The position numbers and the translations under genes were made by a program. From contig OV277866.1 in assembly GCA_922989275.2 (NCBI GenBank), positions 51,761,246 to 51,825,245 on the forward strand: a stretch of DNA of 64,000 bases. The letters run 5' to 3'. Each line of letters starts with the position of its first letter. The stretch's first letter is position 1. Source of the stretch: Gari tellinella. Taxonomy: Eukaryota; Mollusca; Bivalvia; Cardiida; Psammobiidae. The notes under the pieces were generated by a model. The model ran no database searches, had not been told where the DNA came from, and saw only the letters and a list, made by a program, of their open reading frames with translations. This document shows positions 1-64,000 of the stretch, one piece after another.

Positions 1-653
1 AGTATTGTACTTTAAACACTGTTAAATAACCTCTTATTATCCGTATCCAAAACTGAGATAAAATCACCGCATATTGCATATGGAATATTTCCAATATTAT
101 CTATTTTGTCAAATATATTGTAAACAGACGGCTGGTCTTGATTAGGACCATAAATTGACGTAAGCGTGAAGTGATTATCATAAACAGTTAAATCTAGAAT
201 AACAAAATTTCCATTTGTGTCATGTATTACATTATGTATTTCAAACTTAGTTTTTTTAAACAATATCGCGACTCCCCTATTTCGTGAAGGCTTGCAGCTT
301 TAGACTATATCTGATCCCCATTCCGTGTATATACTTTTATACATGTCCTGTGTAAAATGGGTATCTTGCAACCAGTATACATGTTTTTCACGTATTAATT
401 CTTTTAGATGGTGAAACACTGACAACCTTTTCTTGTTACTGTGCACACCTCTACATCTATATAATACAATACTTACTTTCTGCGAATCGCCAAAAAATAT
501 CAAACGAGAACTTTCTATATCCAGAAGCGATAAACATGACATATTTAGATGTCTGATAAACAAATAAAAATAAATAGCAGCAAAATACATTAAACAGAAT
601 AAAATACAAAAATATGACATATACAAATGAAAAGCATCATTAAATATTAACAT
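1..653 (-). mobile_element. L1/Tx1-like LINE, endonuclease domain fragment
   Basis: The minus strand from about 480 down to 12 reads as the start of an apurinic-type (EEP) endonuclease domain of a non-LTR retrotransposon. Visible blocks are RGVHSNKKRLSVFHHLKEL, then YWLQDTHFTQDM, RGVAILF, LTSIYGPNQDQPS and AICGDF, in the order usual for L1/Tx1-type ORF2. In living elements the QDTH and YGPN blocks carry catalytic residues; here GDFN has become GDFI. One in-frame TAA lies at about 298-300 and the frame closes again at about 12, so this copy is dead. The reverse transcriptase would lie left of the window if present. It sits in an intron of the G-alpha gene on the same strand. The codons upstream of the EN start (about 490-653) look like AT-rich non-coding sequence. 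Confidence 0.8.
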
Positions 654-767
654 TCTACTTCACTTGTCAGAACATCACATATCAAAACAACAAAAAAAGT
701 AAGATGAGTTTTCAATAAAATACCTGAGTAATTTTCAATCGATGCGTTACCGTGCATATAAAGACAA

Positions 768-1015
768 ACAGTGGAGAATGTGTTATTCTTTCCCGTTTAA
801 ACGCAAACGTACGCAAACGCAAAGCACTGAAACGTAGAAAAGAACAACTTTTAGACAATTCTGATAATTCATGTTTATCTTGGTGGCAAACAGTTTGGAG
901 CCTGATCAGACGCCGGGTTACCCGGCGTCTGATCTGGCTCCAAACTGTTTGTATTGTAAATAATAGTTTTAGCGTAAACGCGTTTATTGGGAAAGAATAA
1001 CAGATTATCCACTGT
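768..1015 (+). mobile_element. MITE-A, full copy
   Basis: It starts ACAGTGGAGAATGTGTTATT and ends with the matching inverted end before TA. The core-1 hairpin is at 887-951 with a GGGTTACCC tip. Left half contains CGTTTAAACGCAAACG, right half AACGCGTTTATTGGG. Used here as the reference orientation. Confidence 0.9.
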
Positions 1016-1064
1016 ATATCTACATGTAAATCTGTATAGCGTTTTCATGTTACATAAATATTTT

Positions 1065-1216
1065 TTAACCCTTACATTGCTTATTTAACGTTTAAAAGAG
1101 CTAAGGTTGTTTGACTTAAGAAATATCGATAATAGTGTCAAACAGTTTGGATCCTGACCTGGATCAAAACTGTGTGCAAAGTCGACTGTATGAGACCCTT
1201 GAGGTGTAAGGGTTAA
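1065..1216 (+). mobile_element. MITE-B, internally deleted
   Basis: Ends TTAACCCTTA and GTAAGGGTTAA. The core-1 hairpin is reduced to its outer arms (TTTGGATCCTGACC then TGGATCAAAACTG); the GACGCCG tip is gone. It lies in the G-alpha intron just downstream of the switch II exon. Confidence 0.75.
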
Positions 1217-1380
1217 AATGCTAAGTTATGCTTATGACACAATACGTTTCCTTGCGTACTTTATCCGGATCGATAAGTATCAATAGTTCAGCTAAGTATA
1301 GACTTGAGCAGCAACGCAATCTTAAAGAAGGTCGGAATTTACCAAGTCAATTTACCACTGTATACTTGCACAGGACTTAC

Positions 1381-1510
1381 CAGAGTTTCGTCCTCTTCCA
1401 GGGCTTCGTCGAACTCGCTTAGTGGAACGAAGAAGAGAACAGCTGTAATGTTTTCAAACAAATGTATCCACTTCTTGCGCTGACTTTTCTGTCCGGCAAC
1501 ATCAATGACT
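1381..1510 (-). CDS. G-protein alpha subunit-like, switch II exon
   Basis: This internal exon encodes 43 codons plus one base completing the previous codon. It reads [20 protein letters not shown] and then [20 protein letters not shown], ending DETL. This matches the G-alpha segment DVGGQRSERKKWIHCFE...FCVALSDYD, which holds switch II and the strand that follows. The catalytic Gln of the DxxGQ motif is kept; the first Gly of GGQ is Ala. The acceptor reads TTTCACAG at 1511-1513 and the donor is GTAAGT at 1375-1380. Phase agrees with the exon at 9061-9189 (AG + A = Arg). The next exon, with the NKxD guanine-specificity motif, is expected left of position 1 and is not in the window. No stop or frameshift is present, so the gene looks intact. 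Confidence 0.88.
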
Positions 1511-1879
1511 CTGTGAAATATAATTTACATGGACTATTTTTGAGATGGTGTGTTTTAAATTCGCACATGCTTCCCGCTAGTTTGCCTGTAAGTGGCATGT
1601 ATTTTAAAAAAATGTTACTGAGGCAAAATAACCTGTACTGTTACAATACATTTCAAGAATCCAGACATCTGAATTTACGATGCAGGTAGGATTCTTTTAT
1701 CGCGACTTTACAGAAGCATGAAAAGACAACTACATTATGTAAGAAAGGATAAGCCGAAGTTCAAAGGCGTTTTCATCAATAGATAACATGTCGTTTACAA
1801 TAATTTGTTCAACTGATACATGTACCTGCTGGTATTTTCACTACAGTACAAACTACCTTACTACTTCATGAATAACTAG

Positions 1880-2036
1880 TAGAAAATGACGACTAGTGAC
1901 AAACAGTTTTGAGCCTGGCCAGACGTCGGGTTACATGTACCCGGAGTCTCAGCGATCTGGTTTCAGATTGTTTGCAGTGGACATATTGTTTAAGCAGAAA
2001 TGTGTTTATTAGGAAAACATAACGTCTTCTGCACTA
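1880..2036 (+). mobile_element. MITE-A, 3' part
   Basis: A degenerate core-1 hairpin (TTTTGAGCCTGGCCAGACG) is followed by the A right half, GTGTTTATTAGGAAAACATAACGTC in degenerate form, ending CTGCACTAG. The left TIR is missing. Confidence 0.65.
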
Positions 2037-2130
2037 GATAATAGATATGGAACATTCAAAACATTGATATCAAACATGTTTGATCACGTCAAGACGACGA
2101 TATACACGACGTCAACTCTGGTCCCACGGC

Positions 2131-2326
2131 TATAAAGCTTTTGAGTTGAGTCTAGGATGGTTCATAAGCATTTGATTGATCAGATTGGAGCTTTAGCGGA
2201 GAAAAAGTTCCAATATTATCAACCAGATGCTTAAGAACAATCTGAGACCCGTCTTTCCAGTAAAAGCTAAACACTGACCAATAAAATACTAGAGAATGAC
2301 TCAGAATAAACTCAAAAGCTTTATAA
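2131..2326. repeat. Type K palindromic repeat
   Basis: Starts TATAAAGCTTTTGAGTTGAG and ends ACTCAAAAGCTTTATAA, the outer arms of a long inverted repeat. Other copies are near 31563, 31862 and 39215. Here about 60 bp of other sequence separates the arms. Confidence 0.7.
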
Positions 2327-2639
2327 CATTGAACCCTCTATTGTAACTATTTTTAAGTGCCACTAGATCTATAGGCACATTTGGATATCAAAAGGTTACG
2401 ACCTACATGCACTTAAAATGTTTATCACCAACAATAAACTCTGTTTTCAACATTTATGTTTCTAAGTATGTCTATTGAAGTCTATGGAACATACATAAAA
2501 CATAATACGAAAAACGAAAAACGTAGGTTATAAATGTTTTTTTGAAATCGTAATCTCTTGAAAATAATATTTTAAGTTACTTGTCGCTGTGGGCACATCT
2601 GTGATAACTGCAGCAAGCAGCTTTGATTTATCATTAACC

Positions 2640-2848
2640 ATTATCCTGCTGTGATATCGTCTGCTTTAAAATTGTCGTCTGCAAAATTTGTTAAATTTAA
2701 ATTTATACATTTCTAAAGTAAAGAAACCTAAAGACGAATGTCAAACGGTTTGGATCCAGATCACACGCCGCGTAACGCGGCGTCTGATCTGTATCCAAAC
2801 TTGTTGCAAAATTCAGTAAAGTTTAGATCAGCAGGCACTGGGTAAAAA
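2640..2848 (+). mobile_element. MITE-B subtype, diverged
   Basis: Contains the B left half (TCGTCTGCAAAATTTG, AAGAAACCTAAAG) and a core-1 hairpin with a perfect inner part CGCCGCGTAACGCGGCG at about 2766-2782. Right part reads TTTAGATCAGCAGGCA, shared with copies at 7150 and 13490, so this is a distinct subtype. Confidence 0.7.
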
Positions 2849-3287
2849 CATTTGACTGATACATAAATCAGTAATGCCTGGATAAAAAGCGGTCAAAGTT
2901 AGATATGTCATAAAACTTGTTGCGTTTGCTCGTTTACTGATTCCTCTACAAGCATTCTTTATAGTTCTTTTATTTGCCGATATGAGTTTAGCTCCAATTA
3001 ACAGAATAGATGTATTTACTCGTAAATTACAAACAATGAACATATAAGGCCAAACAAAAAAATATCTGTGTTTCCTATTACATGCCCGAAACAATTAGGG
3101 ACGGACGGTCGAAAATCTTCTTTTTTTTTCATAAAACACATACAATAATACATGTAACTTTCTGATGGAGTATTTTATATATGAAAATGTATGAATGTAT
3201 TCTATTGTGCAAAGCCCTGGACCATACTTAAAAACTTACAAATATCCATTCAAATTGTTGATTTTATTGATAGGTCCCATTACCGAA

Positions 3288-3336
3288 ATTAGAGAGGTTT
3301 CGATTTCTTACTTGTACTGGAACGTATTCGTGTAGC
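3288..3336. repeat. Fragment of repeat ending AGAGGTTTCGATTTCTTAC
   Basis: TTAGAGAGGTTTCGATTTCT here is the inverse of AGAAATCGAAACCTCTCTAA at 5335-5356, so both are parts of one dispersed family. Confidence 0.5.
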
Positions 3337-3759
3337 TCGAAACCATCGTGACGTAATCAAGGTATGCGCACCTAACTTTTGATTTACAAGTTCATAACGT
3401 GTGGCATACAGTCTACCCGTTAGAGTAAAACGTGTTAGTTCATCATCATTTTATTCCTATTATTTATATATCTCATGTAAATGTTATTTAATAGAATGTT
3501 GGTACAAACCCCTATCTTCATTTTGTATTTATTTATTTTTTAAAAAGATTTGAGTTTAAAGAGTAAAATATCGAATTAGGTGACACGGTTACACGCTATA
3601 ATCAACAGCCAAAAAAGTCGCTTGAAACGACTGACAAAACTTCGATATCAGCCTTTCAAATGATACATAATCCTTCCCTGAGTACTAAAACACTAAAATA
3701 TATGTGCACGTATGTGTGTTCAATGTGCGTGCAAGGTGCATGCGTCTGTCTTTATCTGC

Positions 3760-4036
3760 ATTTGTCTGTATGTATATCTCTCTTTCTCTCTCTTTCCCTC
3801 TCGTTCTCTCTGTGTCTCTGTCTGTCTGTCTGCATCTGATTGCGCATGTCTATGGACCTGCCTATCTGTCCGGTCTGTCATTTCGTCTCTCTTTCCATCT
3901 CTCTCTCTCTTATCTCTATATCTCGCCTTTTCTCTGTCTGCTTTCTCTCCATCTCTCTGTCTGTTTTTCTGTCTACTTGTGTGTCTCTCTGTTTCTTTCT
4001 CTTTCTCTCTGTCCCTGTATGTCTGTTACTTTTTTT

Positions 4037-4069
<33 letters not shown>

Positions 4070-4380
4070 CTATTTATTTTACTCCTCTATTTCGCTCCAT
4101 CTCTATCTTACATCCTCCCTCTTTCTGTCTCCCTGTCTCTTTGTGTGTCTCTCTATGTGCCTCATTTTCTATATGTGTCTCTCTGGCTGTGTATGTTTGT
4201 CTCTGCATCTCTGTCACCCTCTTTATTTCTTTATTTCTTTCTCTCTATTTCTTTCTTTTTTTCTCTCTCTCCCACTCTCTCTCCCTCCCTCTCTCTCTCT
4301 GTATTTCTCTCTCTCTTTCTGTCTCTTTCTGTCTGTCTCTCTCTCTCTCTATATATATATATAAATCTCTCTCTTTGGAT
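3760..4380. repeat. CT-rich polypyrimidine microsatellite
   Basis: About 620 bases almost free of A and G on this strand, made of TCTC, TTTC, TGTC and CTTT units, closing with a short TATATATA run at about 4350. It gives long Ser/Leu/Phe open frames in all three forward frames, which is a composition effect and not coding. Confidence 0.95.
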
Positions 4381-4771
4381 CTAAGACATAAAATATGATC
4401 ATGTTCCTCGAATTTAAGAATAGATTTTTTTTCTATATCGAATCTATATAGATCTACTATGTATCAATCGATACCTAATTCAACGCTAGATCTATTAAAG
4501 CTGACTACTTGCAGAAAAATGGCATCAAACCATAAAGAATTGTTCTTTTCAACGAAACGCTTGATGTCAAGCTGTTAAGAGAGGTACATGTATTAGCACA
4601 ACACCCCATCTAGAACAAAAAAGCTGGGAAAGTATCGCCGACGCAATAAGGGATGCAGATATGCCCATCGAAGGAAGACGAAACAACACAATACATTAAA
4701 ATGCAGAAAATTATTGTTTTTGAAATTTATCACAAATTACATGTAATTTCATCTGAGATACAAAATGATGG

Positions 4772-4888
4772 GATCGTATTCAGATACCGGGTTACCCGGC
4801 GTCTGATATGGCTCCAAACTGTTTGCAGGGGAAAAACCAGTTTTAGCGTAAACGCGTTTATTTTAAAAGAATGACGTTTCTCCACTAT
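4772..4888 (+). mobile_element. MITE-A, 3' half
   Basis: Begins inside the core-1 hairpin (ATACCGGGTTACCCGGCGTC) and runs through TTTTAGCGTAAACGCGTTTA to TTTCTCCACTATA. Confidence 0.8.
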
Positions 4889-5002
4889 AGGCTGCATCAA
4901 GGATTAACATAACACAGTAAACTAAGACCTACATCATGCATGATTGTACAAGTTGTCCAATTTGGAAACACGATTTAGACAATACGTGTATACATAATAT
5001 GT

Positions 5003-5239
5003 ACAGTGGAGAAAACGTTATTATTTCCCGTTTAAACGCAAACGAAACGCAAACGTAGTGCATGGTAAAATGACAAATTTTGACAATTTTGACGACTCAT
5101 TTGAGCCTGAGTGGTAAACAGTTTGGAGCCTGATCAGACGCCAGGTTACCCGGCGTCTGATCTGGCTCTAAACTGTTTTCAATTGAAATAATAGTTTTAG
5201 TGTTTAATTTTATTGGGAAGTAATCACGTTTTCTCCACA
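5003..5239 (+). mobile_element. MITE-A, older subtype
   Basis: Complete, with ACAGTGGAGAAAACGTTATT at the left. The spacer before the hairpin reads GACTCATTTGAGCCTGAGTGG instead of the common version, as in the copies at 19287 and 58248. The right end is worn (TTTTCTCCACAC). Confidence 0.85.
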
Positions 5240-5358
5240 CGTACACGTTCACGTAAAAGAAATCGAAACCCTCTTTACAAATATTTTACTCGTGAACGGG
5301 AACTTTAGGTCACACGTACCCGTACCCGTACACGTAAGAAATCGAAACCTCTCTAATA
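5240..5358. repeat. Imperfect palindrome with ACGTGTACGGG arms
   Basis: ACGTACACGTTCACGTAA...AGAAATCGAAACC occurs twice, at each side of TACTCGTGAACGGGAAC. It abuts the worn right end of the MITE-A at 5003, so the boundary between them is uncertain. Confidence 0.5.
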
Positions 5359-6111
5359 TAATCTTAAAAATCTAAACCGGTATAATTGTTTATAATATTG
5401 ATATACCAAGACGGCAAAGTAGTGACTTATATATGACAGATGGAATGAGTGATGTTTTGAAATGTGTTGTGTGCATGTTAATTGTGTCATTTATATGTGC
5501 TGTCTGCATATTTAATGTGTTAATGGTTAACTAACTAGCATATCACATCTTCAAGGAAGCTACTTTATGACAGATTTAGAGCAAACGGAAACTATCTTCT
5601 ATTACACGCTCCTTAAAATACGATTGTCGCAAAAATGATCGACAGTTCCCAGCACATTTTTTGAAAAGTGAAAACAAATGTTTAGGGTCGTGGGGGAACA
5701 TCTAGGGTCGGTCGGGTTCCGGGAAACACAGGTGCTTTTTTATTTGGCCTAAAGAGTAAAGTTTTCCTATGCAAACAGTGAAGACCGAGATTAGAGGGAC
5801 ACTTCAGATCAAAGTAAGTTGTAAGTTTTTCAAATTATTGTAAAAACAACCATAAATTGTCAAACATGAACTAGACTTAATTGTAAACTTGAAATTTCCA
5901 TTTGAAGCAGTTAAAGCAGGCTGCACCGTTATGTAGGGCGAAAGTAAAACTAGGAGCTAATGCATGGATTGTCATACTTTAAATGATCAGTGATAGTTTT
6001 CCACAGGTGATACTGATTTGTTTTATTTCATGCCTATGCCAGAAGACGTGAACATTACAAAATAAAAGTTATTGTCCCAATATTTGCTGTAATGGGGGTG
6101 GGGGAATAACT
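5359..6111. other. No recognised feature
   Basis: AT-rich, no credible open frame. One faint core-2-like stretch (TTAAAGCAGGCTG at about 5908) followed by GCGAAAGTAAAACTAGG may be a worn MITE-D. Confidence 0.5.
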
Positions 6112-6359
6112 ACAGTGGAGAATCTGTTATTCTTTCCCAATAAACGCGTTTACGCTAAAACTATTATTTGCAGTGCAAACAGTTTGGAGCCAGATCAGAC
6201 GCCGGGTAACCCGGCGTCTGATCAGGCTCCAAACTGTTTGCCACCAAGATAAACAAGAAGTATCAGAATTGTCCAAAAGTTGTTCTTTTCTACGTTTTAG
6301 TGCTTTGCGTTTGCGTACGTTTGCGTTTAAACGGAAAAGAATAACAGATTCTCCACTGT
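6112..6359 (-). mobile_element. MITE-A, full copy, inverted
   Basis: Near-consensus with intact TIRs and a complete 65-bp core; the CGTTTAAACG subterminal palindrome is at the right. No long duplication flanks it. Confidence 0.9.
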
Positions 6360-6711
6360 AATTCTACATGTAAGTGAAGCCTGAAGCTTCAAATGACCGA
6401 CATCAGGCTTCAAAAAAGTCTGACCAGCTTTTAAATAATCAAGATTGTATTCTTGTAGTATATTGCAGCATGGCAAACATAATAATTTTGGGAACTTCTA
6501 AAAAGGCTATCTGATTTAAGTCATTACTGTTTGCATAGGACACATTTATTCTAACAAATGCAATGTTTGTAAATGGTGCGTATGTAACTAGGGTTTAGAT
6601 GGTGAAGCGAATATGGGAGTAAAACAATATTGCATGACTTCATACACTTAAATGATAATAGCTTGAATAACACGAATATGGGGTATATGAACTAGTTTAC
6701 TGCCAACGGCG

Positions 6712-6855
6712 CCAAAGGGCAACTTTACAAACATTTTGAATCCTGGTCAGACGCCGCGTCATGCGGTGTTTAATCAGGATCCAAGCTGTTTGACACCCGT
6801 TTCAACATTTCTGCAGTGAAAACAGTCCTGACTCTGACCTTAAATATATTGCAGA
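6712..6855 (-). mobile_element. MITE-B, partial, inverted
   Basis: Core-1 hairpin with CGCCGCGTCATGCGGTG tip, then GACACCCGTTTCAACATTTC, the B internal part in reverse. The outer ends are worn. Confidence 0.65.
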
Positions 6856-7149
6856 AACTTATAATGCATATCTATTTGGCGGTAAGAGGGGTAAAGCAGA
6901 CAATAAAACTAGGAAGGGAATAAGCTAACCTTTTCACTATCAGATTTTGTCAGCTTTGATACTATGATCTGCTTTTTGTTTCAAAGATAGTATCAATATA
7001 AACTAGATTAAGAAATATCGAAACATTAATACAAACTGACTGATCAGACGCCGCGTTACTGTCAATGTCGTGTATGGCAGTAAAAGGGTTTACAATTTTC
7101 ATCACAAGCACATTTCAATATTCAAACCCTTTCTTGTCGAAATATCATC

Positions 7150-7312
7150 TACTCTGAAATTGTTGAGATTCAGATTTATACATTTTTTTAATTGAAGAAA
7201 CCTACTATAACAGGTGTTCAGCAGCTTTGACCCAGATCAGACTCCGTGGTACACAGTGTCTTGTCTGGATCAAAACTCTTTCCGAATACCAGTCCAGTCG
7301 AGATCTGCAGGA
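7150..7312 (+). mobile_element. MITE-B subtype, diverged
   Basis: TACATTTTTTTAATTGAAGAAACC precedes a hairpin whose tip is CTCCGTGGTACACAGTG. The right part reads CGAGATCTGCAGG, as in the copy at 2640. A second worn core-1 trace (GATCAGACGCCGCGTTAC) sits at about 7042. Confidence 0.6.
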
Positions 7313-7795
7313 TAAAGCTTAACGTTTTCTAGTAGTTATTCATTTACCGGAAGCCGCTTTCGACCATCTACATTTATTTAACACTCGAAACAAAAATTAT
7401 TCAAATTACAAAACAACCCCTCTTAACTTGAATGCCAGCTAGTTACGACGAATAAGAACTTTGAACAAAAGTGTGCTGCTTAAAGAAGGGCATATGTAAT
7501 GCAAAAGAGTCCTATTGGAGGTTTTTCACATTACCTTTTTTCTACAGTTAGCTGTTTCAGTCTTACAAATGGACACTTTGGCTATGTGTTAGTGTCGCTT
7601 AAGAAACATTCTACTTTGAGTTTAAATCATGACTCTAATGTGTAAGTGCGTTTTCGTATTGCGTGCGCGAAATTATTTGCATACAAGTAGATGTTCTATA
7701 GTACTGATCACAGTGTCCTTTGTTAGTTATCGATTGTCTTCACACTTTGCGTGGAAGTGAAGTGTGATGTATTCAGCAACAGTTTTTCTGTTGTT
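7313..7795. other. No recognised feature
   Basis: AT-rich intronic sequence of the G-alpha gene; no exon-like frame, TIR or hairpin seen. Confidence 0.5.
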
Positions 7796-8027
7796 ACAGT
7801 AGAGATCCCGCTTAAACGCTAGTGAAACGCAATTGTAATAAAACGTAGAAAATGACAACCTTTAGACAAACCTGACTACTCATGTGAAAATTAGTTGCAA
7901 ACTGTTTGGAGCCTGATCAGACGCCGGGTTACCCGGCGTCTGATCTGGCTCCAAACTGTTTGCAATGGAAATCATAGTTTTAGCGTAAACGCGTTTATTG
8001 GGAAAGAATAACATATTTTCCACTGTA
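7796..8027 (+). mobile_element. MITE-A, full but worn
   Basis: The left end is short (ACAGTAGAGATCCCG) and has lost the TTATTCTTT block; the right end is intact. The core-1 hairpin is perfect for the family. Confidence 0.85.
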
Positions 8028-8220
8028 CAAGTCACGTCAAACTGTAACGATACAACACTAGAGCGAGTGTTCGCTTTGGCCTGGATTATACTCATTGACC
8101 TTAAATTTCAACTGGACGCGTACAGCTTAACATAATCAGTTTATAACCTTTAAGGCAAGGCTTGCTTTAAAAAGTTTGTTTTGTTTAGCACTACGAATAT
8201 TGCGAAATTACATAATTATA

Positions 8221-8287
8221 GTGCAGCGCCTGATCAGAGAGCTCCCTATGAACCCTCAGAGAGATAACCGTCTACACTGTTTGCATA
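8221..8287. repeat. Type J hairpin (degenerate)
   Basis: GTGCAGCGCCTGATCAGAGAGCTCC on the left and TCTACACTGTTTGCATAA on the right are the arms of the J hairpin seen intact at 22773-22837. Confidence 0.5.
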
Positions 8288-8340
8288 ACATAGCAAGTAA
8301 AAATGCTCGCACAGACTCAATGTGAACTATCACATTGGCT

Positions 8341-8780
8341 TTAAATAATCACTTTACTGCCGTGACGTCATCGACATTAAATAATTGTCGTCTGCTTTTA
8401 TTTCTCAATCTTAAATTGTAAGTTGGTTTTTTTTTACTTTAGGACTATTGAAATGAGTGTCAAATAATTTTGATTCTAATCGGAAGCCGGGCGACGCGGC
8501 GTCCGATCAGGATCCAAATTGTTTGCAAATATTTAGTGTAATCGGGGTTACAGTGGAGAATCTGTTATTCTTTCCCAATAAACGCGTTTACGCTAAAACT
8601 ATTATTTGCCGTGCAAACAGTCTGATCAGGCTCCAAACTGTTTGCCACCAAGATAAACAAGAATTATCAGAATTGTCCATAAGTTGTTCTTTTCTACGTT
8701 TTAGTGATTTGCGTTTGCGTACGTTTGCGTTTAAACGGGAAATAATAACAGATTCTCCACTGTAGCAGTGAAGGGGTTAA
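8341..8780 (+). mobile_element. MITE-B2, interrupted by MITE-A
   Basis: Left part TTTACTGCCGTGACGTCATC and TTTATTTCTCAATCTTAAAT matches the B2 copies at 19609 and 36877. The hairpin tip is GCCGGGCGACGCGGC. A MITE-A is inserted at TA at 8550-8763, and the B2 right end (GCAGTGAAGGGGTTAA) resumes after it. Confidence 0.75.
8550..8763 (-). mobile_element. MITE-A, deletion derivative inside MITE-B2
   Basis: Both TIRs are intact, but one arm of the core hairpin is deleted (GCAAACAG runs straight into TCTGATCAGGCTCC), leaving 214 bp. Its TA-flanked position inside the B2 copy fixes the order of insertion. Confidence 0.9.
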
Positions 8781-8792
8781 ACGAAATATCTG

Positions 8793-9031
8793 GGGCCCGT
8801 TTCATAAAACTTCGTACGACAAAAAAGGTCTTAAGTCAAAACTTTAAAATACATTTAATTTCTTATTTCTCTATCTAATCCTGTCTTGTACATCTTTTTG
8901 GAATCGTCTTTTTAAGACGATTCCAAAGAGATGTCACAAGACAGGATTAGATGGAGAAATAAATAATTATTTAGACTTTTATAATCTGAATACGACAACA
9001 TTTGTCGTACGAAGTTTTATGAAACGGGTCC
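8793..9031. mobile_element. Type I foldback MITE
   Basis: A nearly complete palindrome: GGGCCCGTTTCATAAAACTT at the left and the inverse ending GAAACGGGTCCC at the right, with ACTTCGTACGACAAA arms and a GGAATCGTCTTTTTAAGACG centre. It ends 29 bases from the splice donor of the exon at 9061. Confidence 0.85.
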
Positions 9032-9060
9032 CTGGTTCTTATAATAGGACTTTGAATTAC

Positions 9061-9189
9061 CTGTATGACAAGCTCTCTGTGTGAAACATGTGTTCTATCA
9101 CGCCCAGGGTAGGTCTACGTATGTATAGGATGTCTTGTAGAGTTGGAACATAGTTCTCTTGTAGGATTCTGTCAACGTTGCCCATGAAG
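9061..9189 (-). CDS. G-protein alpha subunit-like, helical domain end and switch I exon
   Basis: Encodes 42 codons plus split codons at both ends: Y-FMGNVDRILQENYVPTLQDI, then LYIRRPTLGVIEHMFHTESL, then SY-R. It aligns with G-alpha YFLDDLDRI...YVPTQQDVLRTRVKTTGI. The switch I Arg (transition-state stabiliser and cholera-toxin target in other family members) and the Mg-binding Thr are both kept as R-R-P-T. Acceptor TATTTCAG lies at 9190-9197; donor GTAATT at 9055-9060. The frame joins the exon at 10992 (TA + C = Tyr) and the exon at 1381 (AG + A = Arg). The 7.5-kb intron downstream holds nested MITEs. Confidence 0.88.
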
Positions 9190-9251
9190 CTGAAATACAA
9201 TGAAGTTTAACTAACAATTTGAACTCTGAAGTGTTCGTCTAAATGGACTGT

Positions 9252-9499
9252 ACAGTGGAGAATCCGTTATTCTTTCCCGTTTAAACGAAACGAAACGCAA
9301 ACGCAAAACACTAAAACGTAGAAAAGTGCAACTTTTGGACAATTCTGATAATTCATTTTTATCTTGGTGGCAAACAGTATGGAGCCTGATCAGACGCCGG
9401 GTTACCCGGCGTCTGATCTGGCTCCAAACTGTTTGCAATAGAAATAATAGTTTTAGCGTAAACGCGTTTATTGGGAAAGAATAACGTTTTCACCACTGT
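9252..9499 (+). mobile_element. MITE-A, full copy
   Basis: Intact TIRs and a perfect core. Belongs to the subtype with CGAAACGAAACGCAAACG and GTGCAACTTTTGGAC, shared with 11736, 50399, 54631, 57761 and 63111. It is 62 bases upstream of the exon at 9061-9189. Confidence 0.9.
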
Positions 9500-10147
9500 A
9501 CATGATATCATTTTTGACAAATGACCAGATTGCATTGATTTTAAGAGCTGATTTAGCAAATAGTTCCGAAAAGTTGAACTGTATCTAATAGTGCATAGTT
9601 ATTGGCTACATGTAGCTGCTATTGGATTTCTTTAACCAGGGTCTGCACTGTTTGCACAATATACTTACGGGTATAATGCTGTCCAGCACAGAAAGTGTCA
9701 AAAAGTATTGTTTAACCATTTCGCCTTTATACATGTACCGGTATATGACTTTTGACGAATATAGAATTATATGTTATAGAAAATCTAGTTCATACTTATA
9801 TCATATCCTAAAAAGGTTCTAAGTTATGCTACATTCTGAAAAGATGTGTGTTTAAAGCAGGCTGAAAGTAAAATTTTCTACTTTATTTTCAGATAATTTA
9901 GACAACCTACTGTTTAAACACTGACAATGAGGACGGGTAAAAGATACAAGAAAAAAGGTATACAAAAAGCATATGTATCAATGGTCGTATTCGAATCATC
10001 GAGTTTGTGGTCAACGAAAAGTGGGCGGAGCAAACGCGCGAAGATTTACTGATGTCAACGATTTTGGCCCGACTCGAATAGAAATTGTAGTCAACGAAAA
10101 CTTTGTACTTTCGGACGAATGGAAATGAATCAAACACCCGTTAAAAG
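9500..10147. other. Intronic sequence with minor repeat traces
   Basis: Contains a J-like half (AGGGTCTGCACTGTTTGCAC at about 9638) and a short core-2-like hairpin (GCTGAAAGTAAAATTTTCTAC at about 9860). Otherwise nothing recognisable. Confidence 0.5.
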
Positions 10148-10271
10148 TTTTGCCACCAAGATAAACAAGAATGATCAGAATTGTCCAAAAGTTGTACTTT
10201 TCTACGTTTTAGTGCTTTGCGTTTGCGTACGTTTGCGTTTAAACGGGAAAGAATAACAGATTATCCACTGT
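10148..10271 (-). mobile_element. MITE-A, half copy
   Basis: Starts at TTTTGCCACCAAGATAAACA just outside the hairpin and runs to an intact TIR (GATTATCCACTGT). The hairpin and other half are missing. Confidence 0.85.
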
Positions 10272-10538
10272 ATCATGATAATGCATGCTTTGAAATTGTC
10301 ATCGGCATGCTTTGTTAGATTAACCCGTGAGCAAATTGTAATTGAACAACTTGTCTTTAGTAATCCCCAAAACTGTTCTCAAGCTGTTGACCTCAGATTA
10401 AACCGCTTTTGAAAATATTGTTGGTAATTATTACAGATGTAGCAATTTGATTAATAAAAATGCATGCCTGCAAATTGCAACAAACAAATATTAATAGTTT
10501 TAATCAGAAAATATGATGCGGCGTATGTACATTTTCTT

Positions 10539-10783
10539 GCAATTTATTTCATTAATAAAAAGGAATATTAGTCGGGAATCATGGTTAAGGCATATATCTG
10601 TTAAGAACAAATTTTGAAAAAATCCGCCATATGTTTGCTTCCCAAGTTCCAAAGATTAATTCGCGAATGAAAACTGCATATGCCCCGCCTCCCCTTCGAA
10701 ACTTTTCCACAAGTCCCGCCCTCTCGAAAAGTGGTGTTTATACGAAATGAACACCGTTTTTGTCTATTGTGTAGAATGGGGCG
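10539..10783 (-). repeat. Type L repeat, copy 1
   Basis: About 245 bp repeated in inverse orientation at 25091-25350. Shared blocks include CAAGTCCCGCCCTCTCGA, TGCATATGCCCCGCCTCC and AGTCGGGAAT. Divergence looks moderate. No TIR was found. Confidence 0.8.
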
Positions 10784-10991
10784 ATTGTAATTATTCATGG
10801 TGTAAAAGACATATTTCAGTTTAAAACAGGAACAGTGTAAAGGATTAAGATTTACGAAGAGCTCTTGGTTTTACAATCATACCGGTTCCTCTTTCAGTAT
10901 AAAACGCGTCCAACTTTTTCTTGCTCTCAGCCGTCTACTATCTTTATTTAACATTATCGTAATAGTGTGACTTTATTTGACATGAACATAC

Positions 10992-11287
10992 TAGATCTCT
11001 TGTTGGGTCAGCTGAAACTTTTCGTGATGGTTGCTTCTTTGGCTCAAACATTGCTGGTATCCGGGGTCTCGTGAGAACTCCGTGAGCAGCTTCTGATCTT
11101 GGGCACTCATTCCATTGCATTTGAGATTAAGGTACGTAAATCGCTTGGTCAGTTCCGAGCATGCCATAGCTATAAGACTGTTGGCTCCTTTTGTAGGTGT
11201 ATCGGGGATGTCATTATCCGGAACCTGTTTCAGCAACTCCTTAAGGTTCAAAATGGGGTTACGTTTTTGGAACCCCTCGGCCTCTCC
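10992..11287 (-). CDS. G-protein alpha subunit-like, helical domain exon
   Basis: Encodes 98 codons plus two bases, starting GEAEGFQKRNPILNLKELLK and ending DPGYQQCLSQRSN...FQLTQQEI-Y. The last third matches the G-alpha helical-domain signature (LWxDPGxQxCFxRSxEYQLxDSAxYY). The first two thirds (KQVPDNDIPDTPTKGANS and LNLKCNGMSAQDQK) have no counterpart I recognise and make this domain about 46 residues longer than in G-alpha-i. Acceptor TTTTGACAG lies at 11288-11296; donor GTATGT at 10986-10991. The apparent TAG at the exon end is split by the intron and is not a stop. Starts in phase 0, matching the exon at 12025. Confidence 0.85.
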
Positions 11288-11421
11288 CTGTCAAAAAGGA
11301 AATATATAATTCAATTACAAGCGTTTATATTTAATACAGTCAATTATGTATATATACATTTGCGATCATTCATTGAACCGGTGCATAAACGATACGGCAG
11401 AAAGTGCATATGGATAGTTCT

Positions 11422-11577
11422 GTTTTACAATGAAGCTCATTTATAAAGAAATCGGTTATAAAGAAGTATTGGATATAACAAAAAGTAAAGCAAAATGGGC
11501 CTGACATAACGACAATATAATGACAGAAATCAGACGGTCCGGGGGACTTCTGTATAAGTGGAGGATTTCACTGTACC
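11422..11577 (+). repeat. Type F repeat (ACAATGAAGCTCATTTATAA)
   Basis: TTACAATGAAGCTCA...TATAACGACAATATAATGAC...CAGACGGTCC resembles 63682-63775, which begins TTACAATGAAGCTCAATTAT. It closes with GATTTCACTGTA, suggesting ACAGTG-type ends. Confidence 0.55.
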
Positions 11578-11735
11578 GCCGTCCTATATTATGCAATAAT
11601 CTGTCCTGCATGTCCTGCATTAACACTTTCAACACCATGAACCTGTTTAAAATAAATTAATACCATTTGCAAACTGTGTAGACCTAGACCTCTAAACAAC
11701 ACACACACTATTTGCCTCCCGTTTGATGTGGTTGT

Positions 11736-11983
11736 ACAGTGGAGAAAACGTTATTCTTTCCCAATAAACGCGTTTACGCTAAAACTATTATTTTTATTGC
11801 AAACAGTTTGGAGCCAGATCAGACGCCGGGTAACCCGGCGTCTGATCAGGCTCCAAACTGTTTGCCACCAAGATAAATATGAATTATCAGAATTGTCCAA
11901 CAGTTGCACTTTTCTACGTTTTAGTGTTTTGCGTTTGTGTTTCGTTTCGTTTAAACGGGAAAGAATAACGGATTCTCCACTGT
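11736..11983 (-). mobile_element. MITE-A, full copy, inverted
   Basis: Intact TIRs and core, TA at both sides. It sits in the intron between the P-loop exon and the helical-domain exon, 41 bases from the P-loop exon donor. Confidence 0.9.
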
Positions 11984-12024
11984 AACGAAAAAGCACTGTA
12001 CTAACGTCCATCCCATTTATTTAC

Positions 12025-12209
12025 CTGTAAAGTTTCGGACTCGAAGTTGATCTGCAATCGTTTCATGTTCTCAAGGATCTTGTTTCCGGCAGTTGCTACG
12101 TTATCATACACTTGATTGACATATTTGGACCGCTCAGATTCCGGGAAACCATCACCGTAGTGAAGCCTCAACTGTTTGACAAACGTGCTTTTACCGGAAC
12201 ATGCTCCCC
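12025..12209 (-). CDS. G-protein alpha subunit-like, P-loop exon
   Basis: Two bases complete a Gly codon and 61 codons follow: GACSGKSTFVKQLRLHYGDG, then FPESERSKYVNQVYDNVATA, then GNKILENMKRLQINFESETL-Q. With the previous exon the phosphate-binding loop reads LGGACSGKST, against LGAGESGKST in standard G-alpha: the GxxxxGKS frame is kept, but the Glu that pairs with the switch I Arg is Cys and Gly42 is Ala. The following helices match (KQLRLHYG, YxNQVYDNV, MKRLQINF). Acceptor is TATATTTCCAG at 12210-12220 and donor GTAAAT at 12019-12024. All phases fit the neighbouring exons. Confidence 0.9.
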
Positions 12210-13248
12210 CTGGAAATATAACAAATTGTGATAATACATTTGATAGGTATTGGATTTAAAATTTAACCAGGTACTGCTTGAGGGTTTGTTTTTATTGTTT
12301 TCATACATTTTGTTAATTTATTTTCACCTTAATAAAAACTAACCGTTGAAATCCCTCATTGCAATGATTTGGTATAAAATGAGTCGGGGTTTGTTTGCTC
12401 TAGATTTTTATACATGTACTTTGGTATTTTCCATGAACCATCAGCATGAGTGCTCAATATTATTGGCCCTGATTAGACACTGAGCAATTTTTGTGTATGG
12501 ATATGATCTAGACTGCTTTGTGACTTCCATGGCTGCTTAATGCAGTAGAACACAGTAGGACGTTTAACTGGTATCTTGCTTATGAAACATTTGTTATCGG
12601 ATTGATAATTGCACTTCACTTATCTGTAAAATTTTGCTTCTCAACCAAATATTCTTTTTACCGCGTCACTGCCAATTCCGAAAGGACTAACATCTGCACT
12701 AAGTTTGGCGTTTGATTAAGATCTGAACTGTTACACCAAAAGGTCAACGTTTATTGAGTAAAAACGCAAAAGTAATTCCAAATTCCGTAAATAAATATAA
12801 CCCAAAATATTTAAGAAGACAGCAATGTGGCTGTGAAAGTGTGTTACAAGTTATTACACACAGCTATGAAGTGTTAAAATCAAGCGTGTCCTACGTTCAT
12901 GTGTTTTATAAGTTTTACTGTAACATCATATGACCAAAATAATGATACATTGCAGTGCTACAATCTTAAAGACTTTTCCTCAGTCCATTGAGGGACTCTC
13001 CCCCCACTGTCTGGATAGGTGTGAATTTTAACTGACAAAGCATGCACCACATGCCAATTTACCTGGTGAGGCCCAGATTATACTCATACTCTAGTGATTT
13101 TCAATGGTTATTTCTAACCAAACTATCAACTCACACGAGAAGCTTCAATGGTTCTGTGCTACCCACATGTCCATAAGATCCATGCCTTTTACAAGGAAAT
13201 TGTCTGGCAAGGCGTTATGATCGAAAGGTCGCCAGGAGATGACTTTTA
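12210..13248. other. Intronic sequence, nothing recognised
   Basis: Intron between the N-terminal and P-loop exons. AT-rich; I see a weak J-like pair (GGCCCTGATTAGACACTGAG at about 12465 and ATCTAGACTGCTTTG) but no TIRs and no credible exon. Confidence 0.5.
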
Positions 13249-13487
13249 CCCTTAAACTGCCGAAATTTTCGTGAGTTTTTTACCCCTTCACCGTTTCATT
13301 GCCGTTTGCTTCAATTGGTCGTTTGCAAGATCGTTTGAAAGTAAGATCCAATGAAGTATGACTCAAACTATATCGATATAAGTCTCAAACAGTTTGGATG
13401 CTGATCAGACGCCGCGTTACGCGGCGTCTGATTAGGATCCAACTGATTGCAAATGCATTTTAAGCGTCACTGAGAGTGAAAGTGTTA
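13249..13487 (+). mobile_element. MITE-B, full copy
   Basis: Starts TTACCCTTAAACTGCC and ends GAGAGTGAAAGTGTTAA. It carries CACCGTTTCATTGCCG, the ATATCGATA block and a perfect inner hairpin CGCCGCGTTACGCGGCG. Confidence 0.85.
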
Positions 13488-13489
13488 AG

Positions 13490-13612
13490 CAGCTGCAGCT
13501 TATATTAACGCTTCCAGATCAGACGCCGCGTTACGATATGGATCACGATACGCCGCATCTAATATGGGTCAAACTGTTTAAAAAACCCAGTGAAGTCGCG
13601 ATCAGCTGGCAA
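13490..13612 (+). mobile_element. MITE-B subtype fragment with enlarged hairpin tip
   Basis: CCAGATCAGACGCCGCGTTACG is followed by a second turn GATATGGATCACGATACGCC before the right arm. The right part, GAAGTCGCGATCAGC, is the 2640 subtype. Confidence 0.6.
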
Positions 13613-13792
13613 AGATTTAAGCGAACATTATTCATAGTTAGATTGAATATAACTAGACAGATGACTGCTAAATGCAATATTAAACCGTGCAAACAGCTCC
13701 TTTAGGGGCGTTATATATACATTAGGTATGGAACTTGTATTTTAAAACCACCTGTAAAACATATTACACCAGTCTTCTTTTGAGTGTCTTTA

Positions 13793-13859
13793 TACAGTGG
13801 ATAACAAACTATTCTTTCCAATAATTAATACGCGTTTGGAAATTTATCACACGGCTGGT
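13793..13859 (-). mobile_element. Old MITE-A left end with first long flank repeat
   Basis: ACAGTGGATAACAAACTATT is a worn A TIR. From 13826 the sequence TAATACGCGTTTGGAAATTT and on to ACGGCTGG is repeated after the inserted element, at 14107-14140. Confidence 0.7.
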
Positions 13860-14107
13860 ACAGTGGAGAATATGTTATTCTTTCCCGTTTAAACGCAAAC
13901 GTACGCAAACGCAAAGCACTAAAACGTAGAAAAGAACAACTTTTGGACAATTCTGATAATTCTTGTTTATCTTGGTGGCAAACAGTTTGGAGCCTGATCA
14001 GACGCCGGGTTACCCGGCGTCTGATCTGGCTCCAAACTATTTGCACTGCAAATAATAGTTTTAGCGTAAACGCGTTTATTGAGAAAGAATAACGTTTTCT
14101 CCACTGT
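13860..14107 (+). mobile_element. MITE-A, full copy with long flanking repeats
   Basis: Near-consensus element inserted in an older A copy. It is flanked by a 34-base direct repeat (13826-13859 and 14107-14140; one mismatch), far longer than the TA seen at other copies. Confidence 0.9.
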
Positions 14108-14299
14108 AATACGCGTTTGGAAATTTATCACACGGCGGGTAACTGATCTGGCTTTAGACGTTTTCATTTTCAGATTAAAAATAAACGTTAACATTTTCAA
14201 TAATTTTGTAAAAAGAAATTTGTTATTTATCCATTTACAATGCATTGCATTTGCATTAAGTACCGTTTAAAACTTTTTCTACAACGTTTTATCGTTTGC

Positions 14300-14492
14300 T
14301 TTAACCCTCTTACCGCCAAATTATTGTCCGCATAGGTAGTGTCGTCTGCAATATTTAGGGCTGTTTTGACTGAAGAAATATCGATACGAGTGTCAAACAG
14401 TTTGGAACCTGATTAGACGCCTCGTAACACGACGTCTGATCAGGATCAAAACGTTTTGCAAATTCGTCTGTTGGCGCCATTGGCAGAGAAAA
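14300..14492 (+). mobile_element. MITE-B, nearly full
   Basis: Starts TTAACCCTCTTACCGCC, has AAGAAATATCGATACGAGTG and a hairpin with CGCCTCGTAACACGACG tip. The right end degrades at about 14490. Confidence 0.75.
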
Positions 14493-14614
14493 AAAGTAAA
14501 CAGGAGAGAATAACGCCATCTTGATCTACATTATCCTTTTATACGATTGACAGTTTAAAGAAGCATTTTAAAGTATAATACACTGTTTTGCCAATTTCTG
14601 GTGGCAGTCTGGCA

Positions 14615-14932
14615 TCAAATATATAATTTGAACACTGTATTGCCAGATAATGTTGCATACCACGTATCTAAGTTCCATGCCATGTCGACATTCCAAGAAC
14701 TAGTAACAATGCATGTTTTCAGTTGCAAAGGCCAGCCAATCTGTAGTTGGAATTGAATCCTTTGATACAACATTGAACAGGGACTCACAAAGAAACATTC
14801 TTGTGTAGTCGGGATGAAATGAGACAAGTGGTTTTGCAGTAATTGTTTGAAGTGAACGACATGTACGGGAATATCAATAAAGCTAACATCACAGACATAA
14901 TGCTGAGGTGGGTTTAGATTGGTGATATGCAC
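14615..14932 (-). CDS. Unrecognised 105-codon open frame
   Basis: An open frame of mixed composition, with blocks such as DIPVHVVHFKQLLQNHLSHF and SMLYQRIQFQLQIGWPLQLK. It has no repeat origin that I can see and no recognised domain. No splice sites were identified that would join it to the G-alpha gene, which it would have to lie inside. It could be chance, a decayed coding fragment or part of an unlisted transposon. Confidence 0.2.
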   Translation of the reverse strand: MHITNLNPPQHYVCDVSFIDIPVHVVHFKQLLQNHLSHFIPTTQECFFVSPCSMLYQRIQFQLQIGWPLQLKTCIVTSSWNVDMAWNLDTWYATLSGNTVFKLYI

Positions 14933-15171
14933 AAAGCCTTTCTTTGTTTATCAAGGGCATTAAAGTCAACCAAACAACCTGTAAGGTTATTTGCCCGTAT
15001 AACCTAGAACTGTTCCGTAAAGAGTCGTTTGAAGCATACTGTCGAAAGTCGAATTAATTTAAGATATACGAAAACATATACATTTGTTCAGCGAAATACC
15101 TCATGGAAGCATCAAATAGGATATGCTCAATTTTTTTTGCAATAGTTACCATTTGTTTGGATATTAACCAC

Positions 15172-15285
15172 TTTAATTGCCTTACCCCGAGTATAATGGT
15201 TATTTGCAAACGGTTTTGATTCTAATCATACGCCGGTTATAGCGGAAACAGATCAGATTTCAAACTGTATTACTTCATTTTATTA
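15172..15285 (-). mobile_element. MITE-B2, inverted fragment
   Basis: ACCCCGAGTATAATGGTTATTTGCAAACGG is the inverse of the B2 right end. The hairpin is worn (TCATACGCCGGTTATAGCGG). Confidence 0.6.
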
Positions 15286-15346
15286 TTTCTACGGTCGAAA
15301 TACCTCAATTTTTAATCTGAGAAATACGGCAACTATTCAAATTTGA

Positions 15347-15550
15347 TGATGTCATAGCAGTGAATGATGACGTCTGATAGAGAATAATTACGTCATTGCA
15401 ATGAATGATGACGTCATGAAAGTAAATGATAACGTTGATGGAGTGAATAATGACGTCATTGAAAGGAATGAATACGGCGTTGAAGTAAATGATGACGTCA
15501 TTGCAGTGAATGATGGCGTCATTGCAGTGAATGGTGACGTCATGGCAGTG
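15347..15550. repeat. 21-bp minisatellite carrying CRE palindromes
   Basis: Nine to ten units of about 21 bp with consensus AATGATGACGTCATTGCAGTG. The exact octamer TGACGTCA, the CREB/ATF recognition palindrome, occurs at 15409, 15451, 15493 and 15535, exactly 42 bp apart; the units between carry one- or two-base variants. Because 21 is a multiple of three, both strands give spurious open frames. The array ends about 30 bases from the donor of the G-alpha N-terminal exon. Confidence 0.9.
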
Positions 15551-15580
15551 AAATGGATTAAAGCGTATGCTGTTCAATAC

Positions 15581-15704
15581 CTAAGACTAGTAGCAAGACT
15601 TCCTTAAGTTTCTTCTCTCGCTCCTCTTCCAGCTGATGGTCGATACTTTTGCTTCTGTTCATGGCTGATCTCGAGCTTTTGGACATCGATGACCATGATA
15701 GTGT
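15581..15704 (-). CDS. G-protein alpha subunit-like, N-terminal helix exon
   Basis: Encodes 41 codons plus one base: TLSWSSMSKSSRSAMNRSKS, then IDHQLEEEREKKLKEVLLLV, then L-G. The second half matches the G-alpha N-terminal helix and first strand ([26 protein letters not shown]), which binds G-beta-gamma. An in-frame ATG at 15684-15686 (MSKSS) could start translation and would give a normal length with no Gly2/Cys3 lipidation signal. But a good acceptor (ATATTTCAG, 15705-15713) precedes the exon and its phase is 0, so an upstream coding exon is possible; see 47213. Donor GTATTG lies at 15575-15580. Confidence 0.85.
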
Positions 15705-15849
15705 CTGAAATATGAAGTACAATAGCATGTACATGTACATTGTGAACAACTTTTTCAAAGATACATGTATACACATAATTATGACAGCTAAATGCAGATT
15801 TTTATGCACTAAGTATATTTGCATTACAGTATAGAACATTTAGACTTTG

Positions 15850-15970
15850 CTTACATTTGCAAACAACTTGAATCCAGATCAGACACTGCGTGACGCGGTG
15901 TCTGATCTGGATTCTAGCTGTTTGTCAATCATAGTTATATTTATTCTATAAAAATGTCCACTTTTACAAC
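15850..15970 (-). mobile_element. MITE-C, core part, inverted
   Basis: TTACATTTGCAAACAACTTG opens the C-type hairpin: arms GAATCCAGATCAGACAC and GTGTCTGATCTGGATTC. AAAATGTCCACTTTTACAAC follows. Ends are missing. Confidence 0.75.
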
Positions 15971-16050
15971 ATAACAGACGTCGTGAGCGTTGAATAACAC
16001 CCGTTGTTTAAATGTTATATATACTAGTTAAATAACTATGCAAATGAGGT

Positions 16051-16620
16051 ACGCAACGACGTCGTTACTTGTGACGTCATTAAAATGCGTTCTATGCGTT
16101 CAATTTCCAACGTCTTCTTTCCATCATGTAGATTCAATTTATAGATTTTTGGTGAAATTAATCAATATTAGATCTACATGAAAGTGCTTAATATACATAT
16201 AATAACATAAACATTATTCTAGTGAACGGGGTTAATTTGGAAGAACTTTTTTTCCTGTATAGAGATCTACTTATATCGCGCTTAGCATTCACTTGACCTC
16301 AAAGGCTGCAATTAATAACTTTTCTAGGTTATGTTATAAAAAGAATGTAACATTCGTATTAATAATAACTCGTCGTTTGCTAAAACGACAAAAACTCGGC
16401 AAAACCTCGTTTTTATCGTTTTCTAAAAGACTCGTTTAATAAATCCAATACACTATGAACACTAATGTAATATCTTATATATATATATAAACATTTTGTA
16501 TATCGGAAAAATTAAATAAATTACTTCACATGCCATTACGGCTCTTCAGTGTTATATGGTATCGTGGTAACGACGTCGCGTCATGTCGTCACAACCAATA
16601 CGTCATTGTGACGTCATGAC
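16051..16620. promoter_or_regulatory. Cluster of CRE and CGACGTCG palindromes
   Basis: TGACGTCA occurs at 16072-16079 and 16609-16616, and the 12-base palindrome AACGACGTCGTT at 16055-16066, with a near copy AACGACGTCG at 16569. The two groups may be the ends of one element, but I could not align them as clean inverted repeats. They lie upstream of the G-alpha exon at 15581-15704. No regulatory role is shown. Confidence 0.35.
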
Positions 16621-16767
16621 GCAACGTCGTATTATTTCTTGTGATGGTGTAATTTTGGAAGCAAAACTTATTAAGAACTTGTATTTAAATCCGGTTTAAA
16701 ACATTTTATAAAATACGTTTCTTTTATTTACCTAGCCGACGTACTGTCTGTGTATATATATAATATA

Positions 16768-16915
16768 ACTTTGAGAAAAAAGCAGACGATCATTTTAAGC
16801 AGACGATATTGCAGCAGTAAAAGCGTTATGCACAATAGTCCTGTTGGGAACTGCGAAAATGGTCGTTGCACGGAGGGAGTCGTTATTGGTAGGGCCGTTG
16901 TACGGAGAGAATACT
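16768..16915 (-). mobile_element. MITE-C, terminal half, inverted
   Basis: AGCAGACGATATTGCAGCAG, then GGAGGGAGTCGTTATTGG and GGGCCGTTGTACGGAGAGAA are the left half of C read in reverse. Confidence 0.8.
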
Positions 16916-17007
16916 CTATTACAATATATTGATGTTTGATCAATAACAGTACTGTTTGAAAATCATTTCAAAATGTCTTCATTTTGTTTCTCTTCTAGAA
17001 ATTAATA

Positions 17008-17255
17008 TTAACCCTTTCATGATCAAATAATTCGGGAAAGTTTCACCCCTTCACCGCTTTACTTTCGTCTGCTTCAGTGTTGTTGTCTGCAATATACGTT
17101 TCAAGGTAAGATTTAAGGTTGCATGACTTAATGTATATCGATAAGAGTGTCAAACAGTTTGGGACCAGATCAGACGCCGCGTAACGCGGCGTCTGATCAG
17201 GACCCAAACTGATTGCAAACGCGTTTTATGGCGACATTGAGAGTGAATGAGTTAA
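17008..17255 (+). mobile_element. MITE-B, full reference copy
   Basis: Starts TTAACCCTTTCATGATCAAA and ends GAGAGTGAATGAGTTAA. The hairpin arms are GGGACCAGATCAGACGCCG and CGGCGTCTGATCAGGACCC, with a single A/T mismatch as in MITE-A. Confidence 0.9.
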
Positions 17256-17832
17256 AAGAAGACAACATTATCATCTGCATACCCAAATCCGGGTATGCGA
17301 CAATAGGATGACCTTGAAATGTTTATAGTGTGGTGAAGGGGTTAAAAGCATTGGCTTAGCGACTCTTTGCGATGCAAAATCAGATCTCAGCTGTTGTTGT
17401 TTTTAATTCGTACTGTTTTGTTTGAACAGGTCGTCAAATAGTCCGATAGAATTAATAGTTCGCTAATTATTTGAATCATGCTGCAAATCAAAACCAAAAT
17501 TATGAATAATAGATTTGATCATAATTTTGATATAGTTAATTTTTTCTACATGTATCTGCCATCTACCGTTACTGATATCTAAGCATATTCCCAGAATATT
17601 CAAGCCACCTAGAACAAATATTTTGACCTAGAATTCGATCCCCAGTTTAAAGGAGTAAAGTTGTCAGCAAATTATCTGTTCATTAAATATAATGAGTTGG
17701 CATGTCAGTTGGCGCTAATGGGCTAACCCTTAAGCTGCCAAATTTCACCATCTGTTTTAACCCTTTTGTATTCAAAATATCGTTCGCTAGAATTCGCCGT
17801 CTGACCAGTTCTCACTATTTCTTATTTTTGAT

Positions 17833-18168
17833 ACAGTGCTCCCTCCCTATAACGGCCCTCTAAACAACGAGTCCCTCCTTACAATGATCTTTGCCGCATT
17901 TCCGCAAACAAGTATGCCCAACCTTCTTACAGCTGCAATATAGTCTGCCGTCTGCTGTTTTTCTCAAAGTTACATAATGGACATCTGTACAGAAACATCT
18001 TAATGACGAGTGACAAACATATTTAATCTAGATCAGACACCGCGTTACGCGGCGTCTGAGCTGGATACATGTACAAGCTGTTTGCAAATGTAATCCGAAT
18101 TCCCTCCTTATAACGATCCATCCGAACAACGCACACAGTGGGTGTCGTTGTATAGAGGGAGCACTATA
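17833..18168 (+). mobile_element. MITE-C, full copy
   Basis: Starts ACAGTGCTCCCTCCCTATAA and ends TAGAGGGAGCACT. It contains CTCAAAGTTACATAATGGAC, a core hairpin with CACCGCGTTACGCGGCG, and the right half CGAACAACGCACACAGTGGG. Confidence 0.9.
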
Positions 18169-18174
18169 ATATTG

Positions 18175-18304
18175 ATTACAGAAATGTTGACACGAGTGCA
18201 AAATAGTTTCGATCCTGATCAGACACCGGGTGACGCGGCATTTGATAAGGATCTAAACTGTTGCAAAGTAGACCGTAGTATTCCTTGATGGTCAAAGTGT
18301 TACA
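18175..18304 (+). mobile_element. MITE-B fragment
   Basis: GACACGAGTGCAAAATAGTTTC begins the hairpin (GATCAGACACCGGGTGACGC), followed by GTCAAAGTGTTAC. It abuts the right end of the MITE-C. Confidence 0.65.
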
Positions 18305-18590
18305 CGATGCCGTCAATATCGAGCTAACTAAGACTTAAATACATGTAGTTATTTCAATATAATGAGTCCTGTTCAGATGCCGAGAAATCGTTGTCGTGAA
18401 AAAGACACTATCTTTGTTATACTCACATTATTGTAAAAACCATGAAATTTCCTTTTTTTAAATAAAAGGCCTGCTGTTCAGAATATATACCCGAATATGA
18501 AGTAGGTCCTGATATAAATAAATGTAATTTCCGGTTGAAAGGTTTTACCTATTTGGCTAAATCTCGTTTAATATTTGTTTTACAGTGCAT

Positions 18591-18627
18591 ACTATCATAT
18601 TATATGTATTGGTTTCCATTATCTTAT
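18591..18627. repeat. Long flank repeat, left copy
   Basis: ACTATCATATTATATGTATT and the following GGTTTCCATTATCTTAT are repeated exactly on the other side of the MITE-A, at 18876-18912. Confidence 0.9.
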
Positions 18628-18875
18628 ACAGTGGAGAATCTGTTATTCTTTCCCGTTTAAACGCAAACGTACGCAAACGCAAAGCACTAAAACATAGAAA
18701 AGAACAACTTTTGGACAATTCTGATAATTCTTGTTTATCTTGGTGGCAAACAGTTTGGAGCCTGATCAGACGCCGGGTTACCCGGCGTCTGATCTGGCTC
18801 AAAACTGTTTGCACTGCAAATAAAAGTTTTAGCGTAAACGCATTTATTGGGAAAGAATAACACATTCTCCACTGT
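18628..18875 (+). mobile_element. MITE-A, full copy with long flanking repeats
   Basis: Near-consensus element with complete TIRs. Both sides carry the same 37-38 bases instead of a bare TA. Confidence 0.92.
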
Positions 18876-18914
18876 ACTATCATATTATATGTATTGGTTT
18901 CCATTATCTTATAT
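18876..18914. repeat. Long flank repeat, right copy
   Basis: Exact duplicate of 18591-18627 directly after the element, ending TTATATAAC. Confidence 0.9.
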
Positions 18915-19286
18915 AACTGCAAAATGGTGTTAAACAAATAAAAATCTCACGCCCAATGCAAAATGTTTGGAAATCGTGTAAATGGGCGATCAGTCAAAAA
19001 AACCTTCGTTACCCAAAACATTCGGACAAGTTGTCTTTACAAATGTACTAATCAATAAAGACTATAAATATACAAATAGTTTATGGGCTCAAACTGTAAA
19101 TACATTTAGCAGAGTGAATAAAAGTGTACCATAAATTGTCGTGCAAGGTGAGAGAAAGTCCTTTAAAGGTTTACATTTTCTGAAATAGCATATAGCAACA
19201 GTGCGAAAAGCAAAGCTTACAATGGAACATTTATTGTTATTACATGTATTTGTTATATTTTCCAAGTAGCGCGTTCTTGATAACAT

Positions 19287-19534
19287 ACAATGGAGAATGC
19301 GTTATTCTTTCCCGTTTAACGCAAACGAAACGCAAATGCATTGCAATAAAATATAGGAAAAACAACTTTTTGACATATCTGACTATTCATTAAAATATTG
19401 AGTGGCAAACAGTTTGGAGCCGGATCAGACGCCGGGTTACCCGGCGTCTAATATGGCTCCAAACTGTTTGAAATTTAAATAATAGTTTAAGCTTTAACGC
19501 GTTTATTGGGAAAGAATCATAACGTTTTCACCAA
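19287..19534 (+). mobile_element. MITE-A, older subtype
   Basis: ACAATGGAGAATGCGTTATT opens it; the spacer ATTGAGTGGCAAACAG matches the copy at 5003. The right end is worn (TTTTCACCAAGG). Confidence 0.85.
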
Positions 19535-19608
19535 GGCACATGTACATATGTTAAATGCAAGCAGTTTGGAGAAACGAGGTGAATGCCAAGGATGTAGATT
19601 GTTTGACA

Positions 19609-19829
19609 GTTAATCACTTCACTGTCGTGACGTCTTCAATTTTAACAATGATCGTTTGCTTTTATTTCTCAAATTTAAATATTTAAGGTACATGTATATG
19701 GTCTTAAGAAATATTGAAGTGTCAAGCAGTTTTGGTCGTGATCAGACATCGCGTTATGCGGCCTTTGATCAGGATAAAAACAGGTTTGCAAATAACTATT
19801 GTACTCGGAGTAAGACAGTGAAAGAGTAA
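19609..19829 (+). mobile_element. MITE-B2, full copy
   Basis: TTAATCACTTCACTGTCGTG opens and CTCGGAGTAAGACAGTGAAAG closes it. The hairpin is worn at CATCGCGTTATGCGGCC. Confidence 0.8.
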
Positions 19830-20898
19830 GATTTGAAAAAGTCCCCAACATATACTCAGCCAAAAAAGAAAGTACCCACTTTTTTTATTCTAACTTATCA
19901 GCGGCTCATACATAAACTGTATTCAAATTATATTTTATAGAAAATAACAGAAATCATGATATCATTGTGGCTAAAAAACTAGCAAGTTGTATTAGAAATA
20001 AAAGGTCTATAACTCTTTTTCCTGAAAACAGCATTTTCGCTTAGAATTCTTTTTTCATAGTAGAGAAACAATTGTAGTCATTTTCAACAGCTAGATCTTT
20101 TTCTTAAAGAAAATAAAATCACATGAGACTTTCATTCATTACAATATTTACGGCGTTATTAAGACTAGAAAGTCATAAAATATCAAATTACCTCCCTTTG
20201 ATATATGGACAAAATGGTGGACGCATGTACTACAGACTCCAAATTCAAGACTTAAGTACCATTTTGAGTGCTTATATCACATTTAAAATGAAATTAAACC
20301 TTTCTTTTTGGTTAACCCAGTCTTTTTAAAGAAAGTGGCATTTTTGAAATCGACCCCTATGTCGTTTCGCTCAATATTTTACATTAAAACATATCGCGTC
20401 GACTTTAATTTTTCACAGAATGTTACTAAGGAATTATTCTTCAATCCAGATAAAAAAAAGTCAAAATATATCCGAGTTCCTAGTATATCGATAGAAATAT
20501 ATGATGGGTACTTTCTTTTTTGGCTGAGTATATATGCAATACTGTCCTTTTCTCCATTATATTGCAATGGCGTTTGCGGTTCGTTTCAAATATAAACGGG
20601 CAAATGAACTTACAATTTGTTTAGGTGCACATCTATACGGATTCCTGTGTGTCTCTGGGACTAGGTCATGTTTAACTTTATTAGCTGGTACAAACAGTGG
20701 TTTGCAATTAGACACGACTAGCGTAAAGTAGATTAAGCATGATTACGCATAATAATTGACCAATCTGAAACGTACAGATTGAAGAAAGTTATTTGCTGAT
20801 TTTGTCTGACCGAGTCTTCCTCAGCCGTAATCAGACTTAACCCTATGCCTGGATATAATTGCGATGTACTTTTCCTGTGTACTTGCTGGAGAATTTAA
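19830..20898. other. AT-rich sequence, nothing recognised
   Basis: Overlapping short open frames at 20123-20731 are of mixed quality and share no recognisable motif. No TIR or hairpin seen. Confidence 0.45.
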
Positions 20899-21141
20899 TT
20901 AACCCTTTCATGCTCAAATAATTCGGGAAAGTTTTACCCCTTCACCGCTTTATTGTCGTCTGATTCAGTATTGTTGTCTGCAAGACACGTTTTAAAGTTA
21001 GATTTAAGGTTGTATGACTTTTAACTATCGATAAGAGTCTCAAATAGTTTGGGTCCTGATCAGACGCCGCGTTCGGCGGCGTCTGATCAGGATCCAAACT
21101 GTTTGCAAACGCGTTTCCAGGCGTCATTGAGAGTTAAGGAT
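20899..21141 (+). mobile_element. MITE-B, full copy
   Basis: TTAACCCTTTCATGCTCAAA to GAGAGTTAAGG. The hairpin arms GGGTCCTGATCAGACGCCG and CGGCGTCTGATCAGGATCC are almost perfect, with a TTC... tip that has lost the usual GTTAC. Confidence 0.9.
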
Positions 21142-21206
21142 AAATAATGGTTATATAAAGACACTGAAGTGTTTGTCCATACAGCAGAATATTTCATGTG
21201 AACTGG

Positions 21207-21261
21207 TAAACAGTGCAGACCTTCATCGTACTCTGGTAATCGGGATCTACACTGTTTGCTA
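21207..21261. repeat. Type J hairpin (degenerate)
   Basis: AAACAGTGCAGACCTTCATC and GGGATCTACACTGTTTGC form the outer arms; the middle no longer pairs. Confidence 0.5.
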
Positions 21262-21342
21262 ATTTGAAACTATACATTACAGTTAAATATCTCTATTACA
21301 ACCATAAAAACGTAGGCTTATACATGTAGACTGGAAAATAAA

Positions 21343-21425
21343 TAGGTGACAGATTAAAGCAATGTGAACGTAAAACAAAAAGCTTCTGAAAGAGCTTTCT
21401 GGTTTACGTTCACCTTGCTTTTACT
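21343..21425. repeat. Core-2 hairpin remnant (MITE-E type)
   Basis: GGTGACAGATTAAAGCAATG, then GAACGTAAAACAAAAAGCTTC pairs with GAGCTTTCTGGTTTACGTTC. The MITE-E ends are missing. Confidence 0.7.
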
Positions 21426-22434
21426 TTCAGAACGTTCTGTGATCGTTATCTACCAAATGGTTCAGAATAGATTCTTCATTGTCTTTCCGAAAATTATCAT
21501 CAACGCTCAAACAGTTTGTATCAATATGAGAAGACACTTTAAACTTTGTCAGCGACTCAGCTGGATCTAAACTGTTGGTAACAAGGATCATACATGTCTC
21601 TGAAGCGTGCAGAAAGTATACCATTATCAAGTTTGTGTTTACCTTGTTTCTGTCACGATTGCCCAAACCAAATACATGAATATTTATTTAAAAAACATAA
21701 AGATAACTATTTAATAACTTGATTCCAAATCAGACGATGGGTTCTGTTTGAAACAAGTTATAATGATTAGCACGCAATGCTTTCTTTAAGTGTACATGTA
21801 TTTGAAAGTGAATCGGACACTTTTTATGTGAACGGGTACAATAAAACAATAGGCAAGGTAAGTATACATTAATTTCAGAGTTATTTTGTTTGCTAATTTA
21901 GTTCGAAACAATCGCAATACTTTTAAGCAGCACGGATCCGGAAATCTCATTGATCACCGATAGCTTTTTACAATTCCATCAATGATGATACGCAAATATA
22001 GTAAATGGTTTAATACATGTACCCGAATTGTTTATAATTGTATTACATTGGTGTCCTGCAATCATCAGATTAACCCATTAATGATAAGAAATTGCATTGA
22101 ACTCTTCCTGTATGATTGCTGTAATATTTCATTATAGATATACGACATTGCAGTGTTAGCACTTTTTGTAAAGTAGTACACAGCTTAGACCTTGGTGGCA
22201 GTATATCACATCATGATCTATGCTGCTTGTTAAGATCTAATTTAGTAGAAAGGGACGTTTAGGGTTTAAAGTTTGGCATTGCTATTCTTGCTGAAAGCGA
22301 CATTTGGTTAAGACATTCAGTGCATAGTTCAAAGTCTGTAATCAGCTAAACTCAAAAGTACAATTAGGTGAGTTAACTTATCAGCCTTGAGCAAATATCA
22401 ATGAAATAAAATGTGATCAATATGTATGTCTGTG
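21426..22434. other. No recognised feature beyond worn hairpins
   Basis: Contains a worn J pair (CAGCTTAGACCTTGG and TGATCTATGCTGCTTG near 22180-22230). No exon, TIR or tandem repeat seen. Confidence 0.5.
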
Positions 22435-22682
22435 TTAACCATTCAGTGCCAGTTTTACGTAATAATCCCCCCAAAACAATCACTACAATTTCGTCGTCTG
22501 TTTGAAGTTTCGTCCATGTTTACTTATGAACAATTAAATTTAATGCGTTTTAGGGTAAGAACTTTGATATAATTATCAAATAGTCTGGACTCTGACCAGA
22601 CGTTGCATTACACAGCGTCTGATTAGGATATATACTTTTTGCCTATGTCAGTGTTGTAGGGCTTGACAGTGGAGGAGTTAAC
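22435..22682 (+). mobile_element. MITE-B2-like, full but worn
   Basis: TTAACCATTCAGTGCC opens, GACAGTGGAGGAGTTAA closes. The hairpin is GACCAGACGTTGCATTACAC with an AGCGTCTGATTAGG arm. Confidence 0.75.
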
Positions 22683-22772
22683 TCATCTTTTAATGGACCA
22701 TTCCAATTTGAAAATAAGTCTAGTCCATTTTTGACTATTTAGGGTTAATTTTAACAATGTATTTCAAAATGA

Positions 22773-22837
22773 CAAACAGTTTATACCCTGATCAGAGGCT
22801 CCTTAAGGAGCCCTCTGATCAGGGCCTACACTGTTTG
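22773..22837. repeat. Type J hairpin, best copy
   Basis: Arms CAAACAGTTTATACCCTGAT and ATCAGGGCCTACACTGTTTG enclose CAGAGGCTCCTTAAGGAGCC. Same length and same outer CAAACAGT...ACTGTTTG boundary as core 1, with a different interior. Confidence 0.8.
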
Positions 22838-22933
22838 CATAAGACAAGTGTACTGCTCACAGGTACACTTTTTGTAAATGACGAGTATACTCTTCGCTAG
22901 GGTTGAATGTGTGAAGTGACGCATATAAATAGT

Positions 22934-23234
22934 ATAGTGGAGAGAAAACGTTATTCTTTATCGTTTAACAAAAGCAAAACTCAAACGCAATTCAAAAATA
23001 TGTGGTCATTGCATTTTTGAAATACAAGTTTTTTCTACAGATTTATTCTTTTTTCGTGTAACAAACAGGTTGGGGCTAAATCAGATGCATATTAATCCAG
23101 CATCTTATCAGGCTAAAAAAATACTCAGAATATAAACTAGTTGTCGAAATTTGCAAAAGCGTTTTGCAATACTTTATAGTATAACATTTGTGATAAAAAG
23201 TGTGTAAACGGAAAGAGATAACAATGCCTCTCCT
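22934..23234 (+). mobile_element. MITE-A relative, strongly diverged
   Basis: ATAGTGGAGAGAAAACGTTATTC opens it; AAACAGGTTGGGGCTAAATC and TTATCAGGCTAAAAAAAT stand where the hairpin should be. GTGTGTAAACGGAAAGAGATAAC precedes the end. Confidence 0.55.
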
Positions 23235-24146
23235 GAATAAAAAAAATACTCACCAAACGCTGTTTGAAAAATCAATGTGTATAATTATATAACTTAATAT
23301 TGGCTTGGTATGTCTATATTTTACAATAAAGTAGTAAACAGATTAGTTTAGTTAACCACTTATTTAGCTCAAATACATTTTTGTAGATTTCACTTAATAT
23401 GAACAAAATGTTTTCCTTTTAATACTTGCTACTATGACCGAATAAATGTTGATACGGATAACAAATCGATTTGGCCATTATCAGCGTACATGTACATGTA
23501 TATATCTTCTACAAGGCCCGATAGCTCATACAAATTTTGCGAAGCGTCAAATGAATCAGCCCCGTCACGTAACTGAAACTCTTGTCCCACTCATGATAAT
23601 AGTTTTGTCACCATATATGCATTATTCACGTACAGTGAGTGTGAACTGAAATGTTGTGAAATGCTAAATTTCTTACTGCTCAAGCACATGCTTATCCGAC
23701 CTCTTAATAAATGTCTAATTATAATAAGATTAGACAGTGGCAGCATACGGTCGGAAAATATACATTTAATCCTTCGGTTGGTTGCTATTACATCATTGGA
23801 TAGCTACAGAAAGGCAGTATATCGGGTTACATGTTGTGAATATTTTGTTTGAACTTGCTGTCTGCTATTTTATGTTATAAGCTTAAAGAAACAATTAAAA
23901 GCAAACGCAATCAGTTATGAACCAATATAGGTTCTGGTTGACACCAGAACAAATGCTACATGTAGCAGCTATAGATCTGGATACATCCCCCACAACAGGA
24001 TTTAACACATTGTTTTATCTTATCTAAGAACTGAAAATACTCATTAAGGCTCTTGTTGACTTATCTATAGTTGTAGCGGATTTTCACCAGAGCATGTAAT
24101 TTGTTTATCGATTATGACTCTAAGGAGTCAGATGGTGACAACAGGC
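23235..24146. other. No recognised feature
   Basis: AT-rich; short open frames at 23446-23852 show no recognisable motif. Confidence 0.45.
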
Positions 24147-24203
24147 ATATCGCTTAGTTACTTATCGGAGCCTCTGGGGCTCTGATAAGTAACTAAACGA
24201 TAT
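24147..24203. repeat. Isolated 57-bp hairpin
   Basis: ATATCGCTTAGTTACTTATC and GATAAGTAACTAAACGATAT pair around GGAGCCTCTGGGGCTC. No similar hairpin was seen elsewhere in the window. Confidence 0.75.
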
Positions 24204-24423
24204 CCCTTACGTATTGCGAAAGGGTCAACGATCGACCAAACGGTGCATTAGTTCTGCTATATTTCGTCCGGTAAATATGATTACGGTTATTCGATAGTAA
24301 TTTGATTACTCGTCTTCACGGCTTCGTGCTCTGAATTAACCAGCATCTCAACGACTTACAGTGATCTAATTTGCAGAGATCACTCGTATCAAAATATTCA
24401 GGAGTGGATTTAAGGTTTCCGAT

Positions 24424-24898
24424 GGTATAAAAAAGAAGTTATTCTTTCCCGTTTGATTAACCCACTAGCCCATAAATACGCCTATTTACGCCTATAATTG
24501 ATTCATCATCTAAAGAAAATATTTCTAATTTGTACAGTCATGGATACATATCATAAGAAATACTTTCTATATTCTAACATAATGATCATTTAAAACAGGC
24601 TGAAAGTAAAACAGAATGTGCCGTAATGTACCTTAAGTGGTCATCTATTTTCAAAACAAGAAACAGACTATGGAATAATGCTTTGATTGAAAACGAAACG
24701 CAAACGCTATGCGATAAAATTATGAAAATATCAAATTTTAAAGGTTTATAAAGCTATATTTTAATCTGAATGGCAAACAGTTAGAAGCCTTATTTAAAGG
24801 CTAGCTTGAATTGCGACTGATCTAGCTCTAAACTGTTTGCAATGAAAACATATTTTTTGCATAAACACGTGTTTTTAGAACACGAATAGTAGAGGTAC
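24424..24898 (+). mobile_element. MITE-A, worn, interrupted by MITE-D
   Basis: GAAGTTATTCTTTCCCGTTT is followed by a MITE-D insert, then AAACGAAACGCAAACGC resumes. The hairpin keeps only its outer arms, with TTATTTAAAGGCTAGC inside. Confidence 0.75.
24457..24688 (+). mobile_element. MITE-D inside MITE-A
   Basis: TTAACCCACTAGCCCATAAA opens it. The core-2 arm AACAGGCTGAAAGTAAAACAG is present, but its partner arm is reduced to GTACCTTAAGTGG. Confidence 0.75.
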
Positions 24899-24950
24899 TC
24901 GTATAAGACGTAGACAATTTGGTGCAATAGATATTGCATATTTCCAATAA

Positions 24951-24983
24951 GTCACTGCTTCGGTTCGAATCCCGACCGGACTA
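24951..24983 (+). other. tRNA T-arm-like sequence (box B)
   Basis: GGTTCGAATCC at 24962-24972 is an exact RNA polymerase III box B. No clear box A or cloverleaf lies upstream, so this is more likely the relic of a tRNA-derived SINE than a tRNA gene. Confidence 0.35.
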
Positions 24984-25090
24984 TTTACATTGTATACCTT
25001 TTGGTAACCATTTACACTTTTATGCCAATTCTGGTTTTCAATCTCTTTATAAATGGGTTATATGCGTTTTACGTCTTTAATATTTACATT

Positions 25091-25350
25091 CGCCCCATTC
25101 AATTCCATTGACAAAAAGGGTGTTCATTTCGTATAAACACCATTTCTCGAGAGGGCGGGACTTGTGGAGAAGTTTGGAATAGGAGGCGGGGCATATGCAG
25201 TTTTCCTTCGCGAATTAATCTTTGGAACTTGGGACAGCAAACATTTGGCGGGTTTTATCAAAATTTATTTCTTAACCGATCTATGCCTTCCTATTAGTGG
25301 AAACCATAATTCCCGACTAATAGTCTTCTTTATTAATGAGATAAATTGCA
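25091..25350 (+). repeat. Type L repeat, copy 2
   Basis: Inverse copy of 10539-10783. Shared words include TCGAGAGGGCGGGACTTGTG, GGAGGCGGGGCATATGCA and TTCGCGAATTAATCTTTGG. Confidence 0.8.
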
Positions 25351-26440
25351 ATATAATTGACATACCTTATACACAACAACTGTCTGCATTCCTTTATGCC
25401 ATAAAACACGATATATTTATCCTACTTTAAAAATGACGTCACTTCCTATGATATCAAATCGTCCTTTTCGCGCCAAATTGTCAAAGTTGTTGGTCTAAGA
25501 ATGTAAACAATGGAACTAATTGTTTTGCTTTGGAATGTACACAGCTCCAGTAATTCGGTCATGGCTGTTCCTTGTAGGTAACACATTATTCGTGTTATCA
25601 ACCTCTTATATGGATTAAACATACATGCATACTTACAAACCTTAAAATGATATTAGAAATTACAGCAAATACTTTGTAAATATAAAAAATGAACAGATGT
25701 TTTTCGGCGTTCAAGCGAAATGAAAGCAAAGCAGAATTCGCCTTCAGACGCATTCCGATATACTTTCATTATTTTTGTCACCTATATTATTCAAAGTACT
25801 TGAGAGTACTAATGACGGTTTCAAACTGAAATAAGTAGTATGGAATGAAAGGAAACTCTGAAAACAAACAGTATTTCTTTTTAAATGTGTTTGATAGTAT
25901 TTTTTTAAACTTACAAGTTGTAACATTGAATAATACAGTAAAGACCTGAAAAACGTATTTGTCCTAAACCGTATCATAAAGCATGTGAATATTAGTTCAG
26001 GCATATTAGGAAATTATCTATTTATATGGCTTTTAAATGTCATTAAAAACCTCGAGGAAACTTTGTCAACAGCCGTGAAATCATCAGGCATCAGTGTCGC
26101 ACATTTCAAGTCACTTTCCTAGTCCCAAAATTATTGGCACACAAATCAAAGTCAAAGTAGATTCTACCGATTTTATGGTCATCATATTAACTTACGATGT
26201 AATGTTTATTCACAATAATTTTATTATTTTGAATCGTCTCACTGTTTCATCTCATGCAGTTCTCAAAATTAATCCAGTTTTCGTTTTTGTGGAACCGATA
26301 TTATTGAAGATAATGAGTGTTGTTTTCTTGAGCGGGTGTGTACCGGTACTGAGTCAAGGTTTTGGAAACGCGACGCTGACTATAGAGATTTGAAACCATC
26401 AACAACTAGAAAGAGGCTACGGAGTTGGAGATAAGTGTGA
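25351..26440. other. No firm feature; left flank of the Naiad element
   Basis: Includes an open frame at 26094-26393 with no recognised motif. Naiads often carry tandem or inverted partial copies at their left side, but I cannot place a boundary here. Confidence 0.4.
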
Positions 26441-26616
26441 GGTTGGGCGCCCCTAAACCCAGGTTTAACCCCCCAGTGGTTGTTAATAATTAATTAATTT
26501 ATAGTTAATTATTGATTGCTACTGACCGTACCAAGGCGATCTCCTATATTCACTTTGCTTTATGTTTGTCTTGCGTGTTGTTTTCTATTTAGTGTGTAGA
26601 TGAAGGAATGGTATTG

Positions 26617-26668
26617 CGTGTGTGTGTGTGTGTGTGTGTGTTTGTTGTGGTATGACTGTGTGTGTGTG
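26617..26668. repeat. TG microsatellite
   Basis: Two GTGTGT runs separated by TTTGTTGTGGTATGAC. Naiad-type elements are known to favour microsatellite targets, but here the tract lies within the presumed leader. Confidence 0.85.
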
Positions 26669-26947
26669 TTCTGCTTGAGAGGTGGGTGTATTGTTTGTGT
26701 TACGTTTCCTGCTTGAGTCTTTCGTATTTATTTGTTGCCACAATAGTGTTACTTGTGCCGTGTGGAGGCCGTAAAACGTCGCCCCGTACATTTAATCAAT
26801 ATTGTTATCATTCCTCCTGCAGGAGCGTACACTTGTTGTACAACTCGTCTCTTTGGCTTTCTTTCTTGCACCGTATGGTAGGTCTCTATGTACCGATGGT
26901 CAGATGAGCTTCGGTATTGTACCGGTTCTTCACTAACTCTTTACTAC

Positions 26948-27118
26948 TTACATTAACCATTTTCAATCTTTACATTTTCCAATTGGAATTACTTTATAAT
27001 AAATTTCGAACTTTCTTTCTATAGAGTTATAATTACATTAACTATTTTCATTCTTTACATTTTTCAAATTGGAATTACTTTATAATAAATGTCAAACTTT
27101 CAATCTGTAGAGTTATAC
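26948..27118 (+). repeat. 85-bp tandem duplication
   Basis: Two copies of a unit ending GGAATTACTTTATAATAAAT...AGAGTTATA, roughly 90% alike by eye. Confidence 0.8.
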
Positions 27119-27158
27119 TCGATACATAGGGACAGGTGCTTACTTGCTTCTCTTAATT

Positions 27159-30117
27159 ATGGAACTACAAACAAACAAAAGACTAAAAATCCCCCTTACA
27201 CCACTTAGAATGCACTCTGCGTGTTCTGTTCATATCCCTAGAAATACTACTAATTTTGTATCACTACAGCCGTCCGTACAATTATCACCACTTAAGCTCT
27301 ATTCGGCATCTTCTTTTCACATTCCATCTCTTTCTATTAATAATTGTTTTCATAATGGTCCAAAAGTAGTGCTTTCACCTCTAAAATATTCTATTCAACG
27401 CAATAATTCTGTTTTATTACGACCATTGAACAAAAAACGTAGAGTGCATCCTATTATTGAAAAGTGCAATGCTAAGAGGTGAGCGTGTTGCAATTTTTTA
27501 TCTTGCAAGTCTACTATACAATCAACAGTAAACGGTAGATTATTTAGTGTTGTCATAGATTCAGACATCAACTGACGAACTAATCATGTTATATACGTGT
27601 TAACTTGAAAAGCACCAGGTTGTGGTATCCAGTATGTTGGGCAAACCGGTCGTCCCCTCAAAATTAGGTTTAATGAACATCTTCGTACTTGTTGAAACAA
27701 AAAACTGAGGAACTTTCTGTATCAACATTTTCGGAAATCTGGACATGGATTAGATTTTATTTCAATTCAACCTGTCGAACATATTACGTATGATCAAAAT
27801 GCTACTAATAGTTTCAAATGTAAGGCTAGATTTATAACGGAATTAAAATGGATTAAAAATTTACAGACACCCTTTCCTTTAGGCTTGAATGATAATATAT
27901 ACCAATCTGGCAATATTTCTAAAGAACCTTCAATTGATATTTTTTCGATTTATTCTAAACGAAACCGTAACTCTAGATCGCATGGTATTCGTATAAATGG
28001 TAATATTTAACGTAAATCACGTCAGTCGATTTCTATTAAAGATTTGCATAATCAGCTGTTACATTCTGGTAAACATAAAATGCTTCTCGGCTTTCTTCGT
28101 TGTCATTGACGTCTTTAAGAGATATTGACGACAAGGCTGATAATATAATTTTACGCACAGATCCTCTGTATTATACTGCAGGTTTAATACAAAGTTATAC
28201 TCAGCATATTCTCAGACTGCATATTGATTCTTTAAACGATCACAAAAGATTTTTCATTAAGGTCCCTTTTATAAATAAAGGTATTGATTTTATAGATTTA
28301 CAAAGTATTCTCCGAAACAAAAATGTGATGAATGCTGTTCCAAATTATTTTAAAAATCTTGAACCACCTATTATTTGCTATAAGTATAATAAATCTGTAA
28401 GAGGGTTAATTTTTAACTACAATAAAATTGTTTTTGATCTTAAAATTCTCGAAAATACACCAGCTACATGAGATTGTACCTCTTCTAAATTCTGTTACGC
28501 CCCAGTGGGTCACATAATAACAGTCAATTTTCATATCATTAAAGATAAACGCATCAGAGCGCTTTTGAGTAAGGGACCTAAATTTAGATTACCTGCCTTA
28601 ATTGATTTCGATACTTGCCGTAATCATATTTCGGAAGCTTTGAATAATTATAGTACCAACTGGTGCCGAAGAGATCATGCTGAAAATGACGCTCTTTCAA
28701 AATGGAAAGAATTAATTTTTGATATTATCGATATCCGGATTTCGTTCTATTTATCCAATAACCATCTTTTACCACCTAAACCTAAATTTAACATTCGTCA
28801 CTAAAAGAAGGGCATACAAGACTTTCAGTCCAAGTATGTACTCGTTCCTGCCGACAAAGCATCCAATAATGTGATAATTGTATGACGATTACATTATGTT
28901 GATGCTTTAAACCAGGAACTTGTGAATACCAATTCCTATATATCTACCAATTTAACGGAGCGTAATGTAGTATCTGATCATCTTGATACATGTAAACAAT
29001 TAAAAGCTTATGTCAACATTACATGTCACAAACTTCCTACAATGTACTGGATACCAAAACTCCACAAAACACCTTATAAGTCTCGTTTTATTGCTAATTC
29101 AAGTGCATGTACTACTACTAAGCTTTCCAAACTTTTAACATCGTCTTTAATTAAAATCAAAGAACATGTTCAAAGGTATTGTGATAAGACTTACGAAAAT
29201 TCTGGACTTAATCTGTTTTGGTCTATCAAAAACTCTAATGAAATTTTGGCAAAGCTTGAATATAGAAAATACCAAGCTTGCAATATAAGTACGTATGACT
29301 TTTCAACACTATATACTACCTTACCTCATAATCTAATAAAAGCTAAACTTATACAACTTATTGAAAAGACTTTTGCCAGAGAAAGGAAGCTATTTCTGGC
29401 GTGTAATACTGATCGTGCATTTTTTACAAATGACACGGTTAAGCATTACACTATGTGGACTTGCACCGATGTCTGTGAGTCACTAACATTTCTTCTGGAT
29501 AATATTTATGTACGTTTTGGGAGTACCATATACCGCCAAGTGATTGGTATTCCTATGGGTACAAACTGTGCGCCCCTTGTCGCAGACCTATTTTTGTACT
29601 GTTATTAGAGGGACTTTATGCTTAGTCTAAAACCTGATACACAGGCAGATATGATCGAAGCCTTTAACAATACATCGCGCTATCTAGATGATATTTTTAA
29701 TATAGACAGCCCATTTTTTGATACGTTGTTCCCTTTTATTTACCCAAAAGAACTACGCCTTAATAAAACAAACGAGTCAAATTTGTCGGCACCATTTTTA
29801 GATTTTGATCTTTTTATAAATAACGGAATTGTTTCTTCTAAGATTTATGATAAACGAGATGATTTTGATTTTAGTATTGTAAATTATCCTCATCTAGATG
29901 GCGATGTTACCCGTTCCACATCTTACGGGGTTTATATTTCACTACTTATTCGCTTTGCTAGGGCCTGTACCTCTGTTGAGGACTTCCACATTCGTAATAA
30001 AACTATTACTGAAAAGCTTCTTAAACAGGGGTACAGATTTCATAAACTTCGTAAAACATTTTCTAAATTCTTTTATAGAAATCTTCCTCTCATTAACAAG
30101 TATAAATGTAACTTAAG
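27159..30117 (+). pseudogene. Naiad-type Penelope-like element ORF (N-terminal GIY-YIG endonuclease + reverse transcriptase), multi-TGA
   Basis: One ORF read from ATG 27159. Order: N-terminal extension; GIY-YIG endonuclease with CGIQYVGQTGRPLKIRFNEH (27621-27680); linker UDCTSSKFCYAPVGH (28469); reverse transcriptase with YWIPKLHK (about 29045), DFSTLYTTLP (about 29297), IPMGTNCAPL (about 29549) and YLDD (29681-29692); thumb region to NKYKCNL. Endonuclease before RT is the permuted order of the Naiad clade, opposite to canonical Penelope. The frame holds six in-frame TGA codons, at 27480, 27573, 27606, 27693, 28469 and 28883, each where relatives carry Cys as far as I can recall, so they probably encoded selenocysteine. 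True damage is TAA at 28008, a one-base frameshift near 28100, TAA at 28802 and TAG at 29606. A MITE-C truncates the 3' end at about 30118, so any SECIS element is lost. This copy is dead. Confidence 0.9.
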
Positions 30118-30319
30118 CGATATCGTCTGCTGAAAATTGTCGTCTGCTGTTTTTCTCAAAGTTACGTAATGGACATTTTGAAATAAAAAAGACTAAATGT
30201 CGAGTAACAAACGGCTTGAATCCAGATCAGATGCCAATTTCCCTCCCCATAACGACTTCCTCTGAACAACGCACACATTTTGTCTCCCATCGGGTGCCTT
30301 TGTAGAGAGGGGGCGCTGT
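30118..30319 (+). mobile_element. MITE-C, 5'-truncated, joined to Naiad 3' end
   Basis: ATCGTCTGCTGAAAATTGTC begins inside the C left half, followed by CTCAAAGTTACGTAATGGAC, one hairpin arm (GAATCCAGATCAGATGCC) and the intact right end GAGAGGGGGCGCTGTA. The other arm is deleted. Confidence 0.85.
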
Positions 30320-30367
30320 AAATGGTATACTTTCTGTAGTCTGAAATAGGGTTGTTGTCTGTCCCGC

Positions 30368-30557
30368 ATACCAAAATCGTAAACGTCTAAAGCAATCCAT
30401 CAAATGGAAGCATAATCGAATGCAGGACATTACTTGATTGCTGGTCGAGAAATACTATCTCTACAGCCAGAGGAGCTGTCCGTTTCATGGTCTTTTACAG
30501 ACGCTCGCAATATCCGGGTCTCGTTAGAAAGATCGATTACAGCTGTTCGCTGGCCAG
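30368..30557 (-). repeat. Duplicated exon-like sequence, copy 1
   Basis: The minus strand reads AVIDLSNETRILRASVKDHE then TDSSSGCRDSISRPAIK and a stop. The same peptide, slightly changed, is read from 33007-33123. No splice sites were established. Not recognised as a known domain. Confidence 0.5.
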
Positions 30558-30589
30558 ATGATTTGGAGTTCTTAAGATTTTACGTCGCT

Positions 30590-30845
30590 TTAAATAACCA
30601 TTTGCCTTATAGATGCGCCTTTTAGCGCATTCAGTTTAAGCCTCCGCTGAAGAAAAAGTTCCAATTTATACAGACATGAATATGTATCATAAGGGTTTTT
30701 TATTCTATCAGGTAGTAGCTTAAAGCAGGCTGAAAGTAAAGCAGATTGTGCCTTTAGGCACATTTTGCTTTACTTCCAACTTGCTTTAAGTAGTCACCTA
30801 TTTTCAAATCTAGATGGAGCCTATTGGGTACACGTAAAAGGTTAA
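30590..30845 (+). mobile_element. MITE-D, full copy
   Basis: CCTCCGCTGAAGAAAAAGTTCC precedes a long core-2 hairpin: TTAAAGCAGGCTGAAAGTAA pairs with TTACTTCCAACTTGCTTTAA around GTGCCTTTAGGCAC. It ends GTAAAAGGTTAAC. Confidence 0.85.
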
Positions 30846-31203
30846 CAGTAGTTCAGTCATATCGCAACGCCTTGCTAATTACAGGTCATTTACAATGTAT
30901 GTACAGTTGCATGCATACATCGGAAACTGGGTAGACCGACCTACCGCAAGCCAGCTAGAAGGCTTCACCACATGAAAACCCCGAAGTTCCAAGACATTGA
31001 TTCAGTCCCGAGCGGTGATGAGCTTGGTGTTTGAAAGTCACAGTGACTATAACCACTGCTGGTCAGTAGTAATGTCATTGTAGGTTAGTATACTCCTTGA
31101 TGGTCCGAATGCACTGGTTTGTCTTAAGTCAATTTCATCACAAGAATACTAAAAGCATTCAACAATTTCAACACTTTCGGTGCCAAAGTAATCGTGATAT
31201 TGT
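30846..31203. other. No recognised feature
   Basis: Mixed sequence between a MITE-D and a MITE-B; no motif recognised. Confidence 0.5.
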
Positions 31204-31397
31204 TTTACCCTTTCGCCGCTTTATTGTCGTCTGCTTCAATATTGTTTATTAGAAGATCGTTACAATGTAGGATTCAATGTAGTATGACTTAAGAAATATC
31301 GATACGAGTTTCAAACAGTTTGGATCCTGAACAGACGTCGCGTCAAAATCAGGATCCAAACTGTTTTGAAAGTCGACTTTATGCGATGTCGGGTTAA
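31204..31397 (+). mobile_element. MITE-B, hairpin tip deleted
   Basis: TTACCCTTTCGCCGCTTTATTG opens, GATGTCGGGTTAAGG closes. The arms GGATCCTGAACAGACG and AATCAGGATCC are joined by CGCGTCAA. Confidence 0.8.
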
Positions 31398-31562
31398 GGA
31401 TTGTGATACATGGTGGGTCACAGCGTTCTGAATATATTTGAGATTATTAGACTACCTTTCATCTTACGGGTACATGTAATCGCCATCATTATTAATTTCC
31501 ATGGCGAAAGAAGGTAACGTATGAAACCGACATGCAAAAAAAAACTAGCAGTCAAATGACGT

Positions 31563-31690
31563 CAAAAGAGTTATAAAACTTCTGAGTTCAGTCTAAGATG
31601 TTTCTCAAAAGCTCAAATCTGACCAATCAGATGATTGAGAACAAATTAGGACCCAACTCAAAAGTTTATAGCCCTTGACCTAGAACTGTG
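31563..31690. repeat. Type K palindromic repeat
   Basis: AGAGTTATAAAACTTCTGAGTTC at the left and AACTCAAAAGTTTATAGCC at the right; ACCAATCAGATGATTGAGAA in the middle. Confidence 0.75.
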
Positions 31691-31861
31691 TGGTAGCATT
31701 ACGACAACCAAATGGGATGGGCATAAATCAAACAAGTCCGTATATGTCATCAACTTTATTCATCAGGCACCATCAAATTGACCTTTATCGCTATAAATGG
31801 GTCTTTACCGGCATGATGCAAACAATTTGGAACGTATAAATATCCTGGAACCCGGGCTCTA

Positions 31862-31992
31862 GTTTATAAAGCTTTTGAGTTGAGTCTGAGGTCGTTCTCA
31901 AGCATTTGATTGGTTAGATTTGAGCCTAGGCTCAAATCTGACCAATCAATTGCCTGAGAACAGTCTCAAACTCAAGTCATACTCTTTATAAC
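31862..31992. mobile_element. Type K palindrome, best copy
   Basis: TTTATAAAGCTTTTGAGTTG and CAAACTCAAGTCATACTCTTTATAA (in part) are outer arms. The centre GATTTGAGCCTAGGCTCAAATC is a perfect palindrome (31918-31939). Confidence 0.85.
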
Positions 31993-32012
31993 CTTTGGGG
32001 CTGATCTCGATC

Positions 32013-32912
32013 TTAAGGGGGTAGGTGCACCTTGGTAAAGTAAATACCAAATTCTTCAAACTTTGCATATTGATAGTAAAATTAGTTTCTATGACAAAAC
32101 TGGTGAAAAAGTGGGGGTACCGGACATTTCTTTTTCACAATTTGAGATTTTTCAAGGCTACCCCCCTAAAATTGAAGCTTCATAAAAACTCCTACTTTTT
32201 TGTACTACGGTTTTTCAATCTTTATTTAAACAATCTATTTGTACCAAAAGTATCCTAATTTATATTACCATAGTAAGAATAAACCCTGAAAATAATGTTT
32301 TTTTAAGATCCAAAATAAAAATATTTGATTTCACCAGAAAGGAGTAAAATTTACCCCACCCACTTTTTTATAATGGGAGAATAAGGCACTGTGAAAATTG
32401 CCCTACAAATTGTAGCAAACTAAATACCAAATTTTTTATTTGTTGTTTTTAGCCTTGCAAACAAAAGGTTTTAGTGAAATAGCAAATAAAAACACAGGGT
32501 CCCGTACCGTTTAAAAAAGATATAGATCATTTTATCTAAAAAATCCATTTTTCTCATATTTTCAATTTTTTGTGTACTTTTACCAAAAATATTTTTTTTC
32601 CAAAAAATTTCATTTTATCGATTGAGTTATCTATAATTTATACTAAAACTGTACTACATGCTTATATTCTGAGAAATTGAAATGAAATCGGATGTAACAA
32701 AATACAACCTACCTATGAAAACAGTGTATGCTGTTAACTACGAATAGGAAAAAGTCCCTTCCGGAACGAAAATCCAATTTTTTCCCGGGAAAATAGTGTT
32801 TTATTACTGTATGCATTCACCAAAAATGAGTTCTTACCATTTTTTGGAAAACCAGTTCGTAAAATGTTTCGGAAATTTCATAATGCTCAAAAAGACAGGC
32901 CGACATCCTTAA
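32013..32912. mobile_element. TTAA-ended AT-rich element (tentative)
   Basis: About 900 bp starting TTAAGGGGGTAGG and ending with the inverse of TTAAGGATGTCGG, which agree at 10 of 13 positions. The inside is AT-rich with no domain. TTAA targeting would suggest a piggyBac-type non-autonomous element, but only the ends support this. Confidence 0.4.
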
Positions 32913-32968
32913 CTGTTTGCATTGTATTTGGGCAAAGTAATAGCATCACTATATCTCGTTGTGTTTCC

Positions 32969-33123
32969 AGAGTACCAAACCCGTACACGACTAGATAAAA
33001 GCAATCCTGGTCGACAAATCCTATCTCTACAGTCAGAAGAGCTGTCAGTTTCATGGTCTTTTATAGACGCTCGCAATATCCGGGTCTCGTTAGAAAGATC
33101 GATGACAGTTGCTCGCCGGCCAG
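32969..33123 (-). repeat. Duplicated exon-like sequence, copy 2
   Basis: The minus strand reads ATVIDLSNETRILRASIKDH, then ETDSSSDCRDRICRPGLLLS and onward to RVRVWYSGNTTRYSDAI. Copy 1 lies 2.6 kb to the left, in the same orientation. The frame is open for 73 codons. Confidence 0.5.
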
Positions 33124-33569
33124 GAGTCATTATATTGTAGGTTTGTTATCACATAGATAGTGTTATAAGAAAATCCTTATTTAACATGTCTTCAATTGCA
33201 CAATTGTTTCGATTACAGTGTAACTGAAATCTGGCATTTGCTAATACATCCCGACTAAATCTCAGGTACTGCTGCACTAAATAGCTGGAAATGCTTCCGC
33301 GGAATAATCAAACGAAGTCTCTGGAGAAATAATTCCATTTTGTCATGAAACTGTCACTGTCCAGTGCTTTTTTATGTAATATATGGAGGCCTCAGAATAG
33401 ATGAAAAGTATTTCTATGATAATAGATGGGGTTTATGGTGAAATCATGTGGGCAGAAGCGACATGTCCCTCTTAAGCCAATGTTTATGGAAAGGAGGGTA
33501 AGTTTGGTTTTACAGCACCACGACACCAAATATGCAATATAGCGCCGACCGGTGTTCATGTCAAAAGGT
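33124..33569. other. No recognised feature
   Basis: Non-repetitive by eye; TTATTCTATGATAATAGATGGG-type AT-rich sequence with no element ends. Confidence 0.45.
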
Positions 33570-34129
33570 ACAGTGCCCCCTCTCTCCAACGACAACCAAT
33601 GGGGGGTAGTGTGTACGGTGTTTGGAGGGAGTCGTTATAGAGAGGAAACTTTGCTTACATTTGCAAACAACGGCGTCTGACCTGGATATTCAAGCTGTTT
33701 GTGTCTTGTCATTTTTTCTGTCAAAATGTCCAGTATGTAAGAAAAACAGCAGACAACAATTTTAAGCAGACGATATTACAGCAGTGTAAGCGTTAGACAT
33801 AATTGTATTGGGCACATCCTCAAGCGTCGTTGTACAGTGGAGAATCTGTTATTCTTTCCCGTTTAAACGCAAACGTACGCAAACGCAAAGCACTAACACG
33901 TAGAAAAGAACAACTTTTGGACAATTCTGATAATTCTTGTTTATCTTTGTGGCAAACAGTTTGGAGCCTGATCAGACGCCGGGTTACCCGGCGTCTGATC
34001 TGGCTCCAAACTGTTTGCACTGCAAATAATAGTTTTAGCGTAAACGCGTTTATTGGGAAAGAATAACAGATTCTCCACTGTATGGAGGGAGTCGTTGTTG
34101 GGAGGGCCGTTGTAAAGAGTGAGTATTGT
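33570..34129 (-). mobile_element. MITE-C, full, inverted, interrupted by MITE-A
   Basis: ACAGTGCCCCCTCTCTCC opens the reversed element; one hairpin arm is shortened to CAACGGCGTCTGACC. GGGAGGGCCGTTGTAAAGAG lies near its other end. A MITE-A splits it at TA. Confidence 0.85.
33834..34081 (+). mobile_element. MITE-A inside MITE-C
   Basis: Near-consensus copy. Rejoining the flanks (GTCGTTGTA and TGGAGGGAG) restores the C sequence with one TA, which shows a 2-bp TA target duplication. Confidence 0.95.
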
Positions 34130-34344
34130 AGTAAATACCAGTTATACCAATGCATCTACGAGATTGCTCTTATTTTCAATATTACACCCCGTTTTCTAGG
34201 GTAGAGACACCAAATAGTCGGAGCTGTTTCCGTGGTATTGTCAAAAGAATCCTCCGAGAAATAATTTCAAACGTTTGTTCCTCAGAATAGCATCAAATGT
34301 GTCAATCCGGATATGTTTATTCTTTTGGGTTCATTTCATGTAAT

Positions 34345-34697
34345 ACAGCGCTCCCTCCCAACAACGGTTTTCCCAACAACGACTCCCTCCTTGCAACAAC
34401 CATTGCCGCTGTTCCCCCAAACAATACATTTAGGTTCAACATTTCCATTTCTGCAATACCGTCTGCTTAAATTTGTCGTCTGCTGTTTTTCTCAAAGTTA
34501 CATGTAAGTGGACATTTTGATAGAACAAATATAATGACGAGTGACAAACAGCTTGAATCCAGATCCGACGACGAGTTACGCGGGGTCTGATCTGGATTCA
34601 AGCTGTTTTCAAATGTAAGCCAAATCTGTTTTCACTCCGAACAACACACACAATTGGTGTTTCCCGTTGGGTGTCTTTGAGAGAGAGAGAGAGCACT
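34345..34697 (+). mobile_element. MITE-C, full copy
   Basis: ACAGCGCTCCCTCCCAACAA to GAGAGAGAGCACTGT. The hairpin arms are CTTGAATCCAGATCCGACG and GGTCTGATCTGGATTCAAG. The right subterminal part has gained a GA microsatellite. Confidence 0.9.
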
Positions 34698-34941
34698 GTA
34701 CATGGAGACCAGAGAATTCATACAAAAGCATTTCTGTCATTAAAGACTGGGTTTACGGACAAATTGTATGAACTGAAGTGACATGTAGCATCCTTGGTTT
34801 GGATGGTGCCTATCTCAAAATGTAGCAGAACAGCAGTCATGTCACTGACGCCATGAGACTTTTCTTAGATGCCATGTACCCCTGCTTTCTCTGCACTTGT
34901 CAATTGTACATGCATATATTGGAAAATACAGAGTAGCATGT

Positions 34942-35189
34942 ACAGTGGAGAAAACGCTATTCTTTCCCAATAAACGCGTTTACGCTAAAACTATTATTTA
35001 CTGTGCAAACAGTTTGGAGCCAGATCAGACGCCGGGTAACCCGGCGTCTGATCAGGCTCCAAACTGTTTGCCACCAAGATAAACAAGAATTATCAGAATT
35101 GTCCAAAAGTTGTTTTTTTCTACGTTTTAGTGCTTTGCGTTTGCGTACGTTCGCGTTTAAACGGGAAAGAATAACAGATTCTCCACTGT
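34942..35189 (-). mobile_element. MITE-A, full copy, inverted
   Basis: Intact TIRs, TA flanks and core. Flanks show no long duplication. Confidence 0.9.
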
Positions 35190-35316
35190 ATTATATGTTT
35201 GGAATAAAAAATGTCAATTTTGAACTTGCGCATTAAATGTGAATTATATAAGGGAGCCGAATAAGTGGCCCATGTTCTTCTCTGTCTTTTTCAATCAATT
35301 ATGCGTGAATCTACTG

Positions 35317-35564
35317 TTAACCCTTTCACTCTAAATGACGCTTAAAATCGCGTTTGCAAACATTTTTTATCCTGATCAGACGCCGCGTCAGGAGGCGTCT
35401 GATCATGATCCAAACTGTTTGACATTCGTTTTGAAATTTCTTCAGTAATACTGTCCTTTTTTTTTAGCTTTGAAACAAAATTGCAGACAACAAAATTGAA
35501 GCAGACGACAATGAAACGATGGAGGGGTAAAACTCTCACAGAATATTTGGCAGTGAAAGGGTTG
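35317..35564 (-). mobile_element. MITE-B, full, inverted
   Basis: TTAACCCTTTCACTCTAAAT to GGCAGTGAAAGGGTTGA. Hairpin arms TATCCTGATCAGACGCCGCG and GGAGGCGTCTGATCATGATCC. Confidence 0.9.
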
Positions 35565-35689
35565 AGTCAAATATAGCTTGGCACCTGTGAACGGATAAAT
35601 ATTTGTAATTCTGAACTTACATAAATAATATGGCGCAGCTTAATTGCAGTTGTTGTTGTTGTTGGCATCCTTCAGTCAGTATTTACTAT

Positions 35690-36480
35690 GGATTTGATTT
35701 TACTTCTCTGATCTGGTGGCTGAACAGTCCGATGCAGGAATGGCAGTCTCTTTTACAGGTGACACACGGATAGATAGACTATGTTGTGTATCTGTTGCAG
35801 TTTTCTTTTCAGCGGGTCCGTTTGTCTTCTGCTAATCTGATCAGGTTTTCCTCACCTGACACCAGCTGTTTAGCTTCTCCACTTTGGTCGGTCAGCATCA
35901 ATATCTTCCCAGTGTTCGCTGTCAATCTCTAGGGCATTTATGTCCCTCGTACAGACATCTCTGTAGCAACCAGTGTCTCTTTTCCCGGATGCAAGTTCCC
36001 CATAGAGGATGTCTTTGGATTTTATGTCGTCCTCCATACGACGAACATGACCTAGCCAATGGAGTCTACGCTGTCTAAAGCCCCGATCTCACTGTCCCCG
36101 TTTAGGTCCCCGGTGAGTCCCTGTTAAGCAAACCGGCAGTCACCGGGAGTACAATTAGATTAAACACAGTGTTGAGGCCTGCGCGTGACAAAATATCAGT
36201 ATTTGGCACTTTGTCCTGCCAAGAGATGCCTAGGATGCGACGGATGCCCCTCATGTGTAATGTGTTTAGTCTCTGTTCTTGCTTAGCGTAGGTCGTCCAT
36301 GTCTCACACCTATATAGTAGTGTGCTGACGACGCAGGCGTTATACTCTACCATCGTTGTTTTAACGGAGAACGGAGTTCTCACACACGCGTGCGATGAGC
36401 CGAGCAAAGCTGGTTGCTGCTTTCCCATTTCTCTTACCTTTCTCTTTATCAAGAGTGAGGATACTGCTTGCCGTCGACCC
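35690..36480 (-). mobile_element. LINE C-terminal fragment
   Basis: The minus strand at 36102-36452 reads STLLYRCETWTTYAKQEQRL, then NTLHMRGIRRILGISWQDKV and PNTDILSRAG, the region after the RT in a common invertebrate LINE group. After about 80 bp of foreign sequence (about 36077-36160, CCGGTGAGTCCCTGTTAAGC with CACCGGG) it continues RRLHWLGHVRRMEDDIKSKD, ILYGELASGKRDTG and YRDVCTRDINALEID at 35880-36075. In-frame stops follow. No RT core remains; the upstream end meets a MITE-C fragment. Confidence 0.8.
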
Positions 36481-36494
36481 TAGGTATGTAAATT

Positions 36495-36620
36495 GGAGTT
36501 AAGCTGTTTGCTACTGTAAGCCAATTCTTTATTGTCCCTCCCTATAACAACTCCCTACGATCAACACACACACACGCTTTGTCTACTATTGGGTGTTTTT
36601 GTAAAAAGAGAGCAGTATTA
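36495..36620 (+). mobile_element. MITE-C, right-end fragment
   Basis: GTTAAGCTGTTTGCTACTGTAAGCC, then CCCTCCCTATAACAACTCCC and GGGTGTTTTTGTAAAAAGAG. Confidence 0.75.
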
Positions 36621-36875
36621 TTATATATAATTATCGAAGCATTTGTTGAAGGATTTGGGAAGAAATAGAAATATATTTGTGACTGTGTTTCTATTTCTGA
36701 GATTTCCAGTTTTGAAGGGTCCGATTTACGGAGGTTACGCTGTATATATTTGTTTCATTTAGGTGTAATTGCGAGGTGTCGCTGTATGCTATTTGTATTC
36801 TATCAGTTATTGCACAATACCCTGACCACAAAACGTTATCACCGTCCTATAACTACATTTGCATATTCTCTTATT
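36621..36875. other. No recognised feature
   Basis: Short AT-rich interval; no element ends seen. Confidence 0.45.
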
Positions 36876-37264
36876 AGTAACCCTTGTGCTGACGCCATCA
36901 ATTTTAGCAATTATCGTCGGCTTTTATATTTCAAATCTGAATTTTAGGTACTTTGACTTATATGCAAGTTGCTGCATCACGGTTGGTATTGTTATATTGT
37001 TGTTAATTATTTGTTTTGTATGAAAATGCCTTTGTTTTGTGTGCTTGTATATATGTTGAGCGCCCCATGGTAGATTGGTATTTACCAAATGAGCTCTCTC
37101 GTTAAATGAAGTCTTTATTATTATTATTATTATTATCATTATTATTATTATTATGTCAAACATTTTGGACACTTATTAGACACCGCATTATTCTGCGTCT
37201 GATAAGGATCTCAACTGCTTGCAAATGACTATTGTACTCGAGGTAAGGCAGTGAAGGGGTTAAA
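36876..37264 (+). mobile_element. MITE-B2, interrupted
   Basis: GTAACCCTTGTGCTGACGCC and TTATCGTCGGCTTTTATATTTC are the left half. The hairpin (GACACCGCATTATTCTGCG) and the end CAGTGAAGGGGTTAA resume at 37154 after an insertion. Confidence 0.75.
36960..37153 (+). mobile_element. Retroposed insert ending in an ATT repeat
   Basis: TTGAGCGCCCCATGGTAGATTGG precedes CGTTAAATGAAGTC and a TTATTATTATT run with one TTATCATT break (37111-37153). A 3' microsatellite tail is typical of SINEs and LINEs of the CR1/L2/RTE kind. It interrupts a MITE-B2. Confidence 0.6.
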
Positions 37265-37375
37265 CCACTGGTGAGGATTCAACGTTTGTGGCATTTATAG
37301 TGATATTCTTATGAGATATTTGACCAGAATCTGACTTTAGCAACTAAAAGCAGATAACAATAGTTTTAAGCCCTA

Positions 37376-37608
37376 TCGGCGCTAAATAAATCACGAGATT
37401 TCCCCCCTTCACTGTTACATTGTAGGGTGTTTCAATATTGTTGTCTACAAGATCGTTTCAAGGATAGATTTAAGGAAGTAAGCTTTAAGAAATATCGAAA
37501 AGTGTGTAAGAAAGTTTTGATCCTGATCAGACGCCGCGTTACGCGGCGTCTGATCTGGATCCAAACCTTTTTTTTCAAATACAACTTTATGCGACTCCAG
37601 TGTGAAAA
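37376..37608 (+). mobile_element. MITE-B, full copy
   Basis: CCCCCCTTCACTGTTACATTG, AAGAAATATCGAAAAGTGTG and the hairpin GATCAGACGCCGCGTTACGC with arms ending GATCTGGATCC. The right end is CTCCAGTGTGAAAAG. Confidence 0.85.
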
Positions 37609-38186
37609 GATATTCAAATAAGTAGAGGACAACCAAGTAAAATATGTCAGCAAAAGTTGCGTCTACAACTTTTGTAAACGAGAATCGCTCTGAAAAAGCA
37701 TCTCAGAAATATCAAGAAAGTGGTTAATGATTAAGATCCAGATGTTCTATGTTATATGTGGTATGTAGCCTAAAACTGTAAAGCAAAAAACGTGAAAAGT
37801 ATTGCACGACGAAAATATGATTTGACAACGGTAGACCCAATTTACAGAAAACCCTGCGTACAAAGACGCCTTGCATACATGTAACATAATATTATATACT
37901 ATTATCAGGTCTGCAGATGAGAGGAAGTACAATGAACAACATCATCTATTTAATCACTACTTTTAATCATTCCATTAATCTTTTGAATATTTGCCTCATT
38001 TTAAAACTGATTTTATAAACTTATGATAACAATCATTAAAATCTTAGTAATTATATTAAAATAATTTCCTTTATTTAGATAATTTATTTTATTATACTCC
38101 ATAAGGTACATGTAAGATGTATTTACCTTATTGTAAATGTAGTTATTTGTCCTTCTCACTTTCTAAGTACATTTTGTTTATAATTT

Positions 38187-38262
38187 CTTGTGAAGCGCTT
38201 CTACACGAACAACTCCTGTGTGAAAAGTAGGACGCTTCATAATAATGATCAATAAAAATAAC
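38187..38262 (+). repeat. SINE/LINE 3' tail, copy 1
   Basis: TTGTGAAGCGCTTCTACACG then CAACTCCTGTGTGAAAAG and AATAATGATCAATAAAAATAA. The same tail is at 59340-59426. Confidence 0.65.
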
Positions 38263-39214
38263 ATTTCCTTACTCATTTCAGTACCAAATCATATAGTGTT
38301 ACTACTCATTAGAATTGTCTCGAACAGACGATTCTGACGAGTAGTCACACCATAGGAGTTAATGCAGACTTATTAAATGATTTAGTTTTTATTTACTTCC
38401 GTTACCTGGAGCCAAGTACATTTAACCTTGATCTGACTCAAAACTGATCAACTGTCTTTATTTGTTTCTTTTGTTGTTTTTTTAAAACATGAACCGTCAT
38501 GCATTCACCATATTGTCATACTCTCTATTGTATTCCATTTCGGTTATGGCTTTCACCACTGTTAATATAAAGTCGGGGAATTATTCAGAAAATAGAAACG
38601 ATTATGTGTTGATAATAACTGGCAATTTGATGTACTTTTCCTCATGTGTGTTGTTGGCATGGACACCGGTTTGCCCAATTAAGATTGTGCAATACTTCTC
38701 TATATCAACATTATTTTATCTGAAACAAGTGGGGGCATTGGTCCATCAAATATTTATAACATCTTTACCCGAAACACTATAAATGTCAAGCGGGAAAACT
38801 GTTTCGTTTACATTATGCGACCTGAACGTTTAGCCTTTATTTGTGGCGGTTACATTCCACAGGAAAATTAGTATATATCCAGATAAGACATCGAGTTATT
38901 TGAAACGTGGCTAATATGGGTACGTTCGAACTAACGCGAGTGGATGTATCGGATTTTCGACTGTTTTGTTATTCACGTTTACGGCTACTCTTTTTCCCCA
39001 ATGGTCTGATGAAACTATACGAATCATCAGAAAATGGGATCAAGACAATACAACTATAGCTAATGATTTATATTACCTAATGGTCTCCTCCAATTATAAT
39101 CACGTTTGATATGGTAAGAGCGCATTTGTTATGTGCTATCATCACAATTCATATAGTTTTTAGATAGCCGTGCTTTAGAGACCGCATATATTTTACAACT
39201 GGTTATTGGTTCAA
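38263..39214. other. No firm feature
   Basis: Holds an open frame at 38489-38782 (97 codons, hydrophobic stretches such as VLIITGNLMYFSSCVLLAW) with no recognised family and no splice context. It may be chance. Confidence 0.3.
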
Positions 39215-39375
39215 CCTTTTCTATAAGTCCCAAGGTTAAAAACAGTCTGAGTTGAGACTGAATTTGTTCTCAATCATACCACTGGTCAAACTTTAGCGAC
39301 AGCTCAAATTCGGCCAATCACATGCTTGAGAACGATCTCAGATTCAACTGAAGCGTTTATAAACCGTGAAACGTG
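39215..39375. repeat. Type K palindromic repeat, diverged
   Basis: CTGAGTTGAGACTGAATTTG and CAATCATACCACTGGTCAAA on the left; GGCCAATCACATGCTTGAGA and CAACTGAAGCGTTTATAAAC on the right. Confidence 0.65.
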
Positions 39376-39399
39376 AAGACTAATGGGACTTTGCACATA

Positions 39400-39606
39400 C
39401 AGTAAAACCTCGCTATTACGACCACCCAATTTTGTTAATTATTTGGATGTGTACGATAGGTGACTGCTTAAAGCAAGGTGACAGTGAAACAGAAAGCTCC
39501 TGTAGGAGCTTTCTGTTTCACTGTCACATTGCTTTAAGCTGCCACCTCTCTATTATACAATTAATTAGCATTCGTTTAAGTGGTCGTAATAGCGAGGTTT
39601 TACTGT
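39400..39606 (+). mobile_element. MITE-E, full reference copy
   Basis: TA-flanked; TIR CAGTAAAACCTCGCTATTAC at the left and its inverse at the right. The 76-bp central hairpin has arms GCTTAAAGCAAGGTGACAGT and ACTGTCACATTGCTTTAAGC around GAAAGCTCCTGTAGGAGC. Confidence 0.92.
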
Positions 39607-39815
39607 ACATGTAATTCGGATTGAGGTCAGTCAGACGTCGGATGATGGGATCAAAACTGTTTGACAATCCTATTTAATTTGGCTCCTAATAGTTGCAATG
39701 AATTTTACTTTTCTAAGCATAAAGTCTTGAGGGAATAACATAGAAACTCATGTGTATATATTAGTTTTCAACTCACTGACTGTATTTTGTACTACATGTA
39801 AGATGTTTGCAATGT

Positions 39816-40025
39816 ATAATGGAGAAGGGGTTATTTATTTATTTTTTTAAAAATCGTTTAGGTTGAACTATTTTGCAAACGATTTGGAGCCAGATCAGAC
39901 GCCGGGTGCGTCTGATTAGAATCGAAACTGTTTGCAATTCAGATTAAAATGAATCGTCAGGAATTTCAAAACAAAGACGGTTTCATATGCGTTTAAACAG
40001 GGACGAATAACGTCTTCTCCACTGT
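39816..40025 (-). mobile_element. MITE-A, inverted, worn
   Basis: ATAATGGAGAAGGGGTTATT opens; the hairpin tip is cut to GACGCCGGGTGCGTCTG. CGTTTAAACAGGGACGAATA and CGTCTTCTCCACTGT close. Confidence 0.8.
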
Positions 40026-40199
40026 TCCATGACCATAAACTCCCGTTGTACCCGAAAACTACGTCTGTAGATCATTACAAGCGTTATCGATGGGTCGTTA
40101 AGGACAAACCAACTGGCACCAGGTCGTTTATGTTATTGCTGATGACCTTAAAACAGTGTACCAAGTAAACTGTGTCAATCAGTCAGTCTGACCGCAGTT

Positions 40200-40409
40200 A
40201 CAGTGGAGACAGCATCGCACTATAAGGCAGAAAATTACAACATGTTAAAAACTCAGACCTTTCATGTTAATCAGAGTGGCAAACACTTTGGAGCAAGATC
40301 AGACGCCGGGTTACCCGGCGTCTGATTTGGGTCCAAACTGTTTGCATTGAAAATAATAATTTCAACGTAAACGCGTTTATTGGGAAAGGAAAACGTATTC
40401 TCCACTGTA
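40200..40409 (+). mobile_element. MITE-A, left half deleted
   Basis: ACAGTGGAGACAGCATCG is followed by foreign or deleted sequence to CAGAGTGGCAAACAC; the core and right half are complete to TTCTCCACTGT. Confidence 0.85.
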
Positions 40410-40432
40410 GCTGTCAATGTCGACATATTATA

Positions 40433-40625
40433 CAGTCGAGGCTCGTTATCTCGACCTCAATTAACTCATTTTTCCTGTATTTCAAATAAATACATTTCGT
40501 TATTTTGAACTCGCTTTATTCGAACGTACCTCAAAGTTGAACTGTGGCTTAGCCCCACTTTAATTTTGTAAAATAAGCATGTCTGTCTTAATCGGTTTCG
40601 AATTATGGAGGAACAACTGTATTGA
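40433..40625 (+). mobile_element. Type O element (ACAGTCGAGGCTCG ends)
   Basis: TACAGTCGAGGCTCGTTATC and TCGACCTCAATTAAC at the left; GAATTATGGAGGAACAACTGTA at the right. The inside repeats TTCAAATAAATACATTTCG. A weaker relative may lie near 52680. Confidence 0.5.
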
Positions 40626-40734
40626 TAAAGCAATAGCAATTACTCAAACAATTGACGGCAGCTGGCATTGGGATATCAGTCAACTGACCCTATAATACAG
40701 TACAGAAAATCTTTTTACCCCACCTCCTCTCAAT

Positions 40735-40821
40735 AAACGCGTTCATGCTTGAAGCCATAAATCCATTACATACCGGTGTCTGATCAGACTCCATATTACT
40801 TGCCATTGAGATTAAAACAAA
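40735..40821 (-). mobile_element. MITE-A fragment, inverted
   Basis: AATAAACGCGTTCATGC and GGTGTCTGATCAGACTCC, then TTGCCATTGAGATTAAAAC. No ends remain. Confidence 0.55.
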
Positions 40822-40955
40822 CAATTTAGATCCAGATCAGATGCCGCGTTAAGCGGACCAGGATCAGAAATGTTTGACACTCGTATCGATATTTGTTTTA
40901 AGTTAAAGTACATTGAATATTACTTTGAAACGATCGTGGCAACAATTCAATTACA
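40822..40955 (-). mobile_element. MITE-B fragment, inverted
   Basis: GATCCAGATCAGATGCCGCG, then GACACTCGTATCGATATTTG and TTTGAAACGATCGTGGC, the B interior reversed. Confidence 0.65.
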
Positions 40956-41640
40956 TGAGCTTACAGAAAAGACTAAGTAAACTATGTTAATAATATACCT
41001 GGCTGCCAAACAGACTTAGTGCACTGATACGTCGATGTCTAATTATCGTAACTTTTTGTTGCGTGATCCAAGTCAACTTGTCTTGATAACAGATGGTTAA
41101 CAGAGCAAATAATCTTAATAAACTTTTGTAATAACATTGATGTATTAAATGATCTATCTGTCTAAGCATTAAATCGCAAAATAAGAAACAAGTAGCAGAC
41201 GTTTTGCGAAACGAGTCTTGATATACCGCTATATCGTATTTTATCATACTTAAATACAGTGTGTTTCAGTAAAGCATACTGACACCAAGTGTGTCTTAAA
41301 TTTCGATCGATCAAAAGATAAAGTCGTCATAGATTTTGTTTTGATTACAATGATAAACTTTCCATTTTGAAATAGTCCTGGTACGTACACAGCGGCCTTT
41401 AACAAAAGAGAAGTAATAGTTATATATGTACATACAAACAAAACCCCAGTCGAATTGTAGCAACATAAAACAGTACGTTTCTACTGTTTGTGAAGTTTGG
41501 TGGATACAGATAAATGTGTCTATATAATGCAGAAGGTTAAATTGAAACTTACTGCATGTAGCAAATTACTGGCAAAAATCCCTTAAACCAAACGTTGTAT
41601 AATGGTTAAGAGTTAAAACACCTAAAAGTAAGTTGTGTAT
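40956..41640. other. No recognised feature
   Basis: AT-rich; minus-strand open frames at 40987-41247 and 41250-41441 show no recognisable domain. Confidence 0.4.
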
Positions 41641-44264
41641 ATTTATTTATTTATTTACATTTAAGGTCGACTGCATAATACAACACATGTAACAAATTTA
41701 AATATATCACAGCAATAAATAAGAAATTTAGTTAAGTTATAGAATATTGACTAAAAGAAAGCTAATAAGAATAAAATTTTGCGTACTTTTGATAAACTGA
41801 TTACTTAAAAGGATAATGTGTGTTGAATTAGTAAATTACCTGCAGAGGGCCTATGGACAACCCATTTATGCTAAAAGCTTATTTCCAATGGGGTCCAACT
41901 TATCTAGACTAAAACTACTAAAAAAAGAAACTAATTAAGCCAAATATTTAGGTACAAAACGGGATTATTCAAAGTATGCATTCATTTACTGCATCATATC
42001 ACATATAAATATATCACTGAGGATTAAGCAAATTATCACAGATACACATTCAGATTACTCTTCACAGTGCAGAATTTTTGAAATGGACTCTTCCATTTTC
42101 GAACAGTTCCCACTTTACATAAATTCAGAAATATAATATTTCAAATATTGGCAAACAGGGGTGACTCATTTCAAAGGGTTCATTCACTGTCCCTCTTAAA
42201 TGGGTCTACACTGTTTGTAAAAAATGTATAAACCGTTTCCAGCAATGAGAGTGTTAATAATATAGAAAGTCACTTTTGCTCTCTAAGACTTGCACATCAA
42301 GTAGGTGCTTCTTAACTAACTGTTTGAATTTGCTGATGTTTTTGACACCTTTAATGTAATCCGGAAGAGAATTCCAGTCTCTTGATCCAGTATATAAAAA
42401 AGTATGTTTACTTAAATTGTTACTGACACTAGGTAACATAAAGTTATTTTGGCTAGAACCCCTAGAACTTTTTACAAAGTTTTCCAATAGATATGAAGGA
42501 CAAGTTTTACGATGGAATGAATGCATGTGACTAAGTCTAAGCTGTTTAGCTCTGTTGTCAACTCTCAACATATTCAAATGCACATAGTCTTGCCAAGTGA
42601 TGGATTCTCTTGGAGAATACCCTTGAATAAATCTTATAAACTTGTTCTGCACCACATGGAGCTTATGTTTTAACCCCTTATTTAGACCTTCATACCAAGC
42701 TGAACTACAGTAGTCAAAATGACACTGCAGAAGTGCGGAGCATAAAAGTTTACCTGTGTTAAAATCCAAACATTTGTTTTGTCTGTATAAAAATTTAAGT
42801 TTGCCATTAATCTTGGATATATTTTGCTGTACTATAGCTTCACCTGACAAAACTTGTCTAAAGAAAGACCTAGGTACTTTACTTGCTTAGTACTTTTTAT
42901 GGTATGACCATTACAGGTAACATGTGTGGATCCTTGCTTACTTAAATTGCGCTTTGGACCAAAAAGAATGTATTCTGTTTTCCCTAACCACTCAGAGCAG
43001 TTTTCTAAAAAATGACCAAGTTTGACTGGAATACAGGCAGGGTCCTGATGGCTAAACAATATTGTGCTGTCATCAGCATACAAAATGAGTTTGCAGTCCT
43101 TATCAATGCTAGTAACCATGTCGTTCACGTAGCAGAGAAAAAGAAAAGATCCTTATATGCTACCCTGTGGTACTCCGCGAGTGACTTGAAGAGCATTTGA
43201 CATAGTTTTGCCAATGCTGACAACTTGGTTCCTATCAGATAAGTAGGACTTAAACCATGGTATTGACCGAATGCCCATTAATTCCAATTTACCATACAGA
43301 GTTTCATGATTAACTGTATCAAATGCCTTCTGTAGGTCTAACATTATCACCCAGTACATGTATACAAGCCTTTTGAAGAATTCCATTTAATAGTGTCAAG
43401 CAAATGAATTAGGCAACTATCTGTAGAGTAAGATTTTCTAAAACCTGATTGGTAATCGTATATAATATTGTTAGTTACTAAGTAAGACTCAAGCTGTGTA
43501 TAGACAGCCCGCTCTAAGATTTTTGAGACGATACTTAAGATGCTCACAGGTCTAACATTACCTACTTCCAGGGTACTGTCTTTCTTGTGTAAAGGTTTAA
43601 CGCTGGCTTGCTTAAAGTCTTCAGGAACAACACCTTCAGGAATTGATGAATTGATAATAAAAGTAATTGGAAGCTTAAAGGCATCTGCACAATCTCTCAA
43701 AAACCTAGCAGGCATGCCATCTAAACCAGTACTATTACTAACATTCAAGCTGCTCAGCTCCCTAAGCACATAACTCTCTGAAACATGCTTCAAATGCAGT
43801 TCTTTATTATTAGGGTTTTCGTCTTTGTAGTATTTAGACAAATGATCTGAATTTAGATCAAATTTGTGTTTCTGACAAGGAAGTTTGTTTACCAGAACTG
43901 AGGCAATACTAGTAAAAATGTTATTGAAGTAATTAAAATGTTCAAAGTGTCATGACAAATGGCATTGTCAACTGTTAGGACAACATTCTGGCTATCCTGT
44001 TTAGTGTTTTGTAACCAAGTGATTTCAAACTCTGCCAAAGCTTTTTAGGTTCAAATTTATTCTCTTCAACTTTACTTAAAAAGTATTCAGACTTTGCAGT
44101 CTCAATATGTCTCTGCACTAAATTTCTGTAATTCAAATAATGCTTATAGTCCTCTCTGTTACCATGCTTTTTAAAGCTACGCAGGTAAGTATCCCGTGAC
44201 TTTATGTTCTCTACGATTTCTGAATTTAGCCAGGGTTCTGTCTTAGATTTTAGTCGAATTCCTT
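41641..44264 (-). mobile_element. CR1/jockey-group LINE, 5' truncated, decayed RT
   Basis: From 44260 leftward the minus strand reads a linker (KTEPWLNSEIVENIKSRDTY), then an RT: GLDGMPARFLRDCADAFKLP (about 43720), KPLHKKDSTLEVGNVRPVSI (about 43580), YQSGFRKSYSTDSCL (about 43430), LDLQKAFDTVNHETL (about 43310), GVPQGSI (about 43165), LILYADDSTI (about 43080) and the tail LLQCHFDYCSSAWYEGLNKG (about 42740). Catalytic YADD is intact, but a frameshift lies near 43380, a TAA near 43150 and another shift near 42840. The coding part ends at about 42254. AT-rich sequence runs to a TAAATAAATAAA tail at 41641-41660, as expected for CR1/L2-type 3' ends. The 5' end is cut by a MITE-A. Confidence 0.88.
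42152..42217. repeat. Type J hairpin remnant
   Basis: CAAACAGGGGTGACTC and GGGTCTACACTGTTTG form the ends; the middle no longer pairs. It lies in the 3' untranslated part of the LINE, so it was inserted after or carried by it. Confidence 0.5.
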
Positions 44265-44265
44265 A

Positions 44266-44503
44266 ACAGTGGATAGATAATAAGTTATTATTTCCCGTTA
44301 AAACGTAAACGAAACGCAAACGAAAAGCACTTAAATGTAGAAAATTAAAAAATATCCATACTATTCCTTTTAATCTCTTTTCGAAACAGTTTGGAGCCTG
44401 GTCAGACGCCGGGTTTCCCGGCGTCTAATCTGGCTTCAAACTGTTTGCAACGAAAATAATAGTATCAGCGTAAACACGATTATTCGGAAAGAATACGTAA
44501 CTT
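44266..44503 (+). mobile_element. MITE-A at the LINE truncation point
   Basis: ACAGTGGATAGATAATAAGT opens, a good core hairpin (CGCCGGGTTTCCCGGCG tip) follows, and the right end is worn (GGAAAGAATACGTAAC). Confidence 0.85.
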
Positions 44504-44768
44504 ATCTTTTGTTTGCTACATTACCAGCGTGCAAGGTATAGCATACGTAACTGCAAATAGCCTGCAAATAGCCATTGTATTCGGGTTTAAGACATAATAA
44601 GATTTACGAAATTCTATAAAATAGTAATTATATCCCGTACCAGCAGCCACCTACGATTTGACCTAATTTAGTATTGCACATTCACTGATAGAACAAACAT
44701 GTGATGTATTCGATCCCTAAAATTTAAGATGTTAAGCATTTTAAATTAGGGAGCATTGCTTTCAGCGT

Positions 44769-44832
44769 CTAACATGTTTATCCTGATCAGACACAAAGCT
44801 ACTCAAAGTCTGATCAGGTTTCAAACTATCGT
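44769..44832. repeat. Core-1-like hairpin remnant
   Basis: TTATCCTGATCAGACACAAAG and GTCTGATCAGGTTTCAAAC are arms of a core-1 hairpin; surrounding ends are unrecognisable. Confidence 0.6.
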
Positions 44833-44845
44833 AAAATGTTGTTAT

Positions 44846-45053
44846 CTAGGAAAACCTCTCCATTACGACAACTAATGAAAAGGCTAATCGTTTGTATAAA
44901 AGCCTAGTGATAGCTTAAAGCAAGGTGACAGTAAAACAGAAAGCTCTTAAGGGAGCTTTCTGTTTTACTGTCATCTTGCTTTAAGCAGTCACCTGTCTCG
45001 TACACCTAATATTTAAGACTATTAGGAGGTCGTAATAGAGAGATTTGTCTGTA
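44846..45053 (+). mobile_element. MITE-E, full copy
   Basis: AGGAAAACCTCTCCATTACG to GTCGTAATAGAGAGATTTGTC. Hairpin arms GCTTAAAGCAAGGTGACAGT and ACTGTCATCTTGCTTTAAGC around GAAAGCTCTTAAGGGAGC. Confidence 0.9.
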
Positions 45054-45889
45054 TTTGGACTTGAACTTGACGGCGTTAAGCGAATGATAAATCAATTAAT
45101 TGCTCATTAGCTACTGTCGACATACATTAGATACAAAACACATTGTGGCAAATTAATCGTGTTATTTGTTACAAATCAAATTATATAATGACATCATTCA
45201 GACGGAGTACATAAGGTTGTTAGTATCGACCTATTAATACAGAGCATGGGATCACTTATGCTGATGTCCGATAAACTGCCACTGTGGACACAAATCTATC
45301 AGTTTTATTCTTGCCGTAGTTTCTCTTTTGGAAATAAATTACAAAAAAAGTATTTATAAACGTTTGTAGTGGCAAAATAGTATTGATCCTAATCGAGTTC
45401 TGCAATATTCGGCGTTTGACCTGTTTGTAATAGAGGTCACTTTTGAGCATAATAGCGTTGTTTGGGAAAGCATCCGTATTGAAATACCAGAAATGATAAA
45501 TTCAATTTTTAACTAAAATCTAGCTATGGGTTATGTTGTTTTCAATAAAACAAAATCGAGACTCTGATCACACTTCTACAGGAGCACTTTAATTTTTGCT
45601 CTACATCGTTTGCATAGACCTGGTACAAATATGTGATGTTCTATATATAGCCATTTGTGGAGGACGTCAATAGCACCACTAGAGGGTCAATATGTTGATA
45701 TCTAGTTATCAACTGACTCTTTCAAGGTAAGGCCAGAAAGCAGAACAGTTCATATGAAATACATGTAGCCAAAAAATTGCAGACCCTGATGAGACACGTA
45801 CTGTTTGCTAATGTCTACTCAAGTACCGTAGATACTAGCAAGAGCGTAGCTACCTATACGTCCATACAATGTACGCCCGGGAATTCACT
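45054..45889. other. Mostly unrecognised; one J-type remnant
   Basis: At 45553-45617 GAGACTCTGATCACACTTC and GCTCTACATCGTTTGCATA form J-type arms; another half lies at about 45780 (AGACCCTGATGAGACACG). Otherwise nothing. Confidence 0.5.
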
Positions 45890-45897
45890 TTATTTGG

Positions 45898-46094
45898 CTA
45901 ATATTTGCAAACAGTCTTGATTCAGATCAGACGCCGCGTAACGCGCCGTCTGATCTTGATCCAAACTGTTTGTCACTCTTAGTCAACGTTTCTTCAGTTT
46001 TAAGGTTTTAAGTAAAACAAACAAAATATTTTGAATCTTTTCCCAGACGATAATTGTATTTGATGCAGACGGCAATTCACCATGATAAAAGTTA
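45898..46094 (-). mobile_element. MITE-B, inverted
   Basis: ATTTGCAAACAGTCTTGATTC opens the hairpin (CGCCGCGTAACGCGCCG tip), then GTCACTCTTAGTCAACGTTTC and GCAGACGGCAATTCACC. Confidence 0.8.
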
Positions 46095-46098
46095 ATGT

Positions 46099-46661
46099 AC
46101 AGTGGTAAATACGCTATTCCTACCCACTCTACGCGTTTCTTACGCGTTCGTTAACCGTTCACTATGCTTTTTTTATTATCCGTTTCGTTAAACGGCTTTC
46201 CTAGCCGTTTCTTTACGCATTTATTTACGTGTTTAAAAGAGCCCGGATGAAAGGGTCATCATTTAGCCGACGGACCCCTTAGCTTCAGCGGTTTACACAC
46301 CCACTTTATTACATATGTATCACAGAACACTAGGTGGTATCGCCGATAACATTGCTATCTTTAATTGGCATTACACTGTTAATCCCCCTATATCTGAGTG
46401 GCATATGTATAGTCGGGTTACATAAATAGATTGGTTACAGGCGGTGGTCAGTGCCTGTCGATAAGATCCGAAATCTCCGCGTGAAACGGATACCTGAAGC
46501 ACCAATCGCAGCATCTCTGGTATAATCGTTTATTAACGCGTTTAAACGGGTTAAGATCGTTAGGCGTTAACAGTTCGTTAAGCGTTCGTTAACCGTTCAC
46601 TATGCGTTTCTTACGCATAGATTTACGCGTAAATGGGTAGGAATAGCGTATTTACCACTGT
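46099..46661. mobile_element. Type G TIR element
   Basis: A 563-bp element flanked by TA with 28-base TIRs: ACAGTGGTAAATACGCTATT and, at the right, AATAGCGTATTTACCACTGT. Subterminal repeats CGTTCGTTAACCGTTCACTATG occur near both ends (in parts at about 46148 and 46575). No core-1 hairpin and no transposase frame. The ACAGTGG...TATTC end resembles MITE-A. Confidence 0.9.
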
Positions 46662-47212
46662 ACCTTCAATAATCGTTAACTATGAAAGTTGAATTTATAT
46701 GGCTTATAAGCTTAGCGACCCAACCTCCCCATGAGGCCCGGACCGACTGGGAACATAGGTGGTCCCTAGACCCCTCGCTGGTGAGTCCTATATTTATTTG
46801 CGCCTTTCTACGCGCCTGACGGAGATTGAATGGGCTCAAGAAAATCAAGAAGTTAGACCGTGCATACAACAATAAATATCCTAACTCAACATCTTAGTTT
46901 TCTACACTGATTCAAATACATAAATAACTGTTAAACTCTTATAACACCATGGACCTATTTCGAATATAATCATTACATTTGCATACAGCGTGGATCCAAT
47001 ATATGTTCCAATAGGAGCCATCTGATCTGGTTGTACACTGTATGCTTATTTCAACCAGTATTTATTAAACTACACAGAAGTTCAAGCAGACTGGTTTATG
47101 TTTTGGCAACTTAAATGATCCACAAGGGAATATAATAACCCAAAATAGTTACATAGTCCTGAAAGAGTTAAATGAATCACAAACCAACAACTATCCAGAA
47201 AGCATATCTTAC
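46662..47212. other. Mostly unrecognised; one J-type remnant
   Basis: At 46981-47045 GCATACAGCGTGGATCC and GGTTGTACACTGTATGC are J-type arms. The rest shows no motif. Confidence 0.45.
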
Positions 47213-47263
47213 CTTTTTGACACGTTTAAGTGATTGTTTGACCTTCTTCCCGTCTAAATCCAT
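47213..47263 (-). CDS. Candidate first coding exon (MDLDGKKVKQSLKRVKK)
   Basis: ATG at 47261-47263 opens 17 codons of basic peptide, MDLDGKKVKQSLKRVKK, ending at a strong donor GTAAGA (47207-47212) in phase 0. The next exon in the gene to which it could belong starts in phase 0: the G-alpha exon at 15581-15704, whose acceptor implies an upstream exon. The ATG context (GAATCATGG) is fair. If joined, the G-alpha protein gains a basic N-terminal extension and the intron is 31.5 kb. The exon could equally belong to another gene or be chance. Confidence 0.4.
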
Positions 47264-47667
47264 GATTCACAATAAGTTTTGTTGATCAGTAAAGCTCCCT
47301 TAAGCTTGTTTCAATCATGTGCGATGTGACGATTGATGAAACCAAAATCACTTTTCATCAAAGGATCACGTATATTCCTTGCGCTTCACGCATATATCTG
47401 AAAATGGAAAAAAGAAATAATTGCTCCAAAAGGTTAAACAAAACGTAAACGAAAACGAAAAACAATAAAATATAAAAAAGCGGGCAGTTTAGTTTTAATC
47501 ACTGTCAGATATTTCACTTTTTCTCAGCCTCAGAGGGATAGAAGAGGATGCATAAGAACCCGGTTGATTCCCTTTCTGTTTTTCAAAAACATCCGCTGGT
47601 TTTACTTGTCCAGTGTTTAGCACGTTTACACGTGACCTCGTTCAAACACTTTTACAGCCAAAATGGT

Positions 47668-47881
47668 GAGCCCTTCACCGTTTCATTCTCATCTGCTTCA
47701 ATTTTGTTGTCTTCAATGTTGTTTAAAGTTAAACAATAAGACAGTATTACTGAAGAAATGTCAAAACGAGTGTACAACGGTTTGGATCTTGATCAGACGT
47801 CGCGTTACGCGGCGTCTGATCAGGATCTAAACATTTTGCAAACACGCTTTCTTTTAAGCGTCATTGAGAGCCAAAGGGTTA
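47668..47881 (+). mobile_element. MITE-B, nearly full
   Basis: CCCTTCACCGTTTCATTCTC, then CGAGTGTACAACGGTTTGG and the hairpin GATCAGACGTCGCGTTACGC; ends TTGAGAGCCAAAGGGTTAA. Confidence 0.85.
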
Positions 47882-47884
47882 AAG

Positions 47885-47952
47885 TCCCATCCGAAGGACT
47901 TGATCCGGAGAGGGATCGAACACATGACCCCGGATTGATTGTTTACGAGCCC
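47885..47952 (-). repeat. tRNA-derived SINE relic (box B)
   Basis: On the minus strand CGGGGTCATGTGTTCGATCC then CTCTCCGG resembles a tRNA T-arm, preceded by GGGCTCGTAAACAATCAATCC. A full cloverleaf is not formed. It lies between a MITE-B and a MITE-D. Confidence 0.4.
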
Positions 47953-48203
47953 GTTAACCCTTTCCCCCATAGAAGCGACTTTTAGCGTATTTAATTCATT
48001 CCTCCGCTGAAGAAAATAGTTCCAGTTTATACCCTCATGAACAATTACCATTACAAATATTTTATATAGCCTGGCAGATTTTAGGTTAAAGCAGGCTGAA
48101 AGTAAAGCAGAATGTGCCTTAAGGCACATTCTGCTTTACTTTCAACCTGCTTTAAGTGGTCACCTGTCTTCAAAACTATAAACAGTCTATGAGGTAAAGG
48201 GTT
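47953..48203 (+). mobile_element. MITE-D, full reference copy
   Basis: TTAACCCTTTCCCCCATAGA to GAGGTAAAGGGTT. The core-2 hairpin has arms TTAAAGCAGGCTGAAAGTAA and TTACTTTCAACCTGCTTTAA around GCAGAATGTGCCTTAAGGCAC, nearly perfect over 70 bp. Confidence 0.92.
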
Positions 48204-48546
48204 CAGACCAAGTGGCCTCCGATGTGTTTACAATGTAATGAATTTCTTTGAGTAAAGCATCTACAGCAACATCTGGTAGAAACCATTTTGCACTTAACAT
48301 TCCAAATTATCGCTTACGGAAACACTATTCATGTATCTCGACAAAGCAAAAGAGATCTCAATGTTGGTGTGAAAGACAGGTGACAGTTTGAAGCATAGAA
48401 AATTGTAAAGCATTAATATTTAACAAAATTACATTGTAATTTCATTTCAGTAGGCACCCGACAAAAATATCCTCCTTTTCGTGAATTGTCGTTTTTTTTA
48501 CAAACAACCCATAACACGGTTGTTAAATATACCCAACACAATAATT
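48204..48546. other. No recognised feature
   Basis: AT-rich interval; no element ends or frames. Confidence 0.45.
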
Positions 48547-49257
48547 AAAGGGGCATGCTTTCTTTATTTCAACTCAGCGTTTTTTAAAACCGCCGTTTGG
48601 TGCAAACTAACAGCTAATGATGAAATAAAAGTTGTTATGCTGATCGAAACGCCTTTCTAGAAAATGTTCTGTTGGAAAAATAGTCTCTGAAATTTGGCTA
48701 CATATTGAATAAATCTAAAAATTCAAAATATATATTGTTTACCCCCCCCCCAAATAAAACTGGGTTAATAATATTGTAACTTGGAAATTTTATTATCCTT
48801 GTCGAAAGTCTTTTCGATCAGTACGACACATTTGTTTGTGCTTTGGCGTGAACACAACCGCATTCTAGCAAGTTTTCGAAGCACAATATCGATTTTTCTT
48901 TAAAAAAAAAGTGGATTTCGTTACCATTTAAAATCAAGGGATTTTTTCAGGGTGAGATCGGTTAAATTCACTGCGCCTCGTTAGCACACACGGCATACTC
49001 GAAATTATCATGATGCATTATACGGACATCATTTGACATGTCGGTAACAACGTTTTGTATTTTTTGGGTAAAGATAGTGTTTTTTGCAAATTTGAAGTTG
49101 ATTTTTTTTAGAAAATATTTCTTTCGAAGTTGATACTGTTTGTGTTAAGACACATAGATCTGAAAAAAACATTTTGCTCTACGATGAATACTAATGCCCA
49201 TACAGCGGTTTGAAAAAAAAAACCGCGCAGTTTAAATAAAGAAGGCCTGCCCCTTTT
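48547..49257. mobile_element. Type N TIR element
   Basis: About 711 bp. Left end AAAGGGGCATGCTTTCTTTA then TTTCAACTCAGCG and AAAACCGCC; right end reads the inverse, with ACCGCGCAGTTTAAATAAAG and GGCCTGCCCCTTT. TIRs of about 45 bases with small gaps. The inside is AT-rich without a transposase frame. Confidence 0.75.
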
Positions 49258-49901
49258 TATTATTTTTTTAGTATAATTTCACCAAGGCTGAGAACAAACT
49301 GGCTCCTGAAAAAATCGCATATTAAGGAGTATCTAAAACTATATATTGGTTCTGTGCCTCTTATTGTGTACGTTATGCAATATCATATGACTAGACATCA
49401 TATCATACAAAATGTATTATTTATATCATCACTATGAACATTGGTACAATCGCATGTCCACTACTCGATCTCGCGTTTTAAAGTCGAATTTTCTCTTTTT
49501 CAAATTTCAAACGTGGCTTAGTCACATGTCAACTTTGAAGTACCAATATGTGTGACTTTAAAGCCACTTCAATCTATGGATAGTCAACCATAAAATTGTA
49601 TTTCGACGTATGCGAGTAAGTGTTACATGTATCGACGAGGACTGTTTTATTTCTTATATACATTGTATTGGAACTCGGTAAAAAGCATGACTAGACACTA
49701 TGCAATATAACGTTAATTAATTGGAACAGAGCGACTAATCCACGACCATTAATATCATACTATATATTCATTCATTTGCTCAGTGTAATATATGATCGAC
49801 ATGCTGGCTACACTTGATATTTCTTTACGCAACATTTCAAAACATTTTGACTAGACCTTCCATTTTTCTAACAATCACAATAATTGTCACAAACGTCAAT
49901 T
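49258..49901. other. No recognised feature
   Basis: AT-rich. GTGGCTTAGTCACATG and TGTGACTTTAAAGCCAC near 49510-49570 form a weak inverted repeat. Confidence 0.4.
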
Positions 49902-50073
49902 ACAGTGCTCCATCTCTTCAGCGACACCTATTGGGAGACATAAATTGTGTGCGTTGTCCGGAGGGAGTCGTTATAGGGAGGGAAAATGGCAAACAATTGC
50001 AAACAGCTTAAATCCAGACCAGCGTCTGCTCTGGAAGCAAGCTGTTTGTCACTCGTAATAAAGGTTTTGACAA
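49902..50073 (-). mobile_element. MITE-C, half, inverted
   Basis: ACAGTGCTCCATCTCTTCAG, GGAGGGAGTCGTTATAGGGA, then a shortened hairpin CAGACCAGCGTCTGCTCTGG and GTCACTCGTAATAAAGG. Confidence 0.8.
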
Positions 50074-50291
50074 TGATAAAAAACCTATAGGACTAATACG
50101 AATAGGACGAACAAAGTAATGATGATAATAACGACTAATACTATATGCATACATGTACATGTATATATCTAACTGGCATCCGTAAACCTAATGGTTTACC
50201 CCTCTCTATCGTGTGCCTAAACGTTGTATTCTGCTTGAACGTCGCAAAAGCATATAGTTTAGATATTTAGGCTGCGGCGAAACATTGATGT

Positions 50292-50358
50292 GGCAAACAG
50301 TTTATATCATGATTATAAGCCGGGCTATTCGATGTCTGATATGGATCCAAACAGCTTG
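50292..50358 (+). repeat. Core-1 hairpin remnant
   Basis: GGCAAACAGTTTATATCATG and GTCTGATATGGATCCAAACAG, with AAGCCGGGCTATTCG at the tip. Confidence 0.65.
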
Positions 50359-50398
50359 TAAATGCTGATATGCTCAATCAAAAGCAGTGGAGGTTGTC

Positions 50399-50645
50399 AC
50401 AGTTGAGAATGTGTTATTCTTTCCCAAAAAACGCGTTTACGCTACAACTATTATTTGCAGTGCAAACAGTTTGGAGCCACATCAGACGCCGGGGAACCCG
50501 GCGTCTGATCAGGCTCCAAACTGTTTGCCACCAAGATAAAAATGAGTTATCAGAATTGTCCAAAAAATGCACTTTTTTACGTTTTAGTATTTTGCGTTTG
50601 CGTTTCGTTTCGTTTAAACGGGAAAGAATAACGTATTCTCCACTG
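50399..50645 (-). mobile_element. MITE-A, full copy, inverted
   Basis: ACAGTTGAGAATGTGTTATT to GTATTCTCCACTGT. The core tip is CGCCGGGGAACCCGGCG, a paired-base change in one arm only. Confidence 0.9.
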
Positions 50646-50663
50646 TTGCATTTAGCGCTTTCT

Positions 50664-50885
50664 ACCATAGCCTGCTTTGAGTATCGAAGACAAATGATAG
50701 CTTAAGGGTTATTCTGCTTTACTTTCAGTCTGCTTTTAACTACAATCTGATAGAATATAAGAACTACGTGTTATGTTACATATTCATGACTGTATGAAGA
50801 GGTAAAAACATATATTGTATGCATCTATAGAGGAATACATTAAATGCATAAAAGGTGTATCTGTGGAGTAATGGGCATTACGAAG
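50664..50885 (-). mobile_element. MITE-D, inverted, hairpin shortened
   Basis: TTATTCTGCTTTACTTTCAG then TCTGCTTTTAACTAC, and CATATTCATGACTGTATGAAG, the D interior reversed. The second hairpin arm is mostly gone. Confidence 0.75.
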
Positions 50886-50898
50886 GAACTAAGAGCAG

Positions 50899-51114
50899 TT
50901 TTACCCGTTTACTGCCAATTCTTTCATGAGATTTTTACCCCTTCACCGATTCATTGTCATCTGCTTTAAATTTGTTGTCTGCGATGTAGTTTCAAAATTA
51001 GAAAATAAAGCAGTATGACTCAAGAAATTTTCAAAGCGAGTGTCAAACAGTTTGGATTCTGATCAGAACTGTTTGCAAGCGCGCTTTTAAGCGTCATCGA
51101 GAGTGAAGGGTTAA
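50899..51114 (+). mobile_element. MITE-B, hairpin collapsed
   Basis: TTTTACCCGTTTACTGCC to GAGAGTGAAGGGTTAA. The hairpin is reduced to TTTGGATTCTGATCAG joined directly to AACTGTTTGC. Confidence 0.85.
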
Positions 51115-51361
51115 GTATTTGATTAGTGTTATTTTGTCTGAAGGAACAGCTGTAGAATTGTTATTTGATATGCTTTATAGTCATGAACCATGTGTTCAAA
51201 CATGCTAATGGGCGGTATGATTACATGAGCTATCGAATTTAAAGTGTTTGAAATAATAAATCGCCGAGCTAAAAGTACGTGTAGTAATTAATCGCAGACA
51301 GCCCTAGTGATAAGAGAAAGCCGGTATATCATGAATGTATAAAAGTAATGCATATTTAAAA

Positions 51362-51492
51362 CTTGTCTTCTGTAGTTTCTTTCAGGATTTGATTTTTGGC
51401 ATTTTGAACGGAGAAATATTGATTCGAGAATCAAACATTATATAGGATGACCAGACGTAGGAGTTTGGTCGTACAAGGCAGTGAAGGGATAA
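51362..51492 (+). mobile_element. MITE-B fragment
   Basis: GAGAAATATTGATTCGAGAATC, GATGACCAGACGTAGG and GGCAGTGAAGGGATAA; the hairpin is gone. Confidence 0.55.
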
Positions 51493-51494
51493 GT

Positions 51495-51848
51495 ACAGTG
51501 CTCCCTCCTTATAACGGCCCTCCCAACAATGATTCCCTCCTTACAGCAACGATTTCCGCTCTTCCCCCAGACAAAACAATGATGTCTAACCTATTGATAG
51601 CTGCAATGTCATCTGCTTAAAATTGTCGTCTGCTGTTTTTTCTTTTGTCAAAGTTACATAATGGACATTTTGACAGAAAACTTTTAATGGCGAGTGACAA
51701 ACAGCTTGGATCCAGATCAGACGCCGCATAACGCTGTTCCAGCTGTTTGCAAATGTAAGCAAATTTCCATTCCTATAACGACTACCTGCGAACAACGTAC
51801 ACACTTTTTGCCTCCCACTGGGTGTCATTGTAGAGAGGGAGTACAGTA
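51495..51848 (+). mobile_element. MITE-C, full copy
   Basis: ACAGTGCTCCCTCCTTATAA to TAGAGAGGGAGTACAGTA. It has lost most of the right hairpin arm: GATCAGACGCCGCATAACGC runs into TGTTCCAGCTG. Confidence 0.9.
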
Positions 51849-52237
51849 ATTACAAGTAGATATCGAACTTCCAGTGAAGTAGCCATTGACAAAGAAAGAG
51901 CATAGTACCTTAATCTATTTATGTCACAGCCATGCTGTTTGGTCTTCATGAAAGAAATGTCATACTTATTCTAACAAATTATCGCTGGCTTCAAATACTT
52001 CGTAAATGTAAGATAGTTATATTGCAAATGAATATTATGTCAAATTAATATACCTTGAATAGAATATCAGACAATTTCAATCACGAATAGACGTCGAGTT
52101 ACATATATCTGTTGTGTGGTCTAGATACTAACTGTTTGTATATCAAATTTTGTCGCAGTTATCAGGATAGAGGTTTAACACCATCAGCCATCATTTTACA
52201 ACAGATGTCAGTTGCCAACGTCATTTCACTCAAGATG
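51849..52237. other. No recognised feature
   Basis: AT-rich spacer. GAATAGACGTCGAGTTACAT near 52086 may be a trace of a core-1 hairpin. Confidence 0.4.
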
Positions 52238-52498
52238 TTAACCTTTTCACTCTCAATGACGTCATTAAACGCATTTGCAAAAAAAGTTGTGATCCTGATC
52301 AGATTTATCGTGAGGTTTTACCCCTTCACTCCACATTGTCGTGTGCTTCAACATTGTCTGCAAAATCGTTTCAAAGTTAGATTATAGGCAGTATAACTAA
52401 CGTAATTTCAAAGCAATTGGTAAACAGTTTTAATCTTGATCAGGATAAAAACTGTTTGCAAATACGCTTTATGACGTCAGTGAGAGTGAAAGGGTAAA
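52238..52498. mobile_element. Two MITE-B copies fused head to head
   Basis: A reversed B end (TTAACCTTTTCACTCTCAAT to GTGATCCTGATCAG, 52238-52301) runs straight into a forward B copy (GAGGTTTTACCCCTTCACTC to GAGAGTGAAAGGGTAAA). Confidence 0.8.
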
Positions 52499-52932
52499 TT
52501 AAACCCACTGAATCAGCAAATGACAGCGTCTTTTCTAAACCAATGCATCAGGCACTCTATTTAACTTCTAATTTAATAGTCTATAGTGTTTGATTGATTA
52601 CGTTATTGATGTAAGAGCTGCAACACATGACTAAGTGTTTCACTTTCAAAATACAAAGCAATATACGTGAACCTCGGCAAGTTCAGCTCGCTCGTATTTC
52701 AAAGTTTAACTGTGTTTACCTTAAATACTTGTGGTTTCGACTAAACAAATTTGCCCCCGAAACATGAAATGGACTTTTCCAATCATTGCCCGTTTTATAT
52801 ATTTATTGTTTCCTCCATTCATAAAGATATGTACAAAATATTTACATATTCAACGATCAAACAATACATCTACATGTACATTGTATTCACAATGGAATGC
52901 AGTGATATACATGTACATGTTGTTTAATCATT

Positions 52933-53110
52933 TCTTCACTTAATTGTTTTCAGCTTCAATAGTGTTGTCTCTAAGCTCGGGCTGTATGACATAAGAAATT
53001 TCGATACGAGTGTCAAACAGTTTCATCCTGAACAGACGCTGCATAACGATCAGGATCAAAACTGTTTGCAATATCGAATTTATGCGACTCCGCCGAAACT
53101 AAATTGAGTA
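52933..53110 (+). mobile_element. MITE-B, worn
   Basis: TTCACTTAATTGTTTTCAGC, AAGAAATTTCGATACGAGTG and the hairpin arms CATCCTGAACAGACGC and GATCAGGATCAAAACTG. Confidence 0.75.
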
Positions 53111-53137
53111 TTTATGGATGTATCGTAAAATGACAAA

Positions 53138-53206
53138 AAATGCAGACCCTGGCGAGAGTGGTCCTATAGGAACCCTCTGATCTTGGTCTTCAATGTTTTC
53201 AATAGG
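53138..53206. repeat. Type J hairpin (degenerate)
   Basis: TGCAGACCCTGGCGAGAGTGG and CCTCTGATCTTGGTCTTCAATG are the arms, with TCCTATAGGA at the tip. Confidence 0.6.
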
Positions 53207-53221
53207 GTCAATGTTTCATTG

Positions 53222-53482
53222 GAAGAGAGGAGACGGCGTTATTCTTTCTCATTTAAACGCAAACCAAAAGCAAACGCGTTGCAATAAGATATAAAAATTA
53301 TATATATACATTTTGTTTTATAAATTTCTAATTATTAATTGATATCTGAGTGGCAGACAGTTTGTGTCCTGATGAGACGTCGGGTAACCCGGCGTCCGAT
53401 CTTCCTACAAACTGTTTGCATTGGACATCATAGTTTTAGCCTAAACAGGTTTATTGGAAAAGAATCACGTCTTCAACCCTGT
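53222..53482 (+). mobile_element. MITE-A, older subtype, worn
   Basis: GAGAGGAGACGGCGTTATTC opens; TATCTGAGTGGCAGACAG precedes a hairpin with GTCGGGTAACCCGGCG; ends CGTCTTCAACCCTGT. Confidence 0.8.
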
Positions 53483-53575
53483 AAATTTTTTTTAAAAAGC
53501 CATTGGTCTCGGGATAAGGCAGTGATGACGATGGATCCACCCCCGGGCAATGCACTGAAGGTGTTACAGTATTCC

Positions 53576-53669
53576 CTACCTACAACTGACCTCCCAACAA
53601 CGACTCCCTTCTTACAACGACCCTTGTCGCAGTCTCCCGCCGGTTGTTGTTGTAGAGAGGGAGTAGTGT
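53576..53669. mobile_element. MITE-C minimal derivative
   Basis: Only the two ends remain: ACAGTATTCCCTACCTACAA, CAACAACGACTCCCTTC and GTTGTTGTAGAGAGGGAGTA; the whole interior and hairpin are deleted, leaving 94 bp. Confidence 0.85.
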
Positions 53670-54052
53670 ATGCCCGTTAAATGAGACCTTTTATGGGACC
53701 ATATTTTCTAAAGGTGTTTTAAAACATGTCAAGACTTGATTTGACTTTTTGCCTGCCTTAAAGTTTTGCCTGCCACCTGGTTTACGTTTGCCGTCTGCAA
53801 TTATTTCTAAAAAAATATTTTAAAACCATTTTAGTTCAACTCGTGCAACACTACGTAACTCTTGTTGGATATTAGGTTCATTTGTGGATCGTCTTAGTTA
53901 CAAAAAAAACCCCACTCTACTTGGAATAAATACTGCTTTAAATCAACAAAGGGTGTAGACCCTGATGAGGCTCCAAACTGTTTGCCACTGAGATTAAAAA
54001 GAGATAGATCTAGTAAGAAACCTTTCTAAAAAACTGCGCGTTCAGTAAACGC

Positions 54053-54472
54053 TTATGCCCCCGGTGGCAACCTTGACAGTATATTTTGAATCCAAATTAG
54101 GTCAAGGTCAAGGTCAAAATCAAGGTTGGGTGATATTGGTGGATAGCGAATAGTCCAAGGCAACAACTGTATAAGTATCCAAGCATTGGAGTAAGCGTTG
54201 TTGATGCTAGACGAAACGGTAAAATCTAGTTAACCAAGAAATATCCCAATCAAAATATTCTAAGTCCAAATTAGGTCAAGGTCAAAATCAAGGTTGGGTA
54301 TTATTGGTTGCTAGGGAATGGTCCAAGGCAACAACTGTATAAATATCCAAGCATTTGAATAAGTGGTATTGTTGCTAGACGAAACGGTAAAATCTACTTA
54401 ACCTGGTTAAGGACGGACGGACGGACGGGACGATTACTATATGCTTCCGCATCTGTCGATGCCGGGGCATAA
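54053..54472. repeat. Type M element with a tandem AGGTCA-rich unit
   Basis: TTATGCCCCCGG at the left and CCGGGGCATAA at the right are inverted ends. Inside are two tandem units of about 165 bp (54078-54238 and 54241-54402), each holding TTAGGTCAAGGTCA, TCCAAGGCAACAACTGTATA and GACGAAACGGTAAAATCTA. GGACGGACGGACGG precedes the right end. This layout is typical of a repeat common in molluscs. Confidence 0.85.
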
Positions 54473-54630
54473 AAACGTTATTTTTGTACATTTTACAACA
54501 ATGAATTTGCGTTTAAGGAATAAGGTCTACTCAACTGAATGTTGACGCTGGACTCTGCTGTATTTCGCAGGGATAACGCAGTGGTGTCCTACACAAGTTT
54601 GTTGTAGGCAAACAGTATTTACATATAGCT

Positions 54631-54878
54631 ACAGTGGAGAATCCGTTATTCTTTCCCGTTTAAACGAAACAAAACGCAAACGCAAAACACTAAAACGTAA
54701 AAAAGTGCAATTTTTGGACAATTCTGATATTTCATGTTTATCTTGGTGGCGAACAGTTTGGAGCCTGAGCAGACGCCGGGTTACACGGCGTCTGATCTGG
54801 CTACAAACTGTTTGCACTGCAAATAATAGTTTTAGCATAAACGCGTTTATTGGGAAAGAATAACACATTCTCCACTGT
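54631..54878 (+). mobile_element. MITE-A, full copy
   Basis: Complete TIRs; one core substitution breaks the tip (GGGTTACACGG). No long flank duplication. Confidence 0.9.
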
Positions 54879-55121
54879 ACATAATTATAGTATCACCTCT
54901 GTCCGGTGCGCTTGGGGCATTTTCAATTACTATTTTCAATTACTGGGATTGATCATAATGGATAACGGCACAAATCAGAGGAGATTTGTATCCAAAATAA
55001 ATGGCATAGCTTTTTGTCCATTCAAAAAGCGTGCTTTGTACATTATACTTACATTATCTTTCTTCAATCATGTATATGCTTTGACTTGGAGTAGAAAAAT
55101 AACTTGGATCAGACGCTTTGC

Positions 55122-55595
55122 ACAGTTGAGAATACGCCATTAATTTAGTTCAATATTGTCAAAGAATTGTCCTTTTATATGTTTTAGTTCAATGTGTTTG
55201 TGTTTCTTTGCGTTTAAACGAGAAGGAAATATAGGATCTGTCATGAGTCGATGTTTAAGACAAGCTGATCTCAAACAAGTCTAGAATTGAAATGTTATTA
55301 AGCGAGCCTTGGCGAGCTTAATAACTTTTCTATTCTAGACGAGTTTGAGATCAACTTGTCTTAAACATCGACGAGTGACAGATTCTTTTTTTCACATTAC
55401 CAACGATTTAAGCTATTTTTAAGCAATATGTATTTTTTGGAACCTCTGTGACGTCAAAACGCCGTTATAAATTGTGACGTTATAGTGACGTCATCCAAGT
55501 GATCTTACACATGTTGGAGATAAGAATATTCGTCATCGTTGTTCGCTATAGAAAACAGGGGTAGTTATGTGAGAATAGCGTCTTCTCCACTGTAA
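55122..55595 (-). mobile_element. MITE-A, internally deleted, interrupted
   Basis: ACAGTTGAGAATACGCC, then directly CAAAGAATTGTCCTTTTATATG and GCGTTTAAACGAGAAGGAAAT; after an insert the end AATAGCGTCTTCTCCACTGT resumes at about 55575. The core hairpin is absent. Confidence 0.7.
55236..55568. mobile_element. Type H foldback element inside MITE-A
   Basis: A 150-bp palindrome (55235-55385): GATCTGTCATGAGTCGATGT pairs with ACATCGACGAGTGACAGATTC, and GTTATTAAGCGAGCC with GGCGAGCTTAATAAC. A 180-bp tail with TGACGTCA-like words (TGTGACGTTATAGTGACGTC) follows. Confidence 0.8.
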
Positions 55596-55769
55596 GCACC
55601 AGGATAAGTCTATATAATTACATTATTGTAGTTTTAATTCAAATAAACTTATATGCAGAAACATGTGAGAAAGGCCTATGGCCATTGTTACTTAGATAAC
55701 ATGAGCGGACGAGGTTTAGGATACACAAGAGAATAACAGTACATGTATACGAAGACATTAACGCATTTA

Positions 55770-55893
55770 GAGTGGAGAAGACATTATTTTCCTCCCAAAA
55801 AAAACCCGCGTTTACTCTGAAACATCTATTTCCATTGCAAACGGTTTAGTTGTCCTTTTAAACGTTTTATTGCAAACAGTTTGAAGCCCAACA
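55770..55893 (-). mobile_element. MITE-A fragment, inverted
   Basis: AGAGTGGAGAAGACATTATTTTCC opens; CCGCGTTTACTCTGAAACATC and TTGCAAACAGTTTGAAGCCC remain of the body. Confidence 0.6.
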
Positions 55894-56545
55894 GTCATCA
55901 AAAGCATTGCATTTAGCAGTATTATCTACGTTATTTGGCATTGTAGACAAATTCAGATGCAGAGCCTTTGAGAACAACGGTACTTGGTCTGTACAATGTT
56001 GCACTGCAATAAGGCAGGTTTTGTTTTATGACAAGGCTCAAATACATGTATAATCATCTTCGCAGGCGTACACTCTGTGCGTTTCCTTTTTGTACGTTTG
56101 ATACGAACCCCTATCAAGTTATTTTGCTGCTCCAATTAATCGTTTGCAAAAACCCAGATTTTATACTTTTTTTAAGAATAAAAATATTTTAAACAGACAG
56201 CAAAAAAAAACTATTAAATGATTTTGATCCATATAAGCCAATATGCTACTGGGTTCGTGTACCTGATCTGGATCCAAACTGCACATTTTAGCAAAGCCGA
56301 GCTTAGCAGGAAGTGTAAACAAGTTACATGACAAGTAATCCTAACCAAATAGATATATATCGACCGCCAGAGATAAGCCTTTTGTTCTTTACATCTGCGG
56401 CAAATAAAACGCCGTGATTTGTGCTAGCATCAATCATTTTGACTCCTTTTATTTTGCTAATTACATTGCTTTACTGAACAATCTAATTGCGTTTCTTCGT
56501 TAGAGTAAATGGAGTGGGCAGTCTTTTGGCTACTATAACACCGTA
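55894..56545. other. No firm feature
   Basis: Includes worn core-1 arms (AATGATTTTGATCC and GATCTGGATCCAAACTG near 56220-56280) and a minus-strand frame at 55953-56135 without recognised motifs. Confidence 0.4.
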
Positions 56546-56726
56546 TTCTTTCATTGCCGTCTGAGTGTGGTATCTAAAATGTTTATATTATTTGGGATAA
56601 GGAAACAATATTGCGAGTACCAAACAGTTTGGATCTTGATCAGACGCCGCTTTACGCGGCGTCTGATCAGGATTCAAACTGTTTGCCAATGGAAGGGGTA
56701 TCGGGCTTGGTAGTGAAAGGGGATAA
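56546..56726 (+). mobile_element. MITE-B, nearly full
   Basis: CTTTCATTGCCGTCTGAG, then the hairpin GATCAGACGCCGCTTTACGC with arm CGTCTGATCAGGATTC; ends GGTAGTGAAAGGGGATAA. Confidence 0.85.
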
Positions 56727-57119
56727 TTGGATTGTTGTGTTTTCTAACATCACTGGGGAGCTTTGATTAATTGTGAAGTATCGTGTGCTGGAGATAGTTT
56801 ATTATATAAGAGCCGCACGGACAAAATGTAAAACAAACATTTCGGTTCACCGTTCTAAGGTAGTGCATGGAAACGGAACTGATGAATAGAGTGCATTGTA
56901 TGCAACGAAATACTGTTTGTTTGAATTTCTATTTTCAATTTGCTATGATTTTTCGCCGCTTTTAGCAGTTAATCAGTCATATCGCGACGTCCAGTCTACG
57001 GTGGAGGAAGACCCCATAAGTCCTTTATGTACTGTTTTAAGCACACATCGGCAACTGAGTAGAACCACCGAATAATGTTAATAATGTTTGTCTGAATTCA
57101 GTTACATCGACGTTATACT

Positions 57120-57382
57120 CTTCATTGCTTTACCCTGTATACAATGGCTTTTTGCAAACAGTTTGAATCCTGATCAGACGCCGCGTAACTGATCAGGATC
57201 CAAACTGTTTGACACTCATAGCGTAAATATTTATATGCTTGTACGACGAAAACTGTATAGTTTAAGTCAAATAAACGTTCTTCTTCTACGTTCTTCTTAA
57301 TACCATTTATTTAGATTTGAGACATAAAAGCAGACAAAAATTGTTTAAAACAGATGACGTCATGACAGTGGAGGAGTTAACC
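57120..57382 (-). mobile_element. MITE-B2, full, inverted
   Basis: TTTACCCTGTATACAATGG opens; hairpin GATCAGACGCCGCGTAACTG has lost part of the right arm; ends CATGACAGTGGAGGAGTTAAC. Confidence 0.85.
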
Positions 57383-57718
57383 TTTTACAGTAGAATAGTT
57401 TGAACTCGTGAGGTCGAACTCAAATTGTTATCAGACGTCGGATACCTCAATATTAAAATATTTGACACAGCTATTATGTTTTAAAGACGATAGACTGTAT
57501 TGTTTAGGTCAAATAAACGTTTTTCTTCTTCTGCAATCTTCTTAATACCATAAATTTAAATTTGAGACATAAAAGCATACGACAATTGTTTAAAACAGAT
57601 AACGTCATGACAGTGGAGGAGTTAACCTCTCTAAGCATATTATTTTATACTCGTTATAACTTGTAGTCGAATTCAAATTGTTATCAGACGTCGGGTACCT
57701 CAATATTGAAATTTTTAA
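57240..57718. repeat. 240-bp tandem duplication over a MITE-B2 end
   Basis: Units 57240-57479 and 57480-57718 share GTCAAATAAACGTTCTTCTTC, TTGTTTAAAACAGAT, CGTCATGACAGTGGAGGAG and TTGTTATCAGACGTCGG. The copies differ by small changes throughout. Confidence 0.85.
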
Positions 57719-57760
57719 AAAAACCAGCTAGTGTCCAACTCATTACAGAATATCTCTTAT

Positions 57761-58008
57761 ACAGTGGAGAAAATGTTATTCTTTCCCGTTTAAACGAAAC
57801 GAAACGCAAACGCAAAACGCTAAAACATAGAAAAGTGCAACTTTTGGACAATTCTGACAATTCATTTTTATTTTGGTGGCAAACAGTTTGGAGCCTGATC
57901 AGACGCCGGGTTACCCGGCGTCTGATCTGGCTCCAAACTGTTTGCAATAGAAATAATAGTTTTAGCGTAAACGCGTTTATTGGGAAAGAATAACGTTTTC
58001 TCCACTGT
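57761..58008 (+). mobile_element. MITE-A, full copy
   Basis: Intact TIRs and a perfect core; GCAACTTTTGGAC subtype. Confidence 0.92.
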
Positions 58009-58247
58009 AGTCCGATGAATATGGCAGTTGAAATGCGATAGGAAGCTAAATGCAGTACTAAACTAAAACAAAGCAGAAAACTCCTATAAAACTTTCTTCT
58101 TTTCTTATACACTGCACGAAGCAGTAGTCCGAATAGTAACATGAACATTATAACAACTCTGCTATAGTAAGGCCTGACTGAATAAACACAAACGAATTTC
58201 AGAAAACAGAATAAGATTCATATTTTGTTGCTATTACATGTATCAAT

Positions 58248-58488
58248 ACAGTGAAGATGACGTTATTCTTTCCCGTTTAAACGCAAACGAATCGCAAACG
58301 CAATGAATAAATGGAGAAAATCTTTTGACAATTCTGACTATTTATTTCAGTCTGAGTGACAAACAGTTACGAGCCTGATCAGACGCCGGGTAACCCGGCG
58401 TCTGATCCGGCTCCAAACAGTTTGCATAGAACGCAATAGTTTTAGCGTAACCGCATTTATTGGGAATAAATAAAGTCTTCTCCACTGT
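58248..58488 (+). mobile_element. MITE-A, older subtype, first of three in a row
   Basis: ACAGTGAAGATGACGTTATT; spacer TTTCAGTCTGAGTGACAAAC; core tip CGCCGGGTAACCCGGCG; ends GTCTTCTCCACTGT at 58488. Confidence 0.9.
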
Positions 58489-58736
58489 ACAGTGGAGAAT
58501 CTGTTATTCTTTCCCGTTTAAACGCAAACGTACGCAAACGCAAAGCACTAAAACGTAGAAAAGTACAACTTTTGGACAATTCTGATAATTCATGTTTATC
58601 TTGGTGGCAAACAGTTTGGAGCCTGATCAGACGCCGGGTTACCCGGCGTCTGATCTGGCTCCAAACTGTTTGCACTGCAAATAATAGTTTTAGCGTAAAC
58701 GCGTTTATTGGGAAAGAATAACAGATTCTCCACTGT
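58489..58736 (+). mobile_element. MITE-A, full copy abutting the previous one
   Basis: Starts on the A of the TA that ends the element before it. Near-consensus, young-looking, same orientation. Confidence 0.92.
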
Positions 58737-58740
58737 ATGT

Positions 58741-58890
58741 TATAGTGGAGAAGACGCTATTCTTTCCAAATAAACACGTTTATGCAAAAAGTATAATATC
58801 CATTGCAGACGGGTTTGGGATATTATTCGGCATCTGTTTGCCATTAAGATAAAAAAAATTCAGAATTGTGTTAATTTTCTAAATTCTATT
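58741..58890 (-). mobile_element. MITE-A, worn third copy, inverted
   Basis: TATAGTGGAGAAGACGCTATTC, AATAAACACGTTTATGC, then GGTTTGGGATATTATTCGG where the hairpin should be and GCCATTAAGATAAAAAAAATTC. Confidence 0.75.
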
Positions 58891-59339
58891 GCACTGATTT
58901 TGAGTTGTAATTTGTGAAAGATAAGGGCCCAGACGGAATTCTTTCTTCGATGATTATATATATATATATAAAGTATTCGGACTGTAAACGACAGTTCCCT
59001 CTTGGTAGTGTCGGTATATCTCAGAATAGATAATCATCCCGCCACTGTTACGCCAAGAAAGACAGGCCATCAGACTATAGGACCAGGGTTTCTTTTGTCA
59101 TTATTTAAAGAGCCGATATATCAAACGAATGACTATGTAGTTTCAAATTTAACGCCTCCAATATACTTTTATCCGAATCACTAGAGGAATCAGGACACGA
59201 ACACTGAACAGGTCGGGTATTGCTGATTGATGAAATTATTGTGTTCGCCGTTTTGGGGCGGCTGTCTTTTGTGTGTTTATTCATGTTGATTTTAGATCTT
59301 ATAGTAGTTATATGTCTTTTCTCGCTTTGTAGGTACATT
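58891..59339. other. Possible 3' region of an unidentified retroelement
   Basis: A TA microsatellite lies at 58957-58971. Plus-strand frame 59002-59184 (LLSLFKEPIYQTNDYVVSNL) leads towards the tail at 59340, so this may be its body. Not recognised. Confidence 0.3.
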
Positions 59340-59426
59340 TATGTTTTTCATATGAAGCGCTTTTGAACGCACAACCCCTGTGTGAAAAAAGCGCTATACA
59401 AATCTGGAATAATAAATAAAAAGATA
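59340..59426 (+). repeat. SINE/LINE 3' tail, copy 2
   Basis: TATGAAGCGCTTTTGAACGC, CAACCCCTGTGTGAAAAAAG, CGCTATACAAATC and AATAATAAATAAAAAG; same tail as 38187-38262. Confidence 0.7.
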
Positions 59427-59449
59427 AATATTTAACCCCAGTACTCCAT

Positions 59450-59633
59450 ACATGTAACTATGCTATTTTATGTAATTTAGTTATTCCTCCACTGAAGAAA
59501 TTAGTTCAAACCTATACAGTCATAAATATACACCACAAGAAACAGTTTCTGCTTCCTAACAGATGATGAGTTCAAGCAGGCTGAAACTAAAGCATAAGGT
59601 GCCTTAAGATTCTAGTTTACTTTCAATGTGCAT
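59450..59633 (+). mobile_element. MITE-D, worn
   Basis: TTATTCCTCCACTGAAGAAA, CTATACAGTCATAAATATAC and hairpin arms TTCAAGCAGGCTGAAACTAAA and TAGTTTACTTTCAATGTGC. Confidence 0.75.
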
Positions 59634-59879
59634 TAACTATTTCATTCTCAATGACGATTAAAAGCGCATTTGCAAACAACTTGGATCCTGATCAGACGAC
59701 GCGTTATGCGGTGTCTGTTCAGGATCCAAACTGTTTGACTCGTTTTGAAATTTCTTCAGTCATACTGCCTTATTATTTAACTTTCAAACGACATAGAAGA
59801 CAACAAAAATTGAAGCAGACGACAATGAAACGGTGAAGGGTTAAACATCTCACAGAAAATTAGGCAGTGAAGGTTTAAG
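59634..59879 (-). mobile_element. MITE-B, full, inverted
   Basis: TTAACTATTTCATTCTCAAT to GGCAGTGAAGGTTTAA; hairpin GATCAGACGACGCGTTATGC. Confidence 0.88.
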
Positions 59880-60289
59880 TTCCACCTGTATTAAAAAACA
59901 GGATATGGGGTAAAGGGTTAAATGCCAGTAGACCAACCCCGAGCTAGTCAGTACACTGATGGTTAACTGACATTATAAACAGTATAGATCCTGATACATG
60001 TAAGACACGAGATTCGAAACGCTTTGTCTTGACAGTTTGTTACAGATGAATATTTTGTTCGGGGGTCAATGTACACAATTTATTAAACGAAGCTCATAAT
60101 AGAACCGAGCAAAAGAAACCATGAATGTTGAGTATATTTTTTTGTTATTTTACACATTGTGAAAGAAATACTTTGTTCTCAAATTAACACTAATATGATT
60201 ATATATGTTGCATACGGTTGTGAGTCTACATACAGTCGTCTAGTCACTGGATGTCTGACCAGGCTCCAATATGCGCAAATGGAATAGAT

Positions 60290-60541
60290 ATAAGATTTCT
60301 TTATTTTCCCTTCGGTAACCATGACAAACAGAATTCTGAATTATACCAAATTAACAAATGTTACAGAACTTGACGCAAGAAACCTTCCTGTAAAGTTTGG
60401 TTGAAATCAGTCAAGAATAAGAATAAGTTAGAAGAATATGTTTAAAGATATTGACAGACGTACGACGACGACGATGACGTACATTCGGCTATCACAAAAA
60501 CTCATATTTGCACTTTGTGCCAGGTGAGCTAATAAAAGTAC
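60290..60541 (+). repeat. Degraded dispersed repeat ending AGGTGAGCTAATAAAA
   Basis: GGTAACCATGACAAACAGAATTC..., AAGTTTGGTTGAAATCAGTC, then GACGACGACGATGACG, TTCGGCTATCACAAAAACTC and TTTGTGCCAGGTGAGCTAAT. The end is that of a repeat family common in mollusc genomes. Confidence 0.55.
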
Positions 60542-61074
60542 GCTCGATATGTATTCTGGCCTCTGATCTGGATGGAAACTATTTGCACAGGCATGTACAG
60601 AAACACACATGTGAGATAAACTGGAAACTAAACCAGTGGTCCAGATAAGGGGAGTATTTCAAAAACATAAATCTTTATTTCTGCATTAAACCCTATGGTG
60701 TCACTACTCATAAGAATCGTCTCGAAGTAGTAACATCATAACATTTTGTGCAGTATGAGCGAGAAAATGATGGATTTGTTCAGATTACTCCTCCTTATCT
60801 GGAACCCTGTAAACAAAATCGAAAGTTTACTTCTCTATGATAATCCGACGTCCTCGACAACTTTTTCAAATCCAAACAAGATATGGCAGAACAGGACTCT
60901 GAGATATCTTACTAACATATACACCGGTCTGTATTTGTAACAATGATCTACTGGATATCCAAAATATATTTCCCAAACTTTGATTTTATAATTCTCCAGC
61001 GACTCTCACACTTCTGGTATACATCAACTTTTCTTTCAGTAGTGGATGTTTGCGTCTGTTACTTTGTTGATAAA

Positions 61075-61885
61075 TCAAACATTACTAACATATCAAAAGG
61101 TCATCAATAGTATCTAACAGGCCGCTACCCAGCAATATCCAGTCGATAGTGAATCTCAAACCAGCTGCTGGAGCTTACAGTATACATGCATAACATATAG
61201 ATACCTAGATAGTATCAATGGATTATTTTTCGTGTTATTGAATAATGTTTTCTTCAACCCATTTCCGCATTTTCCGTTTCTAGTTTTTAAAAAAACGATG
61301 ACCACTTAAAGCAGGTAGAAAATAAAGCAGAATGTGCATTCTGCTTTACTTTCAGCCTGCTTTGAGCTGTACTCTTCTTGGATATAGAAAATACGTCTGA
61401 TGGTACATAGTCATCACTGTTTAAACTATATTCTTCAGTGAATGAAATATTTAAAGGCGTAAAAGGCGTATTTATGGGATTACGAGTTAAACAGCTAATT
61501 ATCAAGTACTGAAAACGATACAAGTCATATAAAAGGTCTTGCGCCTGCTGGATCATTTTCGTGGCTTATTGAAAATCATATAGCAATAGCAAACAAACTG
61601 GATACTGTCAGATCAGACACCGATTAACAAAATGTCTAGTTTATATTGTACTACCATATCAAAAGGTCATAACTAATATCTAACAAGCCGCTACCTAGCA
61701 ATAGTCAGTCGATAGTGAATCCCCAATCAGCTACTGGAGCTTACACTATACATGCATAACATATAGATACCTAGATATGATCAATGGATTATTCTATTTT
61801 TTTAAAAAAAATTTAAGAATACTTTTTTATAAACAGCTTATTGTCTAGTACTGAAAACGGCACCCGTCATATAAAAGATATGTTC
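61075..61885 (+). repeat. Direct duplication, left copy interrupted by MITE-D
   Basis: 61075-61240 and 61641-61800 share CATATCAAAAGGTCAT, CAGTCGATAGTGAATC, CATGCATAACATATAGATAC and ATCAATGGATTATT. The continuation (AAACAGCT.ATT...AGTACTGAAAACG) follows at 61492 in copy 1 and 61833 in copy 2. Confidence 0.85.
61256..61488 (-). mobile_element. MITE-D, inverted, inside the duplication
   Basis: The core-2 hairpin is shortened: ACTTAAAGCAGGTAGAAAAT and CTTTACTTTCAGCCTGCTTTG around GCAGAATGTGCATTC. It ends GGCGTATTTATGGG...GAGTTAA. Confidence 0.85.
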
Positions 61886-62935
61886 CAACACACTTGTTCA
61901 ATTGTCATAATTTAATATTAATTGTTTTCATTACTTTTGGTTAGCTGTGATTGGCTGTAATTTTTGTTTCATAACTCAATGAAAACAAAAATAAATCAGG
62001 CCACGCCTTGTCAGGACTACTTTCTCTTTGTCCAACTGCTCTCCACAAGCGCAGCACGAAGCAGGACGCCAAATGACGTCATTGACGTCGATGTAACTAC
62101 AAAAAAACGTCGCGTTTTGGCGGAAAATATATATGGCGGAGGGACCACAACCTACCTTTTAAAAGCGTTAAATAATGAACACTCGTGTCGGATTCTCTAT
62201 TTAACTACTTTCTTAAATTCAGTAGTGATATTAAATTTTAAGGAATAATTTTAATAATTATTGTATTCATGTAGATATGAAAAAAACACCTGATCACACT
62301 TTTGTATAAAACCACTTTCATACAGTGTAACCAAGGTTTTTTCATACCTCCATGAGTACAATAATATTAGAATTATTCCTTAAATATACATATCATTTCT
62401 ACAGGCTTTTGCAGAACAAACCTAGAGTTATGATTGTTTCGATCGGAATTATAAAGCGCCCCTCCCCGCCCCACCCTGTCAGTCCAACTAGCTTACCATT
62501 GCAAACATACATGTTATATGAAGCCAGAAGGGCCTTGGTGTGATGCTTCAACTCGATATACACTGCTTCATGTGTTGTCATTATTGTGACTTTACTGAAT
62601 ATGGTATTTTAGTTTTGTATCTTAACATGGGCAAATGTTTGCACTGAAACATTTTAAAGTTAAAGGGAGTTTATACACTGTTATTGCCTGTTCAAGACGT
62701 GACTAAATGAATGTTTATATACAAATGCAGTTAGCCTTTACAAATATACTTTAAAAACATTTTTTTTTCGTGTATTAGTGAAAATCATATTTGCAAGTAA
62801 TCTGGATACTGATGAAACGCCGATTAACTCACTCGTGGTTTTAGTGTATAAACATGTTTGGGTACAAAAAAAATGGTTAATTACCGTATGTCCTATACTT
62901 GTTTGTATTAGGCAAATTAACGACTATATAACGCC
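61886..62935. other. No recognised feature
   Basis: AT-rich with short frames. Nothing was recognised apart from ATGACGTCATTGACGTCG at 62071-62088, which holds TGACGTCA. Confidence 0.4.
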
Positions 62936-63424
62936 GTTTAGCTGCTTAACAAGCGCATTCTTTCACCTTTTACTCCATACATACACCCTTTTAGGTCTTT
63001 AGTTTATTCTTCCAATCAGGAAAATTATTCCAGATTATGCCGACATGAAATCGCACCCTAAGGATATTTCCAGTAACCTAGCAAATTATAACTTAACCTA
63101 TAAACCTTATACAGTGGAGAAAACGTTATTTTTTCCCGTTTAAACGAAACGAAACGCAAACGCAGAACGTAGAAAAGTGCAACTTTTGGACAATTCTGAG
63201 AATTCATGTTTATCTTGGTGGAAAACAGTTTGGAGCCTGATCAGACGCCGGGTTACCCGGCGTCTGATCTGGCTCCAAACTGTTTGCAATAGAAACAATA
63301 GTTTTAGCGTAAACGCGTTTATTGGGAAAGAATAACGTTTTCTCCACTGTAACACACCCGATTGTAGCTTTAAGCAAGCTGAAAATTATGCAAAATGCTA
63401 TATGAAGAACCACTTCAGCATGCG
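62936..63424 (+). mobile_element. MITE-D, worn, interrupted by MITE-A
   Basis: GTTTATTCTTCCAATCAGGAAAAT and ATTATGCCGACATGAAATC are the left half; GTAGCTTTAAGCAAGCTGAAAA and GTTAAC close after the insert. Confidence 0.65.
63111..63350 (+). mobile_element. MITE-A inside MITE-D
   Basis: Intact TIRs and core with a small deletion in the left half (CGCAAACGCAGAACG, missing the AAACACTAA block). TA on both sides. Confidence 0.92.
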
Positions 63425-63663
63425 TTAACCTGTTCGCTCTCAAAGACGCTTAAAAGCGCGTTTGCAAACAGTTTGGATCCTAATCAAAGGCGGCGTCTGA
63501 TCAGGATCCAAACTGTTTGACAGTCGTTTTGAAATGTCTTCAGTCATACTGTCTTATATTCTAACTTTGAACGGACATTACAGACAACAAAATAGAAGCA
63601 GACGATAATAAAGCGGTGACGGGGTACAAATCTCCCGAATATTTTGATCATGAAAGGGTGAAG
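63425..63663 (-). mobile_element. MITE-B, inverted, hairpin tip deleted
   Basis: TTAACCTGTTCGCTCTCAAA to CATGAAAGGGTGAA. Left arm GGATCCTAATCAAAGG is short; right arm GGCGTCTGATCAGGATCC is intact. Confidence 0.88.
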
Positions 63664-63681
63664 CACCTGTCTGTCTTTATT

Positions 63682-63775
63682 ACAATGAAGCTCAATTATA
63701 ACGAAAACATGGGACCGTCTGATTTCGTTAGTTATAATCAAATTTCGTTATATCAGGTTCATTTTACTATACGTT
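63682..63775 (+). repeat. Type F repeat
   Basis: TTACAATGAAGCTCAATTAT, ACGAAAACATGGGACCGTC and TTCGTTATATCAGGTTCATT; related to 11422-11577. Confidence 0.6.
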
Positions 63776-63979
63776 AATTAAAGACAGGGAATACGATTTT
63801 TTTGTTGCATCCAGCATTTCGTTATACCCACGTCAATCTACTGAAAATGAGCGTGGGGGACCATTTACCCTGGATCCAAACTTTTGTGTGCAAAACTTGG
63901 CCTATTCGCTCTATCACAAATCTTGATAGATCCTTACAAGACAATGAGTTACTTTTATAAATACTAGATCGGTACCGGA

Positions 63980-64000
63980 CAGTGAAACCTCTTTATTACG
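63980..64000 (+). mobile_element. Left end of a MITE-E at the window edge
   Basis: ACAGTGAAACCTCTTTATTA matches the MITE-E TIR; the rest lies outside. Confidence 0.6.

What the first reader, a model, noticed from the sequence alone, without database searches (positions are those of the whole stretch)
27159..30117. Naiad retroelement whose in-frame stops are mainly TGA at cysteine positions: a multi-selenocysteine ORF
The frame from ATG 27159 is interrupted by six TGA codons (27480, 27573, 27606, 27693, 28469, 28883) but only two TAA and one TAG. Each TGA stands where related endonuclease/RT proteins carry Cys, for example before ACC, in DIN-x-RTNHVIYVLT-x-KAPGC and in VIV-x-RLHY. Random decay would not target Cys columns. 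Clam and spider Naiads are known to have evolved multi-Sec selenoproteins, so this copy likely descends from such a lineage.
Basis: partly seen in the sequence, partly recalled or inferred. Interest (0 to 1): 0.9.

Follow-up and report, generated by a model that had tools for sequence, protein, structure and literature searches.

The report
Jumping gene with five selenocysteine codons
A damaged copy of a jumping gene carries five UGA stop codons that its sister copies in the same genome share at positions where related enzymes have cysteine, so the family likely makes an enzyme with five selenocysteines, and one of these positions appears to have switched between cysteine and selenocysteine many times.

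Summary
The window carries a decayed copy of a Naiad-type (endonuclease-first) Penelope-like retrotransposon. Five of its six in-frame TGAs (27480, 27573, 27606, 28469, 28883) lie in Cys columns; the sixth (27693), two TAAs and one TAG do not. Reading 27 other copies from the same 1.6-Gb genome: TGA stands at the five columns in 27, 27, 27, 26 and 27 of 27, while the other four stops and a frameshift near 28085 are private to the window. Twelve of 23 copies have a 1065-codon frame broken only by these five TGAs and closed by TAG. A SECIS-like hairpin begins inside that stop (Rfam SECIS_1, 7 of 7 copies scanned, below the curated cut-off; core intact in 25 of 27). Fixed differences between two subfamilies are mostly silent (ratio 0.13), also behind the last TGA. 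The window copy lost its last 79 codons and the SECIS at 30116. Multi-selenocysteine Naiads of clams and spiders are already published (recalled; paper not held). What seems new: among relatives the RT-site state changes twice, but the CxC-site switches between stop and Cys at least 15 times, and loss-only (Dollo) evolution is rejected.

The parts
26427..26734 (+). 5' terminal repeat (pseudo-LTR-like); in sister copies it occurs again behind the SECIS
   Evidence: second match downstream of the ORF in 7 of 7 copies (L004-L010)
26948..27117 (+). two tandem 86-base units just before the ORF
   Evidence: period 86, 2.0 copies, 89% matches; also in sister copies
27159..28085 (+). first part of the broken ORF: N-terminal region and GIY-YIG endonuclease
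27585..27740 (+). GIY-YIG endonuclease domain
   Evidence: PF01541, 20.3 bits (cut-off 22.6), E 6.8e-4; relative P0123 28.8 bits
27480..27482 (+). TGA, predicted Sec codon 1 (codon 108)
   Evidence: TGA in 27 of 27 copies; Cys in 3 of 3 relatives
27573..27575 (+). TGA, predicted Sec codon 2 (codon 139)
   Evidence: 27 of 27 copies; relatives Cys 3, Trp 1
27606..27608 (+). TGA, predicted Sec codon 3 (codon 150)
   Evidence: 27 of 27 copies; relatives Cys 2, Trp 1
27693..27695 (+). TGA, private decay, not a Cys column
   Evidence: sense codon (Arg) in 27 of 27 copies
28008..28010 (+). TAA, private decay
   Evidence: sense codon in 27 of 27 copies
28085..30116 (+). second part of the broken ORF in a shifted frame: CxC linker and reverse transcriptase; cut off at 30116
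28469..28471 (+). TGA, predicted Sec codon 4 (codon 438), first Cys of the CxC motif
   Evidence: 26 of 27 copies; relatives Cys 55, Trp 14, others 4; 46 of 124 relatives end exactly before it
28802..28804 (+). TAA, private decay
   Evidence: sense codon in 27 of 27 copies
28883..28885 (+). TGA, predicted Sec codon 5 (codon 576), in the RT
   Evidence: 27 of 27 copies; relatives Cys 18, Trp 14; 54 of 124 relatives end exactly before it
29606..29608 (+). TAG, private decay
   Evidence: sense codon in 27 of 27 copies
30117..30165 (+). start of an unrelated repeat at which the element is cut; the last 79 codons and the SECIS are missing from the window
   Evidence: copies at 34453 direct and 33740 inverted

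Best explanation
The window holds a decayed copy of a Naiad-type Penelope-like retrotransposon whose sister copies carry five in-frame TGA codons at Cys columns of an endonuclease-reverse transcriptase frame closed by TAG, and these TGAs are likely read as selenocysteine with the help of a predicted SECIS hairpin that begins inside that TAG. Shown here: the five TGAs are shared by the copies, the frame behind them has been kept by purifying selection, and the hairpin motif sits at the same place in the copies. Inferred: ribosomes insert Sec at all five UGAs with the host's ordinary Sec machinery; Sec stands in for Cys at metal-binding or redox-sensitive sites of the endonuclease, the CxC linker and the RT; the element moves by target-primed reverse transcription. 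The window copy itself should be dead: four private stops, a frameshift, and a lost 3' end with the SECIS.
For: TGA at the five columns in 27, 27, 27, 26, 27 of 27 other copies, while the other four stops and the frameshift are private to the window. 13 of 23 copies have 1065 codons without TAA/TAG, 12 of them with exactly these five TGAs, all 13 ending in TAG. Differences fixed between two subfamilies: 39.3 synonymous, 18.7 non-synonymous, per-site ratio 0.13; behind the last TGA 17 and 7. Rfam SECIS_1 at one place behind the ORF in 7 of 7 copies, starting inside the stop codon; core intact in 25 of 27. Among 124 relatives, 54 end exactly before 28883 and 46 exactly before 28469. A distant relative, L001, has TGC/TGT in all five columns.
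Against: SECIS_1 scores 22.7-30.2 bits, below the curated 35, and the hairpin is not unusually stable (z -1.46; 16 of 200 shuffles as stable). Inside subfamily A the ratio is 0.65 and in short segments around 1, as young copies would show. 10 of 23 copies are broken. No protein, selenium or ribosome data. TGA 27480 has no Sec-type support outside this genome's family (relative P0121 has Cys there).
Confidence: 0.93

Rival explanations
1. Ordinary pseudogene: the TGAs are random decay that happens to hit Cys codons.
For: The window copy does have four private stops, a frameshift and a truncation; 10 of 23 sister copies are broken.
Against: The five TGAs are shared by 26 or 27 of 27 copies, the frame behind them is under purifying selection, and relatives end at the same columns.
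Confidence: 0.02
2. The host reads UGA as a standard amino acid (Cys or Trp) throughout its genome.
For: Some database proteins show Trp at the sites, which is best read as a gene call under TGA=Trp (inference).
Against: The window frame uses TGC/TGT 28 times. Conserved Cys columns other than the Sec sites are hardly ever interrupted: one of 124 relatives, P0199, ends before 28616, and single Trps stand at 28475, 28616 and 29474. A SECIS motif sits behind the stop.
Confidence: 0.01
3. The UGAs are read through by ordinary near-cognate tRNAs at low level, without Sec, to regulate how much full-length protein is made; the SECIS match is fortuitous.
For: The SECIS match is below the curated cut-off and only moderately stable.
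Against: Five readthrough events in a row would leave almost no product; the sites are Cys columns; AUGA, AA and GAU are in register in 25 of 27 copies.
Confidence: 0.04

Closest known systems
Naiad N-terminal-EN Penelope-like elements with several selenocysteines in clams and spiders (Craig et al. 2021, doi 10.1093/molbev/msab225; abstract recalled, paper not held, reference seen)
   Same: EN before RT, CxC linker, terminal repeats and tandem copies, no hammerhead found, several UGAs at Cys positions.
   Different: I could not compare which sites are Sec there, nor whether this family is already in that paper. SECIS overlapping the stop codon and repeated switching at the CxC site are described here from my calls; whether they are in that paper is unknown to me.
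Selenoprotein P (abstract start seen in the listing, PMC5133445)
   Same: Many UGAs in one frame served by SECIS elements at the 3' end.
   Different: Selenoprotein P has ten UGAs and two SECIS elements and is a plasma protein; here five UGAs, one SECIS found per element, overlapping the stop, in a mobile RT gene.
Canonical Penelope-like elements (PMC11167929, passages seen)
   Same: GIY-YIG endonuclease with telomerase-like RT, pseudo-LTRs, tandem copies.
   Different: There the endonuclease is C-terminal and a hammerhead ribozyme is present; here the endonuclease comes first and no hammerhead was found.

Membership tests
Naiad / N-terminal EN+ Penelope-like element (defining features recalled) | GIY-YIG endonuclease N-terminal to the RT | tested here: met
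   Order seen; GIY-YIG in the window piece 20.3 bits, slightly below the cut-off 22.6; relative P0123 28.8 bits, above it.
Naiad / N-terminal EN+ Penelope-like element (defining features recalled) | Telomerase-like RT | tested here: met
   Foldseek of the P0123 model (pLDDT 78.9): the first 14 PDB matches are telomerases, E 2e-10 to 1e-6, TM-scores low (0.25-0.45). The window's own RT part has no Pfam match at E 1.
Naiad / N-terminal EN+ Penelope-like element (defining features recalled) | CxC motif in the linker | tested here: met
   UGA-Asp-Cys at 28469-28477; relatives Cys 55 and Trp 14 of 73 at the first position and Cys 71 of 73 at the second.
Naiad / N-terminal EN+ Penelope-like element (defining features recalled) | Pseudo-LTRs and tandem copies | tested here: met
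   Terminal repeat 26427-26734 again downstream in 7 of 7 copies; L005 and L009 have a second SECIS upstream from a partial tandem copy.
Naiad / N-terminal EN+ Penelope-like element (defining features recalled) | No hammerhead ribozyme | tested here: met
   None at gathering score in the window nor up to E 10 in 7 copies.
Naiad / N-terminal EN+ Penelope-like element (defining features recalled) | CCHH zinc-finger motif of the endonuclease | tested here: inconclusive
   Predicted Sec 27606, Cys 27621 and nearby His are present by eye; no structure-based test.
Naiad / N-terminal EN+ Penelope-like element (defining features recalled) | Branching with named Naiad references in an RT tree | not testable with these tools
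   Database relatives carry no element names and the reference paper is not held.
Eukaryotic selenoprotein gene | In-frame UGA aligned with Cys in homologues | tested here: met
   five columns.
Eukaryotic selenoprotein gene | SECIS element at the 3' end of the transcript | tested here: met
   Rfam SECIS_1 in 7 of 7 copies, but below the gathering score; core intact in 25 of 27. Not met in the window copy itself, whose 3' end is lost.
Eukaryotic selenoprotein gene | Coding constraint behind the UGA | tested here: met
   Fixed differences 17 synonymous to 7 non-synonymous behind the last UGA.
Eukaryotic selenoprotein gene | Selenocysteine present in the protein | not testable with these tools
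   Needs protein or reporter data.

The most novel reading that the evidence does not exclude
Selenocysteine in this family breaks Dollo's rule. One Sec site in the RT (28883) is almost fixed and acts as an anchor that keeps the SECIS under selection; with the SECIS always in place, the first Cys of the CxC motif (28469) is free to become Sec again and again by single-base changes. Across the family it has switched at least 15 times, with repeated Cys-to-Sec gains, which makes a mobile element a natural laboratory for Cys/Sec exchange.
Probability: 0.55. Interest if true: 0.78.

Novelty: new member of a known kind. Interest (0 to 1): 0.62.

Why it matters
It points to a mobile reverse transcriptase that very likely depends on selenium, with several apparently intact, young copies in one genome. 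In print, parallel Sec gain and back-and-forth Sec/Cys change at one position are called extremely rare and Sec is assumed to follow Dollo's behaviour, because the SECIS decays once Sec is gone (PMC2375036, passages); 12 conversions to Cys were counted along the vertebrates (PMC3316567, passages). A second, fixed Sec site that keeps the SECIS would be a way round that rule, and about a hundred labelled relatives give natural replicates for asking what Sec does that Cys does not.

Tried and rejected
Random decay (chance model; copies) and genome-wide recoding of UGA were tested and rejected. A SECIS in the window was sought with a home-made scanner, Rfam (one search covered 20000-36000) and exact 16-mers of the SECIS of a sister copy: none convincing. 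My first pattern for the SECIS of the copies was too strict (2 of 27) and the script stopped with an error; one search replaced it and matches 26 of 27, but in L021 the quartet in register is changed, so I count 25 intact. DNA of Sec-type relatives was sought in viral contigs, plasmids and phages: no relative; genome contigs gave the Cys-type L001 and an edge fragment, L002. The lost C-terminal end was sought in the whole window with nine relatives: not found. Pairing database proteins by equal contig length gave 13 pairs where 1.9 were expected by chance: indirect support only. A search of the host genome for diverged families, to see the CxC switching in DNA, was asked 15 times and never answered. 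In one search the bootstrap trees had no branch lengths and nothing was fitted; one search repeated the test with equal branch lengths.

Full report
OBSERVATION. The reading frame is not continuous: relatives P0126 and P0153 align in one frame up to 28085 and in another from 28085 on. Homology to RT relatives runs to about 30115, 79 codons before the end found in the sister copies. What follows from 30117 is a repeat found again at 34453 and, inverted, at 33740. The missing C-terminal part was not found elsewhere in the window.

RELATIVES. A search with the RT half gave 4903 proteins, of which the best 120 were listed and used. Searches with the N-terminal part and the middle part gave 5 and 214 proteins; the 5 and the best 120 were listed, 124 distinct ones. 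Composition at the stop columns over these 244 proteins: 27480 Cys 3 of 3; 27573 Cys 3, Trp 1; 27606 Cys 2, Trp 1; 28469 Cys 55, Trp 14, others 4; 28883 Cys 18, Trp 14; but 27693 Arg 21, Lys 13, others 18 and no Cys; 28008 Lys/Arg 106 of 108; 28802 Leu 81 of 88; 29606 Glu 122 of 123. The Trp cases are best read as gene calls under a code with TGA=Trp (inference). Database proteins stop at these very columns: of the 124, 54 end exactly before 28883 and 46 exactly before 28469; the other 24 end at scattered places, one of them (P0199) before the conserved Cys column 28616. Single Trps stand at the Cys columns 28475, 28616 and 29474; these may be decay or rare extra Sec sites. The closest relative of the middle part, P0153 (about 88% identical), ends exactly before 28469. 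Of the 120 RT-half relatives, 94 start behind the 28883 column. Contig L001, filed under a Planctomycetota MAG and probably a eukaryote contaminant, encodes an element about 34% identical in its RT, with TGC/TGT in all five columns.

SISTER COPIES. The genome search answered once: the window lies in an assembly of 1.6 Gb in 80 contigs, and 44 matches to the element were reported, a lower bound (40 of 2203 candidates scored). I read 27 other copies, 95.2 to 98.5% identical. TGA stands at 27480, 27573, 27606 and 28883 in 27 of 27 and at 28469 in 26 of 27 (one TGG). At 27693, 28008, 28802 and 29606 all 27 have sense codons, and none has the window's frameshift, though several have indels of their own. 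In 23 of the 27 the start lies in the match; 13 of these have a frame of 1065 codons without TAA or TAG, 12 with exactly the five TGAs and one with a sixth; 10 are broken. The tail of 79 codons followed by TAG is intact in 23 of 27.

SELECTION. The 13 open copies form two subfamilies (8 and 5). Fixed differences between them are 39.3 synonymous and 18.7 non-synonymous, a per-site ratio of 0.13; behind the last TGA 17 and 7; in codons 151-575, 17.3 and 8.7; in codons 1-150, 5 and 3. Within subfamily A the ratio is 0.65 and within B 0.35 (in some short segments about 1), as expected of young copies that drift after insertion. The protein behind all five UGAs has therefore been selected as protein.

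SECIS. Rfam SECIS_1 matches at one place behind the ORF in 7 of 7 copies scanned, at 22.7 to 30.2 bits, below the curated cut-off of 35. AUGA quartet, unpaired As and GAU are in register. Helix I begins with the last two bases of the TAG stop. Of 27 copies, 25 keep the core intact; L015 has a deletion and L021 a changed quartet. The fold has -16.8 kcal/mol, z -1.46, with 16 of 200 shuffles as stable, so the case rests on motifs and position, not on stability. L005 and L009 have a second SECIS match upstream; in L005 it belongs to a partial tandem copy. The window has none.

WHAT IT IS. Endonuclease before RT, a CxC linker, a telomerase-like RT fold in the model of relative P0123, terminal repeats and no hammerhead match fit the Naiad group of Penelope-like elements as I recall it. 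That Naiads of clams and spiders became multi-Sec selenoproteins is recalled from the abstract of Craig et al. 2021; the paper is not held. Library searches that combined Naiad or Penelope-like with selenocysteine terms listed no other paper on it (listings only). So the element is a new member, perhaps even a published one, of a known kind. The contig lengths shown, up to C19 with 44 Mb, would suit an animal with about 19 chromosomes, such as a venerid-like clam (recalled, untested).

SWITCHING. I labelled each relative as Sec-type (protein ends exactly at the column, starts behind it, or has Trp) or Cys-type at two columns and counted changes on trees built without these columns. RT column 28883: 100 Sec, 18 Cys, 6 unclear; 2 changes. 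CxC column 28469: quick tree of 115 rows, 54 Sec, 53 Cys, 8 unclear, 23 changes; careful tree of 108 rows (7 long-branch rows dropped), 53 Sec, 50 Cys, 5 unclear, 21 changes, at least 15 of them forced by well supported branches. 18 of 54 Sec-type rows have a Cys-type row as nearest neighbour; the closest such pair is 94% identical. A two-way model has lnL -59.9, loss-only -68.6 at its best rooting, gain-only -61.2. With equal branch lengths, loss-only is worse by 9.2 to 20.2 in 60 of 60 bootstrap trees tested (of 1000), gain-only by 0.3 to 8.2. So loss-only, Dollo-like evolution is rejected; that changes go both ways is likely but not shown. Weaknesses: states come from protein records, not DNA, in which a stop is seen but not its kind; recombination between elements could mimic switching; in this genome's own family the site is TGA in 26 of 27 copies. 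My request to see diverged families of this genome as DNA did not complete.

MECHANISM. I propose that the RT Sec, nearly fixed, keeps the SECIS under selection; the CxC Cys codon can then become UGA and turn back by one base without the usual barrier of evolving a new SECIS. This would be an escape from the rule set out in PMC2375036 (passages read).

VERDICT. The window copy is dead and without SECIS, but copies with a full five-UGA frame and a SECIS motif exist in the same genome.

Noticed in passing
window 33952-34018, 34544-34610, 35005-35071, 35356-35422 and about 31312-31371: Dispersed near-perfect palindromic hairpins of about 67 bases, and a 250-base inverted repeat (33833-34082 with 34941-35190, 96% complementary) around two of them.
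   Followed up: no
window 30117-30190 with 34453-34577 and 33740-33776 (inverted): A repeat begins exactly where the element is cut off; it probably inserted into, or joined, the element and removed its 3' end.
   Followed up: partly
window 43347-43841, minus strand: ORF of 164 aa with a weak reverse transcriptase match (RVT_1, 26.9 bits, cut-off 29.6), a second retroelement remnant.
   Followed up: no
window 58262-58737: Tandem repeat of about 248 bases, 1.9 copies.
   Followed up: no
L004 4697-4763 and the other sister copies: The SECIS motif overlaps the TAG stop codon, so stop and recoding signal share bases; I could not check whether this is known for other selenoproteins.
   Followed up: partly
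L001 2063-4856; protein P0101: Penelope-like elements lie in contigs filed as bacterial MAGs (a Planctomycetota; a Thiodiazotropha clam symbiont): probably host or eukaryote contamination.
   Followed up: no
window column 28616 in relatives P0199 and P0203: One relative ends exactly before this conserved Cys column and another has Trp there: chance decay or a rare further Sec site.
   Followed up: no
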